From positions 1-64,000 of the forward strand of contig NZ_CP117710.1 in assembly GCF_028622875.1 (NCBI RefSeq): a stretch of 64,000 bases of DNA, read 5' to 3'. Under the pieces are notes generated by a model, which was not told the DNA's origin, searched no databases, and was given only the letters and a program-made list of their open reading frames with translations. Shown here one piece after another: positions 1 to 64,000 of the stretch. Both the position numbers and the translations under genes were made by a program. The DNA comes from Streptomyces sp. MMBL 11-1 (GTDB lineage Bacteria > Actinomycetota > Actinomycetes > Streptomycetales > Streptomycetaceae). Positions within the stretch are counted from its first letter, which is position 1; each line of letters starts with the position of its first letter.

Positions 1-358
1 AAAGGGGCCTCCTGCCGTGATCCTTCCGGCCACAGCTGCCGCTCCACCCACACCGGCGGGACCTCGTGCCCGGCAGTGCCGCTCCCACACCGCGCCCGCG
101 TACCGCTCGACTCCGTTCATCAGCCCCATCCCCTCCTCGCCGGCGATCTGGGTCGCCACCGCGACCGGGCGTACCCCGGGCGCGGTGAACAACTGCAGCC
201 GGAACGTCCCGGCAGCCCCTCGGCGGTGAACACGGGCTCGTCCACGAAGAGCCGCCGCGGCGCCGCCAGGCGCGCAGCTCGTCCCGGCCATCGGAACGGG
301 CATCGGGGCGCGGCGCCGGGGCGGGAGCCGGCTCGGCAGAGAGGTGGTCATCGCTCAT
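1..358 (-). pseudogene. Hypothetical actinobacterial protein, 5' part only, frameshifted
   Basis: The 5' end of a minus-strand gene that leaves the window on the left. ATG at 358 overlaps the stop of the upstream endonuclease VII-like gene as ATGA, so the two look translationally coupled. Three frames must be joined to read it: a Pro/Ala-rich N-terminus (MSDDHLSAEP...), then LFVDEPVFTAEGLPG, then FRLQLFTAPGVRPVAVATQI through MNGVERYAGAVWERHC, then HEVPPVWVERQLWPEG. Each piece looks like genuine coding sequence with GC in third positions. I do not recognise a function. The indels may be assembly errors or decay. Confidence 0.5.
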
Positions 359-1513
359 CCCCCGATCATTCCCGACCCGGCCGGCCCGGGGCCCGGACCA
401 GTCAGCCGGTCGAGCGCCCCCGGGCGGTCCCCTCGACCAGCGCCGGGCGCAGCTGCTTCGTACCGCGACCGGGCGCCGGGGACCGTCGCGGTACGGCCGA
501 GGTTCGGCGACAGCGCGGGAGCGGGCGGGCACACGGGCTCGTCGGTCATTCCCGGCCTGGCTGCCCGGGCCCGCCCGGCCCTGCTGGCCGCCGCCGGGCG
601 GGCCGCTGCGGTCCAGGCCGGTGCGCCGGCTGCCGTAGTGGTGCTGGGGCTGCTGCCGGTGAAGGACTTGACCAGACCGCGGGGAGAAGGGCTGTTCACG
701 CCGTCGTCCGGCTCGAACGCGGTGACGACAACGGCGACTCCGCAAGCGCTTCGCAGACGGCGATGGTGCCGCTCGGCCTCCTCGGCGTCCGCCAGGGGCC
801 CGGTCTTCGTCCACCCGGTCTCACGGGCAGGCCCTGCGGCCTGGTCGTCCAGTACACACACGGCACCGCCAGCAGCCGGCGCACCGCGAGCAGTCCGCCG
901 GCGAACTCCTTGACGGTCAGCCCCAGATACGACAACTCGCCCGCGTAGTGGGCCAGCGCGTCCGTGCCGTCGGCCTCGAACCTCCAGTGCAGGAGGCCGC
1001 CTGCTGCTGCATGGCGCGCGCGGGGACGCGCAGCGCCGCCTCCATCGACCCCAGCCAGCTGTTGCAGCTGCGGCACACCGCGCCGCGCACGTGCCCCGTG
1101 ACCGCGTCGTGGTCGACGGCGGCCGTCGGGCGGCACCGGCACAGCCGGCACTGCGGGTGACGGTCGCGGTAGGCGGCCCGCTGGCTATGGGACATCCGCG
1201 CGTACAGGAGCGGCGGAGTACGGCGGGCCTCCCACCGGGCGCGCGGCACCACCGGCACCGGCACGATCCGGGCGCCGCGCGATACCGGTGCCGGCGGCGC
1301 TCCCGGGCTCCCGGTACCACGCCGCCCACCAGGTCCGTCACCGGCAGGGGACGCAGCAGCGGAAGGCGCCGGACCGGGCGCGGAGGCGGGCGTCGTCTCC
1401 TGCTCCGGCACGGCTGCCGGGGCACCACGGGCCGGTCTCACCCCTCGCGCCCACCCCCGCAGCACGGCCAGGCGCTCCCGGAGCCCGTCCGCCGGCCACG
1501 TCGAACCGTTCAC
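355..1513 (-). pseudogene. Endonuclease VII-like (His-Me finger) gene, frameshifted
   Basis: Resembles the recombination endonuclease VII family (phage T4 gp49-like, HNH/His-Me nucleases that cut branched DNA). The first reading frame, from GTG at 1513, has a Pro/Ala-rich linker and then a zinc-binding core: CRLC, then VDHDAVTGHVRGAVCRSCNS, with two CxxC pairs around the VDHD catalytic segment as in that family. After the core the frame is lost. Sense continues in two other frames (LLHWRFEADGTDALAHYAG, then LADAEEAERHHRRLRSACG) and reaches a TGA at 355-357. The start overlaps the stop of the upstream Cys-rich gene (GTGA), and the stop overlaps the ATG of the next gene (ATGA). The family is clear from the CxxC/HD motif. 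Whether the frameshifts are real is unknown. Confidence 0.65.
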
Positions 1514-1779
1514 CGGCTCAGTCGTCGCAGCACATCGGGCAGAGCGTCAGCACACACGTCCACGGGATGCTTGCCGCACCCGACGCACAGCCACTCCCGG
1601 CAGTTGCGGCAGGCGTCGCTGTCCTCGTGTACCAACGCGCAGCGGCCCACGCACGAGTCCTTGGGCACACGGTCGGCAGGCACGTTGGAGTAGCAGCCGG
1701 GGCAGAGCCAAGCGGCACGGTGCGCCACCGGGCCGCTCTCCGGCGCGGTGACAACGGAAGCATTCGAAGAGATCGTCAT
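1510..1779 (-). CDS. Small Cys-rich, probably zinc-binding protein (89 aa)
   Basis: An 89-residue protein with CPGC, two single Cys around residues 43-47 (SCVGRC), CRNC and CVGC motifs, a pattern expected for one or two zinc ribbons. No catalytic motif and no membrane segment. Its TGA (1510-1512) overlaps the GTG of the endonuclease VII-like gene, so the two are probably translated together. The zinc-ribbon protein could be a partner or regulator of that nuclease. I do not recognise a named family, and zinc binding is inferred from cysteine spacing only. Confidence 0.65.
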   Translation of the reverse strand: MTISSNASVVTAPESGPVAHRAAWLCPGCYSNVPADRVPKDSCVGRCALVHEDSDACRNCREWLCVGCGKHPVDVCADALPDVLRRLSR

Positions 1780-1789
1780 GCGGTGCAGC

Positions 1790-2221
1790 CTCTGGCCAGC
1801 GGCCTGTGGACACGGGCCGACGGGCGGGCGGCGGGCGGTTGAGGGCGAGCAGGACCCGGTGGCCGGCAGGTCCTCGGCGAGACCGGCGCGGCACCCCCGG
1901 GCCGGATCGTCACGGACGTACGGAACAGCGGGCGGACAACACCGGCGGGGCAGGGCGCCGGCCAGCGCCAGGCGCAGCGTGTCCAGACCCCCGGCGACTG
2001 CTTGTCCGGGCGCGGGCGGCCGGCCCGGGCGGGCGGTGTCCGGGGCGGCGGCCAGGTGCTCGAGGGCACGGGGCGGTCGACCACATGCCGGTCACCTCGT
2101 CGGCGAGCAGCAGGTGCTCGGTGTGCTCGCTCAGCGCCTTCACCCAGCCGGCCAGTTGCAGGACGCGTGCGGCGCGGACGGGCAGCGACACCGGCAACTC
2201 CAACACGTGGTCCTTCGGCAC
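1790..2221 (-). pseudogene. Relic of the large paralogous family seen at 2287-5768 and 6114-9966
   Basis: Reading several frames gives VRAARVLQLAGWVKALSEH, HTEHLLLADEVTGMWSTAP and LDTLRLALAGALP. These align with ERAARVLEL, HAPHLLLPDGSAGGRWPAAP and LDALLGLALRHGDVV in the middle of the two large paralogues. Only about 150 residues remain, out of frame, directly downstream of the intact stop of the first paralogue at 2287. It looks like the leftover of a third copy that was deleted. No start or stop can be assigned. Confidence 0.5.
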
Positions 2222-2286
2222 CGGCCAGGCACACCGTGGCCGGGCGAGCGGAGACCGGAGGACGGCCGGCGGGCGGGCCCGGCCGG

Positions 2287-5200
2287 TCAGTTCGTCGTTG
2301 CCGGAGCGTGAGCGAGGTCCACCTCGCCGGCTTCGACCAGGGCACGGCGCAGCTGCGCGGCCTCGGCCGGGCGGTCGGGCGCCGGCAATGCCTCGGCGGC
2401 CTGCAGCAGGGCGCGGGCGTGATGGCGGACGTCGCTGTCCTGCGCGCCATCCGGGGCGGGGCGGGTGAGCAGGTGCACGGCCAGGAGGAGGGCGTCGGGC
2501 TCACGGGGGTGCGCGGCGGCGCGTTCGGCGATTCGGCCGGCGTCCGTCTGGGCCGGGGTGTGGGCGGCGCTGCGCCGGGCCAGGGGCAGCCAGACCTCGT
2601 CCGGCAGCGACGCGGCGAAGTCGCCGGCGCCCGCGAGCGCCCCGGGCGGCAGGCCGGCCTCCAGAGCGGCGGTCCACCAGATCTGCTCGGTGTCCACCGA
2701 GGTCCGGTCGAGCGGGCGCAGGGAGGTGAACAGGGCGAGGTACCCGAGGAAGCCGGAGGCGGCCTCGGCGCCGTCCGGACCGGTGGCCAACTCCCGCCAG
2801 GCGGCCGTGGGGTCGCCGAGCAGGCTGTCATGGCCGGTCAGGAGCGCGTGCACCACGCGGAAGGCGAGCGTCCCGGCGGGTTCTCCGCGCAGGGCGGCCA
2901 GGAGCTGGCGGCGGCCCAGGGCAGCGAGCAGCAGCGGATCGAGGCCGGGGCCGCGGCGGGCGTGCAGCCACGCGGCGGCCGGGGAGGGCCGGCCGGGGAC
3001 GAGCGCATACAGGTCGGGGTGGGCGGCGGTGAAGGCGGTGGCGCGGCGGTGGAGGAGAGGCAGGTGCTTGCCGAGCACGCCGGCGACCGGCTCGTCGCCG
3101 CCGCGGGCCTGAAGGACGGCGGCGACCAGGTCCAGGACGTCGCCGGGCATCTGGCCGTCCCGGGGTGCCTGGGCGGCGGCGTAGTCCAGGAGGCAGTCCA
3201 GCGCACGCACCGCCGGGTGGGACTCCGGCAGGCCTGCGGGCAGTTGCTGTTCCTCTCCGGCCGTGCGGCCGGCGGCGGGCGTTGCCGGGCCGCCGGCAGA
3301 CACCGACGGGGCCGGGGGCGGGGCGGCGGGCCGGGTGAGCGGCTCGACGAGGGCATGCAGCCGGTCCAGGGCGGCCGGGAGGTGACCGCCGAGGCCGTCC
3401 CCGGTGCGCCACACGAAGGCCAGCAGGCCGGACCACGCCCGGCCGGCGTGCTCGCCCGCGTCGGGGATGTGCGGGTCGGCGGGGGCGGGCAGGGTTCGGC
3501 TGAGCGTGAGAGCGGCGAGCACGGCTTCGGCCGGGCCGGCGGGGAAGGCCCCGGGACGGCGGACGGCGGTCGCGGCGGCGGCGAGGTAGAACGCGCCGAG
3601 CTCCGGCAGGACGAGGGCGGTGAGCAGGGCGGGGACGTCGGCGGTCCAGGCGGCCGGATCGGCGGCCACCAGGCGCTGCAGCACGATCGCGTAGCCGGCG
3701 GCGCCCGCGTCCGGGGCGCCGGCCAGGGCGGCCGCGGCCGCGAGCGTGCCGCCCGCGGCGGCCAGTTCCCGCAGGTCCTCCAGTTCGAGGGCGGTGCGAT
3801 GACGCGAGAGGGGGCGGGCGGCACTGCGCGGGTCGGGCGGCCCGTCCGGCCGGGCCCGGTGCGACGGGTCGAGGCCGGCCAGCAGGGGCGCGGGCAGGAC
3901 CGGTGACCAGGCCCCGGCCCGCTCGGCGCCGGCGGGCCGTACGCGCTCCACCTCGGCGGCCGCGGGCGCGCAGAGCGCCTGACGGGCCCGCCGGTGAAGG
4001 TCGGCGGTGCGCTCGGGCGGGCAGGTGGTGAGCACGAGGTCGACCAGGCGGGCGCCTTCCGGCGTCGGGTGGCCGGCCAGCAGCCGGACCGTGGCCTCGA
4101 CCGCCAGGTCCCACCACTGCCCCGCCTCTTCGTCCCCGGCGCCGGGGTGCGGCGGGTGGGCGGCCAGGTGGGCGGCGAGCACCCGGTCGTGCACTCCTGT
4201 GTCCGCAGCCGCGATCCTCGGCCACGCCCGCAGACGGTCGGCCAGCGGCAGGCCGGCCGCGGCGTCCGCCGCGGCGAGGTCGAGAACCGCGCGGGCCAGC
4301 AGCGGGCCCATGTCCAGGACCGGGCCCAAAAAGAGCGTGGCGTCCAGGACGCGGACCTCGTCCAGGTCGACGAACTCCGACCAGGGCCGCCGGCCGGACG
4401 CTTCGATGTCGCGGCACAGCAGGCCCGCCAGCGCGCCGCGGACCGCCCGGGCCCACCGGAACGAGCCGCCACCGTCGCCGGCGTCCGGGGTGACGCTCAC
4501 CACCAGCTCCCGCAGCAGGCCCGTGATGTCGTGCTCGGGCAGGCGGGCCGCCCACTGGCGCTCCAGGACGTCGGTCAGCTCGGGCAGCGGACGGCGCTCG
4601 GCGTGCGCGCGCCAGCGCTCGTCCCGCCAGGCCCGCCCAGCCGGCGGTGCCCGAGGTCGACGGCGTCCTTCAGCAGAGCTCCTCGGCGACCAGGACCCAG
4701 TCCCCGTCCGTGCGGGCACCGGGAGGTGCCCGCCCAGCCGGCCACGAGCCGGCGCGGCACGTCCGCGTGCTTCGGCCGGCCCCTCCGCCCGGCCCGAAGA
4801 CAGCACGTGCGGGAGCAGCCCGCGCACCCCGGCCGGGCGGAGGCGCCGGCGTCGGCCAGGCGCAGCAGCGCGCCGAGAACGCGGGGCCGGCCGGGGCGAG
4901 CCTCGGCGGCGTGGTCGGCCAGCCACAGCCCGGCGGCCTTGGGGGCGGTGGCGGCCAGGTGCTCCAGGAACGGGGCCGCCGGCCAGGTACCGGCCCTCTC
5001 GTCGGTGAGCAGCAGGTTGCGGCGCGTGCTCCTCAAGGGCCCCCAGCCAGCCGCGGCCGGGCGGAGCCGAAGAAGAACCGCGGTGGCGCGCGGGTCCGCC
5101 CAGCCGGCCAGCTCTCGCGCCTCCGCCCCGCCCGGCTCCCTCAGGGCGGCCAACTCCAGGACGCGGGCGGCGCGGCCGTGCAGCGGCACAGCAACTCCCG

Positions 5201-5768
5201 CGCCAGCAGCAGCACCTCCGGTAGACAGAAGCCGCGCCGGCCCGATCGGCCTCGCCGCCGTGCAGCGTGCCGACGTCCTCCCGTACACCTCGCCCCACCG
5301 ACAAGAGCCTGCCTCTGTGGTAGGCGCCGAGCGCCACGCCCATCAGCCGCTCGGCGATCCCGCCGCCCTCGCCCGGTGGAAGCCCCCCGGGCGCGTCAGC
5401 TGCCCGCGCAGCACCCCGCCGCCCGGCGTACCCGGCCGAGCGGCGGCCTGCGGCGGCGCGCGGCGGACGGGCCGGGAAGAGTGTCCCACGCGGCGAGCAG
5501 GTCCTTCGCCGCGGACTTCAGGCCACCGCGTCCGGGGCGCCCGGCAGGCTCAGCAGGGCGTCCGCCGCACCGCGCAGGCACGACTCCGCGACCTCCGCCG
5601 GCCGCTCAGCCCGGTACCGGCCAGGACCCGGCGGGCGTCCCGCAGCAGACACCAGCGCCCGCACGCCGGCAGCGCCCTGCGCCATCAGGGCGGCGGCCAG
5701 GACCTCGTCGACCACCGGCAGCTGTATGTCGGGCAGTTCGCCGCCGGCGGCGGCATCATGGTGCTCAC
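2287..5768 (-). pseudogene. Large helical protein, paralogue A of an unrecognised family (3' 790 codons intact, 5' part frameshifted)
   Basis: An Ala/Leu/Arg-rich protein of about 1160 residues with no transmembrane segment and no Walker or nuclease motif I can see. It reads like a long alpha-helical solenoid. The frame is continuous from about 4650 to the TGA at 2287. Upstream, parts are spread over three frames: DEVLAAALMAQGAAGVRAL near the N-terminus, LRGAADALLSLPGAP, GTLHGGEADRAGAASVYR, RAARVLELAALREPGG and WPAAPFLEHLAATAP. The proposed start is GTG at 5768, because the 17 bases before it match those before the GTG of paralogue B. A relic of the family lies downstream and a small HTH gene upstream. 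Alternative: an intact gene with assembly indels. Function unknown; do not read more into it than a repeated, large, plasmid-type protein. Confidence 0.6.
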
Positions 5769-5829
5769 CGGTGCACCGTAGAGGCCACCGGGCGCAGCGG
5801 TGGGCGAGAACCGGCCGGTCGCGGCCGTC

Positions 5830-6069
5830 CTTGCCGTCCTGCCGTCTTGTCCGTCCTGCCGTCAGCGTGCGGCGTGGCGGCGGGTGTCCCCCGCCGCGGG
5901 TGCGCAGGGTGGTGCCGGCCTCGGTGAGCAGGCGGTGGACGAATCCTAACTGCGCCCCGCAACTGTGCGCGAGGGTACGGACCGAGGCCCCCGCGGTGTA
6001 CGCCTTCTTCAGCTCGGCCCCGAGCTTGAGCCGTGGCCGGCCCGGTGACGTGGACGCGGCGCCCAGCAT
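5830..6069 (-). CDS. Small helix-turn-helix protein
   Basis: ATG at 6069, preceded by GAGAGAAGGGAGCCGGC (purine-rich ribosome site). The N-terminal 65 residues contain KKAYTAGASVRTLAH and GFVHRLLTEAGTTLRTRGG, the pattern of small actinobacterial HTH proteins in which the second helix reads G-F-V-H-R-L-L. It lies 45 bp downstream of the TAG of paralogue B and upstream of paralogue A. No stop codon occurs after the HTH. The same frame runs on past 5768 into the N-terminal coding of paralogue A, so the 3' boundary given is arbitrary. Either an indel removed the stop or the HTH is fused to A. DNA binding is inferred from the HTH only. Confidence 0.5.
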
Positions 6070-6113
6070 GCCGGCTCCCTTCTCTCCCTCTCCTCGGTGT
6101 CCGGGCGGGACGG

Positions 6114-9100
6114 CTACTGATGGCGGGCGGCGGCGACGTCGCCGGCGTTGACCAGCGCCCTCCTCAACCCCTGCCACGCCGGGGGGCGTTCGGGAGCGGG
6201 CAGAGCGGTCGTCGCGTCCAGCAGGGGTACGGGCGTGCCCGCGTACGGCGGTGTCGGTCCACGTCCCGGGTGCGTCGGGTGACCAAGCAGTTCGGCGAGC
6301 AGCAGGGCGTCCTGGCTGCCGGGGTGGGCGGCGGCGCGTTCGGCGCCGAGGTCGGCGTGGCTCAGGGCCGGGGAGTGCTCGGCGCTGGTACGCGGCAGCT
6401 CCAGCCACACCGGCTCGTCGACGGCCGTTCGGCGAACGCGCCCGTCCCGCCAGCGCCGCCGGCGGCAGGCCGGCGGCCAGCGCGGCACGCCACAGTCCAC
6501 AGCAGCCCGCGTCCGCGCCTGCTCGGCCGGCGGGAGCGGGCGCGCGGCGCCGGTCCGCGGCACACGGAGGGCGATCGCCTCCAGCAGGACTGAGACCGCG
6601 GCCGCCGATTCTCGTCACCGTCGGCGTCGCCCAACTGCGTCCACCAGGCGCGGGTTCGCCCAGGAGGGATGGATCGGTCAGCCAGCGCGGCCGCGGTGTG
6701 GCCCGCGGCGTCGCGCGCCAGTCCGCCGGCGCCGCGCAGCGCGCCGATCAGGTCGGCGCGGTCCAGGGCCGCGAGCAGCGGCGGGCTGGGCGGTCCCCAG
6801 CGCAGCCACGACCCGGCCGGCGAGGGCCCCTGCGCGGGGATCCGGTACAGGGCGGTGCGGTGGACGGCGGTGAAGTCCGGGGCGTAGTCGTGCAGGGCGG
6901 GCAGCCGTACGCCGATCGCGTCGGCCACCGCGTCCTGGGCGGCGGCCGCGGGGATCGCCCGGCCACCGCCTGGAGCACCTCGGCCGGCATCTGTTCACGG
7001 GCGCGCGCCTGGTGGAAGGGCGTACTCGAGCAGGCACCCCAGCGCCCGGACCCGCGGGTCCGACCCCAGCAGTACCGGACCCCCGGGCCTCCGGCCGCGG
7101 GGGAGCGGTCCGCGGGAAGCCCCCGGGCCGGACCGACGGCGCGGCGGAGCCGCCGGCGGGAACGGGACCTGTCTCCGGCCTCCTCTGCGTCGGCGGCGGG
7201 ATCGGTGAGCTCGGCGGTCAGGGCGTGCAGGTGGGCCAGGACGTCCTTCTCCTGGCCGGGTCCAGGACGGCGTCGGTGCGCCACATGGCGGTCAGCAGGT
7301 CGGCCAGGCCTGGTCGGCGAATGTCCAGCCCGGTGCCCCGGTCCGCGGCCGTCTTCTGGGCGGCTGTGGCAGCCGGGGCGTCGAGGGCGCGGCGCAGGTC
7401 GAGCGCGCGGTGACGGCGCCGGTGAGCGTCTTGCCGGGGAAGGCGCCGGGGGCGGTCGGCGTGGCCGGCGGCCGCGGCGAGGTAGAACGCGCCGAGCTCC
7501 GGTGTCTTGAGGGCGTTCAGGGATCGCGGGCACGTCGGCCAGTCCAGGCGGCCGGGGCGTCGGCGACGAGGTGGTGCAGGACCATCGCGTAGCCGTCGTC
7601 GCCTGCGTCCGGTGCCGCGGCCAGCGCGGCGGGGCGGCCGCCGCCGGCCCGCGGGCTTCGGCCGCCTCGGCCAGATCTTCGGCGGTCAGGGCGGTGGTCG
7701 CCGTGACCGGCACCGGCGCGGGGACGGTGCGCGGATCCGCAGGGCCGGCAGGCTTCAACGGGCGCACCCGCTCCAGCACCGGTCCCAAGCCGGCCAGCAC
7801 ACGCGCGGGCAGCAGCGGCGACCAGTCCCACACCCGCAACCACGAGGCGAGCGGCTCCTTGGTGCCGTCCACCTGGCCGGCACCGGCGGGAAGGACCTGC
7901 TCCAGCTCGGCGGGCGCAGGAGGGCCAGCCGAGCGCGGTGCGCACCCGCGTCTCCAACTCCCCGGCGCGCTTCGGCGGGCTTGTGCTGAACACGAGGTCG
8001 ACGAGGCGGGCCGGCTCCGGGGCGGGCCGTGCGGCCACCAGGACGCTCCGTGAGCTCGATGGCCCGCTCCCACCACTCGTTCACCACCTCGGCGGGCACC
8101 GGGGTCTGCCCGGCGGGCGCAGGTGCGGGCGGCCGGGCGGCGAGGTGAGCGGCCATCAGGCGGTCCGTGCAGCGGGGCGTCGACGGCGGCCACCCGGCGC
8201 AACGCGCGCGTGCGCACCCCCAGGGCGATGCCGGCGTCCGCGTCGGCCTCAGCCAGTGTCCAGGACGGTGCGCGCCAGCCGGGGGCCGCCGTTACGCGGC
8301 CGTTGTCGCCCGCGTGCACCCCGTCGAGGTCGCCGCGGAACACCAGCGGCCGGGCGGCGGCGGGCCAGCAGCGCGACGTCGCGGGCGAGCAGGCCGGCCA
8401 GCACCGCCCGGATCATCGCGACGTCCCCGTGCGCGGGGCCGCTGGGGCCGGACGGGTAGGCCGTCAGCGCGACCTCGGCGCAGCAGTTCCGCGGCGTCGT
8501 GCCGGGCAGCCGTGCAGCCGTCTGCTCGGCGACCCGCTCCCGCATCTCCTCCTCGGCCGCCAGCGCGGCCGCCATCGCCGCTTGGGCGGCGGCCGGATCC
8601 CCGGCCGCCGCCAGATCCTCGGCCGCCTCCTCGGCGGCGGCCACCCGCTCGGCGACAGCGTGCAGGCTCAGGTGGCCGGCGTGCTCGTCCTCGACCGCAC
8701 CGGCCAGCAGCCCCCTCGGCCGCGATGATCCAATCCCGTGTCCGTTCCGCCCGCGGGACCGTACGGGCCCAGCGGGCCGCCAGGCACAGCGTCGCCCCCG
8801 CCGCCGGGCCCCCGCCGTCGCGCAACCCCGCGGTGTCGGCCAGGACGGCGCGCACCAGGGCGGCGCCGACGACGTCGCCGTGGCGCAGCGCGAGGCCCAG
8901 CAGCGCATCCAGAGCCGGGCGGCCGGCCGCCGCCACCTGCTGCGCCCGGCTGAGCGCCGGGTCCTGGCCGTCCGGTGCCGTCAGCCACGCCCGGACGCCG
9001 TCCGGGTCGGTGCCGGCGACGTCGTCGAGGAACGGGGCGGCCGGCCACCGCCCGCCGGCCGACCCGTCCGGCAGCAGCAGGTGCGGGGCGTGCTCGGCCA

Positions 9101-9966
9101 GGACGCCCCACCACACCGGTGCCGGGCCGGAACGGAAGAAGTACGCCTCGGCGCGCGGGTCCGCCCAGCGGGCGAGCTCGGCAGCCTCAGCCGCGCCCGG
9201 GTCCTTCAGCGCGGTGAGCTCAAGGACCCGGGCCGCGCGCTCGGCCAGCGGCACCAGCAGTTCCCGGGCCGCGTGCAGGAGTTCGGTGTACAGGAGGCGG
9301 GCATCGTCGGGGCCGGCGCTACGGCCGTGCAGGATGCCCGACGCCAGCCCGTAGACGACTCCCCACACGTCCAGCGCCTGCTCCTGGGCCGCGCCCAGCG
9401 TCACGCCCGTCAGCCGCTCGATGACGCCGCGGGCCCGGCCCCGGTGGTAGCCGCCCGGGCGCTCCAGCTCGCGCGCACCACCTCCGCCGCCCACATCACC
9501 CGCTCCCACCGCGCCCCCGCCCCGCCCGGCACGCCCAGGGGATCACCGGAGCCGTCACCGGCGGCAACGGCACCGCCGGACGGCGTCTGCTGGACGGCGG
9601 CCCCCTCGGCCGTCTCCCCGATCGAGCCGGAACCCGCGGCAGGCGGCGTCCCCGACGGCGTCCAGCGCCGCCACCAGGTCCTGCGCCGCGGCCTGCAGGC
9701 CCACCGACCGCGGGGCCCCGGGCAGACCGAGCAGCGCGTCCGCCGCGGACCCGCACACACGCCGCGGCCACCTCCGCCGGCCGCGCGAACCCCGCCCCCG
9801 TCAACGCGCGCCGCGCATCGAGCAGCAGCCCCAACGCCCGCACGCCCGCATCACCCTGCGCCGCCAGCGCACCGGCCAGGACCTCGTCCACCTCCGCCGG
9901 CACTACCCCGGACAACTCCGCCCCACGCCCCGCGTCCCCGCCGACCGGCGGCATCTCGATACCCAC
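6114..9966 (-). pseudogene. Large helical protein, paralogue B, many frameshifts
   Basis: Second copy of the family at 2287-5768, about 1280 residues if all frames are joined, ending at the TAG at 6114 (C-terminus RRALVNAGDVAAARHQ, matching RRALVEAGEVDLA in A). GTG at 9966 begins MGIEMPPVGG. Further landmarks are VDEVLAGALAAQGDAGVRAL, SGILHGRS, RAARVLELTALKDPGA, HAPHLLLPDG, RWPAAPFLDDVAGTDP and LPALHDYAPDFTAVHRTALY. At least eight frame changes are needed. The ILHG segment vaguely recalls HEPN-type histidine motifs but lacks the Arg four to six residues before it, so I do not claim HEPN. Function unknown. The 5' flank is nearly identical to that of A, which suggests duplication of gene plus leader. 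Confidence 0.55.
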
Positions 9967-10230
9967 CGCTGCACCGTAGAACCCCGGCCCCCGCGCCCGG
10001 AGCAGAACCCGACAACCCCCGGCACCCCACGGGCCCTCCCGCCCGGTGCCGCGACCGCACCCCCGGCCCTGGTCGGGCCCACGGGGAGCGGCGACGCCCG
10101 GCCGGCGTGGCGCCGCTCCCGGGCCCCGGAGACGCCGCTCCGCGCAGCGGTCGGCAGCCCGGCCGGAATAGGTAGGCTGCGAGTCGCCGGTACCCCAGGG
10201 CTGCTGCCCAGAGGCACCGCGAGGACGGCC

Positions 10231-10846
10231 TCACTCCTGGGACAACCCGGACAACTCGTCGCGTAGGTTCTCCAGATACCCCCACAACCCGTGGAGAACA
10301 GGGTTCGGCTCGCCTACCTCAGCTCGCCACCTCTCCAGCAGCCGGACTCTGATTTCTGCCAGCTCCTGGTCCGTAGTGCTGGCGGTGACCCCGGCTTCCT
10401 CGGCCGTCCAGGTGTCACCCATCTCGTAGACGTCCCAGACCGACAGCAGGTCCTCGGGCCCGAAGCATGACTCGGAGCAGCATGCCCCGAGCTCGGCATC
10501 TGCCCGGACGGCATCCTCGGTCGTCAGCTGGCCGACCATGTTGTGGCCGTCCCAGATGATGTCCGCGCCGTCGAGAACACGCTGGGCGAGGGGAGCAACC
10601 TCCAGCAGCAGTTCGTTGGCCGCTTGCATACTCAGCAACGGAACCTCCCACGACCGCACGATGCGATGGAAAGCCTTCGCCTCCACGCTCCGGCCATCGG
10701 GCGAGTCGTCATGGCACGCTGTGAGGACACCCTCTTCCAGGTTCAGGGTGAGGAACGCAGCTCGCGCTTCGGACTCTTCTTCCACCCCAGCAGTACAGCT
10801 CCAATTCGTCGGTGACCGGCTGCACCGTCAACTTCTTCTCGGACAT
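10231..10846 (-). pseudogene. Hypothetical acidic protein, one frameshift near the N-terminus
   Basis: ATG at 10846 with a clear AAGGGGA ribosome site encodes MSEKKLTVQPVTDELELYCW. The frame then breaks at a GGGG run (10785-10788), and 184 residues continue in the next frame from EEESEARAAFLTLNLEEGV to the TGA at 10231. Removing one G restores a single reading frame of about 204 residues, which looks like a homopolymer sequencing error more than decay. The protein is acidic and soluble, rich in Glu/Leu/Trp near the C-terminus (WRAEVGEPNPVLHGLWGYL). No family recognised. It stands alone upstream of the large paralogue B. Confidence 0.6.
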
Positions 10847-10899
10847 GGAAATCCCCTTACAGCAGGCGTGACAGGTCCTCCGCCCGATACGGAAGCCCG

Positions 10900-11700
10900 T
10901 GCTTGTCACCCCCGCTGACGCGGGCAGAGATCCGCGCTCACCTCCACCACAACCCCGGTGAGCGCCAGGGATCCGTCACTACTATGCCGGACTCGGCCAC
11001 TCTCCACGGGGCACATGGCTACTCACCCGTGCGGCAGACCGGTATCGGGCCGAAACAGGCTCGAACCCACTTGGTACAAGCAGCAGTTGCGCGTCGAGCC
11101 AGCGTGTCCGCGCTGCCGGGGCGAGCGGCGGTACCGTCAGCGCACAGCTGGGCGTCGGCAAAGGCCAGCACCTGATCCTGCCCGGCCGGCGGCAGCGGGA
11201 CCTCGGTGCGGTCGCACGGCGTGTGCAGGGCGGATCACCTCCAACTGCCGTGGAGGCGCGGCGGGATTGCCGACGGTTCAGGCCGGCACGGCCCACCAGG
11301 TAACGGGGCCGCCCATCAGGGCCAAGCCGGTGATCAGCACGGCCCGGTGTGGCCGGCCCCGTCGTACTCCCGGCTGGAAGCCACGACGGGACCGGTGATG
11401 CCCGGCTGCCCCGGGAGCCGGTGAAGGGCGGTCGGTGGTCGACGGTGAAGTCCGCGGGCGTAGCGGAGGAGGGCCGGCAGCGGACCATTGAGTCGGGCGT
11501 GACCGGCTGAAGACCTGTCCCCGGACCGCCGGGCGGGGACGCAACGGCATCCTCTCGTTTCTCCCCTCTGAACTGGGGTGATGTGGGCGGTCGGGAAGGT
11601 ACGCCGGTCCGGGCCGGTGTGGTCGGCGGGTCGCGCCGAGGGGCCGTGCGCTGCCACGATCGGCGGGCGCAGCCGGGGACACCGCCCCGGGCTCGCCGGA
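10900..11700. other. Gene-free spacer with a short family relic
   Basis: About 0.8 kb with no convincing intact gene on either strand. On the minus strand around 11390-11490 two frames give LPALLRYAR and ADFTVDHRPPFTGSRG. These match LPALHDYAPDFTAVHRTALY of the large paralogue family, so a few dozen codons of another copy seem to survive here. The rest shows only shadow reading frames. Confidence 0.35.
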
Positions 11701-11730
11701 ATGTCCCAACGCCCGTACGGAGGAACCCGC

Positions 11731-11994
11731 ATGCCCGCCGACCCGCCCCTCCCGCTCCCGCCCGCCACCGGACCGGCCGCTCCGACCGCTGTGGCCGTGG
11801 GCGCCTCGTCCGGCCGCCTGGGCGCGGCCGAGGCCACCACGGTCATCTCCGCCATCGCCTCGGTGACCGTCCTCGCCGTCCTTCAGCGCCCGGTCCCCGC
11901 CGTGCTGGCCGCCCTCGCCGTGGCCGCGGGGCTGCTGCTCCTGCCCGGCTACGCCCTGCGCCTGCTCACCGCGCTCGCCGGCCCCCGCCCGTGA
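11731..11994 (+). CDS. Small membrane protein (87 aa)
   Basis: The ATG at 11731 is chosen over the ATG at 11701 because CGGAGGAACCCGC sits just before it. The protein has a Pro/Ala-rich N-terminus and then two hydrophobic stretches (VISAIASVTVLAVL and VLAALAVAAGLLLLPGY), so one hairpin or two membrane passes. Its TGA overlaps the GTG of the downstream regulator (GTGA at 11991), so the pair is co-translated. Similar tiny membrane proteins precede regulators on Streptomyces plasmids. No function can be assigned from sequence. Confidence 0.65.
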   Translation: MPADPPLPLPPATGPAAPTAVAVGASSGRLGAAEATTVISAIASVTVLAVLQRPVPAVLAALAVAAGLLLLPGYALRLLTALAGPRP

Positions 11995-12884
11995 CCCGGA
12001 CCGCGCGCCGGGACGAGCCGGAGCCGGAGCCGGCCGAACTCGCCGTCCTGCGCGGCTGGCTGCGCGGGCGCAAGACCGCCGCCGCCGTGACGGCGGCCGC
12101 CGAGGGCCGGCGGGCGACGTATCCGTACCTCGCCGAGCGGGCGAGCGCGGCCGGCACCCGGTACGTGGTGAGCGCCTGCACCCTGCGCCAGGCCCTCGAC
12201 GGACGCCTGCCCACCCTGCGTACGACGGTGGCCTTCGCGCGCGCCACCGGGGCCGACGAAGCGACCGCCCGCCGGCTCTGGGCGGCGGCGGACCGCGCCG
12301 TGAACCCTCCGCGCGCGCGGCCCGCCCCGCACGTCCCGGGGCGCTTCACCACCCGGGCCGGTCTCGCCAACGCCATGAACCGGATCCGCGACACCGCCCC
12401 CGACACCACGCTGCGCACCCTGGCCCGCCTCGCCGGGCCCGGGCTCTCCGCCAGCACCCTCTCCCGCCTCCTGGCCGGTAAGCAGTTCCCCACCGCCGTC
12501 CAGCTCACCGCGTTCGCCGCCGCCTGCCAGGTCGGCGACGAGGCGACCGCCGCGCTCCTGGCCGGACACCGGCGCGTCCTCAACGGCCCCCCGCCGCCGC
12601 CCTTCTACCCGTGTGCCGTCGTCGAGCATGCCGAGGAGCGGCGCCAGCGGGACGAAGCCGCCCGGCCCTGGCTCGCCGAGCCGGAACTCGACTGGTACGA
12701 GCAGCAGCGGCGCGACGAGGAGGAAGCCGCCTTCCGGTACTGGGTCACGGACGCCGAGGCCTTGCTCGACGAGCTCGGCGACGACGCCGAGCAGCACACC
12801 GGCCCCGGCCCCGCGGCCGCGGGCCCCCACGGCGGGCTGGAAGGGCTGCTCTCCGTCCGGTTCCGGGCGGCACCCGGGCCGTGA
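11991..12884 (+). CDS. XRE/HTH-like regulator (297 aa)
   Basis: GTG at 11991 overlaps the preceding stop. The first half carries LRGWLRGRKTAAAVTAAAEGR and a segment resembling a tandem HTH. The middle, about residues 115-190, has NAMNRIRDTAPDTTLRTLAR, then LSASTLSRLLAGKQFPTAVQ and LTAFAAACQVGDEATAALL. This is the helix order of XRE-type DNA-binding domains used by Streptomyces regulators. The C-terminus is charged (EPELDWYEQQRRDEEEAA) without membrane segments. Partner of the upstream membrane protein; perhaps a membrane-tethered signal pair, which is inference. A strong bidirectional hairpin follows. Confidence 0.7.
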   Translation: MTRTARRDEPEPEPAELAVLRGWLRGRKTAAAVTAAAEGRRATYPYLAERASAAGTRYVVSACTLRQALDGRLPTLRTTVAFARATGADEATARRLWAAADRAVNPPRARPAPHVPGRFTTRAGLANAMNRIRDTAPDTTLRTLARLAGPGLSASTLSRLLAGKQFPTAVQLTAFAAACQVGDEATAALLAGHRRVLNGPPPPPFYPCAVVEHAEERRQRDEAARPWLAEPELDWYEQQRRDEEEAAFRYWVTDAEALLDELGDDAEQHTGPGPAAAGPHGGLEGLLSVRFRAAPGP

Positions 12885-13073
12885 CCGCCCGGGACCAGGA
12901 CGGCAACCGGACCGGGCCCCACCGGCGGCCGGGCGAGACCGGCGGCGGCAGCCCGGCCACGGCGGCGGTGCGTGCGCTCCAGCCTCGGCGCCTTCAGGAC
13001 CTGCCGGGTCCACACCCGCCGCACCTGCACCCGGCGCGGCCGGACAGCAGCCCGGCCCCCGGGGCCCCTCCCC

Positions 13074-13119
13074 CTGAGGCACCCCGGCGCCCGAAGGTGC
13101 GGGCGCCGGGGTGCCTCAG
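13074..13119. terminator. Bidirectional hairpin between convergent genes
   Basis: A perfect 20-bp inverted repeat (arm CTGAGGCACCCCGGCGCCCG at 13074-13093, loop AAGGTG, second arm 13100-13119). It lies between the plus-strand regulator ending at 12884 and the minus-strand gene whose stop (13116-13118) falls inside the right arm. There is no clear T-run, as usual in Streptomyces. Confidence 0.85.
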
Positions 13120-13892
13120 GCGGTGCGGGAGTGGAGCTGGATGACGGTGCGCTGGCCGGTCGCGCGTTCACCGAGGCGGTAGATGGGCGAGTTGGAGAGC
13201 TTGTCGACGAACTCCAGCCAGCCCTCCTCGACGAGCTGGCCGCGGACGCGGGAGAACAGGCTCGGTGTCCAGCCCAGCTCGTCCTCCGCCAGCTTGCGAG
13301 CCGTCACACGGACCGCGCCGCTCGGCTCCTTCGGCATGAGCGCGTACAGCTGCAGCACGAGGCGCTGGTTCGGGGTCAGGGCTTGCGAGCGGCGCAGGAT
13401 CTGTCGCGCCAGCGCCTGCGAGTCGTTGGCGGTCATCACGACTGGTTCCCCCTTGCGGGTCCGTGGGCAAGACCTGGAATATCGGGCGGGTTGTAGGCCC
13501 GGATGGCTTTCGCGCTGCTCGGCGGAGGTCCCCTGGCTGGCGAGGTAGGGGGTCACCTTGTAGAACTTCTGGCGGCCGAACTCGTCAGCGAAGAACAGCA
13601 GCCGGCGTTTGACGAGGGTGCGGATGATCCGGCCCAGGGCGTCGCCCGTCATCCCGTTACGCCGGGCGATGTAGGCGGTGGTCTTCATGACGGGCTGGTC
13701 GAATCCGGGAGCCGCGGCTACGAACCACTGCAGGATCCGGAACTCCCGGTCGGTCAGGCCGCCCTGCTTCCTGGGCACGGCGGCGAGGGCTTCGAGGCGG
13801 ACGTTGTCGATGGTGCTGTAGGGGCCGATGTAGCCGAAACGGGTCTGCGGCTCGCCGCGGCCGTCGTGCCGTTGGTGCGCGGAGCGCGGCAT
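13116..13892 (-). CDS. Winged-helix (MarR/replication-initiator-like) protein (258 aa)
   Basis: ATG at 13892 with GGAGAC before it. Two winged-helix modules can be read. Residues about 35-115: LTDREFRILQWFVAAAPGFD, then KTTAYIARRNGMTGDALGRI, then LVKRRLLFFADEFGRQKFYK. Residues about 160-250: LTPNQRLVLQLYALMPKEPS, VTARKLAEDELGWTPSLFSR and GQLVEEGWLEFVDKL. This tandem wing architecture occurs in MarR-like regulators and in actinobacterial plasmid replication proteins. Palindromes at 13940-14017 directly upstream could be its operators or an origin. The assignment as a replication protein is a guess from context; DNA binding is well supported. Confidence 0.65.
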   Translation of the reverse strand: MPRSAHQRHDGRGEPQTRFGYIGPYSTIDNVRLEALAAVPRKQGGLTDREFRILQWFVAAAPGFDQPVMKTTAYIARRNGMTGDALGRIIRTLVKRRLLFFADEFGRQKFYKVTPYLASQGTSAEQRESHPGLQPARYSRSCPRTRKGEPVVMTANDSQALARQILRRSQALTPNQRLVLQLYALMPKEPSGAVRVTARKLAEDELGWTPSLFSRVRGQLVEEGWLEFVDKLSNSPIYRLGERATGQRTVIQLHSRTA

Positions 13893-13939
13893 CGGGAGTC
13901 TCCGAATCCCTCGACATGTCCTATGAGTACAGGCGTCAC

Positions 13940-14115
13940 GATATCCCGTGCCGGATCCGTGAACTGACTGGACATGTACTTCCAGTACATGCATGCCGTT
14001 CCCGCGACCGGGATATCCGGACCGGGGAGTCTGAATGAACCGCTCCGCGAAACGGCATGATGCGGTCCACCGACCGGTACATCCGATCGCCCAACCGGTA
14101 TCGGAACCTGCGAAA
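13940..14115. promoter_or_regulatory. Palindrome-rich region upstream of the winged-helix gene (operator or origin candidate)
   Basis: Two nested inverted repeats. GATATCCCG (13940-13948) pairs with CGGGATATC (14009-14017), and between them lies the perfect palindrome CATGTACT-TCC-AGTACATG (13973-13991). Further right, ACCGGTA recurs (about 14078 and 14096). The stretch is clearly less GC-rich than its surroundings. An autoregulatory operator is the simplest reading; an iteron-type origin is possible. Confidence 0.55.
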
Positions 14116-14606
14116 CACCAGGTCAGACACAGTTCCGGCGTGGCTCTGTCTGTACGTATCCAGGAGCGCGCGCACCACCGGGTCCTACGTTCACAACATT
14201 CCCCGCGGCCATCGGCGCGTCGCCCCGCCCACCCGCACGACCGCCCCCGACGGACCCCTGACGCCGACCCCGGCCACAGCACGTGCAGGACCGCGGCGCC
14301 GCGCGTCCGCCCCGACGGGGAGGAGGCATCCCAGCCGTGCGGCCGGCCACGGCCTCACGGCGGCACCCCCCACCGGCACCGGCCACGCTTCCCTGTCGTC
14401 CCGTCACCGCCCGCACCACCCGCCCCCGGGACCGCTGCCGCCCCCCACGAGCCGCACCTTCGTACGCCGCCGCACGCGCGAAGCGAGCCCAGCCCCCCCC
14501 ACCCCGTACCCCCCGGGCTCAACCACCGCCCAGACGCGCGAGGACGGCACGACGGGCTCTCCGCCGCCCGGCCGGCGACCGGGCCGGGAGCGGGAGCGGG
14601 AGCGGC

Positions 14607-14760
14607 GTCAGCGGCGGTGGCCCAGGGAGGGCAGCCCCGCCGAGGCCGTACGCACGCTCCGGCCCCGGCGGGCAGAACGGCGGGTCAGCGGCGGTGGCCC
14701 AGGGAGGGCAGCCCCGCCGAGGCCGTACGGACGCTCCGGCCCCGGCGGGCGGAACGGCGG
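14607..14760. repeat. 77-bp direct tandem repeat, two copies
   Basis: Unit 14607-14683 is repeated at 14684-14760 with two substitutions. The array ends four bases before the TGA (14765-14767) of the adjacent minus-strand gene, so it lies immediately downstream of that gene. The flanks (about 14120-14600) show no gene that I can support. Confidence 0.85.
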
Positions 14761-14764
14761 GCCT

Positions 14765-15181
14765 TCAGGATCTGCCGGGCCCTCCCCGCCACACCTGCGC
14801 CTGCCCGGTACGGCCGGCCGCGCGGTGCACCGCGGCGACATGCAGGGCCGCGGCCCGGGCCCGGCCGGCCAGCAGCTCGGCCACCGGGGACAGCGGACCC
14901 TCGACCCGCAGAGCACCCGGCGCTCCCCGCAGACACAGCACCAGAAACGAACCGGCGGCGTCGAGTTCACGTACGTACACCCGGGCCCGGGACGCGCCCA
15001 CAGCGATCCGGGCGATCCCCTCCAGCTCCGGCCACGTACACGGCAGCACGACGTCCTCCAACACCACAAACGGCCCCGGCCGCCACGACGCCGCCCACAG
15101 CCCCCGGCCGGCCTCGCGCCCTACCCGCACACCGATCACCGGCCACACCTCACCCGCCAGCGCCGGATGCCCGATCTCCAC
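14765..15181 (-). CDS. Hypothetical protein (138 aa) with a degraded homologue at 30840-31165
   Basis: GTG at 15181, preceded by GGGGGGAG. Beta-rich start VEIGHPALAGEVWPVIGVRV, then GPFVVLEDVVLPCTWPELEG, ARIAVGASRARVYVRELDAA and FLVLCLRGAPGALRVEG, ending in an Arg/Gly-rich tail. Soluble, with no known motif. Support for coding comes from its relative at 30840-31165, where PVIGVR, LVVVAGPRTVFQEVLLPCP and related phrases recur in broken frames. The gene therefore belongs to a repeated family on this replicon. Function unknown. The 77-bp tandem repeat follows its stop. Confidence 0.5.
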   Translation of the reverse strand: MEIGHPALAGEVWPVIGVRVGREAGRGLWAASWRPGPFVVLEDVVLPCTWPELEGIARIAVGASRARVYVRELDAAGSFLVLCLRGAPGALRVEGPLSPVAELLAGRARAAALHVAAVHRAAGRTGQAQVWRGGPGRS

Positions 15182-15505
15182 GCCCACCACTCCCCCCGCC
15201 CACCTCGCCACCGACCCGCAGTATCCGCCGCCGGCCACCAACCCACCCCGCGAACGGCCAACACCCCCGGCCCGCGGGCCGTGATGCCGGACCCGCAACA
15301 CCCCACCGGCACCCGGCCCCACGAAACCGGCCGTCAGACGCCGACGGCGGACGTCGACCGGACACAGCGCGACGGGCGACGCGGGTCACGGCGGCCGGCA
15401 CCACGCCGAGCCCGGAGCGGACCGGGCGGACCGGGCGGACCGGGGCGGACAACGGCGGACAGCGACGCGGCGGGGTGGACAGCAACTCGGCGGGGGTGTT
15501 CAACC

Positions 15506-15543
15506 GTGTTCGGCGGAGTTCACCGAACACCACCGAACACCCG
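15506..15543. repeat. CCGAACACC motif cluster
   Basis: GTGTTCGGCGG is followed by two direct copies of CCGAACACC, giving an inverted and direct arrangement. The same nonamer recurs four times at 35371-35410 and more loosely elsewhere in spacers. Confidence 0.6.
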
Positions 15544-15559
15544 GGGCTCACGGCTTCCC

Positions 15560-15905
15560 GCGCAGGTCACACGAGGGACACCACAGTGCGCGCCGTGAGG
15601 TGCGGCCAGCACGCGGCCCTCCGGGGCACAGCCCAGCGCGCGGTGCAACCACCGAGCGGACGGAGGGCCGGCGGCCCCCCGCGCGGCGGCGAGCCCGTCC
15701 AGGCGCAACCCGGCGAGGGCCCGGCCGCGCCGCCGGCGCCGAGCAGGGAGCGGACGGTGCCGGTGCGGGCGCGGCGCTCGGCGGTGGGCAGCCGGGCGGG
15801 CGAGGGCGGTGCCGGAGTCGCCGAGGCGGCGGTGGATCCCGATCCTGTAGCGGGCGATCCCGCCCCACGCCCACCAGATCGTCCTCCACCACCGGCCTGT
15901 TCGAG
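15560..15905 (-). pseudogene. Possible frameshifted small gene
   Basis: Joining frames on the minus strand gives WWAWGGIARYRIGIHRRLGD, TALARLPTAERRARTGTVR and a C-terminal LWCPSCDLRGKP. This looks like a short Arg-rich protein with a terminal CPSC. No start codon stands out, and no single frame carries the whole text. Weak support, listed so that the stretch is not read as empty. Confidence 0.25.
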
Positions 15906-16037
15906 CCCCACTACCGCCGCATGACCCCCGCCCAGCGCGGAGCCCGGCGGGCCCGGGACCGTAACCGTCCAGCCGGCTCAGCGTTGAGGAGGCGGAGTCC
16001 TCAACCCCCTTCTCGCCGCTGCCTGCTGGAGTTGCCC

Positions 16038-16562
16038 GTGCCGGTCCACACGGCCCCACCCGCGACCGACCCCGCCCCCGCCCCCGCCGAGGGGCGCGGC
16101 CCGGTCGAACAAGCCGTCGTGGCCGACGCGCTCGCCGCGGCCGGGCCCGAGACCCTGGTGCGCACCGACATCCCCCAACCCGACGGCAGGGTACGCCTGT
16201 ACGCGTCCTGGACCGACCGCAGCGGGCCCCTGGCCGACCGCATCGACCGCCTGGCGCTCGCGCGCGGCCTGGACGCCTGGTCCTGGGTCGAGATCCTCAC
16301 CCACCACCAGCACACCACCCACCGCGGCCGGATCGAGGTACGCACCCACCCGCTCCGGCAGGTCCTCGCCGACGTCGAACGCGGCCACCACGGCAACGAG
16401 GAACACCGGGCGAACTTCGCCCGACTGCTGGCCGACAACGCCGAACAGGCCGGCCGGCCACCGCTGCCCGCGCCCGGCCTCCCCGCATGGCCCGGCATCG
16501 GCCCCCGCCACCGGCAGCGGACATCCGCCCCCGCCACCCAACCGCACCGACCCGGCCCCTGA
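16038..16562 (+). CDS. Hypothetical protein (174 aa)
   Basis: GTG at 16038 lies behind CTGGAGTTGCCC; an ATG at 15921 in the same frame is possible but gives an Arg/Pro-rich extension without good coding character. After a Pro/Ala-rich start come VEQAVVADALAAAGPETLVR, TDIPQPDGRVRLYASWTD, then a His-rich segment EILTHHQHTTHRGRIEVRTH and ERGHHGNEEHRANFARLL. Soluble, mixed alpha/beta, no known motif. It precedes a small frameshifted gene and the Uma2 gene on the same strand, so it may be first in a short operon. Confidence 0.55.
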   Translation: MPVHTAPPATDPAPAPAEGRGPVEQAVVADALAAAGPETLVRTDIPQPDGRVRLYASWTDRSGPLADRIDRLALARGLDAWSWVEILTHHQHTTHRGRIEVRTHPLRQVLADVERGHHGNEEHRANFARLLADNAEQAGRPPLPAPGLPAWPGIGPRHRQRTSAPATQPHRPGP

Positions 16563-16575
16563 GAGGACCCCCACA

Positions 16576-16829
16576 GTGCCCACGAAAATCGGCAGCAGCT
16601 CCGGCTTCCGACGCCCTGCTCACCGAGCTAGTCGGCCCCACCGGCCGTCGTTGCCAGCCTCGACACCTACCCGACCCGCTGGGCGGGATGCCACACCGGT
16701 AGTCCCGGCCGCCGCCCCGGTGGCAGGTTCGGACCATCGCCCGCAGGGGCTCACCACATCGGTCTGTACCGCAGTACCGTGATGCGCCACACCTCTGTCT
16801 CGCACGTGGATGGAAGCAGGATGTCATGA
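16576..16829 (+). pseudogene. Small frameshifted gene overlapping the Uma2 start
   Basis: GTG at 16576 behind GAGAGGACCCCCACA gives VPTKIGSSS. Sense then continues in other frames as SDALLTELVGPTG and VASLDTYPTRWAGCHTGSPG through AHHIGLYRSTVMRHTS and HVDGSRMS, ending at a TGA (16827-16829). That stop overlaps the ATG of the Uma2 gene. The phrase TRWAGC followed by a Gly/Pro-rich tract and LYR looks like a short conserved actinobacterial protein, but I cannot name it. Two single-base indels would restore one frame of about 84 residues. Confidence 0.45.
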
Positions 16830-17383
16830 CCAGCGCACCGGACTACAGCCACGGCATCAACGCCGAGCGCGCCCTGAAGTTCGCCGTGCAGCGGATCCGT
16901 GGGGATCGCGTCCAGATCATCGAGGGGATCATCGAACCGGTGTCACCGACGTGGGACCACGAGCGCGCCGCGAAGCTCGTACGCCGTCAGATCGAGAACC
17001 GGGTGGACGAGCTCGGCTGCGTCGAAGGGTCCGGGAATCTGGATCTGCCCGGCTCGTCGAACTGGTACATCCCCGATATCGCTGTCGTGCCGGAGGAACT
17101 GGCGAAGGGAGGCAGCGCGCTTCTCCCCGACCAGACACTGCTGATCGTGGAAGTGACGTCCGAGTCGAACGCGGAGACGGACCGGATCGTCAAGCGGCGC
17201 AGGTACGCCGAGTACGGCGCGCCGCTGTACCTGCTCGTCGACCGCATCGACCACAGCGTGACGCTGTTCTCGGAACCGGGAAAGCTGGGATACACCCGCG
17301 TGGACGGACCCTACCCGTTCGGGACGGTCGTCCGTCTTCCGGCACCGTTCGAACTCGACATCGACACGAGCGCGCTCACCTGA
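16826..17383 (+). CDS. Uma2 family (DUF820) putative restriction endonuclease (185 aa)
   Basis: PD-(D/E)xK-fold protein of the Uma2 group, at its usual length. Seen in order: VQIIEGIIEPVSPTWDHERA (N-terminal helix and strand), SSNWYIPDIAVVPEE with the catalytic Asp after Pro, LLIVEVTSESNAETDRIVK with the Glu-x-Thr strand, then KRRRYAEYGAPLYLLVD. These match the D...E...K layout of Uma2. ATG overlaps the stop of the short gene before it. Uma2 genes are abundant on Streptomyces chromosomes and plasmids. The biological substrate is unknown; a nuclease role is inferred from the fold. Confidence 0.9.
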   Translation: MTSAPDYSHGINAERALKFAVQRIRGDRVQIIEGIIEPVSPTWDHERAAKLVRRQIENRVDELGCVEGSGNLDLPGSSNWYIPDIAVVPEELAKGGSALLPDQTLLIVEVTSESNAETDRIVKRRRYAEYGAPLYLLVDRIDHSVTLFSEPGKLGYTRVDGPYPFGTVVRLPAPFELDIDTSALT

Positions 17384-18045
17384 CCCGGCAACGTCAGCGC
17401 CACGACGGGGATCAAAGGCGCGTGACAGCCCAGCGGCCGGCGCTGGCCGGTTCCGTCGACGGAAAGGGAAAGGCGAGGGTGACGGCGCAGCGGTCCCACG
17501 AGACCACGGCAGGACCCAGGGCCGCGCCCCGCGGGCAGCGAGCGGGCCGGGGCAAGGCGGCGGCGCTGGCGCGGAGGTCGAGCCGGGGCACGGCGAGCCA
17601 GCGAGGACGACGGACGGCGGCGGGGTAGACAGCGCATCGCGCGGCGGCGCGGCAGACGGCCGCCGCCGCGGACCGAGATGCAGCGGACGGCCGCGAACGG
17701 TGTCCACACCGTGCACTTCGGGTCGAAGGACGCCCGGAACGGTTGGGCTGTGAGCGTGCTGATGCTCCTGGTGCTCGTGAACAGCCAGCGCACACGGGCC
17801 AGCGAGGATCAGAGGGCCAGCGGCGGTCACCCGCCTTCCCCCGGCCTGCAGCAGCGCACTCCCACGGACCCGAAGACAGGCGACCAGCACCCGCCCGGCC
17901 AGCACCACGCCTCAGGCCCGCACCGAACGACGGGCCACGGACAGCGACGGCGGGCGGCGGGGCGCCGGCGCGGGGGTCGAAGCGGGGTGCAGCGGACGGT
18001 GGGATCATCATGCGAGACGACACCTCAGCACCCCAGGAGACTTCA
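17384..18045. other. Gene-free spacer
   Basis: About 660 bp after the Uma2 gene. Long overlapping frames exist on both strands, but none has a ribosome site plus protein-like composition. No repeat or RNA gene seen. Confidence 0.5.
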
Positions 18046-18291
18046 GTGGATCAGGAACAGTGCTGGCGGCGGGTGCTGCTCTGGCAGCGCAGGTTCCTGC
18101 TCGCGGCCTTCGCCGTCGGCGTCGCGGGCGGCGCGGTCGCGGCACGTTCCGGTGACGGGCTCCCGGCCGGGCAACTCGCCGCAGTCGCCGTCATCGCCTC
18201 GGCCGGCCTGGTCTGGAACGCCCGTCACCTTCGGCGGCAACACAGGGCCTCCCGGACTCCCGTCGACACACCCTCGGGCGAAGCGACATAA
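18046..18291 (+). CDS. Small two-helix membrane protein (81 aa)
   Basis: GTG at 18046 is preferred because CCCAGGAGACTTCA precedes it; an in-frame ATG at 18010 would add 12 residues. The sequence has a charged start (DQEQCWRRVLLWQRR), a first hydrophobic helix (FLLAAFAVGVAGGAVAA), a second (LAAVAVIASAGLVW) and a basic tail NARHLRRQHRASR. Probably an integral membrane protein with a cytoplasmic basic tail. Function unknown. Confidence 0.6.
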   Translation: MDQEQCWRRVLLWQRRFLLAAFAVGVAGGAVAARSGDGLPAGQLAAVAVIASAGLVWNARHLRRQHRASRTPVDTPSGEAT

Positions 18292-18559
18292 CTGCGACAT
18301 TCCACCTGTACGACCTGCTGAAGCCCTTGAGCACCAGCGACCGCGCAGCCGCGCGGGATGGCTGACGGCGATGCTGGGCGAGGGCGAGCTGTCGCCCTCG
18401 GACCGCACCGCCGCCGAGGCGATCACGGCGGGAAGCACGCTGTCGTACGGGCGGCACGCCAGCGGTGCCTCCCTGGCCGCCGGGGCTAACGGCACGACGA
18501 GCAACGGGCGACGAGCAGCGGCTCGGCCAACGGACCCCCCGGCACCAGATGAACACGCA

Positions 18560-18925
18560 TTACCCTCGGTGCAGGTCATGCGGGGGACACCACGCGCGCT
18601 GTGCAACCGCCCGAGCCTGGCCGCCGAGCGGGATGGCTGCGAGCTGCTCCCAGGTGATCGTCTTGGAGGTGCTGTCCGCGGTGACATCGACCAGCTGCAC
18701 CTCGGTGACATGCAGGGGCGCGTGGCTGGGGCGAACCCGGCGCAGGATGCGCTGGGCATCGTCGGAGGACGCCTCCCCGCGCGCGTACGAGATAGTGAGG
18801 TGCTGGAGGCCCCATGGGTAGCGCACCGCGTCGTCGCCGCGGACCGTGCGGATGGCCTCACGGGCGGCGCGGTGGAGGGCAGCAAGCTGGTCGTCCGGGT
18901 GGAGGTCCGCGATCACCCCTGTGGA
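18560..18925 (-). pseudogene. Truncated 2H phosphoesterase (2'-5' RNA ligase-like) relic
   Basis: C-terminal half of a protein like the intact one at 19060-19710. It retains GVIADLHPDDQLAALHRAAR, the second H-x-T motif in LQHLTISYARGE, and [20 protein letters not shown] followed by TITWEQLAAIPLGG. The first half, with the other H-x-T motif, is missing, and upstream sequence in this frame is not protein-like. Without both histidine motifs the 2H active site cannot form, so this is most likely a non-functional duplicate. Confidence 0.65.
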
Positions 18926-19059
18926 AGTCGCGGCACAGGGCGTGTCCCCCGCAGGTCGTGTCACTTTCCGCGTGGCCGACCGAGCGGTGTCTGTCGTATT
19001 GGATGCCGCGCCCCGGTGTCGCATTCGAGCACTCCAAGCTCTTCCCGATGTGTCCGGCA

Positions 19060-19710
19060 TCACATCTCGGAGCCGAGCGGGATCGGAGGGGCAATGGGCT
19101 CCCAAGTGATCGTCTTCTTCTCTGAGCTGGCCGTGACGTCGACCAGCTCGATGGAGTCCACGCGGAGCGGGGCGTGGCTTGGCCGGACGCGGCGCACGCG
19201 TCGATGAATCTGGTGGAAGTGATCCAAGGACACCTCGGCCGTGGCGTACGACTCAGTCAGGTGGAGCACTCCGGACTCGTACGTCGTCGCGTCGGCCCCG
19301 TAAACGAGCTCGAAGGCCCGGGTGGCGGCGGTGCGCAGAGCGTTCAGCGGCTCGTCCGGCCCAAGGTCAAAAAGAATCCCGGTGGGGTACGCCAGAGGAC
19401 TTCCAGCGGTGATGGTGAACGGGGCGATGGAGTGCATCTGCTTGGACAACTCGGCAGCGAGGGCCTCGCGTTCAGCTTCCGGGACATCGCGGGCATGTCG
19501 TGAACTCAGCTGGTACAGCGTGATGTGGAACCACTCGTCGCCGACGTGGGTCAGGGGGTCGTCCTTCGTCGCGTTGCGGACGCCGCGAATGAGCTCGGCG
19601 AGCTCCGGATTTTGGCCGAGATCGACGGTGACGTAGGCGTGGAGCAAGGACGGCGTACGTCCGGCTTCCCACAAGTCTTTGCCCTGCTGAAACGTGAACG
19701 GCTTCATCAT
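19060..19710 (-). CDS. 2H phosphoesterase superfamily protein (2'-5' RNA ligase-like, 216 aa)
   Basis: ATG-ATG at 19710 starts [17 protein letters not shown]. Two H-x-T/S motifs define the 2H superfamily (2'-5' RNA ligase ThpR, cyclic phosphodiesterases). The first is in [15 protein letters not shown] near residue 75 and the second in [15 protein letters not shown] near residue 165, separated by the expected 90 residues. Flanking text includes [18 protein letters not shown] and [20 protein letters not shown]. Likely hydrolyses or ligates 2'-phosphate RNA or nucleotide bonds, but the true substrate is unknown. A truncated paralogue lies directly downstream, and a TPR regulator relic upstream. 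Confidence 0.8.
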
Positions 19711-19788
19711 GAGCCACCGTACCGACGCGACCTCCAAGTCCGGTGGCAAAATGCCGGGTTGTCATCTCCATAACGCTCGGAGACAGGC

Positions 19789-20330
19789 TTACGCGAGGGC
19801 TGTCGCCCGTGTCCTCAGTTCTTGGGCTTCGGGCAAGTTCGGGAAGCGGCGGAGACGCACACGCATGTCCTGGATTGCGGCGCGGACCTTGACGGAGCGA
19901 ATGCCATCGGCGCAGTCAAGGAAGTCAGCCCAGGTGGACAGGGCGCCATCCACGTGCCTTGGCGTAGGCGGACGCCGCCGAGGTCGGCCAGGACGATGGC
20001 GCGGGTGCGGCGGCGGTCAAGGCCGTGGATCTCGAGGGCAGGGCGTAGGTGTTCTTCGGCGGCGGTGAGGTCGCCGAGGCGGGTGTGGATCATCGCGGCT
20101 TCGTGGGCCCAGCGGCCGGGTGAGTAGTGGGCTGCCCACGAGTCGCCAGTGCCGGTTGGGGGCTTGCCGATGGCGGTCTCGGCGAGGGCGAGGTGCTGGG
20201 TGGCGAGCGTGCGGTCGTTGTCTTGGGCGGCGGCGTTGGCGAGGGTGGCGTTGTAGTAGGCCACGGCGCGTGGGTTCTGCAGAGTTCGGCCGTAGTTGAC
20301 GCAGGCTTCGCTGAGCTGGACGGCACCTGA
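19789..20330 (-). pseudogene. XRE-family regulator, 5'-truncated TPR part, one frameshift
   Basis: The C-terminal tetratricopeptide-like half of a common Streptomyces XRE regulator. Seen are GRTLQNPRAVAYYNATLANA, DRTLATQHLALAETAIG, RWAHEAAMIHTRLGDLTAAE, ALEIHGLDRRRTRAIVLADL and, after a one-base shift near 19970, VDGALSTWADFLDCADGIRS and VRLRRFPNLPEAQELR, ending at a TAA (19789). The HTH domain is absent. The text stops abruptly near 20330, about 65 bp before the APH gene on the other strand, which marks a rearrangement junction. Confidence 0.7.
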
Positions 20331-20394
20331 CCTGCGTGAGCCGCCGTCCGCGATACGGTGCCTGGCAGACCACGCCAGGGGAAGGACGACGCTC

Positions 20395-21381
20395 ATGGAG
20401 TTCCGGCCCATCACACGGACCCCCGGGGCATTCCAGCAGTCCGTGACCGCTGACGACATCGAGGCGATCTGCCGCCGCGCCTTCGGGCCGGACACCAAGG
20501 TGGCGTCCGCGGCCGAACTCGGCACCGGGATGTACAACTCGACGTACCGGGTCACCGTCGCGGGCCGGGAACAGGCGGTGATTGTTCGGATCGCCCCCGA
20601 GCCCGAGCGCCAGTTCACCTCGGAGCGGGCATTGATGCGCAACGAGTACGCGAGCCTGCCGTATCTCCCGGCGCTCGCGCCTCTTCTGCCGCGCGTCCTC
20701 GTCGCCGACTTCACCCACGAGGTCGTCGGCCGGGACTACATGGTGCAGTCGTTCCTCGACGGCGTCCCGGCGACCGAGCACCTGCGCACGTACCCGCGGT
20801 CGCTGTGGCCGGTGTACTACCGGCAGCTCGGCAAGATCGCGCGGCGTGTCCACGACGTCCCTGGTCCTGCCTTCGGCCCGATCGCCGGCCCCGCATTCGG
20901 CAGGTGGAGCGAGGCGGTCGTGACGTCCTTGGAGGACATCGCCACAGACCTGGAGGGCGTCGGCCTCGACGCATCCGATGTACGCAAGGTCATCACGGCT
21001 GCACGCCGCCACCAGGCCGTCCTCGATGAGATCACCGAGCCCCGGATGCTGGCTGGGGATCTGTGGCTCCCCAATACACAGCTTGATCATCAGGCCCCGG
21101 AGCCCGTGATCACTGGCGCGTACGACTTCGACCGGACCTGTTGGGGCGATCCGGCGGCTGATTGGACCATCCGCATGGTCACGGCCAAATCTGACGAGCG
21201 CACGACGTTCTGGGACACCTATGGCTCCTTGGACCAGTCCGAAGCCGCAGCCTGGCGTTCGAAGATCTACGAAGCCCGGCACCTCGGCGCCATCCGTCTC
21301 GAGCGACACCGCCTCGGCAATGCGGACGGCGTCCGGGACAGTTACGACACGTTCGCGGGCATTTTGGCCGCCGTGGTCTGA
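20395..21381 (+). CDS. APH-type (aminoglycoside/choline kinase-like) phosphotransferase (328 aa)
   Basis: ATG at 20395 after AGGGGAAGGACGACGCTC. Protein-kinase-like fold of the APH family: N-lobe with AAELGTGMYNSTYRVTVAG and EQAVIVRIAPEPERQ (Lys-equivalent position occupied by Arg), helix LMRNEYASLPYLPALAPLLP, hinge VGRDYMVQSFLDGVPATEHL, catalytic loop MLAGDLWLPNTQ (GDLW with Asp then Asn) and the metal-binding GAYDFDRTCWGDPAADW. The catalytic loop lacks the His before GD (HGD in typical APH), so the substrate may differ. A broken paralogue lies in opposite orientation beyond the STAND NTPase. Such genes on plasmids are not proof of antibiotic resistance. Confidence 0.8.
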   Translation: MEFRPITRTPGAFQQSVTADDIEAICRRAFGPDTKVASAAELGTGMYNSTYRVTVAGREQAVIVRIAPEPERQFTSERALMRNEYASLPYLPALAPLLPRVLVADFTHEVVGRDYMVQSFLDGVPATEHLRTYPRSLWPVYYRQLGKIARRVHDVPGPAFGPIAGPAFGRWSEAVVTSLEDIATDLEGVGLDASDVRKVITAARRHQAVLDEITEPRMLAGDLWLPNTQLDHQAPEPVITGAYDFDRTCWGDPAADWTIRMVTAKSDERTTFWDTYGSLDQSEAAAWRSKIYEARHLGAIRLERHRLGNADGVRDSYDTFAGILAAVV

Positions 21382-21512
21382 AGTCCGGTCCGACCGTCAG
21401 CGGTGACGAGCCGGAAGCTTCAGATCCCTGTTGTAGGCCACCGTGTGGAGGCCGATAGCCCCGGGCGCCCGAAGCGACGTACGGGTGGCCTCACGCTGTT
21501 GCCCCCTCCTGG

Positions 21513-24500
21513 TCAGTTCAGACCGAAGGACTCCTCCAGTTGGTGCTGAACCTGCAGCGCTTCCTGCCTGCCCGCAGCGGAGAGAGCATCGAGGAGACGA
21601 CGGGCGCGTTCAGCGTCAGGCCCCGTGCGATGGACGTCGTCGGATAGGACCTGTGCGAGGAACGGCACGACCCGGCGCGCCGAGACGGCGACGGCATCCG
21701 ACCGGTCACCCAAGACGTCGAGCACGAGGCTGACCTCCTGGCCGCTGAACAGGCCGTGGGCGTCGAGAACGTCCAGGAGGCGGTCGGCCAGATGCGGCCG
21801 GGCTTTGTGGAGAGGAGCCCACGCACGGATGAGATCGCGCGCCTGCGCAGGCGTCCAGGGCACTCCGCGCGCCGGTAGCGGCAGCAGCGCCTGCCCGAGC
21901 GCCTTGCTGCCCCGGGATGCGAAGCGGTCCAGCATGCCTGGCCACATCACGAGAAGCTTCCGGACGCGCGCCGGGCTGGTGGCCTGCTGTGCGAGGGCGC
22001 TGAGAAGCCCCGCGAGCGCGTGCGGGTCCGAATCGAACACGTTCAGGTATGCCTCGAGCCGGGCCTGGTCGCCGTCCAGAGCGAGCTCGGCGGTGATCGT
22101 GTCGTGGGTGTCTCGCCACTCTGCTGAGTGGCTGGCCATCGCTTCGGACTGCCGTATCCAGGTGAGCCGGTCGTGATGGGCCATCGCCTCGGCAAGGTGC
22201 CGAGCTGCCCCGCTGTGCGGGCAGTCGAAGTTGGCGGCGAGGTAAGCGGCTGCTGCGGCTGCGGCGACGAGCCGGAGATCCACGAACGGTACGGCCTCGG
22301 TGAGGGCGGCATCCACCGGCCCAGTGAGCCGAAATGGCCGTCGGGGGGTGTACATGTCTTCCTGGGCCGTCAGGCCGGCGGTGACCACCATCTCGGTCAA
22401 CGCGTTGAGGCTCGTAGTGTGCAGGGCGTCGTCCGGGCCGGTGCACACCCCCGCGCTCCACAGCTGGGTGATCGCCGAACACAGCAGCGACCGCACCTCA
22501 ATGTAGGCGCTGCCAGCGAGCTGGAGCACGGCCGCGCGTACGGTTTCCTCGGCGGTGTCGGCCTGTTGGAAAAGTGCTGGGGCTGCCACGAGGACTGGCA
22601 GGGCCGTTGCCGCCGAGCGGTCTGCAGCCCGGGGATCAACGGATTCGTGTACTACGTCGCAGTCGGCCGTGACAGCGGATGGCGTGGCCTCGGCTGCTGT
22701 GAGCAGCTCGTTCGCCGCCCATCGCACCTGCTCAGGCTCCACCCCGCCGGCTGTTGCGTTCGCTGACCGCAGGACGACGGCTGCAACCATGGGGCCGATG
22801 GCGTCCAGTTCCTTCGGCCGGCCGCTTGGTGAGAGCCGGTGAACGCGGTCGAGGGCCTCCCAGCGCTCGAACAGCCCCCGCGCATCCGCCTTGCCGTCAC
22901 CATCGCGAGCGACTTCGGCATCACGCAGCAACGCGAACCGCTCGACGAACTCCCGGAAGGCGGCACCACCGTCCGACTGCTCCATGCGTCTGCGGTTGAC
23001 GGCTTCGTTCACCAATGCACGGCCGTCGCGGTCCGGGACAGTCACGGTCCCGGGGACTGCCCGACCGTCGCTGTCGGGGAGAGTCACGATCCGGTAGTTC
23101 GAACTGTCCAGTAGCAGCGCCGCCTCCGCGATCACGCCATCCGAAGCCGCGTCGCCCTCACCGGTGGTGCCACGGTGCTGCTCGTGCTCGGCCGTCAAGC
23201 GGCGTCCCATCTCCCGGAAGGCGTCCTGCCGTTCGGCGGACGCGCGCAGGACGATCAGCGGAACCGCGTAGGTCAGCTGCACGGCATTGGAGGACGGCAG
23301 CGCCCACAGATCCGACTGGCCGAGCACCGGATCCAGTTCGTCGGTGACACGCCGGGCATGGAGGGCCAGCACCCCTGCGGCGACGGCCACCAGGGCGATA
23401 CTGCGCCCGCAACCGAGTACCCGCTGCATCAGCTCTCCAAGGCTGGCCCCCGCCGCCGCCTGGGCGTGGGCCCAACGGCGCAGCGCGGCGAGCGCCGCGA
23501 TCGCCGGTCCCGGCCCCAGCGCCCCGGCCCACGGCCATTCCCACGACCGGGCGGTGCCTGCGAACACAGCCTCGCCCTGATCGAGCGGCCAGACCAGCGA
23601 GTACTCCCGGCGTCCGCGCTCTGTCTCGATGCGCGTGACCGCTTCGGTGGCGGCATCGGCGACCTGCCCGATCAGGAGCAGGCCCTGGTCCGGCGCATGC
23701 GTGAGGAGAGCGCCGAACGGTCCGAGCTCAGCGGGGTCCGGTGCGTCGGCCGGAATCCACGGCGGAACCGAGGGCGTCGTGAACGGCGCGACGGGTTTCG
23801 GCCGGTAGCGAGATGGCCAACCTATGTCGCGCACACCTTCCCGAAACGGAACCGGCATGAGGCTATCGGGATGCTCCACGTAGACGGAGTGCGCCATGAG
23901 CGCGAGCAGCTCCGGTTCGTGGCGGGCGAGGTTGGTGGCAAGACGCTGCTCTTCCACAACACGCTGTACCTCTGCGGGGGCGTGGTTCGAGAGATGCTCG
24001 AAGAGCTGCCGACTGGTCGCGTCCAGGTGCTGGGCCGTGCAGGCGAGCGCGATCGCCGTCGGCGCGGCTGTGTCGGCTCCGTTGTGGAACCATCTGGTCA
24101 CCGCGTGAGGCACACGAGCAGCCAGGTCATCGTCTATCCCGTCGGCCGCCGCCGGCAGCCATCTGCCCAGCAGTCGCAGTGCGCCGCCTGCTGCGACATC
24201 GTCAAGGTCGTCGGCGTGGAGGGTCAGAAACCTGAGGATCGGCAGGGCAGCCACGACGCTGCGCAGTCGGAGCCGGGCCGCAGTCACCAGCGCGCGGCCG
24301 CCGTCGGCCAGCAGCTCATCGTCCAGCCCCGCCAGGACCGGCTCCGGGTGGCCGAGCTCGAACAGCGCTTCGAAGGGAAGGTCCTGCCATCGAGCGCCGT
24401 CCAGCTCGGACAGTTCCTGTGCGGCGGTTGTGATCCACCTCCAGGCGGCCAGGACCTTGGCAGGGGAACGGCGTCCTGCGCGGGCCAGGCGCAACTGAGC

Positions 24501-26363
24501 CGCGATCCGGATACCCCGCAGCAGCCGCCGTGGCTGCCGCACGGCAGCCACGGCCGGCGCCGACTCCTCGCACAGCAGGAAGGCGACGGCGTAGTCCAGC
24601 ATCGCATCGTGAGCGAAGCCGAGCTCGGATCGCTTCTGCTTCAGGATGCCGTCGCTGACAAGGCCGTACTTCGCCGGACCGGTGCCGGACTGCGGCAGGC
24701 GTGCGAACCGCTGCCCATTGACGACGACGGCCTCCGACAAGTCCAGGTACACATCGCTGCGATCGTCGGGGTGTCCCAGCCCGGGACGCTCGCTCCCTCC
24801 CCGGCGCACCAAGTGGTCGTACACGAAGTCGGCGACATCCTCCTCACCGAGAATCTGCTGGGGGTTGGCTCCCACATCGAGCAGCCTCACCAGCAGGTCT
24901 ACCGTGTAGAGGGTGCGCAGCAGCTGGGCCGGACGAGGCAAGCGCTCCATCGGGGCCAGGGCCGGGAAGGCGTCCAGGACTTCGCGGAGCTCGCCGTCCG
25001 AAAGACCGCCGATCCGCATCCTCTCGACCCGCCCGTCCCTGGCTGCCAGATACTCACTCACGTCATCGGCGGCCTGCTCGCGGGCGACCGCGACCACATG
25101 CCAAAGCGGCTCGCCCTCCTCGTCGCGGGGCAGCAACGAGAGCAGGCGTCTGAGAAGTTTCCCGCCGTCGGACAGGGCTTGTTCGGCGCCGTCGATGACG
25201 AACACGCGGCGGCCGGTCGGGGCACCGCGCAGGGCAGTAGCGAGGCGTCCTGGTCCCCCGAGTTCACCGTCGATGTCGGCGACCGTCCCCCAGGTGTGCT
25301 CGGTGAGCGAGAAGCCGACCACCGTCACCTGGTCCTGCTGCCGTATCTCTCCGGCGACTGCGCGGGTGAGCGCGCTCTTCCCCGTGCCCGCAGGGCCGGT
25401 CACGAGCACCAGCTTGTGCGCGTCGATGGTGCTGGCGAGCTTGGCCCTCAGCGCGACGCGGTTGAGCTTTCGGTTCCTGCCGAGCCGGTCCCTCACCTGC
25501 GGCCGGCTCAGGAAGACATCCGTCCACTCCTCGACCGCTTCCAGCTCAAGGCGAGCCGGTGGATCCCCGCGCAGCACCAGCCCCTTGGCCGACAGTCGGT
25601 TCCGGAGCATCTGCCGGTCGACAGACCCGCTACGCGGCCCCCACTCTTCCGCTAGGTCCTCGATGATCCGGAACACCTCGGGGGCGTCATAGTCGGCGCC
25701 CGCCGGGATCAGCCGCTCTTCCAGCGCAGCACACAGTGCGGTGTACCGGGCGCCGGGGCCCTCGGGCTCGATCTGGACGACAAGGCGCCGCACAATCCGA
25801 AACGCGGTGAGTTCCACCAACTCCGGCACCAGAGCCGAGCCGCCGGACTTCGTCATGGCGTCGGTGATCGTCGTCTTCAGATGCTTCCACACACGGTGGT
25901 ACTGCCCCCCGAGTGGCGGCAGCGCCTCCTGGAGGAAATTCTCAAGCGAGGCTTGCGCCGCGGCGGTGGCTGCGAGCTCACGCAGGTCTTCCAAGTCCTT
26001 GGACGGGCCGGTGGCGGTCACACCGAAACGGCGGCGCTCCGCGTCGACATCGTCACCGAACCGTTCCAGGCTCTCCAGGCACTGGCTGATCAGGCCCTTC
26101 CATGCCTTCGCCGACGGCACAATCTCCAGTGTGCGCTTGATCTGCCGTTCGAGAACGAGCAGGTACGGGCCCTTCCAATTGCTCACGACGACGTCGTCGA
26201 GGGGAGCCATGGACGCCTTTTGCAGCTCCACCGCATCCGGAATGACCTCAAGTCCAGGGACAGGTACGCAGCACAGCAGCGCCACCAGATCCAACGCCGC
26301 GGCACGGTACTCGAAGACCGTGCCGGCACCACCCGAAGAGATCGGGGACGCACCCTCCGCCAC
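21513..26363 (-). CDS. Giant STAND NTPase with putative Cap4/DUF4297-type N-terminal nuclease, Avs-like defence protein (1616 aa)
   Basis: GTG at 26363 with AAGGGACGTACAG before it; intact over 4.85 kb. Residues 10-80 read GGAGTVFEYRAAALDLVALL, then LDDVVVSNWKGPYLLVLERQ followed by IKRT. The DD...QxK layout resembles the PD-(D/E)xK nuclease domain DUF4297 (Cap4, some Avs proteins). The ATPase has Walker A GPAGTGKS at about 323-330 and Walker B VFVIDGAEQ at about 387-395, followed by a winged-helix-like segment and ADFVYDHLVRRGG. The remaining 1000 or more residues are helical-repeat-like and would be the sensor. Avs proteins recognise phage proteins, oligomerise and activate the N-terminal effector. 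The role here is inferred from this architecture and from the neighbouring mobile debris. The nuclease call is less certain than the NTPase. Confidence 0.75.
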   Translation of the reverse strand: MAEGASPISSGGAGTVFEYRAAALDLVALLCCVPVPGLEVIPDAVELQKASMAPLDDVVVSNWKGPYLLVLERQIKRTLEIVPSAKAWKGLISQCLESLERFGDDVDAERRRFGVTATGPSKDLEDLRELAATAAAQASLENFLQEALPPLGGQYHRVWKHLKTTITDAMTKSGGSALVPELVELTAFRIVRRLVVQIEPEGPGARYTALCAALEERLIPAGADYDAPEVFRIIEDLAEEWGPRSGSVDRQMLRNRLSAKGLVLRGDPPARLELEAVEEWTDVFLSRPQVRDRLGRNRKLNRVALRAKLASTIDAHKLVLVTGPAGTGKSALTRAVAGEIRQQDQVTVVGFSLTEHTWGTVADIDGELGGPGRLATALRGAPTGRRVFVIDGAEQALSDGGKLLRRLLSLLPRDEEGEPLWHVVAVAREQAADDVSEYLAARDGRVERMRIGGLSDGELREVLDAFPALAPMERLPRPAQLLRTLYTVDLLVRLLDVGANPQQILGEEDVADFVYDHLVRRGGSERPGLGHPDDRSDVYLDLSEAVVVNGQRFARLPQSGTGPAKYGLVSDGILKQKRSELGFAHDAMLDYAVAFLLCEESAPAVAAVRQPRRLLRGIRIAAQLRLARAGRRSPAKVLAAWRWITTAAQELSELDGARWQDLPFEALFELGHPEPVLAGLDDELLADGGRALVTAARLRLRSVVAALPILRFLTLHADDLDDVAAGGALRLLGRWLPAAADGIDDDLAARVPHAVTRWFHNGADTAAPTAIALACTAQHLDATSRQLFEHLSNHAPAEVQRVVEEQRLATNLARHEPELLALMAHSVYVEHPDSLMPVPFREGVRDIGWPSRYRPKPVAPFTTPSVPPWIPADAPDPAELGPFGALLTHAPDQGLLLIGQVADAATEAVTRIETERGRREYSLVWPLDQGEAVFAGTARSWEWPWAGALGPGPAIAALAALRRWAHAQAAAGASLGELMQRVLGCGRSIALVAVAAGVLALHARRVTDELDPVLGQSDLWALPSSNAVQLTYAVPLIVLRASAERQDAFREMGRRLTAEHEQHRGTTGEGDAASDGVIAEAALLLDSSNYRIVTLPDSDGRAVPGTVTVPDRDGRALVNEAVNRRRMEQSDGGAAFREFVERFALLRDAEVARDGDGKADARGLFERWEALDRVHRLSPSGRPKELDAIGPMVAAVVLRSANATAGGVEPEQVRWAANELLTAAEATPSAVTADCDVVHESVDPRAADRSAATALPVLVAAPALFQQADTAEETVRAAVLQLAGSAYIEVRSLLCSAITQLWSAGVCTGPDDALHTTSLNALTEMVVTAGLTAQEDMYTPRRPFRLTGPVDAALTEAVPFVDLRLVAAAAAAAYLAANFDCPHSGAARHLAEAMAHHDRLTWIRQSEAMASHSAEWRDTHDTITAELALDGDQARLEAYLNVFDSDPHALAGLLSALAQQATSPARVRKLLVMWPGMLDRFASRGSKALGQALLPLPARGVPWTPAQARDLIRAWAPLHKARPHLADRLLDVLDAHGLFSGQEVSLVLDVLGDRSDAVAVSARRVVPFLAQVLSDDVHRTGPDAERARRLLDALSAAGRQEALQVQHQLEESFGLN

Positions 26364-26707
26364 CTGTACGTCCCTTCCCCGGCCGTATGGCCGATCGCTG
26401 CCTCACGCTGATGAGGAAGCGTAGCGAGCTCAGCCAACTAGCGAAGCTTGTACGGGTTATGGGGCCCCTCGAACATACATGCCGAACCTGATCAGCATGG
26501 TCACGGCGCGCATCCACTGAGCTGATCTACCACCACCCCACCGTCCGTACCGCGTACTGCGGTCGAGGACAGAACCGGCCTGGTCCACCGGGTCCAGAGT
26601 GTCAACGGCGGCTACGACAGCGAGATCGCGGTCCGGCTGACGCTATCGTCGGGCTCCGTGACGCCAGGCACGGAGCCCGACAACATCACTCCCGACATCC
26701 GACTTGC
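26364..26707. other. Gene-free spacer upstream of the STAND NTPase
   Basis: About 340 bp holding the promoter region of the NTPase gene and, at 26700-26710, the junction where the APH pseudogene is cut. A less GC-rich stretch (about 26420-26470) may hold the promoter, but I see no clear -35/-10 pair. Confidence 0.4.
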
Positions 26708-27391
26708 CTAGTGAACGGTCCACAGGTCGCCGGTCAGCAGGCTCGGCTCGGCGACCTCGTCCAGCACGGCGCGGTCGTGCGCGGCCGCCGCGGCGACCTT
26801 CCGCACGTCGGCCGCGTCCAGGCCGGCGTCGTCCAGGTCGGCGGCGATCTCCTCCAGCGACGTGATCATCGCCTCGCTCCAGGTCCCGTACCCCGGGCCG
26901 TTGACGGGCCCGACGTGCGGGCCCCGCACGTCGTGCACGGAGCGGGTGATGGCGCCCAGTTGCCGGAAGAACGTCGGCCACACGGTGCGCGGGTATGTTC
27001 CCAGTTGCTCCGGAGCCGGGACGCCGTCCAGGTACGTCTGGATCATTCAGTCCCGGCCGATCACCTCGTGCGACCAGTCCGCCGCGATCACGCGTGGCAT
27101 CAGCGGCGCGATCACTGCCAGCCAGGGCACGGAGGCGTATTCGTTGCGCATCAACTGCTGCTCGGAACGGAACTGGCTGCCCGGCTCCGGCGCCACCCGC
27201 AGGATTACCGGCCTGTCCTGGCCGGCCAGCTCGACCTTGTACGTGCTGTTGTACATGCCCAGGCCCAGCTCGACGGCGGACAGCAGGCGGGACTCGGGAC
27301 CGAAGGCCCGGTCGCACACCGCCTTGATCTCCTCGGGGGGCAGCGACTGCTGGAACGCTCCAGTGGTGCGCTTGACCGGACGGAACTCCAT
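26708..27391 (-). pseudogene. APH-type kinase pseudogene, in-frame stop and truncated C-terminus
   Basis: Paralogue of the kinase at 20395. ATG at 27391 starts MEFRPVKRTTGAFQQSLPPE, parallel to MEFRPITRTPGAFQQSVTAD. The frame runs to VIGRD, hits TGA at 27047-27049 where the intact copy has Tyr in GRDYMVQ, and resumes in the same frame as MIQTYLDGVPAPEQLGTYPR. It ends as LLTGDLWTVH at a TAG (26708), losing everything after the catalytic loop. The metal-binding DFD region is therefore gone and the gene cannot be functional as an APH kinase. No frameshift is involved. Confidence 0.85.
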
Positions 27392-27551
27392 ACGACTCCT
27401 TACTACGGCGCTCAAACTCGGCGCCTTGGCGTGGCCCTGCACCGTGCCCTTGCTGATGCTATCGAGGGCGGCTGAACCGGAGCCTCAGCCGCAGCGAGAC
27501 GGTGCCTCCTGGCGTTGAGAATCCCAAAGGACCTTCAACGCCAGGGTTGTC

Positions 27552-27992
27552 TCAATTACATGAGCCGTACGGTGCCTTGCGGCTCGCGCTGTGCGGCAGC
27601 TGCCGCACAGCGCCGGCTCCCGCGACCTGTCGGCGCAGTCGTTCGATCTCGTCGTGCTGGGCGGCGAGCCGAGAAATGCCCAGAGCCTTGAACTCGGAGA
27701 GGGCTTCAATCTTTTGATCGCGGGCGAGAATCCGAGTCTTCAAGGTGGCGACCTCGGCCTTGAGCCGCTCGATCTGTGCGTCGCGCGGGTCAATGATCTC
27801 ACCGGCTTCTTGAAGCTCGGCGCGTCGGCGTTCGAACTCCTCGGCCAGATGCTGGTAGGTGCCGGGGCGCGCGGTGCCGTCGCGATTCTTCTTCGGGTAG
27901 AAGCCGGTGCGGGTGATACCGGCAAGAGAGGCGAGCGTCTTGAGGTCGCACTTGCCGCCCGGCGGGAGGTCTCCACCCAGCAGCCGTTCCAT
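27552..27992 (-). CDS. DUF6262/TnpC-like transposition accessory protein (146 aa)
   Basis: Sequence starts MERLLGGDLPPGGKCDLKTL and continues LASLAGITRTGFYPKKN, LAEEFERRRAELQEAGEI and a coiled coil DAQIERLKAEVATLKTRILA. This is the small HTH plus coiled-coil protein that accompanies the two tyrosine recombinases of Tn554-like elements (TnpC role). The upstream frame (NRNEAAVRAA) looks coding too, but has no usual start codon, so ATG at 27992 may be internal. It follows the recombinase remnant at 28051-28665 in the same direction. Probably a leftover of the element; its partner recombinases are incomplete. Confidence 0.6.
   Translation of the reverse strand: MERLLGGDLPPGGKCDLKTLASLAGITRTGFYPKKNRDGTARPGTYQHLAEEFERRRAELQEAGEIIDPRDAQIERLKAEVATLKTRILARDQKIEALSEFKALGISRLAAQHDEIERLRRQVAGAGAVRQLPHSASRKAPYGSCN
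27586..27613. terminator. 28-bp perfect palindrome
   Basis: Arms GCGCTGTGCGGCAG and CTGCCGCACAGCGC with no loop, inside the last 20 codons of the TnpC-like gene. Could be a terminator or part of the transposon end. Confidence 0.55.
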
Positions 27993-28050
27993 CGCGGCGC
28001 GGACGGCGGCTTCGTTGCGGTTCCGGTCGGTGGCGGTGAGCCGGGCCGTG

Positions 28051-28665
28051 TCAGTCGGCTCCCACGAGGTGCGCGCTGGTAGCGGAGTCGATCTCGGCGA
28101 CGACGCGAAGTGCGCGGTCGCGCTCAGGTTCGAGGCGCTTGCGCTCGCCCTTCGCGACGCGGCGGTTGGTGATGAAGTCCTCGATGGCGTCGGCCTGACG
28201 AGCCCACAGGGGCCGGTGGCAGGAGTGATGGGCGGCCTGCGGGCAGCGGGCGGAGTCGCACATGCCGATCAGGGGCTTCGTCGAGTTCGGGGTGCCGGCC
28301 AGCTTCAGGCACAGTGCCTTGGACGGGTCGCAAAACCAGCAGAAGTTCGCCGGGCCGATGTGGCGAGTGGCGGCCAGCTTGCGCAGGAGACTTTCCAGGT
28401 GGGCGTCGTCCTCAAGGATCTTCGGCGGCGTGCGCGCGGCTTCGTGTAGTACCGCGTCGATGTGGGCGAACAACTCGATGAGGCTTCTCGCACCCGGTCC
28501 CGCGGGCATCTGCCCGTTCTCGAACTCGCGGAACGCCTCAACGGTCAGGGCGACCTGGTTCTCCTCGTCAGCGGCTTCGACCTCGGCGAGGAAGAGCCGC
28601 TGTGAGCCACCGGGGCGCGCGGCGTATCCCTCCGTTGTGGCCACGCTGATGTGCTTGAGAGCCAA
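28051..28665 (-). pseudogene. Tyrosine recombinase (Tn554 TnpB-like) C-terminal remnant
   Basis: Begins with ELALKHISVATTEGYAARPG, the end of the catalytic domain of a Tn554-type tyrosine recombinase (the active-site Tyr is in TTEGY). It continues through the Cys-rich tail FCWFCDPSKALCLKL, MCDSARCPQAAHHSCHRPLW and RRVAKGERKRLEPERDRA. All of the recombinase before this point, with the catalytic Arg and His residues, is missing. The remnant abuts the stop of the next upstream gene at 28680, indicating a deletion junction. Not functional as a recombinase. Confidence 0.7.
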
Positions 28666-28679
28666 CTCGTTGCCGGTCG

Positions 28680-29300
28680 CTACCGGTAAAGCGGGTCCTC
28701 CGGGTCGTGGATCTCGAAAGGCCGGTCGGAGGCGCGCTCAGCGTTGCGGATCGAGAGCCGCGCCGACGTCTCCGCCATCACGATCTCTACCATCTCCGGA
28801 GGGCGCGGCAGCAGCACGCCGAGCGGAAACCCGTCGGGCAGCGCGCTCCGGTCGAGGTTCTCCAGCCACCAGCGCATCCAGCCGTAGAGGGCCGACGCGT
28901 AGAATTCCGGCAGTCCGCCCTTCGCATGTACGTGCACGGTGTACCCAACGGGCTGCCACACCGACGGCGGCTGTACGCGCACCCACACCAGAGCGCTGTG
29001 GCGGCCGGTGACAGCACCGACTACCAAGGCCCCAGGGTGTGCACACACCGCGTCCTCAAGAACGTCGAACGCGCCGTTGGGCGACGGGACGTTGGTCGCG
29101 TCCACCACGAGGACGGATGCGCTCTCCTTGATCCCCGGCCCGGAGTTCGGCGGTGCCATCAGATGCAGAGCGGGCCCGTTTTCTCCCTCCTCGGCCGACA
29201 GATCGCGGAGGGTCACGTGAACGCGAAGGAGCTCTGCCGAGGGCGAGACGCGAGTCTCCAACCTCCACGCCGTCAACACGCTTCCCGCTGCCTTGCCCAT
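28680..29300 (-). CDS. Hypothetical protein (206 aa)
   Basis: ATG at 29300 behind GAGGGGGACCG is chosen over upstream starts, which give a Pro/Gly-rich leader. Text includes VLTAWRLETRVSPSAELLRV, LVVDATNVPSPNGAFDVLED, ALVWVRVQPPSVWQPVGYTV and MVEIVMAETSARLSIRNA. It appears alpha/beta and soluble. TAG at 28680 is the junction with the recombinase remnant, so its 3' end may have been altered. No family recognised. Confidence 0.6.
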   Translation of the reverse strand: MGKAAGSVLTAWRLETRVSPSAELLRVHVTLRDLSAEEGENGPALHLMAPPNSGPGIKESASVLVVDATNVPSPNGAFDVLEDAVCAHPGALVVGAVTGRHSALVWVRVQPPSVWQPVGYTVHVHAKGGLPEFYASALYGWMRWWLENLDRSALPDGFPLGVLLPRPPEMVEIVMAETSARLSIRNAERASDRPFEIHDPEDPLYR

Positions 29301-29899
29301 CGGTCCCCCTCGTAGCCTGCCCGGTGTCCGTAGCCATCGTTCCCGCTCCGGCCCGGGAAAGGAACAGGGACACCAGCCTTTCCGGCCTGTGCCGTTGTGG
29401 CTACTGAACGGCTGCGGTGTGAAGGGGTGTGCGCCAGGTCGTGGGGAGGCTGCACCACTAGGCCCCTTCGGGGTGCGCGCACTTCCCGGGCATCCCGGGG
29501 CCGGATGAACGGTCCGCACGAACCCGAGGACAACACCCGGACGACCCGAACACGCCCCGGCCGACGCGGCCGGTGAGGCGCTCGGCGTACGCGGTTCAGT
29601 CAGCCCGGCCGGGCACGGGCGCAGCGCACCGCGGCGAGCTGCGGCCGAACCCGCCGGCGGCCACGCCTGGGCGGTTCATCCGACCGGGGGAACCCGGACA
29701 CGTCAGCTGTGCCGGGCGTGGCGGGGTGTTCTACCGTGAGCCCGGCAGCAGCTGCCGGGGCCGTCCAGGGTCCTTGTCAACACACTCACGGGTCCCGGTC
29801 CGACGGTGTGACAGAAGCCCGGTGACCGGGTCTGATCTGCTGTGTCCGGTCCTGTTCCTCCGAGCCGTCGGCCGCCGGGAGCACGGTACTTGGAGCGTC
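29301..29899. other. Gene-free spacer between divergent genes
   Basis: About 600 bp. It must contain promoters for both flanking genes. Nothing protein-like on either strand; a loose run of ACAACACC/CGAACAC motifs occurs near 29525-29555. Confidence 0.4.
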
Positions 29900-30556
29900 A
29901 TGCCCACCGAATTCCGCCGTCTCCAGCACGCCGCTCGCGCGCTGAAACTCACCTACCAGCAGCTCCTCGCCCGCTACCACGCCGACCAAGGCCCCGACGC
30001 GCCCCGATCAGGAGCCCTCGCCTGGGCGCAGCAAGAGGTCAAACGCATGGCGCGGCACGAGCTGCACACCAGCGTCGCCGCCGCCCAACAGCGCCGCAGC
30101 TGGGACACCCTCGCTCTCCGTCTCGAACCCGGCGTCCACGCCCGGCTCATGGCCCGCGTCGACGCCGACCGTATGTCAGCGCCCCATACCGTCTTCGGCC
30201 TCAACGTCGACCGTGCGCGAACGCCCGGTGCCGTCCTCAGCCACCACCTCAGCTTCACCTCTGGGACAGCGCCCCGTGTGGACCCGGGCCACTACCTCGA
30301 CGCCGCCCTGCGCACCGCCCCCCGCCACCGGGCAGGACAGCTCGGCTGCCTACGCGACTTCCTCACCACCCACGGCGTCCCCCTCACCCCGGGCCGCCAA
30401 GGCCTCTACCGCCTGGGCCCGCGAGCCCGCGAAGTAGTCACCGCCCTCAAGTCCCCCCACGCCCCGGACCCACTCCCCCGCCACCAGACGAACGCCGTGA
30501 TCACGGCCCTCACCGCCCGCTACCTCGACCACCTCGACAACCAGCACCCCCGGTAA
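29900..30556 (+). CDS. Hypothetical helical protein (218 aa)
   Basis: ATG at 29900 behind TTGGAGCGTC. Helical and basic: MPTEFRRLQHAARALKLTYQ, QQLLARYHADQGPDAP, AWAQQEVKRMARHELHTSVA, then LTPGRQGLYRLGPRAREVVT and HQTNAVITALTARYLDHLDN. No transmembrane or catalytic motif. No family recognised. Composition and codon use fit a genuine plasmid gene. Confidence 0.55.
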   Translation: MPTEFRRLQHAARALKLTYQQLLARYHADQGPDAPRSGALAWAQQEVKRMARHELHTSVAAAQQRRSWDTLALRLEPGVHARLMARVDADRMSAPHTVFGLNVDRARTPGAVLSHHLSFTSGTAPRVDPGHYLDAALRTAPRHRAGQLGCLRDFLTTHGVPLTPGRQGLYRLGPRAREVVTALKSPHAPDPLPRHQTNAVITALTARYLDHLDNQHPR

Positions 30557-30839
30557 CCACCCTCCACCCGGGCAGCACGACGCGGCCGGGGCGACGCACG
30601 AACCGCTGGAGGAGCCTCGCCGGCAACGACGCTCCTCCAGCGGGACGGCACGACCACAGCGGCCCGCAGGCGCAACGGCGCCCGAGCCCTACACAGAGCG
30701 GGCGAGCCCCGTGCGCGGAGTGCCCAGCACGGAACGCCAGCGCGGCCGGGTGCCCGTCCGCCCCCGCCGCGTCCGCGGACACCGGGTGGCGGATCGGCCG
30801 CGTCATCTACCGCTCGCCGGTGGATCCGTACACATCGCC

Positions 30840-31165
30840 GGTCACGCCCGCCACCTGGCCGGACCCGCCGGACGCGCGCTCCGGGAGCGGCCGGGAGTGA
30901 GCAGCCCGCCCGAGACCGCCCGCGCCGTCGACGATCCCGGCCAGGTACCCAACCCCCGGCACGGGCACGGCAGCAGAACCTCCTGGAAGACCGTGCGCGG
31001 GCCCGCGACGACCACCAGAACGCCGCCCGCGGACCGGGGCGCCGGGCGCGTCCGCACACCGATCACCGGCCCGCGCGCCCCGTCCCGGCCGCTGTCGCTC
31101 AGCGGCCGGACCTCTGACCTGGGAACTGCCGTCGATGCGGTGTCCCTGGGCATCGACGCCACAGC
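30840..31165 (-). pseudogene. Degraded homologue of the gene at 14765-15181
   Basis: Two frames hold GPVIGVRTRPAPRSAGGVLV, TVFQEVLLPCP and GYLAGIVDGAGGLGR. These correspond to WPVIGVRV, FVVLEDVVLPCTWPELEG and IARIAVGASRA in the gene at 14765-15181. No intact frame. The rest of 30557-31191 has nothing further to support. Confidence 0.45.
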
Positions 31166-31191
31166 ACAGATTCCAGTAGCTACTACTTCTT

Positions 31192-31368
31192 CTACTTGGC
31201 CGCGCGTTGCTGGGCACGCCGAGCCGCGCGACCGGTCAGCTGCCTGCTGAAAGGTTCGAGGCTCAGCACGGACTTGGTGACGCCGCCCGTCCTGAGCGAG
31301 CGGTCGACCCGCTCCAGCGACGCTGACTGCACCGGACGACGATCCGACTGCTGGCCGTTCTCGTTCAT
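31192..31368 (-). CDS. Small basic protein (58 aa)
   Basis: ATG at 31368 with the strong site CGAGGAGAACGT. The protein begins MNENGQQSDRRPVQSASLER, continues VDRSLRTGGVTKSVLSLEPF and ends GRAARRAQQRAAK. Basic and probably partly disordered. A sound ribosome site and GC-rich third positions argue that it is real. Function unknown. Confidence 0.65.
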   Translation of the reverse strand: MNENGQQSDRRPVQSASLERVDRSLRTGGVTKSVLSLEPFSRQLTGRAARRAQQRAAK

Positions 31369-31772
31369 ACGTTCTCCTCGGATCGCGGTGACATTACTGA
31401 ACCCTCCGGCGCGGTATGGACGAACCTACTGGAGTCACGCGTGCGCTACTGAAGTGTTCGGGCGATCCGGCACACCGAGCCCGAAGGCAACGCCTGGACT
31501 CGGTTACCGGCACTCGCGTTCCTCCAGGTGGACGAGCTCCCCGCCGCAACAGGCGGAGGACGGCGCCCTCGCTCGTGGAGCCGGTCACCAACGTCCTCGG
31601 ACAACACCGGACGTTTCGGACGACACCGGACAGCCGGTCCTCGACGAGCCGCACGGGCGTACCCGCCGGGAGCAGCGGCCGATGAGCAGCGGGGCGCCGC
31701 CAAGGCGCGCGGGCCGGAAACCAGGTACCCGGCCGGGCGCGTGCGGCGCCGGAGAACCACGGGCGTCGGTCT
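31369..31772. other. Gene-free spacer
   Basis: About 400 bp. It contains repeated CGGAC/ACACCGGAC words (about 31595-31635). No gene seen. Confidence 0.4.
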
Positions 31773-32075
31773 TCAGTCGCTCCCCTCAGCGACCAAGCGC
31801 TTGAGCATCTCGCGCTTGGCGTCGAGCGCCGCCGCCTTCGCGGCGATCTCAGAGGACCAGGCCGCCAGTTGTACGGCAAGTGCCATCTGGGGCTTGCCGG
31901 TGTGCAGGTTGCTCTCCCGGTACTCGGCGTGAACCCCGAATCCCTTACCGGCGCCGTAGGCGAGTTCCATATAGGAGTCCGCGATGCCCATCATCGCGCC
32001 GCCGAGACCACTGACGGCCAGATCGATCTCTTCACGCAGGGCCTCTGCCGTGGCCCGAGGGTTGCTTTCGCTCAT
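31773..32075 (-). CDS. Small helical protein (100 aa)
   Basis: ATG at 32075 after AAGGATGAGGTC. Sequence MSESNPRATAEALREEIDLA, then VSGLGGAMMGIADSYMELAY, AEYRESNLHTGKPQMALAVQ and LAAWSSEIAAKAAALDAKRE to the end LKRLVAEGSD. Predicted alpha-helical, soluble, slightly acidic. No family recognised. Confidence 0.6.
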   Translation of the reverse strand: MSESNPRATAEALREEIDLAVSGLGGAMMGIADSYMELAYGAGKGFGVHAEYRESNLHTGKPQMALAVQLAAWSSEIAAKAAALDAKREMLKRLVAEGSD

Positions 32076-32341
32076 GACCTCATCCTTCCAGCCCTCCGCG
32101 CACGGCATGCGGCGCGGCGTGGCGGTCGTGCTCTTCCAGAACCAGGCTCCCGGACTGAAGGGCGCGGGACCGCGCCCCGCGCTCGTCGAGCCGTTCACCG
32201 GCGGCACCAGCATCGGAGACACCCCGGCTCTACGAAGACCGGGCTCACGCTCCCGGTCCACGAGGGCCTTCCCGCGCGGCACCGCCCACCGGCCCGGACA
32301 GAGACCGGTTGACGAGCGCCCCGTGCCGGGGCGCACCCGGT

Positions 32342-33808
32342 TCACCTGCCGCGCTCCTCATCTGCGGCTCCTGCAGGCCCCTCGGTCTTGGTCTTCTCGA
32401 CGGCGGGTGCGACGCACTCGGCCACGATCTGCTCCAGGACCTCATAGACCCGGTCCGCCTTCTCGCCGTTGCCGAAGGTCTCCCGCTCGGTGGTCAGGAG
32501 CACCAGCCAGTGCGCGCCGGTCACCCGCATCCGCTTCGCGGCCCGCACCGCGGCCAGCACACCCCGGTGCCGCTTCGCCTTCAACGGCCCCGGCACCGGC
32601 GTCACCAGATGGTGAGCGGACATCCGCAGACTCTGGCGCAGCGGGAGCGGCACAGCGCTCCATGACGGGTCGTCCTGCGCGGGCAGCAGCAGCCCGCGGG
32701 CGGCCCCCGCCACCCCCTCCACTCGCCGCACGGACCCTGGCTTCGAAGGCCCCGCTCCCCCGGAGGACGCCCCCCGACCGGCCGCGGGCGTCGTCTCCGG
32801 CTCGGGCTCCGCCGTCAGAGCGCCCTCACCCCCGCCGCCCCCGGCCGCGGGCAGGACGCCGGACGCCTCCGCGCCCTCCGGCACCCCGGGCCCCTCGGCC
32901 ACAGTCCTCTCCGTACCCCCGGGCTCCCCGGGCCCCTCGGCCGCGGTCTTCCCGACGGCCGGCGCGACGTACTCGGCCACGATCTGCTGAAGGACCTCGT
33001 AGACCCGGTCCGCCTTCTCGCTGCGGGCGCTGCCGAACGACTCCCTGGGCGAGGACAGCAACACCAGCCAGTGCCTCCCCGTCGCCCGCTTGCTGCCGGC
33101 CGCCCGCACCGCGAACTTCACCTCACGGTTCTTCTTCTCCCGCAGCACCTGCTGCTCCGGCGTCACCAGCCGGTACGCGGCCCCCGCGAGGTGCACCCGC
33201 AGATGCAGCGGCACCTTCTTCCACACCATGTCCCCCGAGCCGGGCAGCAGCAGCCCCCGGCCGGGCCCGGCCCCGGCCAGCACCGGACCCGTGTCCTCCC
33301 CGCCCGCCCGACGGCGCCGGCGGCGCCCGCTCTCTCCGGTCGTCTCCCCCTCCGCCAACACCCCGGTCGCGGAACCACGTTCACCCCGCGCACCGGCCCC
33401 GGCCCTGGTGGCGGCTTCGGCGCCGGCGGCGTGCGTGGCGGCAGCGGTGGCAGTGGTGGCCACGGCGGTGACGGTGGCGGCCGGCCGCCCGGGCACCGCA
33501 CGGCCGGCCCCCGCACACCCGCCGCCGCGCACATGAGCCGCCAGCCCTGACGTTGACCCCGCATACGCGCACCCCGCGCACCGCACCCAGCCCGCCCGGG
33601 CCACCGCCTCCCCCACCACCGACCGCTCCGGCCCGTACCCGGCCGCCACCAGCCGCTGCGCCAGACCCGTTCCCTCCAACGCCCGCAGGGCCGCGCTCGC
33701 GGTGATGTCGTGCCCCCGCACGAACCACCGGCCGATCTCCGCGTCCGAGCCGCACCCGCAGAAACAGATCCCCGTCGGCACCAGCCGACGCACCCTCAAC
33801 TCACCCAT
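32342..33808 (-). CDS. Protein with a zinc-ribbon-like N-terminus and a tandemly duplicated ~100-aa domain (488 aa)
   Basis: ATG at 33808. The first 30 residues include CFCGCGSDAEIGRWFVRGHD, and CAGC...C follows near residue 75, suggesting zinc binding. After a low-complexity Ala/Thr/Gly linker, one domain is present twice. Copy 1: RGLLLPGSGDMVWKKVPLHL, AYRLVTPEQQVLREKKNREV, TGRHWLVLLSSPRESFG, EKADRVYEVLQQIVAEYVAP. Copy 2: RGLLLPAQDDPSWSAVPLPL, HHLVTPVPGPLKAKRHRGVL, TGAHWLVLLTTERETFG, EKADRVYEVLEQIVAECVAP. A Pro/Glu-rich linker separates them. Function unknown; the internal duplication is certain. Confidence 0.75.
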   Translation of the reverse strand: MGELRVRRLVPTGICFCGCGSDAEIGRWFVRGHDITASAALRALEGTGLAQRLVAAGYGPERSVVGEAVARAGWVRCAGCAYAGSTSGLAAHVRGGGCAGAGRAVPGRPAATVTAVATTATAAATHAAGAEAATRAGAGARGERGSATGVLAEGETTGESGRRRRRRAGGEDTGPVLAGAGPGRGLLLPGSGDMVWKKVPLHLRVHLAGAAYRLVTPEQQVLREKKNREVKFAVRAAGSKRATGRHWLVLLSSPRESFGSARSEKADRVYEVLQQIVAEYVAPAVGKTAAEGPGEPGGTERTVAEGPGVPEGAEASGVLPAAGGGGGEGALTAEPEPETTPAAGRGASSGGAGPSKPGSVRRVEGVAGAARGLLLPAQDDPSWSAVPLPLRQSLRMSAHHLVTPVPGPLKAKRHRGVLAAVRAAKRMRVTGAHWLVLLTTERETFGNGEKADRVYEVLEQIVAECVAPAVEKTKTEGPAGAADEERGR

Positions 33809-34752
33809 AGCGCAAGACCGTAGTACCCCCGACACTCCCAGCTCAGCGGATCCCGCACCCCGCCCGGAAACGACCAGAACTGACCACCACCGGAACACAA
33901 CTGACCACCACGACCACCCCGCACAACACCCGAACACGCCCGCCTCGCACGACACGACACCGCGCCCGCACCACACACCACCACCCCACGCCCGACACTC
34001 ACGCCACCACCCCACGACTTCAGCCAGCACCATCAGCACGACTTGCGAGCGAGCAGTACGAGAGCGACACACGAGCGTGCTGTGAAAGCACGCCGTATCA
34101 GCAGGCTCTAAGCGCGTGACCAGGCAGAACACCACCACAACCAGCCACACCACGGGGACACCACGACGGGCGGCCGCGACGGCGTCACGGCGACCCGGCG
34201 GCACGGCGGGCGGCGGCGGGCGGGGAGGGGCACGGCGCAGCAGCTGGACGAGTCCGTCACCGCCGGGTCGTCATGCCGCGCAGCGGGGGTGGGCGGGACA
34301 GCGGCGCGGCGGCTCGGGCGGCGGCGAAGCAACGGGACGGCGGCGGGGGCGGAGCGGCACGACGGCGGCGGGCGCGGCGCGGCGCGGGCCGGCGGCGCGG
34401 CGGCGCGCGCGGCGGCGGACGCCGAACGGCCGAGCAGCGGGACGGCAGGGGCGACCGGCGCCGAACGGCCGAGCACGGCGACCCGGCGGCACGGTGGGCG
34501 GCGAGCAAGAGCGAGCGATCGGCGGCGACGACCGGCGCGGCGGCACGACGAGCGCCGAGCGACGGCGAGACGCCGGGTGCGGAAGGTGGACGGCGCAGCG
34601 AGACGCCGGGGCGGCCGGGTGCGGCCGGGCGACGGCGGCCGAAGAGCAGCTGGGCGCCGGAAAGGCCGGGCGAACGCGTCGGCGGTGGCGGCGACTGCAG
34701 GGCGGGGCGAGCGGGCGGTGGCGGCCGCCGAGCAGCGAGCGGTGGGCGCGGC

Positions 34753-34782
34753 ACGGCGGCGGACGGCGGCGGACGGCGGCGG
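34753..34782. repeat. ACGGCGGCGG tandem repeat
   Basis: Three perfect consecutive copies of a 10-bp unit within the low-complexity spacer; many imperfect CGGCGG words surround it. Confidence 0.6.
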
Positions 34783-35370
34783 AACGCCAACACGACGGCA
34801 AGGGCGGGAGGCGGCGGACCGCGGCCCCAGGTCGACGGGCGCAACAGGACGCCGAGGTCCGCCCAACCAACCAGCAGCGCGGGCGGTGGACAGTGGCGGG
34901 CGGCGGCGGACGGCGGGCCAAGCGGCGCGACGAGTACGCCGACCGGCCTTCCTTGCCTGAGCCACCCGGTCGATACCGACGTTCGCGCACGTTCTCATGA
35001 AAGCGCCCGGGCATCCTGCGCGTCCTCATGCAGGTTTCGGAGTCGCATGTGCACGGTCGAGGACTCTCTCCGCCTCGTCCCTGACCATCGGACCCATCGG
35101 ACCCGCCACCGACCGGACGGGCGACCCCCCGATACGGGACGGCGCGGCGCGGCGGCGGCACGGCGCGGGCCGGCCGCGGCGGCAGGGGCGACGCAGCAGC
35201 GAGCGGCGGGCAGGCCGCGTACGCGGCTCCGAGTCAACGGGTGCAACAGGACGCGAACACCCGTTGGACCGACCGGCAGGGCGGGCGATGCCGCGGCCGG
35301 CGGTGAAACGCGGCAGGCCGCGCGACGGGCGACGGCGGACGGCGGCGGTGCGCGGCCGCATCGGATTCCA

Positions 35371-35410
35371 CCGAACACCGCCGAACACCGCCGAACACCA
35401 CCGGACACCT
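35371..35410. repeat. Four consecutive 10-bp CCGAACACC-type repeats
   Basis: Units CCGAACACCG, CCGAACACCG, CCGAACACCA and CCGGACACCT follow one another without a gap, about 140 bp upstream of the promoter at 35548. The same nonamer occurs at 15506-15543. Confidence 0.75.
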
Positions 35411-35547
35411 CCGCCAGCAGCGGGCGCAGCGGACGCGCGGCGGCGGGCGGCGACGAGGCGGCCCGGGCGGAGCGCAGTGGCGGCACGGGGGAAGCGGCGG
35501 CCGACGCGGCGGCGCGACCGGGACACACCCCCTACGACACGTGATAA

Positions 35548-35577
35548 TTGACACGTGTGCGCGCCTTAGAGTAAATT
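35548..35577 (+). promoter_or_regulatory. Strong sigma-70-like promoter with CACGTG palindromes
   Basis: TTGACA (35548-35553), 18-bp spacer, TAAATT (35572-35577). Two CACGTG palindromes (35539-35544 and 35552-35557) straddle the -35 box. It drives the small gene at 35632. Confidence 0.75.
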
Positions 35578-35631
35578 AGAGCCATCGCATCGATGGCCGC
35601 CCGTTCCCAACCACCCTTTCCCGGAGCGCAG

Positions 35632-35919
35632 ATGACCACGACGTACACCCGCACCGACCTCTGGACCGGCGGCTCAGGCACCTCAGCCATCACCAGGGAC
35701 AGCTACCAGAGCTTCCTCGCCGGAATGTACGAGATGGGGAACTTCCGGACCAATGGACTCGCCACCTGGACCCGCTGCGAAGAAGGCACCGCCACCTGGT
35801 ACACCGCCCTCTGGTTCTACGCCGACACCGGCTACACCGCCGACGTCAGCGTCGCCATGGTCTACCTCAAAGAAGCATTCCTCTGCGACTGCTGCGAACA
35901 CGAACCAGACAACGACTGA
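35632..35919 (+). CDS. Small acidic protein (95 aa)
   Basis: ATG at 35632 behind CCGGAGCGCAG. Sequence MTTTYTRTDLWTGGSGTSAI, then LAGMYEMGNFRTNGLATWTR, TATWYTALWFYADTGYTADV and the C-terminal cluster FLCDCCEHEPDND with CDCC. Aromatic-rich, soluble, possibly metal-binding at its end. Less GC-extreme than its surroundings and preceded by a near-consensus promoter, so probably well expressed. Function unknown. Confidence 0.7.
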   Translation: MTTTYTRTDLWTGGSGTSAITRDSYQSFLAGMYEMGNFRTNGLATWTRCEEGTATWYTALWFYADTGYTADVSVAMVYLKEAFLCDCCEHEPDND

Positions 35920-36165
35920 CCAGCGGGGGACGGGTACGGCGACGGGGCGGCGGGCGCGGCACGGGGGTGCGGCGGCAGCGCGGGCGGAACGGCGGCCGGC
36001 TCGGCCGAGCACCTCAGCTCGGAGTCCGCCGTACGGCTCCGAACACACCACCGCCCAGCAGCCGCCAGTCGCGGACGCACGCGTGGGGCACTCGGTGTCG
36101 GGCGGCACCGAGGATTTCAATCGGCGCGGCTTTGACTCGGGCACTGCAATCTTCCGTGCAGTGGC

Positions 36166-36537
36166 TCACAGAGTGCTCACCGATGCACAGGTGTCAGTGC
36201 CCTCGCCGTTGGCACCGGTCAGGTCCTCGACCACAGACAGGTCCAACTCAGCGGCCCGCTCATGAAGATAGAGAAACTGCTCGTCCGTGAGGCCCAGGCG
36301 TGGGTCGCTGGCGATGCGCAGCAGGGCAGCAGCCGCGAATCCAGGCGACACCGACTGCAGGGCGTGGCTCATAGCCTCCGTGGTCGCCGCCGCTTCGTCA
36401 TCCTCGGCCTGGTAATGCAGGGCGATGCCGTACGACACCCAGGCGCGTCCCGTCAGCTGACGAAGGGCGAGGGTCCCCAGCGGGTCATCGACGGGTTCGA
36501 ACCGCAGGGCGGGATTCGGCTGCTTCGGATCTGCCAC
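36166..36537 (-). CDS. Small acidic helical protein (123 aa)
   Basis: GTG at 36537 (MADPKQPNPALRFEPVDDPL). It continues LALRQLTGRAWVSYGIALHY, DDEAAATTEAMSHALQSVSP and LGLTDEQFLYLHERAAELDL, and ends in a Ser/Thr-rich tail. Soluble, all-helical by appearance. Four ACTGAAATC-type repeats lie immediately upstream and may regulate it. Function unknown. Confidence 0.6.
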   Translation of the reverse strand: MADPKQPNPALRFEPVDDPLGTLALRQLTGRAWVSYGIALHYQAEDDEAAATTEAMSHALQSVSPGFAAAALLRIASDPRLGLTDEQFLYLHERAAELDLSVVEDLTGANGEGTDTCASVSTL

Positions 36538-36548
36538 GGTGGTCCCTC

Positions 36549-36610
36549 ACTGAAATCATCGGTGCGTCACTGAAGAACGTACTGAAATCTTCCCTGCGGT
36601 ACTGAAATCT
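36549..36610. repeat. Four ACTGAAATC-type direct repeats upstream of the 36537 gene
   Basis: ACTGAAATC begins at 36549, 36581 and 36601, and the variant ACTGAAGAA at 36569, so spacings are 20, 12 and 20 bp. They sit directly before the GTG at 36537, the position expected for operators. Confidence 0.6.
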
Positions 36611-36613
36611 GCG

Positions 36614-37643
36614 CCACGCTCCGACACTCGGGAGCGTCCGGGCACGTGCACAGCGTTGTGCACCGAAGCCCAGCGATCAACGCCGAACAACTCCCTGCAA
36701 CAGGGAACACCCCGGCCACCCCGGACGACAACCCACGGCCCCCGGGCCGTGGGAGAGGACGAGGACGCCGGAACGGTATCGGACACCGTCGGACAGAGTT
36801 GGACGACGTCGGACGGAGGCACGACACACGGGCCCGCACGACAACGGGCGCAACCACGGGGCCGTGGGCCGAGCGGCGGCCCGCACATCGCACGAACCCC
36901 ACCCCAGCAGACACCGAGGCAGCATCACCGAATCGGAACAGTGCCGGCGCGGAGCGGTGACGCCGCGACCCCGCGCTCAGGCGGCCTGGAGTGCAAGGTT
37001 CACGCAGGCCAGAGATGGGACACCACCGTGCGGTACGCGCGGTCGGCCCGGGCCCAGCAGTTCGGGGAGCTCAACGGCTGGCGGCCCGTGCCGGTGCCGA
37101 GGCGAGAGCCCGGCAGCGCAGCGGCCGGCCGGGCCAAGGGCCCAGGCGTCACGACGGACGCACAGGGCCAGGAATGACCAAGGGGACCGTTCACCGTTGC
37201 TCCCCGCACAACCGCCAGGTCCCACGGTCCACCCCCGGACAACAGCCAGGGTCCACGACGGGATCGAGGACAAGGACGAGGGCGCCGGGACAGAGCCAGA
37301 CGATCACGGCGGCCCCGGGCGGCGACACGGCGGACGTCAGCGAACGGCGCACCACCACCCCGTCGGGCCACCACGAAAGGGACACGGCGCCCGGGAAGGA
37401 AGCCGCGGAAGGACCGGTTCACGCCGACGGGCCGACACCGGGGTGCCCGCCGACCCGCACGACGATGTCGGCGGATCTGCGGGGAGCAGCGGCGCCTTCG
37501 TGAGGTCCCCACCAGGCTGGGTCCATCAGGGTGGCGTGCCTCGACGCCACGGCGATACAACAGATGAAGAAGGCGACACCAGGCAGATCCAGTGGTAGGC
37601 AGGCTGCCGGAGGTCGTGCCAGCGACACGGAGAGGGCCCTGGC
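36614..37643. other. Long gene-free spacer
   Basis: About 1 kb. GGACACCGTCGGAC-like words occur near 36780-36815. Open frames on both strands lack ribosome sites and protein-like composition. No RNA gene recognised. Confidence 0.45.
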
Positions 37644-37838
37644 TCAGTCGACCGCGCGCAGCACCTGCCGCACAACACTCATGAATCCTCGCCCGATCCA
37701 CCCGAGCAGCCCTGTCTCCACGACCAGTTCACCAGCGTCCGCAGCCGCATCCCGCCGGTCCGACTGAGAACGGCGGCACCGGGAGCACAGACGGGACCAA
37801 CGGTGCTTTTCCGCACCGCACTTCTTGCACATCACCAT
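37644..37838 (-). CDS. Small zinc-ribbon protein with a hydrophobic C-terminus (64 aa)
   Basis: ATG at 37838 with CGAGGAGAGAATC in front. CKKCGAEKHRWSRLCSRCRR holds two CxxC pairs eleven residues apart, a zinc ribbon. The second half is LVVETGLLGWIGRGFMSVVR, an amphipathic or membrane-associated helix. Typical of short actinobacterial zinc-ribbon peptides; role unknown. It follows the gene at 37868-38317 in the same direction. Confidence 0.7.
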   Translation of the reverse strand: MVMCKKCGAEKHRWSRLCSRCRRSQSDRRDAAADAGELVVETGLLGWIGRGFMSVVRQVLRAVD

Positions 37839-37867
37839 GATTCATTCTCTCCTCGTCTGGGATCTCT

Positions 37868-38317
37868 TCACCGAGAGTGCGGTGAGCGGGAGGGCGCGGT
37901 GATCGCGTAGCGGCGGGAGGCGGCACGGACACACTGCTGCTGCTGATCAACGGGAAGCCGTCCGACGCTGGCAAGCCCTTGTGCGATAGCCAGTCCGAAG
38001 GGGGATCCGGCTTCCAGGCCGGAGGCCTGGACAATCAGCGCGGCGGCTTCGGCTTCTACGAGGATGCCGTAGGGGCTGGGGACGCCCAGTATGTGCTCGG
38101 CATGGTTGCCGACGTCATCGAGGGCTTCAGTGAGCGGGAAGCCGTCATTCAGGGCGCCCTCGATGAGGTCGAGCAGGATCAGCGTCGCGCTGTGCAGACG
38201 GTCACGGAAGCCTGGGTCGGTAAGCCAGAAGCCGTTCGGTCCCGAGGGCGCGGGCGGACCTTGTGCCACTGCGGGCGAGGGCAGTGTCTGCCGCTGTGAC
38301 AGTTTCCAGCGGGGCAT
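37868..38317 (-). CDS. Hypothetical protein (149 aa)
   Basis: ATG at 38317 starts MPRWKLSQRQTLPSPAVAQG. Then come FWLTDPGFRDRLHSATLILL, DLIEGALNDGFPLTEALDDV, AEHILGVPSPYGILVEAEAA and GLAIAQGLASVGRLPVDQQQ. Helical and soluble; the ribosome site is weak (GGAGTTCTGATACCC). It lies in a run of minus-strand small genes with the zinc-ribbon gene just downstream. Function unknown. Confidence 0.65.
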   Translation of the reverse strand: MPRWKLSQRQTLPSPAVAQGPPAPSGPNGFWLTDPGFRDRLHSATLILLDLIEGALNDGFPLTEALDDVGNHAEHILGVPSPYGILVEAEAAALIVQASGLEAGSPFGLAIAQGLASVGRLPVDQQQQCVRAASRRYAITAPSRSPHSR

Positions 38318-38353
38318 GGGTATCAGAACTCCGTTTCGTATTGGGTGACGTGA

Positions 38354-38467
38354 TCAGCAGTCCGGCGTCTCGGAGCACCAAGACCGGCGGAAGCACGAGG
38401 GGCTGGTCTCCGTACGGAGGCAGCTGATGCAGAAATGACGGGAGCGCTTCGGTTCCGAGATCGCCAT
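38354..38467 (-). CDS. Very small Cys-rich peptide (37 aa)
   Basis: ATG at 38467, MAISEPKRSRHFCISCLRTE, then SPSCFRRSWCSETPDC and TGA. The six cysteines (CxxC, CxxxxC, C-terminal Cys) would fit a minimal zinc-binding peptide. Third codon positions are almost all G or C. No obvious ribosome site directly upstream, so the start may be earlier (ATG at 38515 in the same frame). It lies directly upstream of the gene starting at 38317 and may share its transcript. Confidence 0.5.
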   Translation of the reverse strand: MAISEPKRSRHFCISCLRTETSPSCFRRSWCSETPDC

Positions 38468-38557
38468 GCGCTGGTACGTCCGGCATCCCCTGCTGCTCGG
38501 ACCTGATCGGGACATGCCGCACGCAGCCGGGCGGTGGTCCAGAGCTGTCGGCCGTGG

Positions 38558-39061
38558 TCAGTTCTCCGGCCGGTGGGCGTGGGCAGCGGAGTAGCGGGTG
38601 AGCCAGTCCTCGACAGTCGATCGCAGATGCGTGTACTCGGGCTGGTAGTAGTTCTTAAAGTCGCGGATCTTGGCGGCGAGCAGGTGGGAGACGTGGTGGT
38701 CACCCGCCGCGACGGGAACGTTGTTCCAGTCGATCGCGGCGACCTGGGCGAAGGCGGCGGTGCGGCCGTCGATCTGCTGTACGGCGGCATAGTCCTTGCC
38801 GTAGGCGACTTCCAGGCGGGCGACAAGGTCCCGCGGGTTGCCATCCCCGTGCGCGGCCCACCACTGGGAATTGTCGGCGGTATAGCGATACGCAGCCCAC
38901 TTCGTCTCGCTCTGATTGCAGTCGACCATGTAGCCGAGCCCGCTGGTGGTCTCCTCGGGCTTGAGCATCCCGACGTTGTACTTGTAGCGGCCGGGCAGCT
39001 CGGAGGCGCGCTTGCGCCAGTTCACGCCGTCGAGCGCCGGGGCCTGGGTCTTGCTGGTCAC
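38558..39061 (-). CDS. Hypothetical protein (167 aa)
   Basis: GTG at 39061 with GAGAGGATATCC before it. Text includes ALDGVNWRKRASELPGRYKY, GLGYMVDCNQSETKWAAYRY, LEVAYGKDYAAVQQIDGRTA and HVSHLLAAKIRDFKNYYQPE. Soluble, aromatic-rich, with lower GC than the neighbouring spacers. No family recognised. Confidence 0.65.
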   Translation of the reverse strand: MTSKTQAPALDGVNWRKRASELPGRYKYNVGMLKPEETTSGLGYMVDCNQSETKWAAYRYTADNSQWWAAHGDGNPRDLVARLEVAYGKDYAAVQQIDGRTAAFAQVAAIDWNNVPVAAGDHHVSHLLAAKIRDFKNYYQPEYTHLRSTVEDWLTRYSAAHAHRPEN

Positions 39062-39484
39062 GGATATCCTCTCGTCGCTTTGTGCTGGGGCGGCCGCCAC
39101 CACGCCCCCGAAAGGGTGAACGGAAGCAGCCGGATGTTCAGGTGGTGTGCTTCTGGGCGGGTACGCGGGCGGCGTGCGGGCCGATCGCCGAATTCGTCCG
39201 CGAGTTGACGACCATCTGGTTGGCGTCGGCGCCCGGAGCGAGGAGGAGATCGGCGAGGGACTCCGGGCCGGCCGCCCAGCGACTACCGCCCACGGGGTCG
39301 GTAGGAGAGACGGCGTGGCAGCTCGTTCGGTCAGCTCAGGTCGTGGGCGACAGGCCGAACCTGCCCGTACCACTGCCCGGCGTGTCCGCCGGGACGGGAA
39401 GCGAGTCGGTGCACGGTAAGGGGGCCGTGCGGTCGCGTATCCCGTCCCGGCGGGCCGGACCACCGCTCGTGGGGAAGCGGTGAG
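39062..39484. other. Gene-free spacer
   Basis: About 420 bp between the gene at 38558-39061 and the tRNA. No supportable gene on either strand; no repeat seen. Confidence 0.4.
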
Positions 39485-39556
39485 TGCTCCTGCGGGGAAT
39501 CGAACCCCGATTTCCGGATCCGTAGTCCGGTGTCTTCTCCGTTGGACGACAGGAGC
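39485..39556 (-). tRNA. tRNA-Arg (anticodon ACG)
   Basis: A full cloverleaf on the minus strand, 72 nt with discriminator A. Acceptor GCTCCTG/CAGGAGC pairs perfectly. The anticodon stem CCGGA/TCCGG encloses the loop CTACGGA (anticodon ACG, T33 present). The T stem CGGGG/CCCCG encloses TTCGATT. The D arm is short. No CCA is encoded. A tRNA gene on what looks like a plasmid or arm region is noteworthy; tRNA genes also serve as integration sites. Confidence 0.85.
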
Positions 39557-39579
39557 GAGCGTGGTGTGCCGCTGGTGCG

Positions 39580-39654
39580 TACCCTCGGCGGGATGTCAAC
39601 CCGCGGTCTCCCCCTTGAGAGAGGCCGAGACAAGCCGGACTACTCCACGAGGAC
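39580..39654 (-). tRNA. tRNA-like sequence, degenerate
   Basis: Acceptor GTCCTCG pairs over all seven positions (two G-T) with CGAGGGT. The T stem GCGGG/CCCGC is perfect, but its loop reads TTGACAT, lacking the invariant C after TT. A 3-bp D stem is possible (GAG/CTC). The anticodon stem cannot be closed without mismatches; CTCTCAA would give anticodon CTC (Glu). Probably a tRNA relic or a tRNA with sequencing errors. Confidence 0.45.
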
Positions 39655-39770
39655 GCGCTTTCCCTCCTTCAACCCGCACCGGGGATCAACCGGGCAGGCT
39701 CACCCTTTGTGTTGGCGTGCGCCCTCTCAACGGGGACATCGCCTCTGTAGGCGCGCACGCCAACGCATCG

Positions 39771-39840
39771 CGATCCAAGGGGATTGAAGCCCTGACCCGC
39801 CCCCGGCGTGGGGGACGTTCTCCGCACTGAGCTACGGACC
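39771..39840 (-). tRNA. Second tRNA-like relic
   Basis: Starts GGTCCGTAGCTCAGTGCGGA, with a tRNA D-arm look, and contains a CTTCAATCCCC T-arm. Acceptor halves GGTCCGT/TTGGATC pair at six of seven positions. The anticodon arm (CCCC..CACG..GGGG) has no T33 and the T stem is one base short, so it is not a working tRNA as written. Confidence 0.3.
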
Positions 39841-39915
39841 TGCAAGACGAAGCGAATCGGCGCTCTCCACCGACTGACGGAGGAAGGGGTCGATCGCCCG
39901 CTTCGGACATGCAAA

Positions 39916-39945
39916 AGAATATCCCGCAACCGCCCCTCATGTCAA
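39916..39945 (-). promoter_or_regulatory. Candidate promoter for the tRNA region
   Basis: On the minus strand TTGACA (39945-39940), 18 bp, TATTCT (39921-39916). The AT-rich stretch CAATTGAAAATTG sits just upstream. Transcription would run through both tRNA-like sequences into tRNA-Arg. Confidence 0.55.
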
Positions 39946-40269
39946 TTTTCAATTGTCATGAGGGGGGTGCTCGCGGTTCGCGGCACGGCGGTGAACACCT
40001 TGCATTGCGGACCGGGTACCGGGGATCGCGACAGACGCTTCCCGCAGCCGAGGGCGGCACCGCCGCGGTGAACGGCGCCCGTCCGTGGGCAGGACACGCA
40101 GGTACGCGCGGTGGGCGACGGTGAAAGGACGTCGTACCACTGCGGTCAGGGAGCAGCCAGGGCCGCGATCACTAGCACCCCGAGGTGGGCTGTCCGATCG
40201 GACGGTAGAGACGGGCGCAGTAGCGCCGAGGCAGGCGCGACGGCGAGGGAATCAGGCCGGGACGACGCG

Positions 40270-40846
40270 TCAGGCTGTGAGGTCGACGTCGATGAAGTCC
40301 AGCTTGCCCAGGTCGAACATCCAGTCGATGCTGTTGGTGTTGTCCGGCCGGAAGTAGGCCGCGCTGGAGAAGCCGGTGCAGTTCCGTCTCCGGCGCCCCA
40401 TCCCTGTGGGCGTCCAGCAGGGCACACGCCTCACCAGGACGGACGAGTTGGGTGATCAGCCGCACACGCGCTCCATCGCGGCCGCCGGGCACGTTGCGGT
40501 ACCCGAACCGCGCGCGGGTATGGACCATCATTCCCGTAGTCACGGCGCCGGCCCGGGCGTGATCAAGCATGGCCGGCCGTCCCAGGCGCAGCACCTCGGC
40601 CCGCAGCCGCGCGCCGACAGAACACTCCCGCGCGTGGGAGCAGGGACCGAGCCTGAGATGGTCCGTCACGCTCGACAACGGCATGTGAAGCCAGTCCGCC
40701 ACGTCGGGAAGCGCCATGTGCCGGTGCCGCATCAGGTAGCGGATCCGCGCCCGGTCGCCGCGCGGCCACGGCAGCTGATACACCGCTCGCGCGGCCTCAT
40801 CGAGAGCATGCGCTATCGGCTGGACGGAAGCCATCTTCTCTGTCAT
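40270..40846 (-). pseudogene. Tpg-like telomere terminal protein, one frameshift
   Basis: ATG at 40846 begins MTEKMASVQPIAHALDEAAR. An N-terminal HTH follows, with ARIRYLMRHRHMALPDVADW and LHMPLSSVTDHLR. Then come the Tpg hallmark TTGMMVHTRARFGYRNVPGG and ARVRLITQLVRPGEACALLD. The frame breaks around 40390. The correct end, AYFRPDNTNSIDWMFDLGKL followed by DFIDVDLTA and TGA (40270), is in the next frame. S. coelicolor Tpg has the same order: HTH, xxTRARFGY, a hydrophobic linker, and a D-x-D-L terminus. Terminal proteins are covalently bound to the 5' ends of linear Streptomyces replicons. Whether this copy is active depends on the frameshift being real. Confidence 0.6.
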
Positions 40847-40999
40847 AAGGCGAGCTGGAACGGCCTGCTTGTGGACAGCGGCCACGTGTCGAGCACCACA
40901 CCGGCGAACCCACAGCACGGCCATCGAGGCGGGGCGGCCGGCGTACGCCGGGTAGCGGTGGGTGGTGGGCGAGCACCGAACGGGGAAGCCAGGGGGCAC

Positions 41000-41510
41000 G
41001 GCCGAGCATCGGCAGGATCGCCGCGGGCTGGCCCGGGCGCCTGGGCGGCCAGTGTCCCCGCCCGTGCTCACCGCCTGGCCTGGTCCGGGTGGAGCTCGGC
41101 GGGATCCGCGGCGGCCAGTCCCAGCAGATCCTCCACGGTGAAGGTGACGGTGCGCGGCGCAGCGCCACGAGAGGATCCCCAGCACCCGGGCCGGGCAGCC
41201 CCGCCGGGCCAGGACCGGCGGCACGCCCGCCGCCGCGGCGCGGCAAGCAGAAGCCCCCGGTCCAGTGCGAGGAGCAGGTGCGGGTCGGCGGGCCCGTACA
41301 ACAGCCAGGCGGCGGCCGGTGAGAGCCCGTCAGGCCGGTGAGGCCGTGCGGCGGGCGGCGGCGAAGGCGTGGCGTGGCGTCGCGGTGCAGGGTCGGCAGG
41401 CGGGGCCCGATGACCGTGGACACCTCCCTCCTGCGGGGGCGGGCGGCCAGGACGACCGGGGCGCCGTAAGACGGACGACCCGGCGGCGGGGTGGACGGAC
41501 ACCGTCAACT
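41000..41510 (-). pseudogene. Relic of the large paralogous family (third locus)
   Basis: Joining frames gives RLPTLHRDATPR, PAAAWLLYGPADPHLLLALD, RGLLLAAPRR and TVTFTVEDLLGLAAADPAEL. The family members at 2287 and 6114 have LPALHDYAPDFTAVHRTALY, SPAAAWLHARRGPGLDPLLL and AALGRRQLLAALRG at the same place. About 150 residues survive, 30 kb from the main copies. No intact frame. It ends near 41510, and nothing supportable lies between it and 41795. Confidence 0.5.
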
Positions 41511-41794
41511 CCTGTGTCGGTCAGCTCTGAGATAGCCCAAGGCTGATGGACCGGACCGGCTTGCGAGGTGTTGCAAGGGACGAAACTCCCGTGGCAGCCT
41601 GTACCGGAGGGCTATCGGAAAGCCTTGTCGCAGATGCGTCCCCGCCGGTCCGGGCGACGTAGTCAAAGCGGCAAAACGGGGCCTGGCCACGCCAAGCAGC
41701 AACAGGACTTCGTGGGTAGATGATCGCTTCACCTCGCTCTCTCCCTTTTGTTCCTTCGCTGTGCAGGGCCGGATGCGCAGCAGAAGGACTTCAC

Positions 41795-43093
41795 GTGTCG
41801 AACGACGTGCTCAAGTCGCGTGCGCGGGTGCGCATGCAGTACACCAACGAGCCCTATGCCACGGCCAGGGCGGAACTTGCGGCGGTAGGTGTCGACGCGC
41901 CTCTGATTCCGCCCGCCGCCACGGAAGAGCAAATGCTGTTCGAGGCGCAGGTATTCGCGCGGTGGGTGCGCGCCTTCGGCAGCGTCGTGCCAGCCTCGCT
42001 GTCCGCCGCTGGAAGGTTCGGGTTGTTGCATGTCACCCCGCGGTCACACGAGCTGGACGTGCGGGTGGACCCAAAGGCACTGACCGATCTGTTGGCCGCG
42101 CTCGTGCGGCACGACAGTCAGATCATGGCGTCGTACGGGGTGCCGGGGCTGCGCTTCCGGCACGAGCGGCAGCGGCTGGTACTGCTGCAGCCGGGAAGCG
42201 AGGGCCGGATCATCCTCTCAGGCGTTCCACGGCCGGTCTGGAAGGTAGCCCTCGGCAGCCTTGCCGAGGGACTGCCGTCGCGGTCGCAACTGTTGTTCTC
42301 CGGCCCGGACGAATGGGTGGCCGATGAAGTCGACTTCCAGGAGGCGGACGAGGAGCAGTTGGAAGGATCGGAGGCGTATCTGTCAGCGCTCTTCCGGCGT
42401 CCGGGGCTGCTGGGGGCCGATCAGGAGCTCCGCCTGCGCCTTGGCCATGGCCGTCAGGAGCCGGTGGTCGACGCGGCCGGAAGGCCGTGGCGTCCCTGGG
42501 GCGACGACAGCCTTCCCGTTGAACTCGCGGCCGACCAGAACGATGGCACACCGACCCCGACAGTGGAATGCACCGAGGAGGCCGCCCCGGCCCTTGGCAG
42601 GACGCTCTTGCAGGAGGTCGCGTGTGCGGCGCTGGAACGCGATGAGAACGTCGGAGGGTTCGGCTCACCGGCCGGGGGTGAATTGTTCGCGCTCGTCGAC
42701 CCGGCACGCCTGACCCTCGATGCAACTGCAAGGCTGCGTGAGGAGATCCTGTCGGTGATCACCGAGCGGGACGGGCTGCTGTGTGAGGTGCCCCGCTACG
42801 GCGAGGACGGCGAGTACCTGCGCATCGCCTCCACACCCGGCCTTCGGCCGCACGACTCCTTCACCCCGCATGAACGCGATACTGCGGCCGCGTGGCTGGT
42901 TCCGCTGGATTTCAACCACGGCACCCCTGAATCGCTGTTCGAGGTCCCGCCGGCGCGACGGATGCCGGGCGCCGAGGACGAGGTCCTTGGGTTCGACTCC
43001 CCCGACGAGCTGTGGGCTCGCACCGCCGGCGCCCCGACTGGGCCAGGCGGCTCTGGCGCTGCTGTGCGGCGACGGCAAGCTCGTCCCCGGTGA
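41795..43093 (+). CDS. Hypothetical protein (432 aa, 3' end uncertain)
   Basis: GTG at 41795 behind AGAAGGACTTCAC. N-terminus VSNDVLKSRARVRMQYTNEP, then YATARAELAAVGVDAPLIPP, a KRAR-type motif seen at the start of several actinobacterial plasmid proteins. Later ASLSAAGRFGLLHVTPRSHE, GVPRPVWKVALGSLAEGLPS and HDSFTPHERDTAAAWLVPLD. Soluble. After DELWART the text becomes less protein-like, and the alternative frame LGQAALALLCGDGKLVPGD looks better, so an indel near 43020 is possible. No family recognised. Confidence 0.6.
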   Translation: MSNDVLKSRARVRMQYTNEPYATARAELAAVGVDAPLIPPAATEEQMLFEAQVFARWVRAFGSVVPASLSAAGRFGLLHVTPRSHELDVRVDPKALTDLLAALVRHDSQIMASYGVPGLRFRHERQRLVLLQPGSEGRIILSGVPRPVWKVALGSLAEGLPSRSQLLFSGPDEWVADEVDFQEADEEQLEGSEAYLSALFRRPGLLGADQELRLRLGHGRQEPVVDAAGRPWRPWGDDSLPVELAADQNDGTPTPTVECTEEAAPALGRTLLQEVACAALERDENVGGFGSPAGGELFALVDPARLTLDATARLREEILSVITERDGLLCEVPRYGEDGEYLRIASTPGLRPHDSFTPHERDTAAAWLVPLDFNHGTPESLFEVPPARRMPGAEDEVLGFDSPDELWARTAGAPTGPGGSGAAVRRRQARPR

Positions 43094-43424
43094 CCCCGGG
43101 CTCGCGCATCCGGGTCGGTCTCTTGGACGCGCCCGAGTGTCCCCAGTCGTTCCCGACCGCTCGGTACCGCAGACGGAGCACGGCTGCTCGGGCCCCCGTC
43201 GGTGTGTCTCTCCCCCAGGCCGTGACGACGTTTCTCACGGTGACCGAGTCCTGGTCGCCCATCTCCGCTCCCCGCTATCTGCCCGCCAGAAACAGGACCG
43301 GCATTCTCTTGCTGCTCACGCGAGCGGGCTGCGTCCGGCGTCCTGGCGAGTTCCCGCAGCATCATGACGTCTGCGCACCTGAGACGGCCTGGCGCCTGCA
43401 GTCCTGCCGAGTGGGTGATGTATG
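43094..43424. other. Spacer between convergent genes
   Basis: About 330 bp. No gene supportable except a possible frameshifted extension of the preceding protein. No clear terminator hairpin seen. Confidence 0.35.
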
Positions 43425-43598
43425 TTACCCGCGGGGAACAATCCTGAGATCCCCGTCCCGTGAGAGCTCAATCCGAGCTGCCACCCCCGCGATGAGTATA
43501 TCCGGGGATGTGCCCAGTTCTCGCGCGATCCTTCCGATTCGGTCCCAGGTGTCTGCGTCGAACGTGAGAGTGCGCCTCACAGGCGGCCCGCTGCTCAT
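43425..43598 (-). CDS. Ribbon-helix-helix-like protein (57 aa), third gene behind tap-tpg
   Basis: ATG at 43598 with GAAAGGCTGATAG, 30 bp after the tpg stop. The sequence RRTLTFDADTWDRIGRIARE followed by LGTSPDILIAGVAARIELSR has the strand-helix-helix pattern of CopG/Arc DNA-binding proteins: alternating residues in a beta strand, a turn at LGTSP, then a second helix. It ends DGDLRIVPRG at TAA. It may regulate the tap-tpg operon or serve in partition. The fold is read by eye and not confirmed. Confidence 0.65.
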   Translation of the reverse strand: MSSGPPVRRTLTFDADTWDRIGRIARELGTSPDILIAGVAARIELSRDGDLRIVPRG

Positions 43599-43628
43599 CT
43601 ATCAGCCTTTCAGGTCGACTTGGGGACA

Positions 43629-44180
43629 TCAGGTGAGGCGGAAATCTCCGGGTTCCCACGCGAAATCGTCCCAGTGGAACCCAGCGTAGCTTCCGCCGCC
43701 GTTGAAGTATCGCGCCATTGCTTCGCCGATGATCTGTTCAGCTTCGGCATCCGAATCTGCCAGTGTGAGGGCTGCCAGCTCGTCGGCGGAGAGGCGCAGG
43801 GGGACGTAGCCGGAGCGGACAGCGCCGGAGCCGCGGATCTCGAACGTCGTGGCGCGGTCGACTTCGGCGTTGGCGCCGACGGCGGCCTTCTCGATCTGGC
43901 GTGCTCGGATCTGCCGCCCCCGTTCTGTGGTCTGCACTTCGGTGGCCTCGGCGCGAAGTCGCTCGGCGTGTTCGCCTTGGGGCGTGCGGGTGCCTTTCAA
44001 CCAGCGGCCCACGGTCGCGGGGTGGACGCCGTACGCGGCGGCGATCGCCTGGCGGTTGCCGCCGTACTTCCGCTCCAGGACGTGGGCGGTTTGCGTCGTG
44101 GTGCGGACCGGGGTTCTGCCTCGGAAGAGGTTCTCCCTGACACGGGCCACCACGCCGATCTTCGGGTCGTTGGCGGACAT
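43629..44180 (-). CDS. tpg: Tpg-like telomere terminal protein (183 aa)
   Basis: The length matches Streptomyces Tpg (about 184). The N-terminal HTH is read in TTTQTAHVLERKYGGNRQAI, AAAYGVHPATVGRWLKGTRT. A basic stretch follows (ERGRQIRARQIEKAAVG), then a beta segment FEIRGSGAVRSGYVPLRLSA, LTLADSDAEAEQIIGEAMAR and YFNGGGSYAGFHWDDFAWEP, matching the Tpg terminus (YF...GG...). It is distant from the S. coelicolor protein, and the TRARFG motif is altered. ATG at 44180 lies two bases after the TAG of tap, the arrangement known for tap-tpg. The protein would prime DNA synthesis at the 3' overhang of a linear replicon and stay attached to the 5' end. Confidence 0.75.
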   Translation of the reverse strand: MSANDPKIGVVARVRENLFRGRTPVRTTTQTAHVLERKYGGNRQAIAAAYGVHPATVGRWLKGTRTPQGEHAERLRAEATEVQTTERGRQIRARQIEKAAVGANAEVDRATTFEIRGSGAVRSGYVPLRLSADELAALTLADSDAEAEQIIGEAMARYFNGGGSYAGFHWDDFAWEPGDFRLT

Positions 44181-44182
44181 GT

Positions 44183-46279
44183 CTAGGCAGCCTCCTCGGG
44201 GGGTGTTTGGCCGTCATCGCCCACCGGCTGTCCGTCGGTCCCGTAGTGGTGGGTGAGACGGGAGGGGTGGTCCCCGGCGTCCATCGCCTCGACGACCGCG
44301 TCCATGGGAATGCTCGCCTCGTGCTTGGAGGAGCCGGGCGCGATGCCGAGCCGGAGCGTTCCAGGTTCGGGCTTACCGGCGTCGGTGAAGATAAGCAGTT
44401 CCAGGGGGGTGGGTTCCATGGCGGCGTAGAAGGAGGCGTCGACGTTCACGGCGAAGGGGACGCGGCCGGTCAGCTTGAAGGTCTTGCGCATACGGCGGTG
44501 GGCTGCGATGCGGGCGGCGGCGATGATGGTGAAGCGGATCTCGGGCCGGTAGTGCCACTTGGCGACGATCTTCTTGAGCCACACTTCGTCGTCTTCAATG
44601 GACTTACGGGCCCTGTCCGTCCACTTGCCGATGCCGCCCTTGTAGAGCTCCTTGATGAGCGTGGCGAGTACCAGTGCGTCAACGGCGTCGGGGTCGTCGC
44701 CGGTCTGCTTGTGGGCCGCATAGGCGTCGAGGAACTCCTGCGGGTCTTGGCCATCGAAGAGGCCGAGTTCGGCATAGGCCTGCTTGTAACTGGCGCGTAC
44801 TCGGCCGGTCCACTCCTTGAGGAGAGGGACTGTGTGCGTGGACAGGTAACCCTCGGTGATCTCGGCGGGGTTGTATCCGTACTCGGTGACCATGTAGGCG
44901 ACGGTGGGTGTCGCGTACCAGCCGGGCCCCTGTGGTGGTTGCCCGTCGAAGCTCGCCGGGTGCGGCAGGTCCTCGTCAACAGCGATCTGGGAGAAGTCGC
45001 ACCACCACAGAGCGGAGACCTTGGGGTCCCAGACTGCGTTGGTGTGGTGCTTCAGCGGGCCCGCCGGAAGGCGCAGCGATTCAGTGACGGCCAGGTAGGA
45101 GGCGCAGGTGTCGACGACGACGGCGTACGGCATCGCTTTCTCGTTCTCGGTCAGGGGGCGAGCCCAGAACTTGAAGTCCTCTTCCTGGCACACGGCCTCG
45201 TTCTTCTGCTGGAGGTCACGGGTGAGGGGGTGGCGTGCCCCGGCGGCAGGCGGAACGCAGATGTCGCCGGACGGCAGTGCGCCGTCGCGCAGTTGTGAGC
45301 TCCATTCCCCGGATTCCTCGTCCTGGACCCAGTGCTCGCGTGGACGCACCGCGTCCAGGAGGAGCATGCCGGTGGTTGCCGGTGTCGAGCCGGGGGCGAC
45401 GCCGATCTGGGCGACGTAGGCGCGGGTTCGGCGGGCGAGCGCCGCTGCGTCCGGTTGTCCGGCGACGGAGGCGAGTCGGGCGGCCTGGTCGTTGGTGGCC
45501 TTCTGCTTCTCGGAACCTTGCCCGAGCCAGGGCGTGAAAACGATGCGGACCGAGGTCTTCGGCCCGCCGGGGGCACCCTTGCGGCGGAAGGCGTGCATGG
45601 TCGGGCCGACCTCTTCCGAGAGTTCCATCCCGACACCAGCTGCCGCGGTGGTGAGCTTCTTGTAGAGCTGCGCGCGGGACTTGTCCGTTGTGGGGAGATT
45701 CGCCGGGAGGCCGAGTGCTTTGAGTGCCGAGGCGGAGAGGCAGATGATGCCGTCGCCGTTGCGGCCGGCGTCGTGGACGCGGTCGACGCGTACGGGCAGT
45801 CCGGTGCCCAGCCACGCGAACCAGTCCGTCAGCTTCGTTCCGGCGGGGGCCGGGAACTGGGGGATGTCCAGTTGCCAGCCTTCGGGGCCGATGTCGAGGG
45901 CAACAGCCGGCCAGCGGCGTGGTGGGGCAGCCGCGGCCCGTGTGCTGGGCCGGGCAGTTGGGGTGGTGCGGCGCGCTCGTGTGGGGGTGCCTCGGTACGG
46001 TGCTGGGCGGCGCGGGGCTGCTGGGTGACGGGGAGGGGCAGCCTCAGGTTCGGTCACGGGGGGCCTCGGGTCCGCGGCTGGGGCTGATGTCGCCGCCGCT
46101 TCGCGTTCCCGCAGTTCCTGGATGCGTCGGATCTCTGCGTCGCGTGTCTGCTGGGTGCAGTTCTCGGGGCAGCGTTTCCATACAGGCTTCCAGCCCGTCT
46201 CCTCTTCGCGCACCATGATGTACCCGGGCCGGTCGTAGCCCATGCATCGGCGGCAACCTGTGAGTCGCAGCGCTGTCAC
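44183..46279 (-). CDS. tap: Tap-like telomere-associated protein (698 aa)
   Basis: Close in size and text to Streptomyces Tap (about 740 aa), which binds telomere 3' overhangs and recruits Tpg. Shared blocks are PQGPGWYATPTVAYMVTEYG, LIKELYKGGIGKWTDRARKS, YRPEIRFTIIAAARIAAHRR, LTGRVPFAVNVDASFYAA and LRLGIAPGSSKHEASIPM. The usual N-terminal HTH is replaced by a Cys-rich segment CRRCMGYDRPGYIMV with CPENC, followed by a Pro/Ala/Arg linker. GTG at 46279 after GGCGAGAGG. It is followed at 2 bp by tpg. A protein-primed-polymerase-like domain has been suggested for the family. The Tap assignment is the strongest functional call in this window. Confidence 0.85.
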   Translation of the reverse strand: MTALRLTGCRRCMGYDRPGYIMVREEETGWKPVWKRCPENCTQQTRDAEIRRIQELREREAAATSAPAADPRPPVTEPEAAPPRHPAAPRRPAPYRGTPTRARRTTPTARPSTRAAAAPPRRWPAVALDIGPEGWQLDIPQFPAPAGTKLTDWFAWLGTGLPVRVDRVHDAGRNGDGIICLSASALKALGLPANLPTTDKSRAQLYKKLTTAAAGVGMELSEEVGPTMHAFRRKGAPGGPKTSVRIVFTPWLGQGSEKQKATNDQAARLASVAGQPDAAALARRTRAYVAQIGVAPGSTPATTGMLLLDAVRPREHWVQDEESGEWSSQLRDGALPSGDICVPPAAGARHPLTRDLQQKNEAVCQEEDFKFWARPLTENEKAMPYAVVVDTCASYLAVTESLRLPAGPLKHHTNAVWDPKVSALWWCDFSQIAVDEDLPHPASFDGQPPQGPGWYATPTVAYMVTEYGYNPAEITEGYLSTHTVPLLKEWTGRVRASYKQAYAELGLFDGQDPQEFLDAYAAHKQTGDDPDAVDALVLATLIKELYKGGIGKWTDRARKSIEDDEVWLKKIVAKWHYRPEIRFTIIAAARIAAHRRMRKTFKLTGRVPFAVNVDASFYAAMEPTPLELLIFTDAGKPEPGTLRLGIAPGSSKHEASIPMDAVVEAMDAGDHPSRLTHHYGTDGQPVGDDGQTPPEEAA

Positions 46280-46322
46280 CCTCTCGCCTTTCGCTCGTGC
46301 TCATAACTCACCGTGCGTACGG

Positions 46323-47057
46323 TCAGTTGCGGGGTGCTCCGAAGATTTGTTGGACCGGGTCGAGTTGGTGCCGGGCGGTATGCGCGGCGGCGGCGCGTCG
46401 GACCAGGTCGTCGTGGGTGATGATGCGCAGCTCGGCCTCGGCCGCCCGGGCGAGGGCCGTCGCGATCGAGGCGTTCTTGTTCACGTCGGCGCCCGGGATG
46501 GCGTCCGCCATGCGTCGCAGGAGTGCCTGTACCGGGGGTGAGCTGCTCTGATCGTGAGCGGCGAGACGAGTGACCATATTGAGGAAGTCGACTCGGGCAG
46601 ACGTGGGGGCACGGAGGCGGCGCTCCAGGGGCCACTCGCTCAAGGCGTACAGGCCGCGCATGGGCGTGAAGTCGTCTGCCTTCAAAGCTGGGCAGATGTA
46701 GTTGGCTGCGCGTGCGGATGTGCTGTAGCGGCGCTGCTCGTCCCTCCGGACGCTGGCCAGCGGCGCCCATGGCAAGTCCTCCCCGGTGAAGGCCCGGGTG
46801 ACCTGCCGGATCTCCTTCGGAGATGCGGGAACGCCGATGACCGCCAGCGTGAGGCGCATGCGCTCCTTGCTCTGGAGCCGCGGTTGGGCAGCGTGCTGGG
46901 GCACTTGGCCGATCCGCGTGTACCAGGCGTTCTCCGCGAGGCGGAGCTGCTCGCAGGCGGTACGCACGGTCGCGTGGTCACCATCTTCGTGTGCCGCTCG
47001 TGCATCGTTGCGGAGCTGTTCCATCTCCAGCTCAAGCACGGTGAGGGCCTGGTTCAT
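46323..47057 (-). CDS. Hypothetical protein upstream of tap (244 aa)
   Basis: ATG at 47057 with GAGGGGTGGC. It starts MNQALTVLELEMEQLRNDAR, a coiled-coil-like helix, then TACEQLRLAENAWYTRIGQV, MRLTLAVIGVPASPKEIRQV, RRYSTSARAANYICPALKAD and DFLNMVTRLAAHDQSSSPPV. Basic and soluble; a DNA-binding role is possible but no motif is diagnostic. Its stop at 46323 is 44 bp before the tap start, so it is probably co-transcribed with tap, tpg and the RHH gene. A palindrome just upstream may be its operator. Confidence 0.6.
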   Translation of the reverse strand: MNQALTVLELEMEQLRNDARAAHEDGDHATVRTACEQLRLAENAWYTRIGQVPQHAAQPRLQSKERMRLTLAVIGVPASPKEIRQVTRAFTGEDLPWAPLASVRRDEQRRYSTSARAANYICPALKADDFTPMRGLYALSEWPLERRLRAPTSARVDFLNMVTRLAAHDQSSSPPVQALLRRMADAIPGADVNKNASIATALARAAEAELRIITHDDLVRRAAAAHTARHQLDPVQQIFGAPRN

Positions 47058-47074
47058 GCCACCCCTCCTCGACT

Positions 47075-47091
47075 AGTTTGGCGACCAAACT
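47075..47091. promoter_or_regulatory. AGTTTGG-CGA-CCAAACT palindrome, operator candidate
   Basis: A perfect 7-bp inverted repeat with a 3-bp centre, 18 bp before the ATG of the 47057 gene. The surrounding sequence is AT-rich, so it probably overlaps the promoter of the tap operon. Confidence 0.6.
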
Positions 47092-47127
47092 CTAACAGGG
47101 TTTCACCAAGCTTTTTCTTGTCAGGGA

Positions 47128-47167
47128 TGCCGCTGGGGCGGCCGTCGCGACGGCCGCCCCAGCGGCA
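47128..47167 (-). terminator. Rho-independent-type hairpin after the HU gene
   Basis: A perfect 40-bp palindrome: arm TGCCGCTGGGGCGGCCGTCG (47128-47147) followed directly by its complement (47148-47167). It lies 38 bp after the HU stop on the minus strand. Confidence 0.8.
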
Positions 47168-47205
47168 GAACTCGTCCCCAGTGCGAGCAGCGAGGCGTGG
47201 ACGGA

Positions 47206-47484
47206 CTAGCCCTTCGCGGCCGCCTTGAGCTTGGAGCCGGCCGACACCTTGACTCCGTAGCCGGCCGGCACCTGGAGGATCGCGCCCGTCTGGGGGTTCC
47301 GCCCGGTGCGGGCGGCGCGGTGGGTGCGCTCGAAGGTGAGGAAGCCGGGGATGGTGACCTTCTCGTCGCCCTTGGCGACGATGTCGCCCACGGTCTCGGC
47401 GAGGGCGGCCAGGACTGCGTCGGCGGCCGTGCGGGAGACGTCGGCGCGCTCGGAGATTGAGGCCACCAGTTCGCTGCGGTTCAT
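47206..47484 (-). CDS. hup: HU-family histone-like DNA-binding protein (92 aa)
   Basis: A classic HU: MNRSELVASISERADVSRTA, ADAVLAALAETVGDIVAKGD, EKVTIPGFLTFERTHRAART and the arm GRNPQTGAILQVPAGYGVKV. It ends SAGSKLKAAAKG, the correct length for HU. It binds and bends DNA non-specifically and compacts the nucleoid; on plasmids it may help replication initiation or mask the replicon from host regulators. A strong terminator follows. ATG at 47484 with AGGAGTCTCTTC before it. Confidence 0.95.
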   Translation of the reverse strand: MNRSELVASISERADVSRTAADAVLAALAETVGDIVAKGDEKVTIPGFLTFERTHRAARTGRNPQTGAILQVPAGYGVKVSAGSKLKAAAKG

Positions 47485-47647
47485 GAAGAGACTCCTATCG
47501 TGCGTGCCAGTTCGGCATTGTGAGAATGGGCCGGAAGCGAGTCGTCGCGTCGGAACCGGCTTTCGATCTGATCGTTGTATTGCTGTGGGCCCGGGATACT
47601 GCTCGCGCCAGGCGAGCGGGCACGGCGGGGGCCGAAGAGTCTTGGCT

Positions 47648-47845
47648 CTACCGTTCGCGGCGGGTCGACTGGAGCCATCGCTCCCAAGCGAGCCACGCGG
47701 CGACGGCCAGCGTGATCACCAGGCCGGCGACGAAGACGGTCGGGCTTTCCACGCTCACCGCGACGGTCGCGGCGATGAAGGCGATCGCACCGAGGACTAC
47801 AAGAAGAGATGAACTCCTCGCACCGCTCGACCTCTTCCGCTTCAT
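47648..47845 (-). CDS. Small membrane protein (65 aa)
   Basis: ATG at 47845 behind GGAGGGTGTGAACG. A basic N-terminus MKRKRSSGARSSS is followed by two hydrophobic helices (LLVVLGAIAFIAATVAVSV and VFVAGLVITLAVAAWLAW) and a short charged tail ERWLQSTRRER. Presumably an integral membrane protein with both ends inside. A candidate promoter lies 117 bp upstream (47962-47989). The leader between them has no other gene. Function unknown. Confidence 0.7.
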   Translation of the reverse strand: MKRKRSSGARSSSLLVVLGAIAFIAATVAVSVESPTVFVAGLVITLAVAAWLAWERWLQSTRRER

Positions 47846-47961
47846 CGTTCACACCCTCCGAACTCTGGCAGGTTCAGCGGTGCGATGTTACGCACATACC
47901 CCTGCAGGCAGCTCACGGCGCCCCAAGCGTTCGGAGGCTGCGTCCGCGATCGACTGAAGCC

Positions 47962-47989
47962 ATTTTATCGGATGGCGGCGTGTTGTCAA
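47962..47989 (-). promoter_or_regulatory. Candidate promoter for the small membrane protein
   Basis: Minus strand TTGACA (47989-47984), 16 bp, TAAAAT (47967-47962). Close to the other AT-rich promoters in this half of the window. Confidence 0.65.
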
Positions 47990-48108
47990 ACTAGACTTTA
48001 CGTCCCGATGGACCGCAGGCCACCGACTGTCGTCATCCTCACCCCTACACCTAGCAGCACCGATCGACCATCCATGCCTGCAGTCAGGTCGATTCAGTAG
48101 GGCGCACT

Positions 48109-48137
48109 TTGACGGACCGGTACACGTCATGTATATT
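48109..48137 (+). promoter_or_regulatory. Candidate promoter for the 48202 gene
   Basis: TTGACG (48109-48114), 17 bp, TATATT (48132-48137), about 65 bp before the proposed GTG at 48202. Confidence 0.65.
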
Positions 48138-48201
48138 TTTAGTTGTCAATAGCCGGGTGTCGCCCGGCCCAGCCCCGTGGGCCGGGCTCGAAGGGGGAAC
48201 C

Positions 48202-48739
48202 GTGACGGATGCGCACGACCACGCGAGAGCCAGGCCGTAGCCCAGGCGCTGCGCGCTGCCTTGTCCGTTCCCAGCCGCACTCACGTGTGCACGTTGGCCT
48301 GCGGATGCCCCGATGCCGAGGGCGATCTCTCCTGGCACATCGACACCGAGACCCGGTCCTACGAACTCGACCCTTCCCCCGCCGCAGCCAGCGTGAGGCT
48401 GTCGAACCAGGAGATCCCGCCTCTGGCTTCGCGGCATCGCGCCCTCATCCACTCCAACGCCGGCACGGGAAGACCCACTCAACCGCGCCGGACCAGGCCC
48501 CACCTGTGGCGCCTGCGGCCGTCCGCCTTTGGGAGCGGTGATGTCAGATTCGTCTCAGGCCTACCACTGGGTACTCGTCCTCTGGAAGACCGAGAGCGCC
48601 GACTCCGAGGAGCCCCTGCTCGGTCGAGGCGCTGGCCTTGCTCTGGGTCGAGAGGCATCTCCAGCCCGAGAACCCACGCTCGATCATCTACCTCGGGCCG
48701 TCGGCGCTCCCTCTCCGGCCACCCCTGCACGGCACGTAG
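48202..48739 (+). pseudogene. Frameshifted hypothetical gene(s)
   Basis: Coding-like phrases lie in sequence but in different frames. VTDAHDHAR follows GAAGGGGGAACC at 48202. Then come SQAVAQALRAALSVPSRTHV, CTLACGCPDAEGDLSWHIDT, ETRSYELDPSPAAASVRLSN and QEIPPLASRHRALIHSNAG. Next are PTCGACGRPPLGAVMSDSSQ and AYHWVLVLWKTESADSEEP, and finally SVEALALLWVERHLQPENPR with SIIYLGPSALPLRPPLHGT, ending at a TAG (48737-48739). It may be one gene of about 180 residues with several indels, or two overlapping genes (the second from ATG 48541, which overlaps a TGA). Function unknown. Confidence 0.45.
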
Positions 48740-48796
48740 CCGCGCTCCTTCGACTTCACCCCCACCCCACCGTTTCCCGAGCACTCCGGAGGTCCC

Positions 48797-49261
48797 ATGA
48801 GCAGCACCCCGACATCCGCCGACCCCGCAGTCACGGCGCTGCGTATCGCGCTTGAGCAGGCCGGTCACGACCTGGCCGAAGTCCTGTTCCAGCGAGTGGA
48901 ATTGGAGAACCAGTCCCACTACGTCGTCGTACGCTACAACCCGCTCGACGCGGAAAAATTCAAGCGGGAGGAGGAGATGTCCACCTCCTACAGCGAAACG
49001 TTGCAGCAGGCCGGCTGGCAGGCGGCCCTCGACCTCGGGTCGCTGGTCCTGGTCCCGAACATCCCGCCTCGGGACACCGCCCCCGACAGTTACATCGCCT
49101 CCTGGAGCATCTCCATCGACTGTGCGATCAACGACCAGGGTGCCGCTGACCAGGCACGTGAACGACAGCTCGACACCGGTATCACAGAAGCCCTCTGGGA
49201 CGTGACGGATGCTGCCGGGCGCAGCACGCAGGTTCTCACCCAGGACCCGGACCTCTCATGA
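48797..49261 (+). CDS. Hypothetical acidic protein (154 aa)
   Basis: ATG at 48797 with the strong site CCGGAGGTCCC. Sequence MSSTPTSADPAVTALRIALE, LAEVLFQRVELENQSHYVVV, SYSETLQQAGWQAALDLGSL and TGITEALWDVTDAAGRSTQV. Alpha/beta, soluble. Its TGA overlaps the ATG of the next gene (ATGA), so the two are translationally coupled, which suggests a joint role. No family recognised. Confidence 0.7.
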   Translation: MSSTPTSADPAVTALRIALEQAGHDLAEVLFQRVELENQSHYVVVRYNPLDAEKFKREEEMSTSYSETLQQAGWQAALDLGSLVLVPNIPPRDTAPDSYIASWSISIDCAINDQGAADQARERQLDTGITEALWDVTDAAGRSTQVLTQDPDLS

Positions 49262-50583
49262 GAAGCGCACCCGCCGAATGGAGAAGCCGGCCCTCTGAAC
49301 CGCAAGAGGTGGCCCTGCCCGGTTTCGGTGTGCTGACGATCCAGATGAGCGTCCTGGAGCACGGTCAGAGCCGGTACGAGATTCTCGGCCGGCACGTCCG
49401 CGGCACCGTCGTCGTGGTTCCCAGCACACCGAACGGCGGCCCTGTCATCCCGACGGCCGTGCGGGTCCGGTTCGGTGACGCCGAGGGGAGCGCCAGTTGG
49501 TCAGCTCCGTGCTCCGACGAGCCCATCGTGCACGGCGTCCGTATTCACGGGTACACCGACGTCATCAACCCCCGCACGGTCTCACGCCGTGATCACTTCC
49601 TCACGTCCGATGCGGTCGCCCGAAGCGACGGCGGGCGCACACGGCGTATTCCGGACGGAGCTCGGGCACTTACCGAGGCGGTGGTCGTCGCGGTCGTCAA
49701 GCACTGGCACAGGCGTGACGATCGGGCCCTTCTGGTCCGTGCTGCCGCTCGCAGTAGGGCGGCTGATCAGGTGAGGTACGAAGATCGGCAGATTGCGCGG
49801 CTGCAGGCCGAGTTGCAGACGGTCCGCGACGATCGCGCGGCCGCCAGGCGGTGCATCCGGCAGGTCGTCGGCCTGGTCCGGCGCCGCCAGCCGGATGTCC
49901 AGCCGCCCGTGACGGGGGCTGCACGGGTGCCTTTCCTCGGGCCGGACGGTGTGCCGATGGGCATCCTGACCGTTCGCGAGAAGGAGGTCGGTGTTCTGCC
50001 CGGGCGCGTCGTCTACGAGGTCGAGGGCGGACGTGTACGCGGGACCTTCACCGTGGGGCCGGACCTCTACGACTACTCGCAGGCGATCCCACAGGGCATC
50101 TACATCTCCTACGGCCGCCCGATGAGCGGAACTTCGCCCCGGGCATGCGCCGATGAGCCGTCCGTCAACGGAGTGCGGCTCAGCGGCGGCTGGGCTCACG
50201 GCCGCCGAAGCGATGACATCACCCCCACGTCCCCCGACCACCTGCCCGCCCAGGTCCGGCTGGGACCGACCACTTCGGCGTCCGCTCCGGCAGCAACATC
50301 TCAGCGGGCATCGGCCGTGTTGCGGGCTCTCGCCTTGCACTACCTGTCACGGCCCGACGGAGGTGCCCTGCGTATCGCTGCGGGCAAGCAGCGCGCCGGA
50401 GCGACTGCCGCTGCCGCACGCGAGCGATTGGGTCGACTGCGGAAGCGGGATTCCCTGCTCACGTCTCGGTTGCGTCGGCATCGAGCACGCAGGCAGGAGT
50501 TCCTCGGTCTGCTCACCGGCCCGAGCCCGGCGCTGGCCGTCGAGCCGACCCGACGTCGCCTCCCGCTGAATCTGGCGGCCTGA
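49258..50583 (+). CDS. Protein with an internal duplication (441 aa)
   Basis: ATG at 49258 overlaps the previous stop. Two similar halves can be aligned. Half 1 has GFGVLTIQMSVLEHGQSRYE, ILGRHVRGTVVVVPSTPNGG and SDEPIVHGVRIHGYTDVINP, then a helix and coiled coil (IARLQAELQTVRDDRAAARR). Half 2 has MGILTVREKEVGVLPGRVVY, EVEGGRVRGTFTVGPDLYDY and ADEPSVNGVRLSGGWAHGR, then LGRLRKRDSLLTSRLRRHRA. Each half is thus a beta-rich module plus a basic coiled coil. Together with the coupled upstream gene it may form a complex. Function unknown. Confidence 0.7.
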   Translation: MRSAPAEWRSRPSEPQEVALPGFGVLTIQMSVLEHGQSRYEILGRHVRGTVVVVPSTPNGGPVIPTAVRVRFGDAEGSASWSAPCSDEPIVHGVRIHGYTDVINPRTVSRRDHFLTSDAVARSDGGRTRRIPDGARALTEAVVVAVVKHWHRRDDRALLVRAAARSRAADQVRYEDRQIARLQAELQTVRDDRAAARRCIRQVVGLVRRRQPDVQPPVTGAARVPFLGPDGVPMGILTVREKEVGVLPGRVVYEVEGGRVRGTFTVGPDLYDYSQAIPQGIYISYGRPMSGTSPRACADEPSVNGVRLSGGWAHGRRSDDITPTSPDHLPAQVRLGPTTSASAPAATSQRASAVLRALALHYLSRPDGGALRIAAGKQRAGATAAAARERLGRLRKRDSLLTSRLRRHRARRQEFLGLLTGPSPALAVEPTRRRLPLNLAA

Positions 50584-50634
50584 TACGCACGTCGTTCACC
50601 TGCTCGGCAAGATTCGGGAGCGAGGAGCGATCGG

Positions 50635-51384
50635 TCATGCGGCGGGGCGCAGCCGCACGTTGGCGAGGCGTGCCGCTGCGCGGATGCGGCGTCGGTTCCA
50701 TCCGGGCTCTGTGGGCAGGGACCGCAGGTGCCGACGCAGCTCGGTGGCCTGGACGATGGTGACGCCGTCGCTGACGAGTCCGCCGCGGGGAATGGCTGCG
50801 TGGTGGACGGCGATGATGGGCCGCACCGGGTGGCCGAGCACTTCTGCGGCGCGCTGGGCTTCCCAGACCACTGTGGCGACGGCGCGTTGCTGCGGGTAGC
50901 GCCCGTACCAGAGGCTCCCACGGGCGTCGATGCGGACCTTGGAGGATTTCGACCTCCACGACTTCGTGTCTATATACGAGGGGCCACTCCGACCAATGAC
51001 CAAATGGTCAAGATTTGCCCTTGATCGCGGTATTTGCCGGTCATGCAGTACGACCCATCGGCCGATCCCGAACCAGACAAGGGGTGCGAGGGTACGGCGG
51101 GTCCGGCGTTCCCCGGCGGCGCCGGTGGCCCAGGAGCTGCCCTTGCTGCGGTAGAGGCGGCGGAGGACCGCGGCCATGGCGATGACGAAGACCGCGCTGC
51201 CCGCGCGCCAGTCCGCGACGTCCGCCGTCAGGTAGGCCGCGATCGCCGACGGGACCGAGGAGACGGGTAGCACCCATGAGGCGGTGCGGTGCTGTTTGCG
51301 CCGCTCTTCGGCTCGTATGGCGTCTGCCATCACCTGGGCGCTCGCGCCCGCACCACTCCGGCGTCTGGAAGGCGGCGTGGGCAT
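50635..51384 (-). CDS. NERD-domain membrane protein (249 aa)
   Basis: ATG at 51384 behind GAGGAGCCCATC. The N-terminal 60 residues carry a hydrophobic hairpin (VLPVSSVPSAIAAYLTADVA and GSAVFVIAMAAVLRRLYRS). The NERD (nuclease-related) domain follows: WATGAAGERRTRRTLAPLVW, WVVLHDRQIPRSRANLDHLV, IGRSGPSYIDTKSWRSKSSK. The Asp in NLDH and D-x-K in IDTKSW are the nuclease-like residues. It ends with TIVQATELRRHLRSLP. NERD proteins occur on many plasmids; a nucleic-acid role is inferred, with activity unproven. Convergent with the preceding gene, only 51 bp apart. Confidence 0.8.
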   Translation of the reverse strand: MPTPPSRRRSGAGASAQVMADAIRAEERRKQHRTASWVLPVSSVPSAIAAYLTADVADWRAGSAVFVIAMAAVLRRLYRSKGSSWATGAAGERRTRRTLAPLVWFGIGRWVVLHDRQIPRSRANLDHLVIGRSGPSYIDTKSWRSKSSKVRIDARGSLWYGRYPQQRAVATVVWEAQRAAEVLGHPVRPIIAVHHAAIPRGGLVSDGVTIVQATELRRHLRSLPTEPGWNRRRIRAAARLANVRLRPAA

Positions 51385-51980
51385 GATGGGCTCCTCTGCA
51401 TCGGTCGACGTGCTGGCGATGCTGCCGATCCGGCCCTGTGTACACGGATCGCGGACGGCCGGATGCCGCCGCGGGAGGCCGCGCCCCCCACATCGGTGGT
51501 CTGTTCGCCTGCGGCTGGGCCACCTCGCCTCTCCGGGAGTCACGCTCCGCCCGGGTTCGCGCCCTGCGAAACCGCCGCTCCTGCGGTGGCTCTCCACGCT
51601 TCGACCCGAATCTGCGCCGGCGGATCCGGCGCCGGGACGGCGGGCCGCTCAGCTCTCCCGGCGAGCAGTCCTTCCGACCCGGGCCATCTCGGTGGGCCAC
51701 GCGTCAGCCCGCCGAGCTTCTCTGGCGGCCGTCGCGATGTCGCCCCCTGGCTCTGCGCCCGGGTTTTGGCCGTTTCACCAGGTACGAGGGGCAAGAGCGG
51801 GGTCAGGACGGCAGCGTCAGCGTCGGCGGCTCGACGCCTTGTTGACCACAGGGGCCCACCGGCTTCGATGGGCGATTCCGGACATGCAAAAGATCCCCGG
51901 GCTGCCAGCGCGGGGATCACCTTCTGCTGCGTGGCGCATGCTCTCTCGGCCAGAGGGACCGAGCGGGATACTCCCGGGAG
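51385..51980. other. Gene-free spacer
   Basis: About 600 bp upstream of the NERD gene. Shadow frames only; no repeat or RNA gene seen. Confidence 0.4.
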
Positions 51981-52148
51981 CTAGCCCGCCTCGCGGGAGT
52001 ACCGGATCGCGGCTCGCCTCGCCCCCCTGCGGTCCCGTTTCCCCTTGGTCCCGGCCTGGTGGAACCCGCTCGCGTTGGAGCTGCGGCGCTCCTGTGCCGC
52101 CAAGGCGCGGGCCCGATTTCCGGTGTGGCCATTTGCGTGGAGTTTCAT
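51981..52148 (-). CDS. Small basic protein (55 aa)
   Basis: ATG at 52148 behind AAAGGACGACAACCGT. MKLHANGHTGNRARALAAQE, RRSSNASGFHQAGTKGKRDR, RGARRAAIRYSREAG and TAG. Very basic, possibly nucleic-acid binding. A promoter-like sequence lies 116 bp upstream. Function unknown. Confidence 0.55.
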   Translation of the reverse strand: MKLHANGHTGNRARALAAQERRSSNASGFHQAGTKGKRDRRGARRAAIRYSREAG

Positions 52149-52263
52149 ACGGTTGTCGTCCTTTCGCGCGGATATGACCGAACTGGATGTCGGGGCGGAG
52201 GGGCTGTCGGGGGCTGCCTTCCGGATTCTCGGAGGCGCGAGCCGAACGAGTTTGACAAGTAAG

Positions 52264-52292
52264 ATTGTACAGGAGATTGACGGTATGCACAA
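52264..52292 (-). promoter_or_regulatory. Candidate promoter for the 52148 gene
   Basis: Minus strand TTGTGC (52292-52287), 17 bp, TACAAT (52269-52264). A TTGACA also occurs on the plus strand (52251-52256) without a good -10 box. Confidence 0.5.
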
Positions 52293-52379
52293 CAGCCACC
52301 GCCCCTGAGCGCAGGGCATCGCCCACGCAAGGAGCCGCGTGTGGCCTTGCCCGCGGGGGCGGGGCAACGGTGGGACCGG

Positions 52380-53042
52380 CTACTGCTGCTCGGCCTTGGC
52401 GGCCATCTCCGCCGCCGTGGCGGTGGGCCGCTTGCCTGACTGCACCTGCTGAAGGCGCTTCAGCGTCGCGGCCAGCATGTCGTGGGCGTCGGTGACGTCC
52501 CCGCCGGCGTCCTGGATCGTTACCTCGATGTTGACCGTTCCGGACCGGGCGTAGGCGTACGCGGATCCGCTCTTCTCGTTGATGAGGAACGTGGTCTCCT
52601 CGCCGACCTTCGCGTTCAGTTCGTGCTTGGTGAGTCCCTCGCGGTGCGTCCACGACGAGAAGGCACTTCGCGCGTGTGCAGCGGTGTCGAACTGGCAGAT
52701 GTTCAGGTCCATCATTCGGGAGCGAGTGGAGCCCTGGTAGTGGTAGTCGGTGTCTCCGCCTCTCGTCCAGCCCGCGGGTTCCGCGCCCTCGGCGTGAGAG
52801 CAGTCGTCGGCCGTCCCGGGTAGGCCCTTGTCCAGGTTGCCGAGCTGGTACTCCGCTGGGGCGTCCCGGCCTTCCGGAATCGCCTGAGTGATCTCCCCTT
52901 GCGTGAACTGCTTCGTCAGGGGCCGGTCGGTGGCGTCCTGCGCCGGCTTGCTGTCTCCGGTGTCGCCGGAGGAGCAGGAAGCGAGCGCTAGCACGAGGCA
53001 GGTCATCAGGGCTGCGGGCAGGGCGGTACGACTGCGTGTCAT
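52380..53042 (-). CDS. Secreted lipoprotein (220 aa)
   Basis: ATG at 53042 gives the signal MTRSRTALPAALMTCLVLAL with lipobox ALASC, so Cys is lipidated and anchored to the outer face of the membrane after cleavage. The mature part is Ser/Thr/Asp-rich at first (SSGDTGDSKPAQDATD), followed by YQLGNLDKGLPGTADDCSHA, MMDLNICQFDTAAHARSAFS and TFLINEKSGSAYAYARSGTV. Two further Cys may form a disulfide. Resembles DUF3558-like actinobacterial lipoproteins in layout, but I do not assign a family. An alternative ATG at 53048 adds two residues. Confidence 0.8.
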   Translation of the reverse strand: MTRSRTALPAALMTCLVLALASCSSGDTGDSKPAQDATDRPLTKQFTQGEITQAIPEGRDAPAEYQLGNLDKGLPGTADDCSHAEGAEPAGWTRGGDTDYHYQGSTRSRMMDLNICQFDTAAHARSAFSSWTHREGLTKHELNAKVGEETTFLINEKSGSAYAYARSGTVNIEVTIQDAGGDVTDAHDMLAATLKRLQQVQSGKRPTATAAEMAAKAEQQ

Positions 53043-53170
53043 GAGCACAGACTCTCACTTCCTGTAGGTCGTGTTGGAGGCGGGGATGCTGGGAACCGTG
53101 AGCAATTGTTGTCCACGTTCTCGAAGTTGGGTCGGCGGGCCAGCCTCTGGGCCGGGCGTACGTGGACGCG

Positions 53171-53213
53171 CAGGAGGCGGGAGAACAGCTTCTCGCTGTT
53201 CTCCCGCCTCCTG
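53171..53213 (-). terminator. Hairpin after the RING-TerD gene
   Basis: Perfect 19-bp arms starting CAGGAGGCGGGAGAACAGC (53171-53189), loop of 5, second arm 53195-53213. It lies 22 bp downstream of the stop at 53236. Confidence 0.8.
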
Positions 53214-53235
53214 CTGCTGGGCCGGGCCCGATGGG

Positions 53236-55827
53236 CTACCCCAGCGAGGCAGCGACGTCCGGCGCCGCCAGGAGGCGGACCTCGGCTGCTGCGAGGTCGG
53301 CCGGGTGGAGGGCGAAGACCTCGCTGTTCTTGGGCAGCGGGATGTCGCCGCGCAGGAGGAACGCGAGCGTGGCCTGGGTGATGTCCAGCTCCGGCTCCTC
53401 GTCGGTTGCCGGGGTGCCGAGACGTCCTGCGAAGTCGGTGATGGTCTCCTCGGTGCCGCGGCGGTAGGCACTGTGAGATCCGTCGGGGTGACGGACGATC
53501 ACGGCGCTGGCCCGGGCGGCGGCGTGCCAGGCCGCGAGTTCACCGAGTCCGACGCGTGCCCCCGAGGTGAAGAGGCCAGTGAGGCCCTGGCCGAGGATGG
53601 CGAGGCCCTCGGCGTACCGGTGCACCGCGTGGTTGGTCCCGGTGACTCCCTGGGCGACGTCGAGCCACCGCATGGTGCGGGCCTCCACGTCGACGACCAT
53701 CGGGACGGACGCCTTGGCCTGCCCGGCGAGGTCGAACTTCTGCTCTACCTGGCGGGGGTCGAAGACGTTTCCGGTAGATCCGGCCTCGTCGCGGACCATG
53801 AGACCGGCGAAGGCCTCATCGAGGGCGTCGAAGGGGACGTCGTTGTACGAGTAGACGGCGGCCACCAGGTAGCGGACGCCTGCCGCGGCCAGCCGGTCCA
53901 GATCGAGGTCGACGAACTCGCTCGCGCCCTCAGGGGCGGGGGCGTCCTGCCGGTCACCCGAGTGCACGGCGGCGTTGCGGCCATAGCGCAGGCTGGTGTA
54001 GTCGCAGGTCCCGACGTGCTTCCACTCGGAGCTGTACATGGCGACGGACAGGTCGAGGTCGGTAACGCCGGAGGTGTCGCTCTCCATCCAGTGGAGGAAG
54101 AGACGGATGGTCCGCCCGGCGGGCATGAGCAGTTCACTGCCTCGCGGCAGGGTGACCAGCGAGCGGGAGGCGGTGCGTTCCGCGAACGGGGCGATCACCC
54201 CATCGAGCTCGGCGTCGACGACCGCGAGGTCGACCTGGTCCAGACGGCTGGCCCGGCGCAGGATCTCCCCGGTCAGGACCGCCTCGGCTCGTTCGACCGC
54301 GCTGACGGCCAGCGGAGGCCGCTGGTCGGCGACGATGTGAGCCCGGGCGTTTCCGCCCTTCGGGAAGAACACACGCTGCTCGGGCGCCTTCCGGGCGCGG
54401 GTGCGGATCTCGCCGAGCGCGGAGAGCAGGACGGCCGGGGCCACACGGGGAGCGGCGTGTCCGAGCGCGCGGACTATCGGTTCGACGCTCTCTCCCCCGG
54501 CTATACGCAGTAGGTGGTCCAGGCGGCGCAGCAGCTCACCCGGGCGTCGGCTGAGCAGCGTGAGTGCGTGCGGGGTGTCGGAGCGGGACAGCGCCAGCTC
54601 AACCTCGGTTGCCCAGGTGCCCATCCGGATCCTGTCACCGTCCGTCGACGCTCCGGGCACCGCGTTCGCCGTGGTCTTCAGCTGCATGGTGAGGGAATCG
54701 GCCGCCAGGCGGAAGCCGCGAAGATCGGCGAAGGCGAGGGCGGTCTTCGGGAAGCGGTTGGCGTACTCGAACGGGTGCAGTCCTTCTCCGGCGTGCTTCC
54801 ACGCCGTGAGGTGCCGGCGCATGTCCTCGGCGACGAGCTGGGGGGCGAGGTTGTCGAGAACGTCCAGCAGTGCTCGGCGTACGGGCCGGGGCACGGACTT
54901 GAAGCGGGGGAGGATGACCAGGCCCGCGTCGCCTCCCGAGCGGACCGCGAGCAGGCGAAGAACGTCGGTGGCGGTGTCCATCCTCGCCGCGAGGGCGGGG
55001 AGCGTCACGTCGTACGCGGCCGGGTCGTTGAGGAGCCAGGAGAGGACGCTGGCCTTCGTCTCACGGCCCGGGATCGACTCGGGCAGCCACGACAGGTCGG
55101 TACGGTCACGGGTGTCGAGGAACAGGCTGAGGTCGTCCATGTCCTGCGGGCTCAGTGCCGTGGGACGCGAGAGCAGGGTGGCCAGTTCGGAGGAGACGTC
55201 CGCGGAGCGGGCTGCGGTGTCACCGCCGTGGGCGAGAACGCGGAGGCGAGTGGGCAGCGCGCGGCCGCGGCCGGAGGGCCGGCGGGGCTGCTCGGGGCGC
55301 AGGAACGGGTCGTCCGCGTTGATGCGCCGCTGACAGATCGGGCAGGCCGAGACGTCTGCCCCGTCGAAGCACGCCCGGCACACGAGGTGGGCGCAGGGGG
55401 AGACGGGGTGCACCGTGCTGGCGGTGCCGCACAGGACGCACGGCTGCTCGGGTGCCTGGAGGAGCAGCGCCAGGACGCGGTCGACGTAGAGGGCAGCAGT
55501 GTCGTCGGGCGTGCTGTCGGGGAAGTTCCGGAACAGTGGGGTGTGCGTGCGGTCAGCTCCCAGCGCGCGGTCGATGTCCTGCAGCAGGGAGTTGCCCTGG
55601 TCGGTGAGTGTCGCCGGGGCGAGTTCGGTGAGGGCTCGACGGAGACCGGCCGACATGAGGTAGCCGCGGTCAAGGAGGTCGGAGTCGAGGAGCGCGACGC
55701 CGGCGAGGGTCTCGACGGACGGCCGGCTGGTTGGAGCAGGGAGATAGACGGTGCCGCGGCGTGCGAGGAGCGCCGCCGCGAGGCTGTGACGGGTGGATGT
55801 GGTCGTCGAGGTGGTGGTGGGCGTCAT
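53236..55827 (-). CDS. MXAN_6230/SCO0854-family RING-finger protein with TerD-like domain (863 aa)
   Basis: ATG at 55827 behind GCAGGAGAGGAACGCC. A RING finger at about residues 130-168 is seen as CVLCG, then SPCAHLVCRACFD and ACPICQRRI (C3HC4 spacing). The long middle is helical (LRRLDHLLRIAGGESVEPIV, VERAEAVLTGEILRRASRLD). The last 300 residues resemble TerD-type calcium/tellurite-resistance stress domains: TSGVTDLDLSVAMYSSEWKH, AAVHSGDRQDAP, FVDLDLDRLAAAGVRYLVAA and MVVDVEARTMRWLDVAQ. This matches the bacterial family named for MXAN_6230 and SCO0854. Bacterial RING proteins may act as ubiquitin-like ligase components or signalling adaptors; the activity is not known. Confidence 0.85.
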   Translation of the reverse strand: MTPTTTSTTTSTRHSLAAALLARRGTVYLPAPTSRPSVETLAGVALLDSDLLDRGYLMSAGLRRALTELAPATLTDQGNSLLQDIDRALGADRTHTPLFRNFPDSTPDDTAALYVDRVLALLLQAPEQPCVLCGTASTVHPVSPCAHLVCRACFDGADVSACPICQRRINADDPFLRPEQPRRPSGRGRALPTRLRVLAHGGDTAARSADVSSELATLLSRPTALSPQDMDDLSLFLDTRDRTDLSWLPESIPGRETKASVLSWLLNDPAAYDVTLPALAARMDTATDVLRLLAVRSGGDAGLVILPRFKSVPRPVRRALLDVLDNLAPQLVAEDMRRHLTAWKHAGEGLHPFEYANRFPKTALAFADLRGFRLAADSLTMQLKTTANAVPGASTDGDRIRMGTWATEVELALSRSDTPHALTLLSRRPGELLRRLDHLLRIAGGESVEPIVRALGHAAPRVAPAVLLSALGEIRTRARKAPEQRVFFPKGGNARAHIVADQRPPLAVSAVERAEAVLTGEILRRASRLDQVDLAVVDAELDGVIAPFAERTASRSLVTLPRGSELLMPAGRTIRLFLHWMESDTSGVTDLDLSVAMYSSEWKHVGTCDYTSLRYGRNAAVHSGDRQDAPAPEGASEFVDLDLDRLAAAGVRYLVAAVYSYNDVPFDALDEAFAGLMVRDEAGSTGNVFDPRQVEQKFDLAGQAKASVPMVVDVEARTMRWLDVAQGVTGTNHAVHRYAEGLAILGQGLTGLFTSGARVGLGELAAWHAAARASAVIVRHPDGSHSAYRRGTEETITDFAGRLGTPATDEEPELDITQATLAFLLRGDIPLPKNSEVFALHPADLAAAEVRLLAAPDVAASLG

Positions 55828-56232
55828 GGCGTTCCTCTCCTGCGGGATGTGACCGGGGACAGCGGTGGGCGGGCTCGCTCGGCAGGCGATGGCGCAGATG
55901 CGGCGGCGTCGAAGGCCGAGGGATGAGCGGTGGTGACGCAGGGCCTGGTCAGCTCTGCGGGTGAGGCGTGCGGTAGGCCCGGCCCGGGGGGGCTGGAGAT
56001 GCCGGAGCGTGGAGAGGTGCCATGCGGAACCCTCGGATGCGGGGCGGGAAGTGAGCGCGCTGGGATTCCATACCAGGGGTTTGAGAAGGAAGCACGCAAC
56101 GGAGCCGCCCCGCGGCCCGAGAGTACAAGCTGAGCTTCGCGGTCGCATCGGGTTTGTAGCCCGCTGACGGACTGCGAGTCGCTGCACATCTCTCCGCAGG
56201 AAAGCCAGCATGTCGGCTGCCCTGCGAGATCT

Positions 56233-56261
56233 AATTTAGCAGTAGGTAAGCCTTTTGCCAA
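56233..56261 (-). promoter_or_regulatory. Candidate promoter for the RING-TerD gene
   Basis: Minus strand TTGGCA (56261-56256), 17 bp, TAAATT (56238-56233), followed by AG. The leader to the start codon at 55827 is about 400 nt and contains no supportable gene. Confidence 0.65.
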
Positions 56262-56379
56262 TTCTTACGTGTCGACAGCGCGGATTAGGGGTCACCGCCC
56301 CGCCGGTGACGTACCAGCACGGGCGGGGCGGGGTGGCCCTGCCGCTGCCGGGCAGTCGGGGCCGGCCCGAGCCGCGTGC

Positions 56380-56510
56380 CGGCACGTTGGCTGCGGGCGC
56401 CTCGCGGCCCGGTCGGCGACCGCGTTGCAGGGATTCCCGCCGGACTGGTGGGTGCGCACGTGGACGAACTTGACGTCGCGGCCGATCAGCAGCCCGTCTA
56501 CACCGGCTGA
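56380..56510 (-). pseudogene. RNase H fragment
   Basis: Contains GRDVKFVHVRTHQSGGNP followed by CNAVADRAARR, matching the C-terminal part of RNase HI (VxFxHVRGHSGxxxNxxAD). The catalytic His and Asp positions are present, but the rest of the enzyme is missing and no start exists. A decayed remnant. Confidence 0.5.
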
Positions 56511-56687
56511 CGACCGGCGTGCCCGAAGTGGACTTCCAGACCCGCCGTCGCTAACCCGGGGTGCCAACTGGTGACCGACGTCCAGGCGTTGGTGGGCCTG
56601 CCCAGCGGCCGACGGGCCCAGGATTGCCCTTGGACGCACCGTTACGGGCGGCATGAAGCGGGGCCGTCATCCAGTGGCTCGTCCCGG

Positions 56688-57365
56688 TCAGTTCAGGTGG
56701 CCGGAGAGCCAGCCCTCGAAGCGCGGCGCGGGTGTGCTTCCGTGTAGCCGGACGTCGACACGCAGTTCCCGGAGCCGCGTCTCGGCGGCGGGCGCCGGCC
56801 GCCGCAGCCGCATTCCCCTCCACGCGGCGGCGGAGGCGGCGGACCAGGCGAACACCGCGATACCAGCGGAGACGGCGCGGCCCGTGTCCGGCGCCCCCGC
56901 CCAGACCATGGCCACAGAGGCAGCGCCCCACAGCCCCCAGATGACTCGTCCGAAGCCGCGGTGATAGACAGCGAACAGGAAGGACGTGCACCCGACGAAC
57001 TGCCAGAATCTGTAGCCGGTTTCGGCGGTGATCGGCAAGGCGCGGGTGCAGTCCTCCAAGTACGTCCGCACAGGTTCGGTGAGAACGGCGAGCAGGCCCG
57101 TACCGCCCGGGGCCGGCGAGGAAACCTCGACCCAGGCGAGCAGCAGGGCCGTGGTGGCGTACAAAGCCGCCAGAGGAGCAGCCGCGACAGCAACGCCACG
57201 GATGAGTGCGCGCGCCCAGGGCGCGGCGTCGTACAAGGCGTCACCGATGTAGTCCCAGCGAGTGCCGAGCCAGCTGTGCTGCCACCACTCGCTGACTCGT
57301 CGCCAGCCGCCGCTCGGCGCGCTGTTCCCTACTGGCACTTCGGGCCGCCTGGATGACGTGTTCAT
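56688..57365 (-). CDS. Membrane protein (225 aa)
   Basis: ATG at 57365 with GAGGAGCTCC. After WWQHSWLGTRWDYIGDALYD there are several hydrophobic segments: WARALIRGVAVAAAPLAALY, ATTALLLAWVEVS, VGCTSFLFAVYHRGFGRVIW, GLWGAASVAMVWAGA and SAGIAVFAWSAASAAAW. It ends in a basic cytoplasmic tail (RGMRLRRPAPAAETRLRELR). Four or five membrane passes are predicted. The text resembles membrane proteins common on Streptomyces plasmids. Function unknown. Confidence 0.7.
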   Translation of the reverse strand: MNTSSRRPEVPVGNSAPSGGWRRVSEWWQHSWLGTRWDYIGDALYDAAPWARALIRGVAVAAAPLAALYATTALLLAWVEVSSPAPGGTGLLAVLTEPVRTYLEDCTRALPITAETGYRFWQFVGCTSFLFAVYHRGFGRVIWGLWGAASVAMVWAGAPDTGRAVSAGIAVFAWSAASAAAWRGMRLRRPAPAAETRLRELRVDVRLHGSTPAPRFEGWLSGHLN

Positions 57366-57735
57366 GGAGCTCCTCATCTCTCGGGTGAACCGGGAGAGTA
57401 TGGAGCTGAGCCTGTGGACACGGCCGGGCTCAAACCCTCTGCCCGTGGCCCGGGCGGCGGACGCCGCTCCACTCGGCCCCGTCCGGCAGTCCTGCGGCGC
57501 CGTCGGCGGACGCGACTCCTACGTGTCGGAGTGAGGTTGCAGGCCCGTACACGCGCGCAGCTCGCCTTGGGCAGCGGCTTGTGGACCGGGGCTCGACGGC
57601 ATCGGCGCCTGTCCACAGGCCCGCGCTCGGAGGATCGCCAGTGGATGCCACCGCCGCCCGACACAGAGAGGTGTCGAAAGGGCAAGGGGCTCCGCCATGA
57701 CAGACCTAGGTATCAGTGAAAGGACTGCAATTCCT
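57366..57735. other. Spacer between divergent genes
   Basis: About 370 bp. It should contain promoters for both flanking genes. No gene supportable; no clear promoter of the AT-rich type found elsewhere. Confidence 0.35.
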
Positions 57736-57897
57736 GTGAATCTGAAGACCCGCGCCGCCGCGGTAGCTCTCTCCACGTCCCTCCTTGCAGGAGGAGCTGC
57801 GGCCTTGGCGCCGACCGCGTCGGCGGCCGGTAGCGCCAGCTGCAGCTACAACATCGCCGACCACAATGCAGTTGTGGATGGGTTTAGCGACCACTAA
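57736..57897 (+). CDS. Truncated secreted peptide (53 aa)
   Basis: GTG at 57736 after AAAGGACTGCAATTCCT. Signal peptide NLKTRAAAVALSTSLLAGGA followed by AALAPTASA, with a cleavage site after ASA. The mature part is only GSASCSYNIADHNAVVDGFS plus two residues before TAA. Streptomyces secreted SH3 proteins often begin this way, and the peptide stops where such a domain should start. It is therefore probably a 5' remnant cut by the recombinase element downstream. Confidence 0.55.
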   Translation: MNLKTRAAAVALSTSLLAGGAAALAPTASAAGSASCSYNIADHNAVVDGFSDH

Positions 57898-58007
57898 CGA
57901 AGTGTTCGTGTCCCTCGTTGAGGCGCTCATTGGCCGCGTCACGTAGGTCTTTAGCTAACGGTCTGCTTCTGTTCGCCCCATACGGGATGAAATGGAGGGA
58001 ATGCCTG

Positions 58008-58558
58008 ATGCGAAGCACATTGGTGCTGCAAGACATGCGGGTGCAGAAGATCAGACGGACGGACGGCAGCTGGTCGTTCGGAATCGTCTGGCCCGACTGC
58101 TCGCTCGATGAGGAGGCGGAGAGCTATCTGCGCCTCTACGAGGGCTCGGGCTCCCAGGAGACCTATGCGTACTACCTCGTTGACCACCTTCGGTGGCGCA
58201 TCCGCGAGGGCCTGACCACGGAGACGATCAAGATCATGGACCTCCACCGCTACCAGGGTGCGGTGGGCGCTCAGGTGCCGATGCCGTACGGGACGCCGTG
58301 GCGGGTGCCGCCGAAGCGCCCGTACGGCAAGTCGGCCCTGTCGATCTCGGCGACCGTCCTGAAGGGCTTCTACCTGCACCAGTGCGTGAAGCGTGGCATC
58401 AACGACGAGCTGCGCGAAGCGCTGGACGTCGATCGGCTGCCCACCAGGGCGGACCGCAGCAGGTCCTTCCTGGGGCACACCAAGACCTCAATGCCGAAGA
58501 ACCCGCTGGCACCACCGCAAGGCACCCGCCGACGGCACCCGAAGATGCTGCCGGACGG
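58008..58558 (+). pseudogene. Tyrosine recombinase (Tn554 TnpA-like), N-terminal part cut by an IS3 element
   Basis: ATG at 58008 with GGAGGGAATGCCTG. MRSTLVLQDMRVQKIRRTDG, then SFGIVWPDCSLDEEAESYLR, GSQETYAYYLVDHLRWRIRE, TIKIMDLHRYQGAVGAQVPM and LSISATVLKGFYLHQCVKRG. This is the SAM-like DNA-binding N-terminal domain of a Tn554-type recombinase. The frame ends at the IS boundary (58559). The catalytic domain is not found on the other side of the IS. No target duplication is visible, suggesting an accompanying deletion. Confidence 0.65.
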
Positions 58559-58627
58559 TGGGGACTGCTGCAAGGTTGGGTGACACCTGACCTGGCTTGC
58601 TGAGAGGCGGCCTGGAAGGATGTTGCA

Positions 58628-58924
58628 GTGCCCAAGCCGTATCCGAAGGAGTTCCGCGAGGACGTCGTGCGGGTCGCGCGCAACCGTGAGCCCGGCGTCA
58701 CTCTGGAACAGATCGCCGCCGATTTCGGCGTCCACCCGATCACGCTGTCAAAGTGGCTGCGCCGCGCCGACACCGACGAGGGCGGCACCAAGCCCGCACC
58801 GGTGTCGAGCGAGTCGGCCGAGCTGCGCGAGGCCCGCAAGCGCATCCGGCTGCTGGAGCAGGAGAACGAGGTTCTGCGCAGGGCTGCGGCGTATCTGTCG
58901 CAGGCGAACCTGCCGTCAAAATGA
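58628..58924 (+). CDS. IS3-family transposase OrfA (98 aa)
   Basis: GTG at 58628. HTH of the IS3 OrfA type: YPKEFREDVVRVARNREPGV, TLEQIAADFGVHPITLSKWL, RRADTDEGG. A leucine-zipper-like helix LREARKRIRLLEQENEVLRR follows. It binds the terminal repeats and is fused to OrfB by a -1 frameshift in many IS3 elements. Here the OrfB frame is open from 58753 within OrfA, in the -1 frame, so fusion is possible. The stop overlaps the OrfB ATG (ATGA). Confidence 0.9.
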   Translation: MPKPYPKEFREDVVRVARNREPGVTLEQIAADFGVHPITLSKWLRRADTDEGGTKPAPVSSESAELREARKRIRLLEQENEVLRRAAAYLSQANLPSK

Positions 58925-59811
58925 TGTACCCGCTCGTCCGCGAGCTGGCCGCCGCCGCTGCCCCTGGCCGGGTGCCGGTGGCGGTGACGTGCCGGGTGCT
59001 GGGGCTGGCCCGCCAGCCCTACTACCGGTGGCTGGACCGGCCGGTCACCGACACCGAACTCGCAGAGGCATACCGGGCGAACGCACTGTTCGACGCTCAC
59101 CGCGACGACCCGGAGTTCGGCCACCGCTTCCTGGCCGATGAGGCCCGCGCGGCCGGCGAGGCGATGGCCGAGCGGACCGCCTGGAAGATCTGCCGCGACA
59201 ACCGCTGGTGGAGCGCGTTCGGCAAGCGGCGGAGCCGGGGCAAGAGCGCCAAGGCCGGCCCTCCGGTCCACGACGACCGGGTCAAGCGCGACTTCACCGC
59301 ATCCGGGCCGAACCGGCTGTGGCTCACGGACATCACCGAGCACGCCACCGGCGAGGGCAAGCTCTACCTGTGCGCGGTCAAGGACGTCTGCTCCGGCCGC
59401 ATCGTGGGCTACTCCATCGACGCCCGGATGAAGTCCAGCCTGGCCGTCAGAGCCCTTGAATCCGCCGTTGCCCGCCGCGGCCAGGTCGCAGGATGCATCG
59501 TGCATTCCGACCGCGGGTCACAATTTCGCTCACGGAAATTCGTCGCCGTTCTCGCACGTCACAGCATGATCGGATCGATGGGCAGAGTCGGTGCCGCCGG
59601 CGACAACGCGGCCATGGAGAGCTTCTTCGCGCTGCTGCAGAAGAACGTCCTCGACCGCCGTACCTGGGCCACCCGGCAGGAACTGCGGATCGCGATCGTC
59701 ACCTGGATCGAGCGCACCTACCACCGCCGCCGGCGCCAGAAACGCCTGGCCCGATTGACCCCCGTCGAGTACGAAACCATCATGACCCCAGCCGCAGCCC
59801 TGGCTGCATAA
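58921..59811 (+). CDS. IS3-family transposase OrfB, DDE integrase (296 aa)
   Basis: ATG at 58921 overlaps the OrfA stop. HTH-like start (VAVTCRVLGLARQPYYRWLD), HDDPEFG-type linker (HRDDPEFGHRFLADEARAAG), then the rve catalytic core: first Asp in NRLWLTDITEHATGEGKLYL, second Asp in GCIVHSDRGSQFRSRKF, Glu in GDNAAMESFFALLQKNVLDR, and the terminal WIERTYHRRRRQKRLARLTP. All three DDE residues are present, so it should be active. Cuts and joins DNA ends during transposition. Confidence 0.93.
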   Translation: MMYPLVRELAAAAAPGRVPVAVTCRVLGLARQPYYRWLDRPVTDTELAEAYRANALFDAHRDDPEFGHRFLADEARAAGEAMAERTAWKICRDNRWWSAFGKRRSRGKSAKAGPPVHDDRVKRDFTASGPNRLWLTDITEHATGEGKLYLCAVKDVCSGRIVGYSIDARMKSSLAVRALESAVARRGQVAGCIVHSDRGSQFRSRKFVAVLARHSMIGSMGRVGAAGDNAAMESFFALLQKNVLDRRTWATRQELRIAIVTWIERTYHRRRRQKRLARLTPVEYETIMTPAAALAA

Positions 59812-59878
59812 ACCCCGCTGTCACCTACTCGTGCAGCAGTCCCAATTGTCGCTGGTGTCACTGACAAAGGGGAGCCGC

Positions 59879-60001
59879 GTGCAAGTAGTGACCAGGGCGG
59901 TGAGAGTGCGGCGGGCCGCTCACGTCACCTACGTGAGCGGGTCGACCGACCTCGCGGACGGCGTCCCGGACGGCGCGGCCGACGTCGATCAGGATGGCTG
60001 A
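59879..60001 (+). CDS. Possible small peptide (40 aa)
   Basis: GTG after AAAGGGGAGCCGC gives VQVVTRAVRVRRAAHVTYVS, GSTDLADGVPDGAADVDQDG and TGA. The ribosome site is good but the text does not resemble a known protein. It may be a remnant of the element cut by the IS. Confidence 0.3.
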   Translation: MQVVTRAVRVRRAAHVTYVSGSTDLADGVPDGAADVDQDG

Positions 60002-60149
60002 GGGCGCTTGTCCTGTCACGTCGCGTCTGTCAGATGGCGAGCACTGACCTGCGGGGGTGCCAGATCGTTCTCAATTGCTGGGGGTCGGTGTTCTCAGTCG
60101 ACCTGTCTATCGTGGAAGTCTCGTCCACGATAGAGGAAGAATCGGGCAC

Positions 60150-60875
60150 TCAGGGCTGCAGAGTATCTCGGGCGCTCTCGTACATCCATGTGGTTCCCAC
60201 GCGGCTGAAGAAGGAGTCGGCGAACTTCAGAGCGCTGTCCCATGCCCAACTGGTACAGCCGTGGCCGAGGCACTTCTCCGGGAAGTAGGAGTTCCTGGAG
60301 TCGGAGTAGAAAGGGTTCGGCGTGAACTTCCGCCCCATGAGCCCAACCACAAATTTGTGCCGGTCAGTACTTCGTCGCTCATCGCTGTGCTCGGGGCGCC
60401 ACCTAGGTTTGTAGTGAACCAGCTCGTTGCGCAGCTTCATGAGCAGAACTACTTCGGTGAAGGGGCGGACGCCACAGTCGAATCGATCCCGCCCGAGCAA
60501 CTGGAGCACCTTCTGATATCGCACAAGCGTTTTGGGCTCTTCCCAGAGGTCCCCGCCAGCGGCCGCGATTCGCTGCCGTTCGTTCAGCTGGAGTCCTGTC
60601 CGGGCTTCGGCGCCTTCGACGCGCGCGAGGTCGTCTCTTGAGGCCGTGTGGATGAACTCGTTGATGCATGCCTCGATGAAGGCTCCGGATGCGAGCACGG
60701 AAGATGTCGCGTACGAGCGGTGGTCCGACCTGGTACCGATGGGCGCGGTGTCTTCCTCGCCGGAGCACGGTGCCAGGGATTCCAGTTCGCCGCACTTGCG
60801 GGAGAGAGCGCTAGCGGCGCGGGCGTGGTCCAAAGAGAAGTAGTGCCAGTCCCGGATCTGTACGTCGTTGTCCAC
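60150..60875 (-). CDS. HEPN-like protein (241 aa)
   Basis: GTG at 60875 (VDNDVQIRDWHYFSLDHARA); the sequence upstream in this frame is not protein-like. Helical throughout, with SGAFIEACINEFIHTASRDD, then RYQKVLQLLGRDRFDCGVRP and the motif LMKLRNELVHYKPRW at about residues 145-160. R-N-E-L-V-H is the R-x4-6-H motif of HEPN domains, many of which are ribonucleases of toxin-antitoxin or abortive-infection systems. No antitoxin-like partner (MNT, small acidic protein) is seen adjacent. GC content is lower than that of its neighbours, which suggests transfer. The start is uncertain. Confidence 0.6.
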   Translation of the reverse strand: MDNDVQIRDWHYFSLDHARAASALSRKCGELESLAPCSGEEDTAPIGTRSDHRSYATSSVLASGAFIEACINEFIHTASRDDLARVEGAEARTGLQLNERQRIAAAGGDLWEEPKTLVRYQKVLQLLGRDRFDCGVRPFTEVVLLMKLRNELVHYKPRWRPEHSDERRSTDRHKFVVGLMGRKFTPNPFYSDSRNSYFPEKCLGHGCTSWAWDSALKFADSFFSRVGTTWMYESARDTLQP

Positions 60876-61219
60876 GAGACCAAGTGTAGATACGGCGTGT
60901 CCGGATGCCACCGACAGCAGGTGCCGCAGCGAGAATCCGACACCGCGAATGAGAGCGAGTGAGAATCCGACAGCTTCAATGTGACCGGACGGCACTTCGC
61001 AGAGTAGCGAGTAGGTGACGTCGGCGCCGCTTGCCAGCAAGCCTGCTGATCTGCCAACTGGGTGGCGTCACATGAAGGACTTGCCCCTGCGGGCCCGAAA
61101 ATACCTGGACTCTGTCCACAGGCCAAGAATTCCAGGATTGCTTCACCAGCAGGTGCCTGGCATCGACGCAGCGTGCGCTCTGACTCCAACCTGCACCAGG
61201 GACCGAGAGGGACTGAACT
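60876..61219. other. Spacer between divergent genes
   Basis: About 340 bp with lower GC. GAGAATCCGACA is repeated (60932 and 60961). No gene supportable. Confidence 0.4.
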
Positions 61220-61513
61220 ATGGACAACATCACTGCTCAACGTCGCAGACACATACGCGACGTGTCGCCGCCGGTCAGGGCCAAGGCTGAAGCTTTTGCA
61301 GTCCCTAATCTGGACAATGGCATCAACTACCGGACCGGGCCGAGCACTTCTTACGTCAGCAAGGGTTTCCTCTACGACGGCGACGACCTGCGCGTCTACT
61401 GCGGAAAGGGCAACTGGTACTACACGAAGCTCATTCACCGCAGCAAGAGCGGAATGAAGAAGGGCACGTACGGCTGGGTCCGTAGCGACATGCTGCTGCA
61501 GCTCGCGGGCTAG
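61220..61513 (+). CDS. Bacterial SH3-domain protein (97 aa)
   Basis: ATG at 61220 after GAGAGGGACTGAACT. Residues 30-95 form an SH3_3-type domain: PNLDNGINYRTGPSTSYVSK, GFLYDGDDLRVYCGKGNWYY, TKLIHRSKSGMKKGTYGWVR and SDML. Such domains bind peptidoglycan or proteins, usually in secreted proteins. Here no signal peptide is present; the start MDNITAQRRRHIRDVSPPVR is basic. Either it is cytoplasmic or its secretory 5' part was lost. A strong terminator follows. Confidence 0.7.
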   Translation: MDNITAQRRRHIRDVSPPVRAKAEAFAVPNLDNGINYRTGPSTSYVSKGFLYDGDDLRVYCGKGNWYYTKLIHRSKSGMKKGTYGWVRSDMLLQLAG

Positions 61514-61514
61514 C

Positions 61515-61572
61515 CCTCGCGAAACTGGGCGGCCCTCCAGCAGTTGCTGGAGGGCCGCCCAGTTTCGCGAGG
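61515..61572. terminator. Strong bidirectional hairpin
   Basis: Perfect 28-bp arms (61515-61542 and 61545-61572) with a 2-base loop, between the SH3 gene ending at 61513 and the convergent gene ending at 61584. Confidence 0.85.
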
Positions 61573-61583
61573 CGCCGCCCGTG

Positions 61584-62000
61584 TCAGGAGTCCCGGGTGG
61601 GGTGAAGGTGCGATCCCTGTCCGCGGGAGGACTCCGCGCGTGCGTCCTCGGCGGTATACCCCGTGCCGCAGGTGGGGCGGCAGTACGCGAACGCGGGAGC
61701 TCCACAATCCTCGCAGGGCTCATCGAAGTCTGCCGGAAGGAACGGGCGAAGGGCGTCGGCGGCAGGGTGCAGAGACAGGGTGGCCCCTAGGGTTGGTGGA
61801 TGTTCGGGAGCCGTCGGCGAGTTCCGAACGGGTGAGGCATTCAGGCCTGACGACGGGTACTGCAGCGGCTCCCCGAGCGCTCCAGGCGGCTCAGGAGCTG
61901 AGATCTGCCACCAGGACTGTGGCGTTGTCGATGTGCTGGGGACGGGCGTGATAGATGGCGGTGGATGCGAGGCGCTGGGCTGCCTGCTGGCATGTTGCAC
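61584..62000 (-). CDS. Cys-rich protein, start uncertain (up to 138 aa)
   Basis: The C-terminal half is convincing: TLSLHPAADALRPFLPADFD, EPCEDCGAPAFAYCRPTCGT, GYTAEDARAESSRG, a zinc-ribbon-like CxxC...CxxxC. The first 60 residues from ATG 62000 overlap the phosphatase gene by 110 bp and are Pro/Ser-rich. There is no ATG, GTG or TTG nearer to the good part. An indel may have removed the true start. Downstream of the PP2C-like gene and probably co-transcribed with it. Confidence 0.5.
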   Translation of the reverse strand: MQHASRQPSASHPPPSITPVPSTSTTPQSWWQISAPEPPGALGEPLQYPSSGLNASPVRNSPTAPEHPPTLGATLSLHPAADALRPFLPADFDEPCEDCGAPAFAYCRPTCGTGYTAEDARAESSRGQGSHLHPTRDS

Positions 62001-62619
62001 CGGCCAGGTGCCCGGTCATCGGATCACAGGCGCTCTCAAGGGGTTCGTACGCGCCATCAGAGGCGAGGACGAGCCTGCCCAGGCGCCCATCGATCTGCGC
62101 AGTGCCGAACTTGGCTGACCCGCCACCGTTCAGAGGCGCCATCGGATGCCATCCCAGATAGGACGTGACCGTGTTCCTGTCTCCCGGCCGGGGAGCCATG
62201 CCTTCGTCGAGCCTCTCCTGGGCGCGGTTGTGGTCGCTGGTCAGGAGAGTGAGCTCGCCGTTCGGCGAGAGGTGCCAGGCCCGGGAGTCACCGCACCAGG
62301 CGACGGTCAGCACATCCTGGCGCAGGACGGCCAGGACCGCGACGGCGGCGGGAAGCTCTTCCCAACCCCAGGTGTCCCGCCCGGGCTCGGCGCCGGCGGC
62401 AGCATGGACTCGGCGAAGCGCCGCTTCGGCGTCGCCGAGCTCGACACCAGCGGACGCGAGGTCGGCGGCGCGTTCCCTCGTCCAGGTGCGGACCTTCTCG
62501 CTGGAGCCGATGCCGTCCAGCAACGTGAAGGCGCTGACGCCCCTGCGGGACCTGCCGGCGGTGGCGTCGCACTGGTGACTCCGGGTACCAAGGCGCTGGG
62601 CCGAGCGGAATGTGGGCAA
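61891..62619 (-). CDS. PP2C-like serine/threonine phosphatase (242 aa)
   Basis: TTG at 62619 behind GAAGGAGTAGCCC. PP2C/PPM landmarks: DGIG in FTLLDGIGSSEKVRTWTRER, GDSR in LTVAWCGDSRAWHLSPNGEL, DG in LGRLVLASDGAYEPLE and DN in HIDNATVLVADLSS. These are the metal-binding Asp positions of the family. The N-terminal motif before them (RSHQCDATAGRSRRG) lacks the usual E-D-x, so metal binding may be altered. It would dephosphorylate Ser/Thr proteins. It lies directly behind a near-consensus promoter (62663-62691). Confidence 0.75.
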   Translation of the reverse strand: MPTFRSAQRLGTRSHQCDATAGRSRRGVSAFTLLDGIGSSEKVRTWTRERAADLASAGVELGDAEAALRRVHAAAGAEPGRDTWGWEELPAAVAVLAVLRQDVLTVAWCGDSRAWHLSPNGELTLLTSDHNRAQERLDEGMAPRPGDRNTVTSYLGWHPMAPLNGGGSAKFGTAQIDGRLGRLVLASDGAYEPLESACDPMTGHLAGATCQQAAQRLASTAIYHARPQHIDNATVLVADLSS

Positions 62620-62662
62620 GGGCTACTCCTTCAGAAAGTCCTGCGTGCGAGCTACAGAACCT

Positions 62663-62691
62663 AATTTACCCGCACTGTGCCCGTGTGTCAA
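62663..62691 (-). promoter_or_regulatory. Strong promoter of the phosphatase gene
   Basis: Minus strand AA-TTGACA (62691-62686), 17 bp, TAAATT (62668-62663) followed by AG. Matches the promoter at 35548-35577 closely. Confidence 0.8.
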
Positions 62692-62832
62692 TTTTTACTT
62701 ACCATATGCGTGGCGACCTTGAGCGAGCCCCGTCGCGCATCCCGGGCGTGCAGCCCAGCCCGCCCCCTCGGTCAGTCAGCCAGTAGGCGACGCCCCCGGG
62801 CGCCCGGGGCGAAGCGTTTTGGCATGTAATAA

Positions 62833-62862
62833 TTGACATAAAACATTCACATGGAGTAAACT
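62833..62862 (+). promoter_or_regulatory. Strong promoter of the DNA ligase gene
   Basis: TAATAA-TTGACA (62833-62838), 18 bp, TAAACT (62857-62862), then a leader of about 215 nt to the ATG at 63079. The leader contains no gene that I can support. Confidence 0.8.
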
Positions 62863-63078
62863 GATCCCTCGGGCGGAACGGGAGGCCGAACTCCGCTCCG
62901 CCTTCCGACACCCTCGACGTGCGTACCCCGTGCACCGCTCCTAAGCCGCGCCCGGGGCCCTAACGCGCCGACAGGCACCTGGTCGGGTCGAAGGACATCC
63001 CCCTGCACGTCATCGATCCACCGCCTGGCAGATCGACTTGCAGGCAGCGATGTCAGACCTCTACGTAAGGATCGCTTC

Positions 63079-64000
63079 ATGACGACTGCACCCGCTCCTT
63101 TGGCCAACCGTGTGGCCTACAACACGGCCGTGGACGCGGCCCTGACCGCGTGCGCCGCGTACTACGGAAGCGGGAACACGTCTCTCGACGACGCCTCGTA
63201 CGACGCGCTGGTCCAGCAGCTCCAGAAGTACGAGCAGCAGAACCCCGAACACGTCCGCCCCGACTCCCCGCTCGGCAAGCTCGGTGGCGGAGCAGCCCCC
63301 GCTGGCGACGTCGCCCACACCGTCCCGATGCTGTCGCTCGGTAACGTCTTCGACGCCGAGGGTCTGACGAAGTGGGACGCGTCCCTGGCCCGGCGCCTCG
63401 ACGGGCCGGTGCGCGAGGGATACGCCGTTGAGCCGAAGCTCGACGGTGCTGCGATCGCAGCCCGCTACCGCAACGGCCGCCTGGTCCAGCTCGTCGGCCG
63501 CGGAGACGGCGCACACGGCGAAGACCTCTCGGCCGCCATCGGCAGCATCGTCGGACTCCCCAAGCAGCTCGCCATCGACACCACGGTCGAGATCCGCGGT
63601 GAGGCCCTGCTGAGCAGGGAGCAGTTCGAAAAGGCCAACGAGCAGCGCCGGAACCACGGCGCGAAGCCGTTCTCCAACCCGCGCAACGGGACTGCGGGCG
63701 CTCTGCGCGGCGCCAAGTCGCGCGGCTACACGATCGAGATGTCCTTCTTCGCCTACGGAGCTGTCACGCTCGACGGCGTGGACATCCTCAGCGGCTCCAC
63801 GCACGAAGCTGTCATGGCGCAGATCGCCGCCCTGGGGGTGCGGACCACGGCCTCGACCGAGGTGGGGCTGCGTGTCTACGGAACGCTGGCGGAGGCCCAG
63901 ACCCGCGTGGATGAGATCCGCGCGCTGCGGGCCGAGCTGCCGTTCGGTATCGACGGGGTGGTCATCAAGGCGAATGGCTTCGGCGAGCAGAAGACCGCGG
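63079..64000 (+). CDS. ligA: NAD-dependent DNA ligase, 5' part (runs off the window)
   Basis: ATG at 63079 behind GTAAGGATCGCTTC. Domain Ia is seen as SLDDASYDALVQQLQKYEQQ, VRPDSPLGKLGGGAAPAG and HTVPMLSLGNVFDAEGLTKW. The adenylation motif follows in EGYAVEPKLDGAAIAARYRN (catalytic Lys at about residue 120), then LVGRGDGAHGEDLSAAIGSI, EIRGEALLSREQFEKANEQR, KPFSNPRNGTAGALRGAKSR and GIDGVVIKAN. All are motifs of bacterial LigA; 307 codons lie inside the window. Seals nicks using NAD. It differs from typical chromosomal LigA at the N-terminus (SPLGKLG instead of SPTQxVG), so it is probably a plasmid- or phage-type second ligase. Driven by a strong promoter. Confidence 0.9.
   Translation, partial: MTTAPAPLANRVAYNTAVDAALTACAAYYGSGNTSLDDASYDALVQQLQKYEQQNPEHVRPDSPLGKLGGGAAPAGDVAHTVPMLSLGNVFDAEGLTKWDASLARRLDGPVREGYAVEPKLDGAAIAARYRNGRLVQLVGRGDGAHGEDLSAAIGSIVGLPKQLAIDTTVEIRGEALLSREQFEKANEQRRNHGAKPFSNPRNGTAGALRGAKSRGYTIEMSFFAYGAVTLDGVDILSGSTHEAVMAQIAALGVRTTASTEVGLRVYGTLAEAQTRVDEIRALRAELPFGIDGVVIKANGFGEQKTA

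Follow-up and report, generated by a model that had tools for sequence, protein, structure and literature searches.

A putative Avs4-lineage antiphage receptor with an exchangeable nuclease-type head in Streptomyces

One large gene in the window (the whole stretch of DNA that was analysed, 64 kb at the start of a contig of 398,978 bp) probably encodes an antiphage receptor of the STAND/Avs kind that acts as a single protein, belongs to the Avs4 lineage and carries a distinct and exchangeable nuclease-type head. Taken more broadly, as a nuclease-headed STAND defence receptor, this reading is very probable. The architecture is well supported; nuclease activity, defence and recognition of a portal protein are predictions. 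In the mechanism that we propose, the C-terminal helical-repeat sensor (residues 701-1616) would bind a late-made structural protein of the phage, most likely the portal. Binding would open the NACHT/STAND module (residues 266-700), leading to ATP uptake and oligomerisation, and the heads thus gathered (residues 1-265) would become active PD-(D/E)xK nucleases, cutting DNA and stopping the infection by suicide of the cell. For the portal as trigger we see an about even chance.

The gene was described in the earlier note as an unbroken frame of 4.85 kb encoding 1616 residues, and this was confirmed; it lies on the minus strand, which that note did not give. Its codon-position G+C (0.77/0.50/0.81) is coding-like, and the frame is kept over the full length in two relatives, one on a plasmid of Streptomyces sp. 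NBC_01166 (L008, ~54% identity) and one on a plasmid of S. microflavus (L009, 43.3-45% identity). An 826-aa ORF on the plus strand (23175-25655), antisense within the receptor gene, was taken as a shadow of high G+C. Close relatives are annotated merely as ATP-binding or hypothetical proteins. The motifs, too, are at the residues claimed for them: L55-D56-D57 and Q74-I75-K76 in the head, GPAGTGKS with Lys329, and VFVIDGAEQ with Asp391. All features are listed in Table 1.

Table 1. Positions in the window of the receptor gene, its parts and its immediate neighbours.
Feature	Position	Strand	Basis
STAND receptor gene, 1616 aa, GTG start	21513..26363	-	uninterrupted frame
Putative ribosome-binding site GGAAGGG, purine-rich	26372..26378	-	8 nt upstream of GTG; inferred assignment
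Head module, residues 1-265, predicted PD-(D/E)xK nuclease	25569..26363	-	structure model; head also on other bodies
Glu18, candidate helix-1 active-site residue	26310..26312	-	E in 8/8 Lys76 heads and 11/16 Arg76 rows
Asp56-Asp57, candidate metal-binding residue(s)	26193..26198	-	both D in 24/24 head rows (22 distinct genes)
Glu72-x-Gln74-x-Lys76, candidate active-site strand	26136..26150	-	head alignment
Linker and nucleotide-binding domain, residues 266-500	24864..25568	-	profile and alignment matches
P-loop GPAGTGKS, residues 323-330 (Lys329 at 25377-25379)	25374..25397	-	kept in close relatives
Walker B DGAE, residues 391-394	25182..25193	-	kept in close relatives
Winged-helix and second helical domain, residues 501-700	24264..24863	-	NLRC4/NLRP3 alignments
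Helical-repeat sensor, residues 701-1616, Avs4 lineage	21516..24263	-	collinear fold; sister-sequence profile match
Left neighbour, APH-fold kinase gene (context, outside the system)	20395..21381	+	PF01636 5.7e-15
Right neighbour, broken inverted paralogue of the APH-fold kinase gene	26708..27442	-	two frames, shorter than the left copy

The NTPase module has the P-loop lysine and the acidic residues of Walker B, and its nucleotide-binding domain is followed by a winged-helix and a helical domain as in NLRs; the alignments with NLRC4 and NLRP3 extend to residue 699-700. The NACHT module is complete, and the proposal of an Avs-like STAND receptor with a nuclease-like head and a helical sensor was supported. 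The alternative of a STAND transcription regulator of the MalT type deserves hardly any weight, as no helix-turn-helix family is found among the 24 Pfam matches listed and the NLR and Avs4 matches score higher.

The lineage was assigned by profile comparison. By itself, the window protein reaches 18.4-21.4 bits against the NCBIfam Avs4 model (NF041815), below its cut-off of 1500, and none of 198 genomes from the window's phylum had a hit that passed this cut-off. In a local hhalign run, the family as a whole scored 98.6 against Avs4 over 690 columns. For the sensor, a profile of ten other family rows matched Avs4 with an hhalign probability of 90.7 (E 1.2e-6, 754 columns); a profile built from the four sequences of the clade to which the window protein belongs gave no match (0.4), nor did residues 1030-1616 alone (0.1 to 0.2), and residues 501-806 alone reached merely 33.7. 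On these profiles, we regard the NTPase as homologous to that of Avs4 and likewise, by way of sister sequences, the sensor. The "over 1000 residues of helical text" of the earlier note agree in part with a structure model of residues 640-1616 that is nearly all helix, although the model also holds a few short strands and is of low confidence (pLDDT 64, pTM 0.42).

Placement of the sensor in the Avs4 lineage makes the portal protein the first trigger candidate. An Avs4-portal complex is named in the title of PDB 8dgf, and Avs1-4 are described in PMC12931631 as having nuclease effectors and recognising terminase and portal proteins. Of the earlier view that the sensor was unfamiliar and might recognise a phage protein so far without a link to Avs, the first part no longer holds and the second may still apply. 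Indeed, the same machine could have another trigger, its diverged sensor binding the terminase, some further structural protein of the phage or a host protein that infection alters, and we consider this a serious possibility that falls somewhat short of an even chance. It is favoured by the C-terminal half of the sensor, which shows 16-25% identity in comparison with seven more distant relatives and has no Avs4 match when taken alone. It also has precedents in the literature, with terminase and Ksap1 as other Avs triggers and JADA for Avs5 (PMC12931631), and with bNACHT25 sensing through DnaJ (PMC12169576). The collinear fold and the sister-sequence match to the Avs4 sensor argue against it.

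In a structure model extending beyond the head, helix 13-31 is followed by strands 44-48, 57-64 and 67-74 and by helix 85-107, with mixed confidence (pLDDT 29 to 86, by blocks of ten residues). A Glu...Asp...(E/Q)xK series is the pattern of PD-(D/E)xK nucleases. The motif and the alpha-beta-beta-beta-alpha order of the window head fit this broad superfamily, and nuclease activity is predicted. The head alignment comprises 24 rows from 22 distinct genes (L005/L044 and L006/L049 each represent a single gene; L050 and L057, two frames of one gene with pieces under ~180 aa, were left out of the head table, and L062, with a translation out of frame, was excluded from the family rows). G11, G14, Q48, D56 and D57 are invariant. 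K76, E18 and Q74 occur together in 8 of the 22 distinct heads (the window, L008, L009, L012, L016, L017, L046 and L061), six of which also have E72; the other 14 have A/G at position 74 and R at position 76, and so are without the lysine.

The head had been called Cap4-like. Its motif and strand order suit PD-(D/E)xK nucleases in the broad sense, but membership of Cap4/DUF4297 (PF14130) was rejected on sequence, the resemblance being limited to the motif. The window head matched 0 Pfam families at E up to 10, and hhalign of head profiles with three PF14130 proteins of the genus (those over cut-off among six loci, three under cut-off being left out) gave 0.1-0.3, the same as the reversed control. 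Two kinds of hit were dismissed as chance, one between the head profile and a small-terminase protein of a phage (0.021) and those that individual heads gave to four unrelated families of Pfam; the L008 head has a weak PADLOC match to DUF626_VIII (0.0017). The arginine in place of the lysine in 14 of 22 heads, the want of a nuclease family match and the presence of the head on other bodies would suit an adaptor or oligomerisation domain rather than a nuclease. We find this unlikely, since the window and seven other lysine heads keep E18, D57, Q74 and K76 in the helix-strand-strand-strand-helix order, and lysine heads, suggested as the older state by a midpoint-rooted tree (see below), are found both next to Avs4 and in the window's own clade.

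Heads and bodies seem to have been exchanged in this family. Apart from the full receptor, the head is found at L012, adjoining Lamassu genes, on a protein with a P-loop and repeats (by eye). It also occurs on NTPases that have an NPHP3-like match (above cut-off in L044, below it in L045), fused to a PQQ-type beta-propeller (L049:1345-3504; PF13360 1.3e-28), and on the bodies of L046 and L047, for which Pfam gave no match; several of these loci are truncated. The window head shares 59% identity with its counterpart in L012, which has an unrelated body, and 45% with the one in L008, which has the closest body. Conversely, the receptor body carries trypsin-like heads at L040 and L043 (Trypsin_2 at 48.7 bits, above cut-off, and at 24.7 bits, below it, respectively), and, by eye, short N-termini at L002/L041 and L004. 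In addition, L061 from Hymenobacter joins a window-type head to an Avs4 body (PADLOC Avs4 1.2e-114), which ties the pieces together.

Among the 24 bodies placed in a tree, well-supported branches separate the two trypsin-like heads, so that two changes are required; arginine heads are confined to a single region, and lysine heads occur on both sides, beside Avs4 (L061) and within the window's clade. The tree was midpoint-rooted, with L016 on a long branch and of unsure place and several rows of unlike composition; the copies L042, L036, L034 and L028, proteins without NTPase plus sensor and open frames under ~1300 aa lie outside it. The position of the lysine heads on both sides of this tree suggests that theirs is the older state. 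We tentatively suggest that one lineage kept its sensor and changed its alarm output, from an older Glu-Asp-QxK nuclease head to a later head derived from it, with the fold kept and both lysine and glutamine replaced in each of the 14 members seen, and with trypsin-like heads acquired at least twice. The window protein would then be a member in the nuclease state, sensing perhaps the portal or a still unlinked phage protein. An arginine head that kept the fold without these residues would work without standard nuclease chemistry, perhaps by recruiting a separate killer.

Relatives were found in at least 21 of 295 genomes of the genus (family alignment, E 1e-10 or better; a lower bound, with two candidates scored per genome). 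Six are full-length against the model, including one that has an in-frame stop, four have the body without this head, six the head only, one has pieces of the sensor and four the NTPase only; among the six whole-model members, the lysine head is found only in the window's own. A search restricted to plasmids gave nine relatives in plasmid records. Genome contigs gave no match with the single window protein as query, and three loci with the alignment as query. A broken receptor relative in two frames was also seen in Streptomyces sp. E2N166 (L018:9857-11542).

The window contig is itself probably a linear plasmid, judging from the DNA at 13116-14548, which is 83% identical to a linear-plasmid record with RepL2 annotated. 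Directly past this stretch lie two adjacent 83-base copies (14602-14761, 96% identity), and long diverged repeats occupy 2000-9900 near the left contig end (for example, 2321-4308 against 6136-8287, 64%, and 4920-5424 against 8982-9492, 73%). The receptor gene sits between two copies of a kinase gene (20395-21066 against inverted 26720-27391, 70.6% nucleotide identity). The mobile debris reported on its flanks was recovered in part: DNA within 27753-28656 resembles a plasmid gene annotated as integrase and the inverted kinase copy is broken, but a search with ten ORFs from the 16.8-28.7 kb interval gave no match to a transposase family. Farther away are an HU-like DNA-binding protein (47206-47484, minus strand; PF00216 2.6e-24), an ORF of 991 aa that matches the prokaryotic RING finger family (53236-56211, minus strand; PF14447 1.5e-19) and is possibly part of a conflict system, and a short ORF (58628-58924, plus strand) similar, by eye, to frame one of an IS3-type transposase.

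Defence genes are present near some relatives. Ten hand-picked proteins were scanned, of which one came from the window and nine from the loci of five relatives. Strong matches near relatives were to GajA, GajB, LmuB, LmuA, a type IIG enzyme and HEC-04; both L014 neighbours matched weakly (1.3e-7 and 6e-7), and the NACHT protein at L012 had no defence match. Beside the window gene, the sole defence-type match is a putative Uma2-type nuclease ORF 4 kb away (16826-17383, plus strand; PF05685 4.5e-22; PADLOC candidate PDC-S03 3.8e-14), the other window neighbours having been scanned by Pfam only. We claim no enrichment of defence genes, as the neighbours of L009, L013, L015 and L016 were outside the scan and it had no random-gene control. 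By eye, no conserved partner gene was seen beside L008 and L009. Plasmid carriage, of nine relatives in the plasmids-only search and probably of the window gene itself, would also agree with an anti-plasmid defence or a developmental death switch, and STAND, trypsin and REase domains do serve conflict systems of multicellular bacteria (PMC7159879). Given the kinship with Avs4 and the Gabija, Lamassu or restriction genes near several relatives, such a role in place of phage defence seems quite improbable.

A large actinobacterial receptor placed in the Avs4 lineage provides a concrete trigger candidate, the portal, for phages of antibiotic-producing bacteria. The family moreover offers natural pairs, the same body with different heads and the same head with different bodies, with which the independence of sensor and killing chemistry, and the role of the head that lacks the lysine, can be asked directly. 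No description of this receptor family was found among titles and abstract starts, and the name PDC-M54A was not found either, in a literature search with most subscription journals outside its reach.

Four known systems invite comparison. The Cap4 nuclease (PF14130) has a D...QxK style motif like that of the window head, by eye, but heads of the window family lack significant profile similarity to the three over-cut-off proteins. PDC-M54A, a PADLOC candidate with a putative function, has a related head and NTPase and a model length of 1621-1657, and it matches 6 of the 8 lysine heads (5e-4 to 8e-9; L009 and L016 without match); in contrast, its match to the window protein spans only 137-378 of 1616 residues (2.9e-8) and none of the sensor. 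bNACHT25 and bNACHT32 we take to belong to another clade, with a much shorter sensor than the window protein. They do share with it a NACHT module, which stands behind an N-terminal PD-(D/E)XK domain, predicted in the window protein and in these two a DNase whose active-site Asp is required according to PMC12169576. Finally, whereas the lysine heads of the window family gave hhalign 0.1 against residues 1-175 of Avs4 (AVAST type 4; PDB 8dgf; NF041815) and are not the Avs4 head, the two receptors share a homologous, collinear NTPase and, via the sister sequences, the sensor, as well as a similar length (1587 aa for Avs4) and a nuclease-type head.
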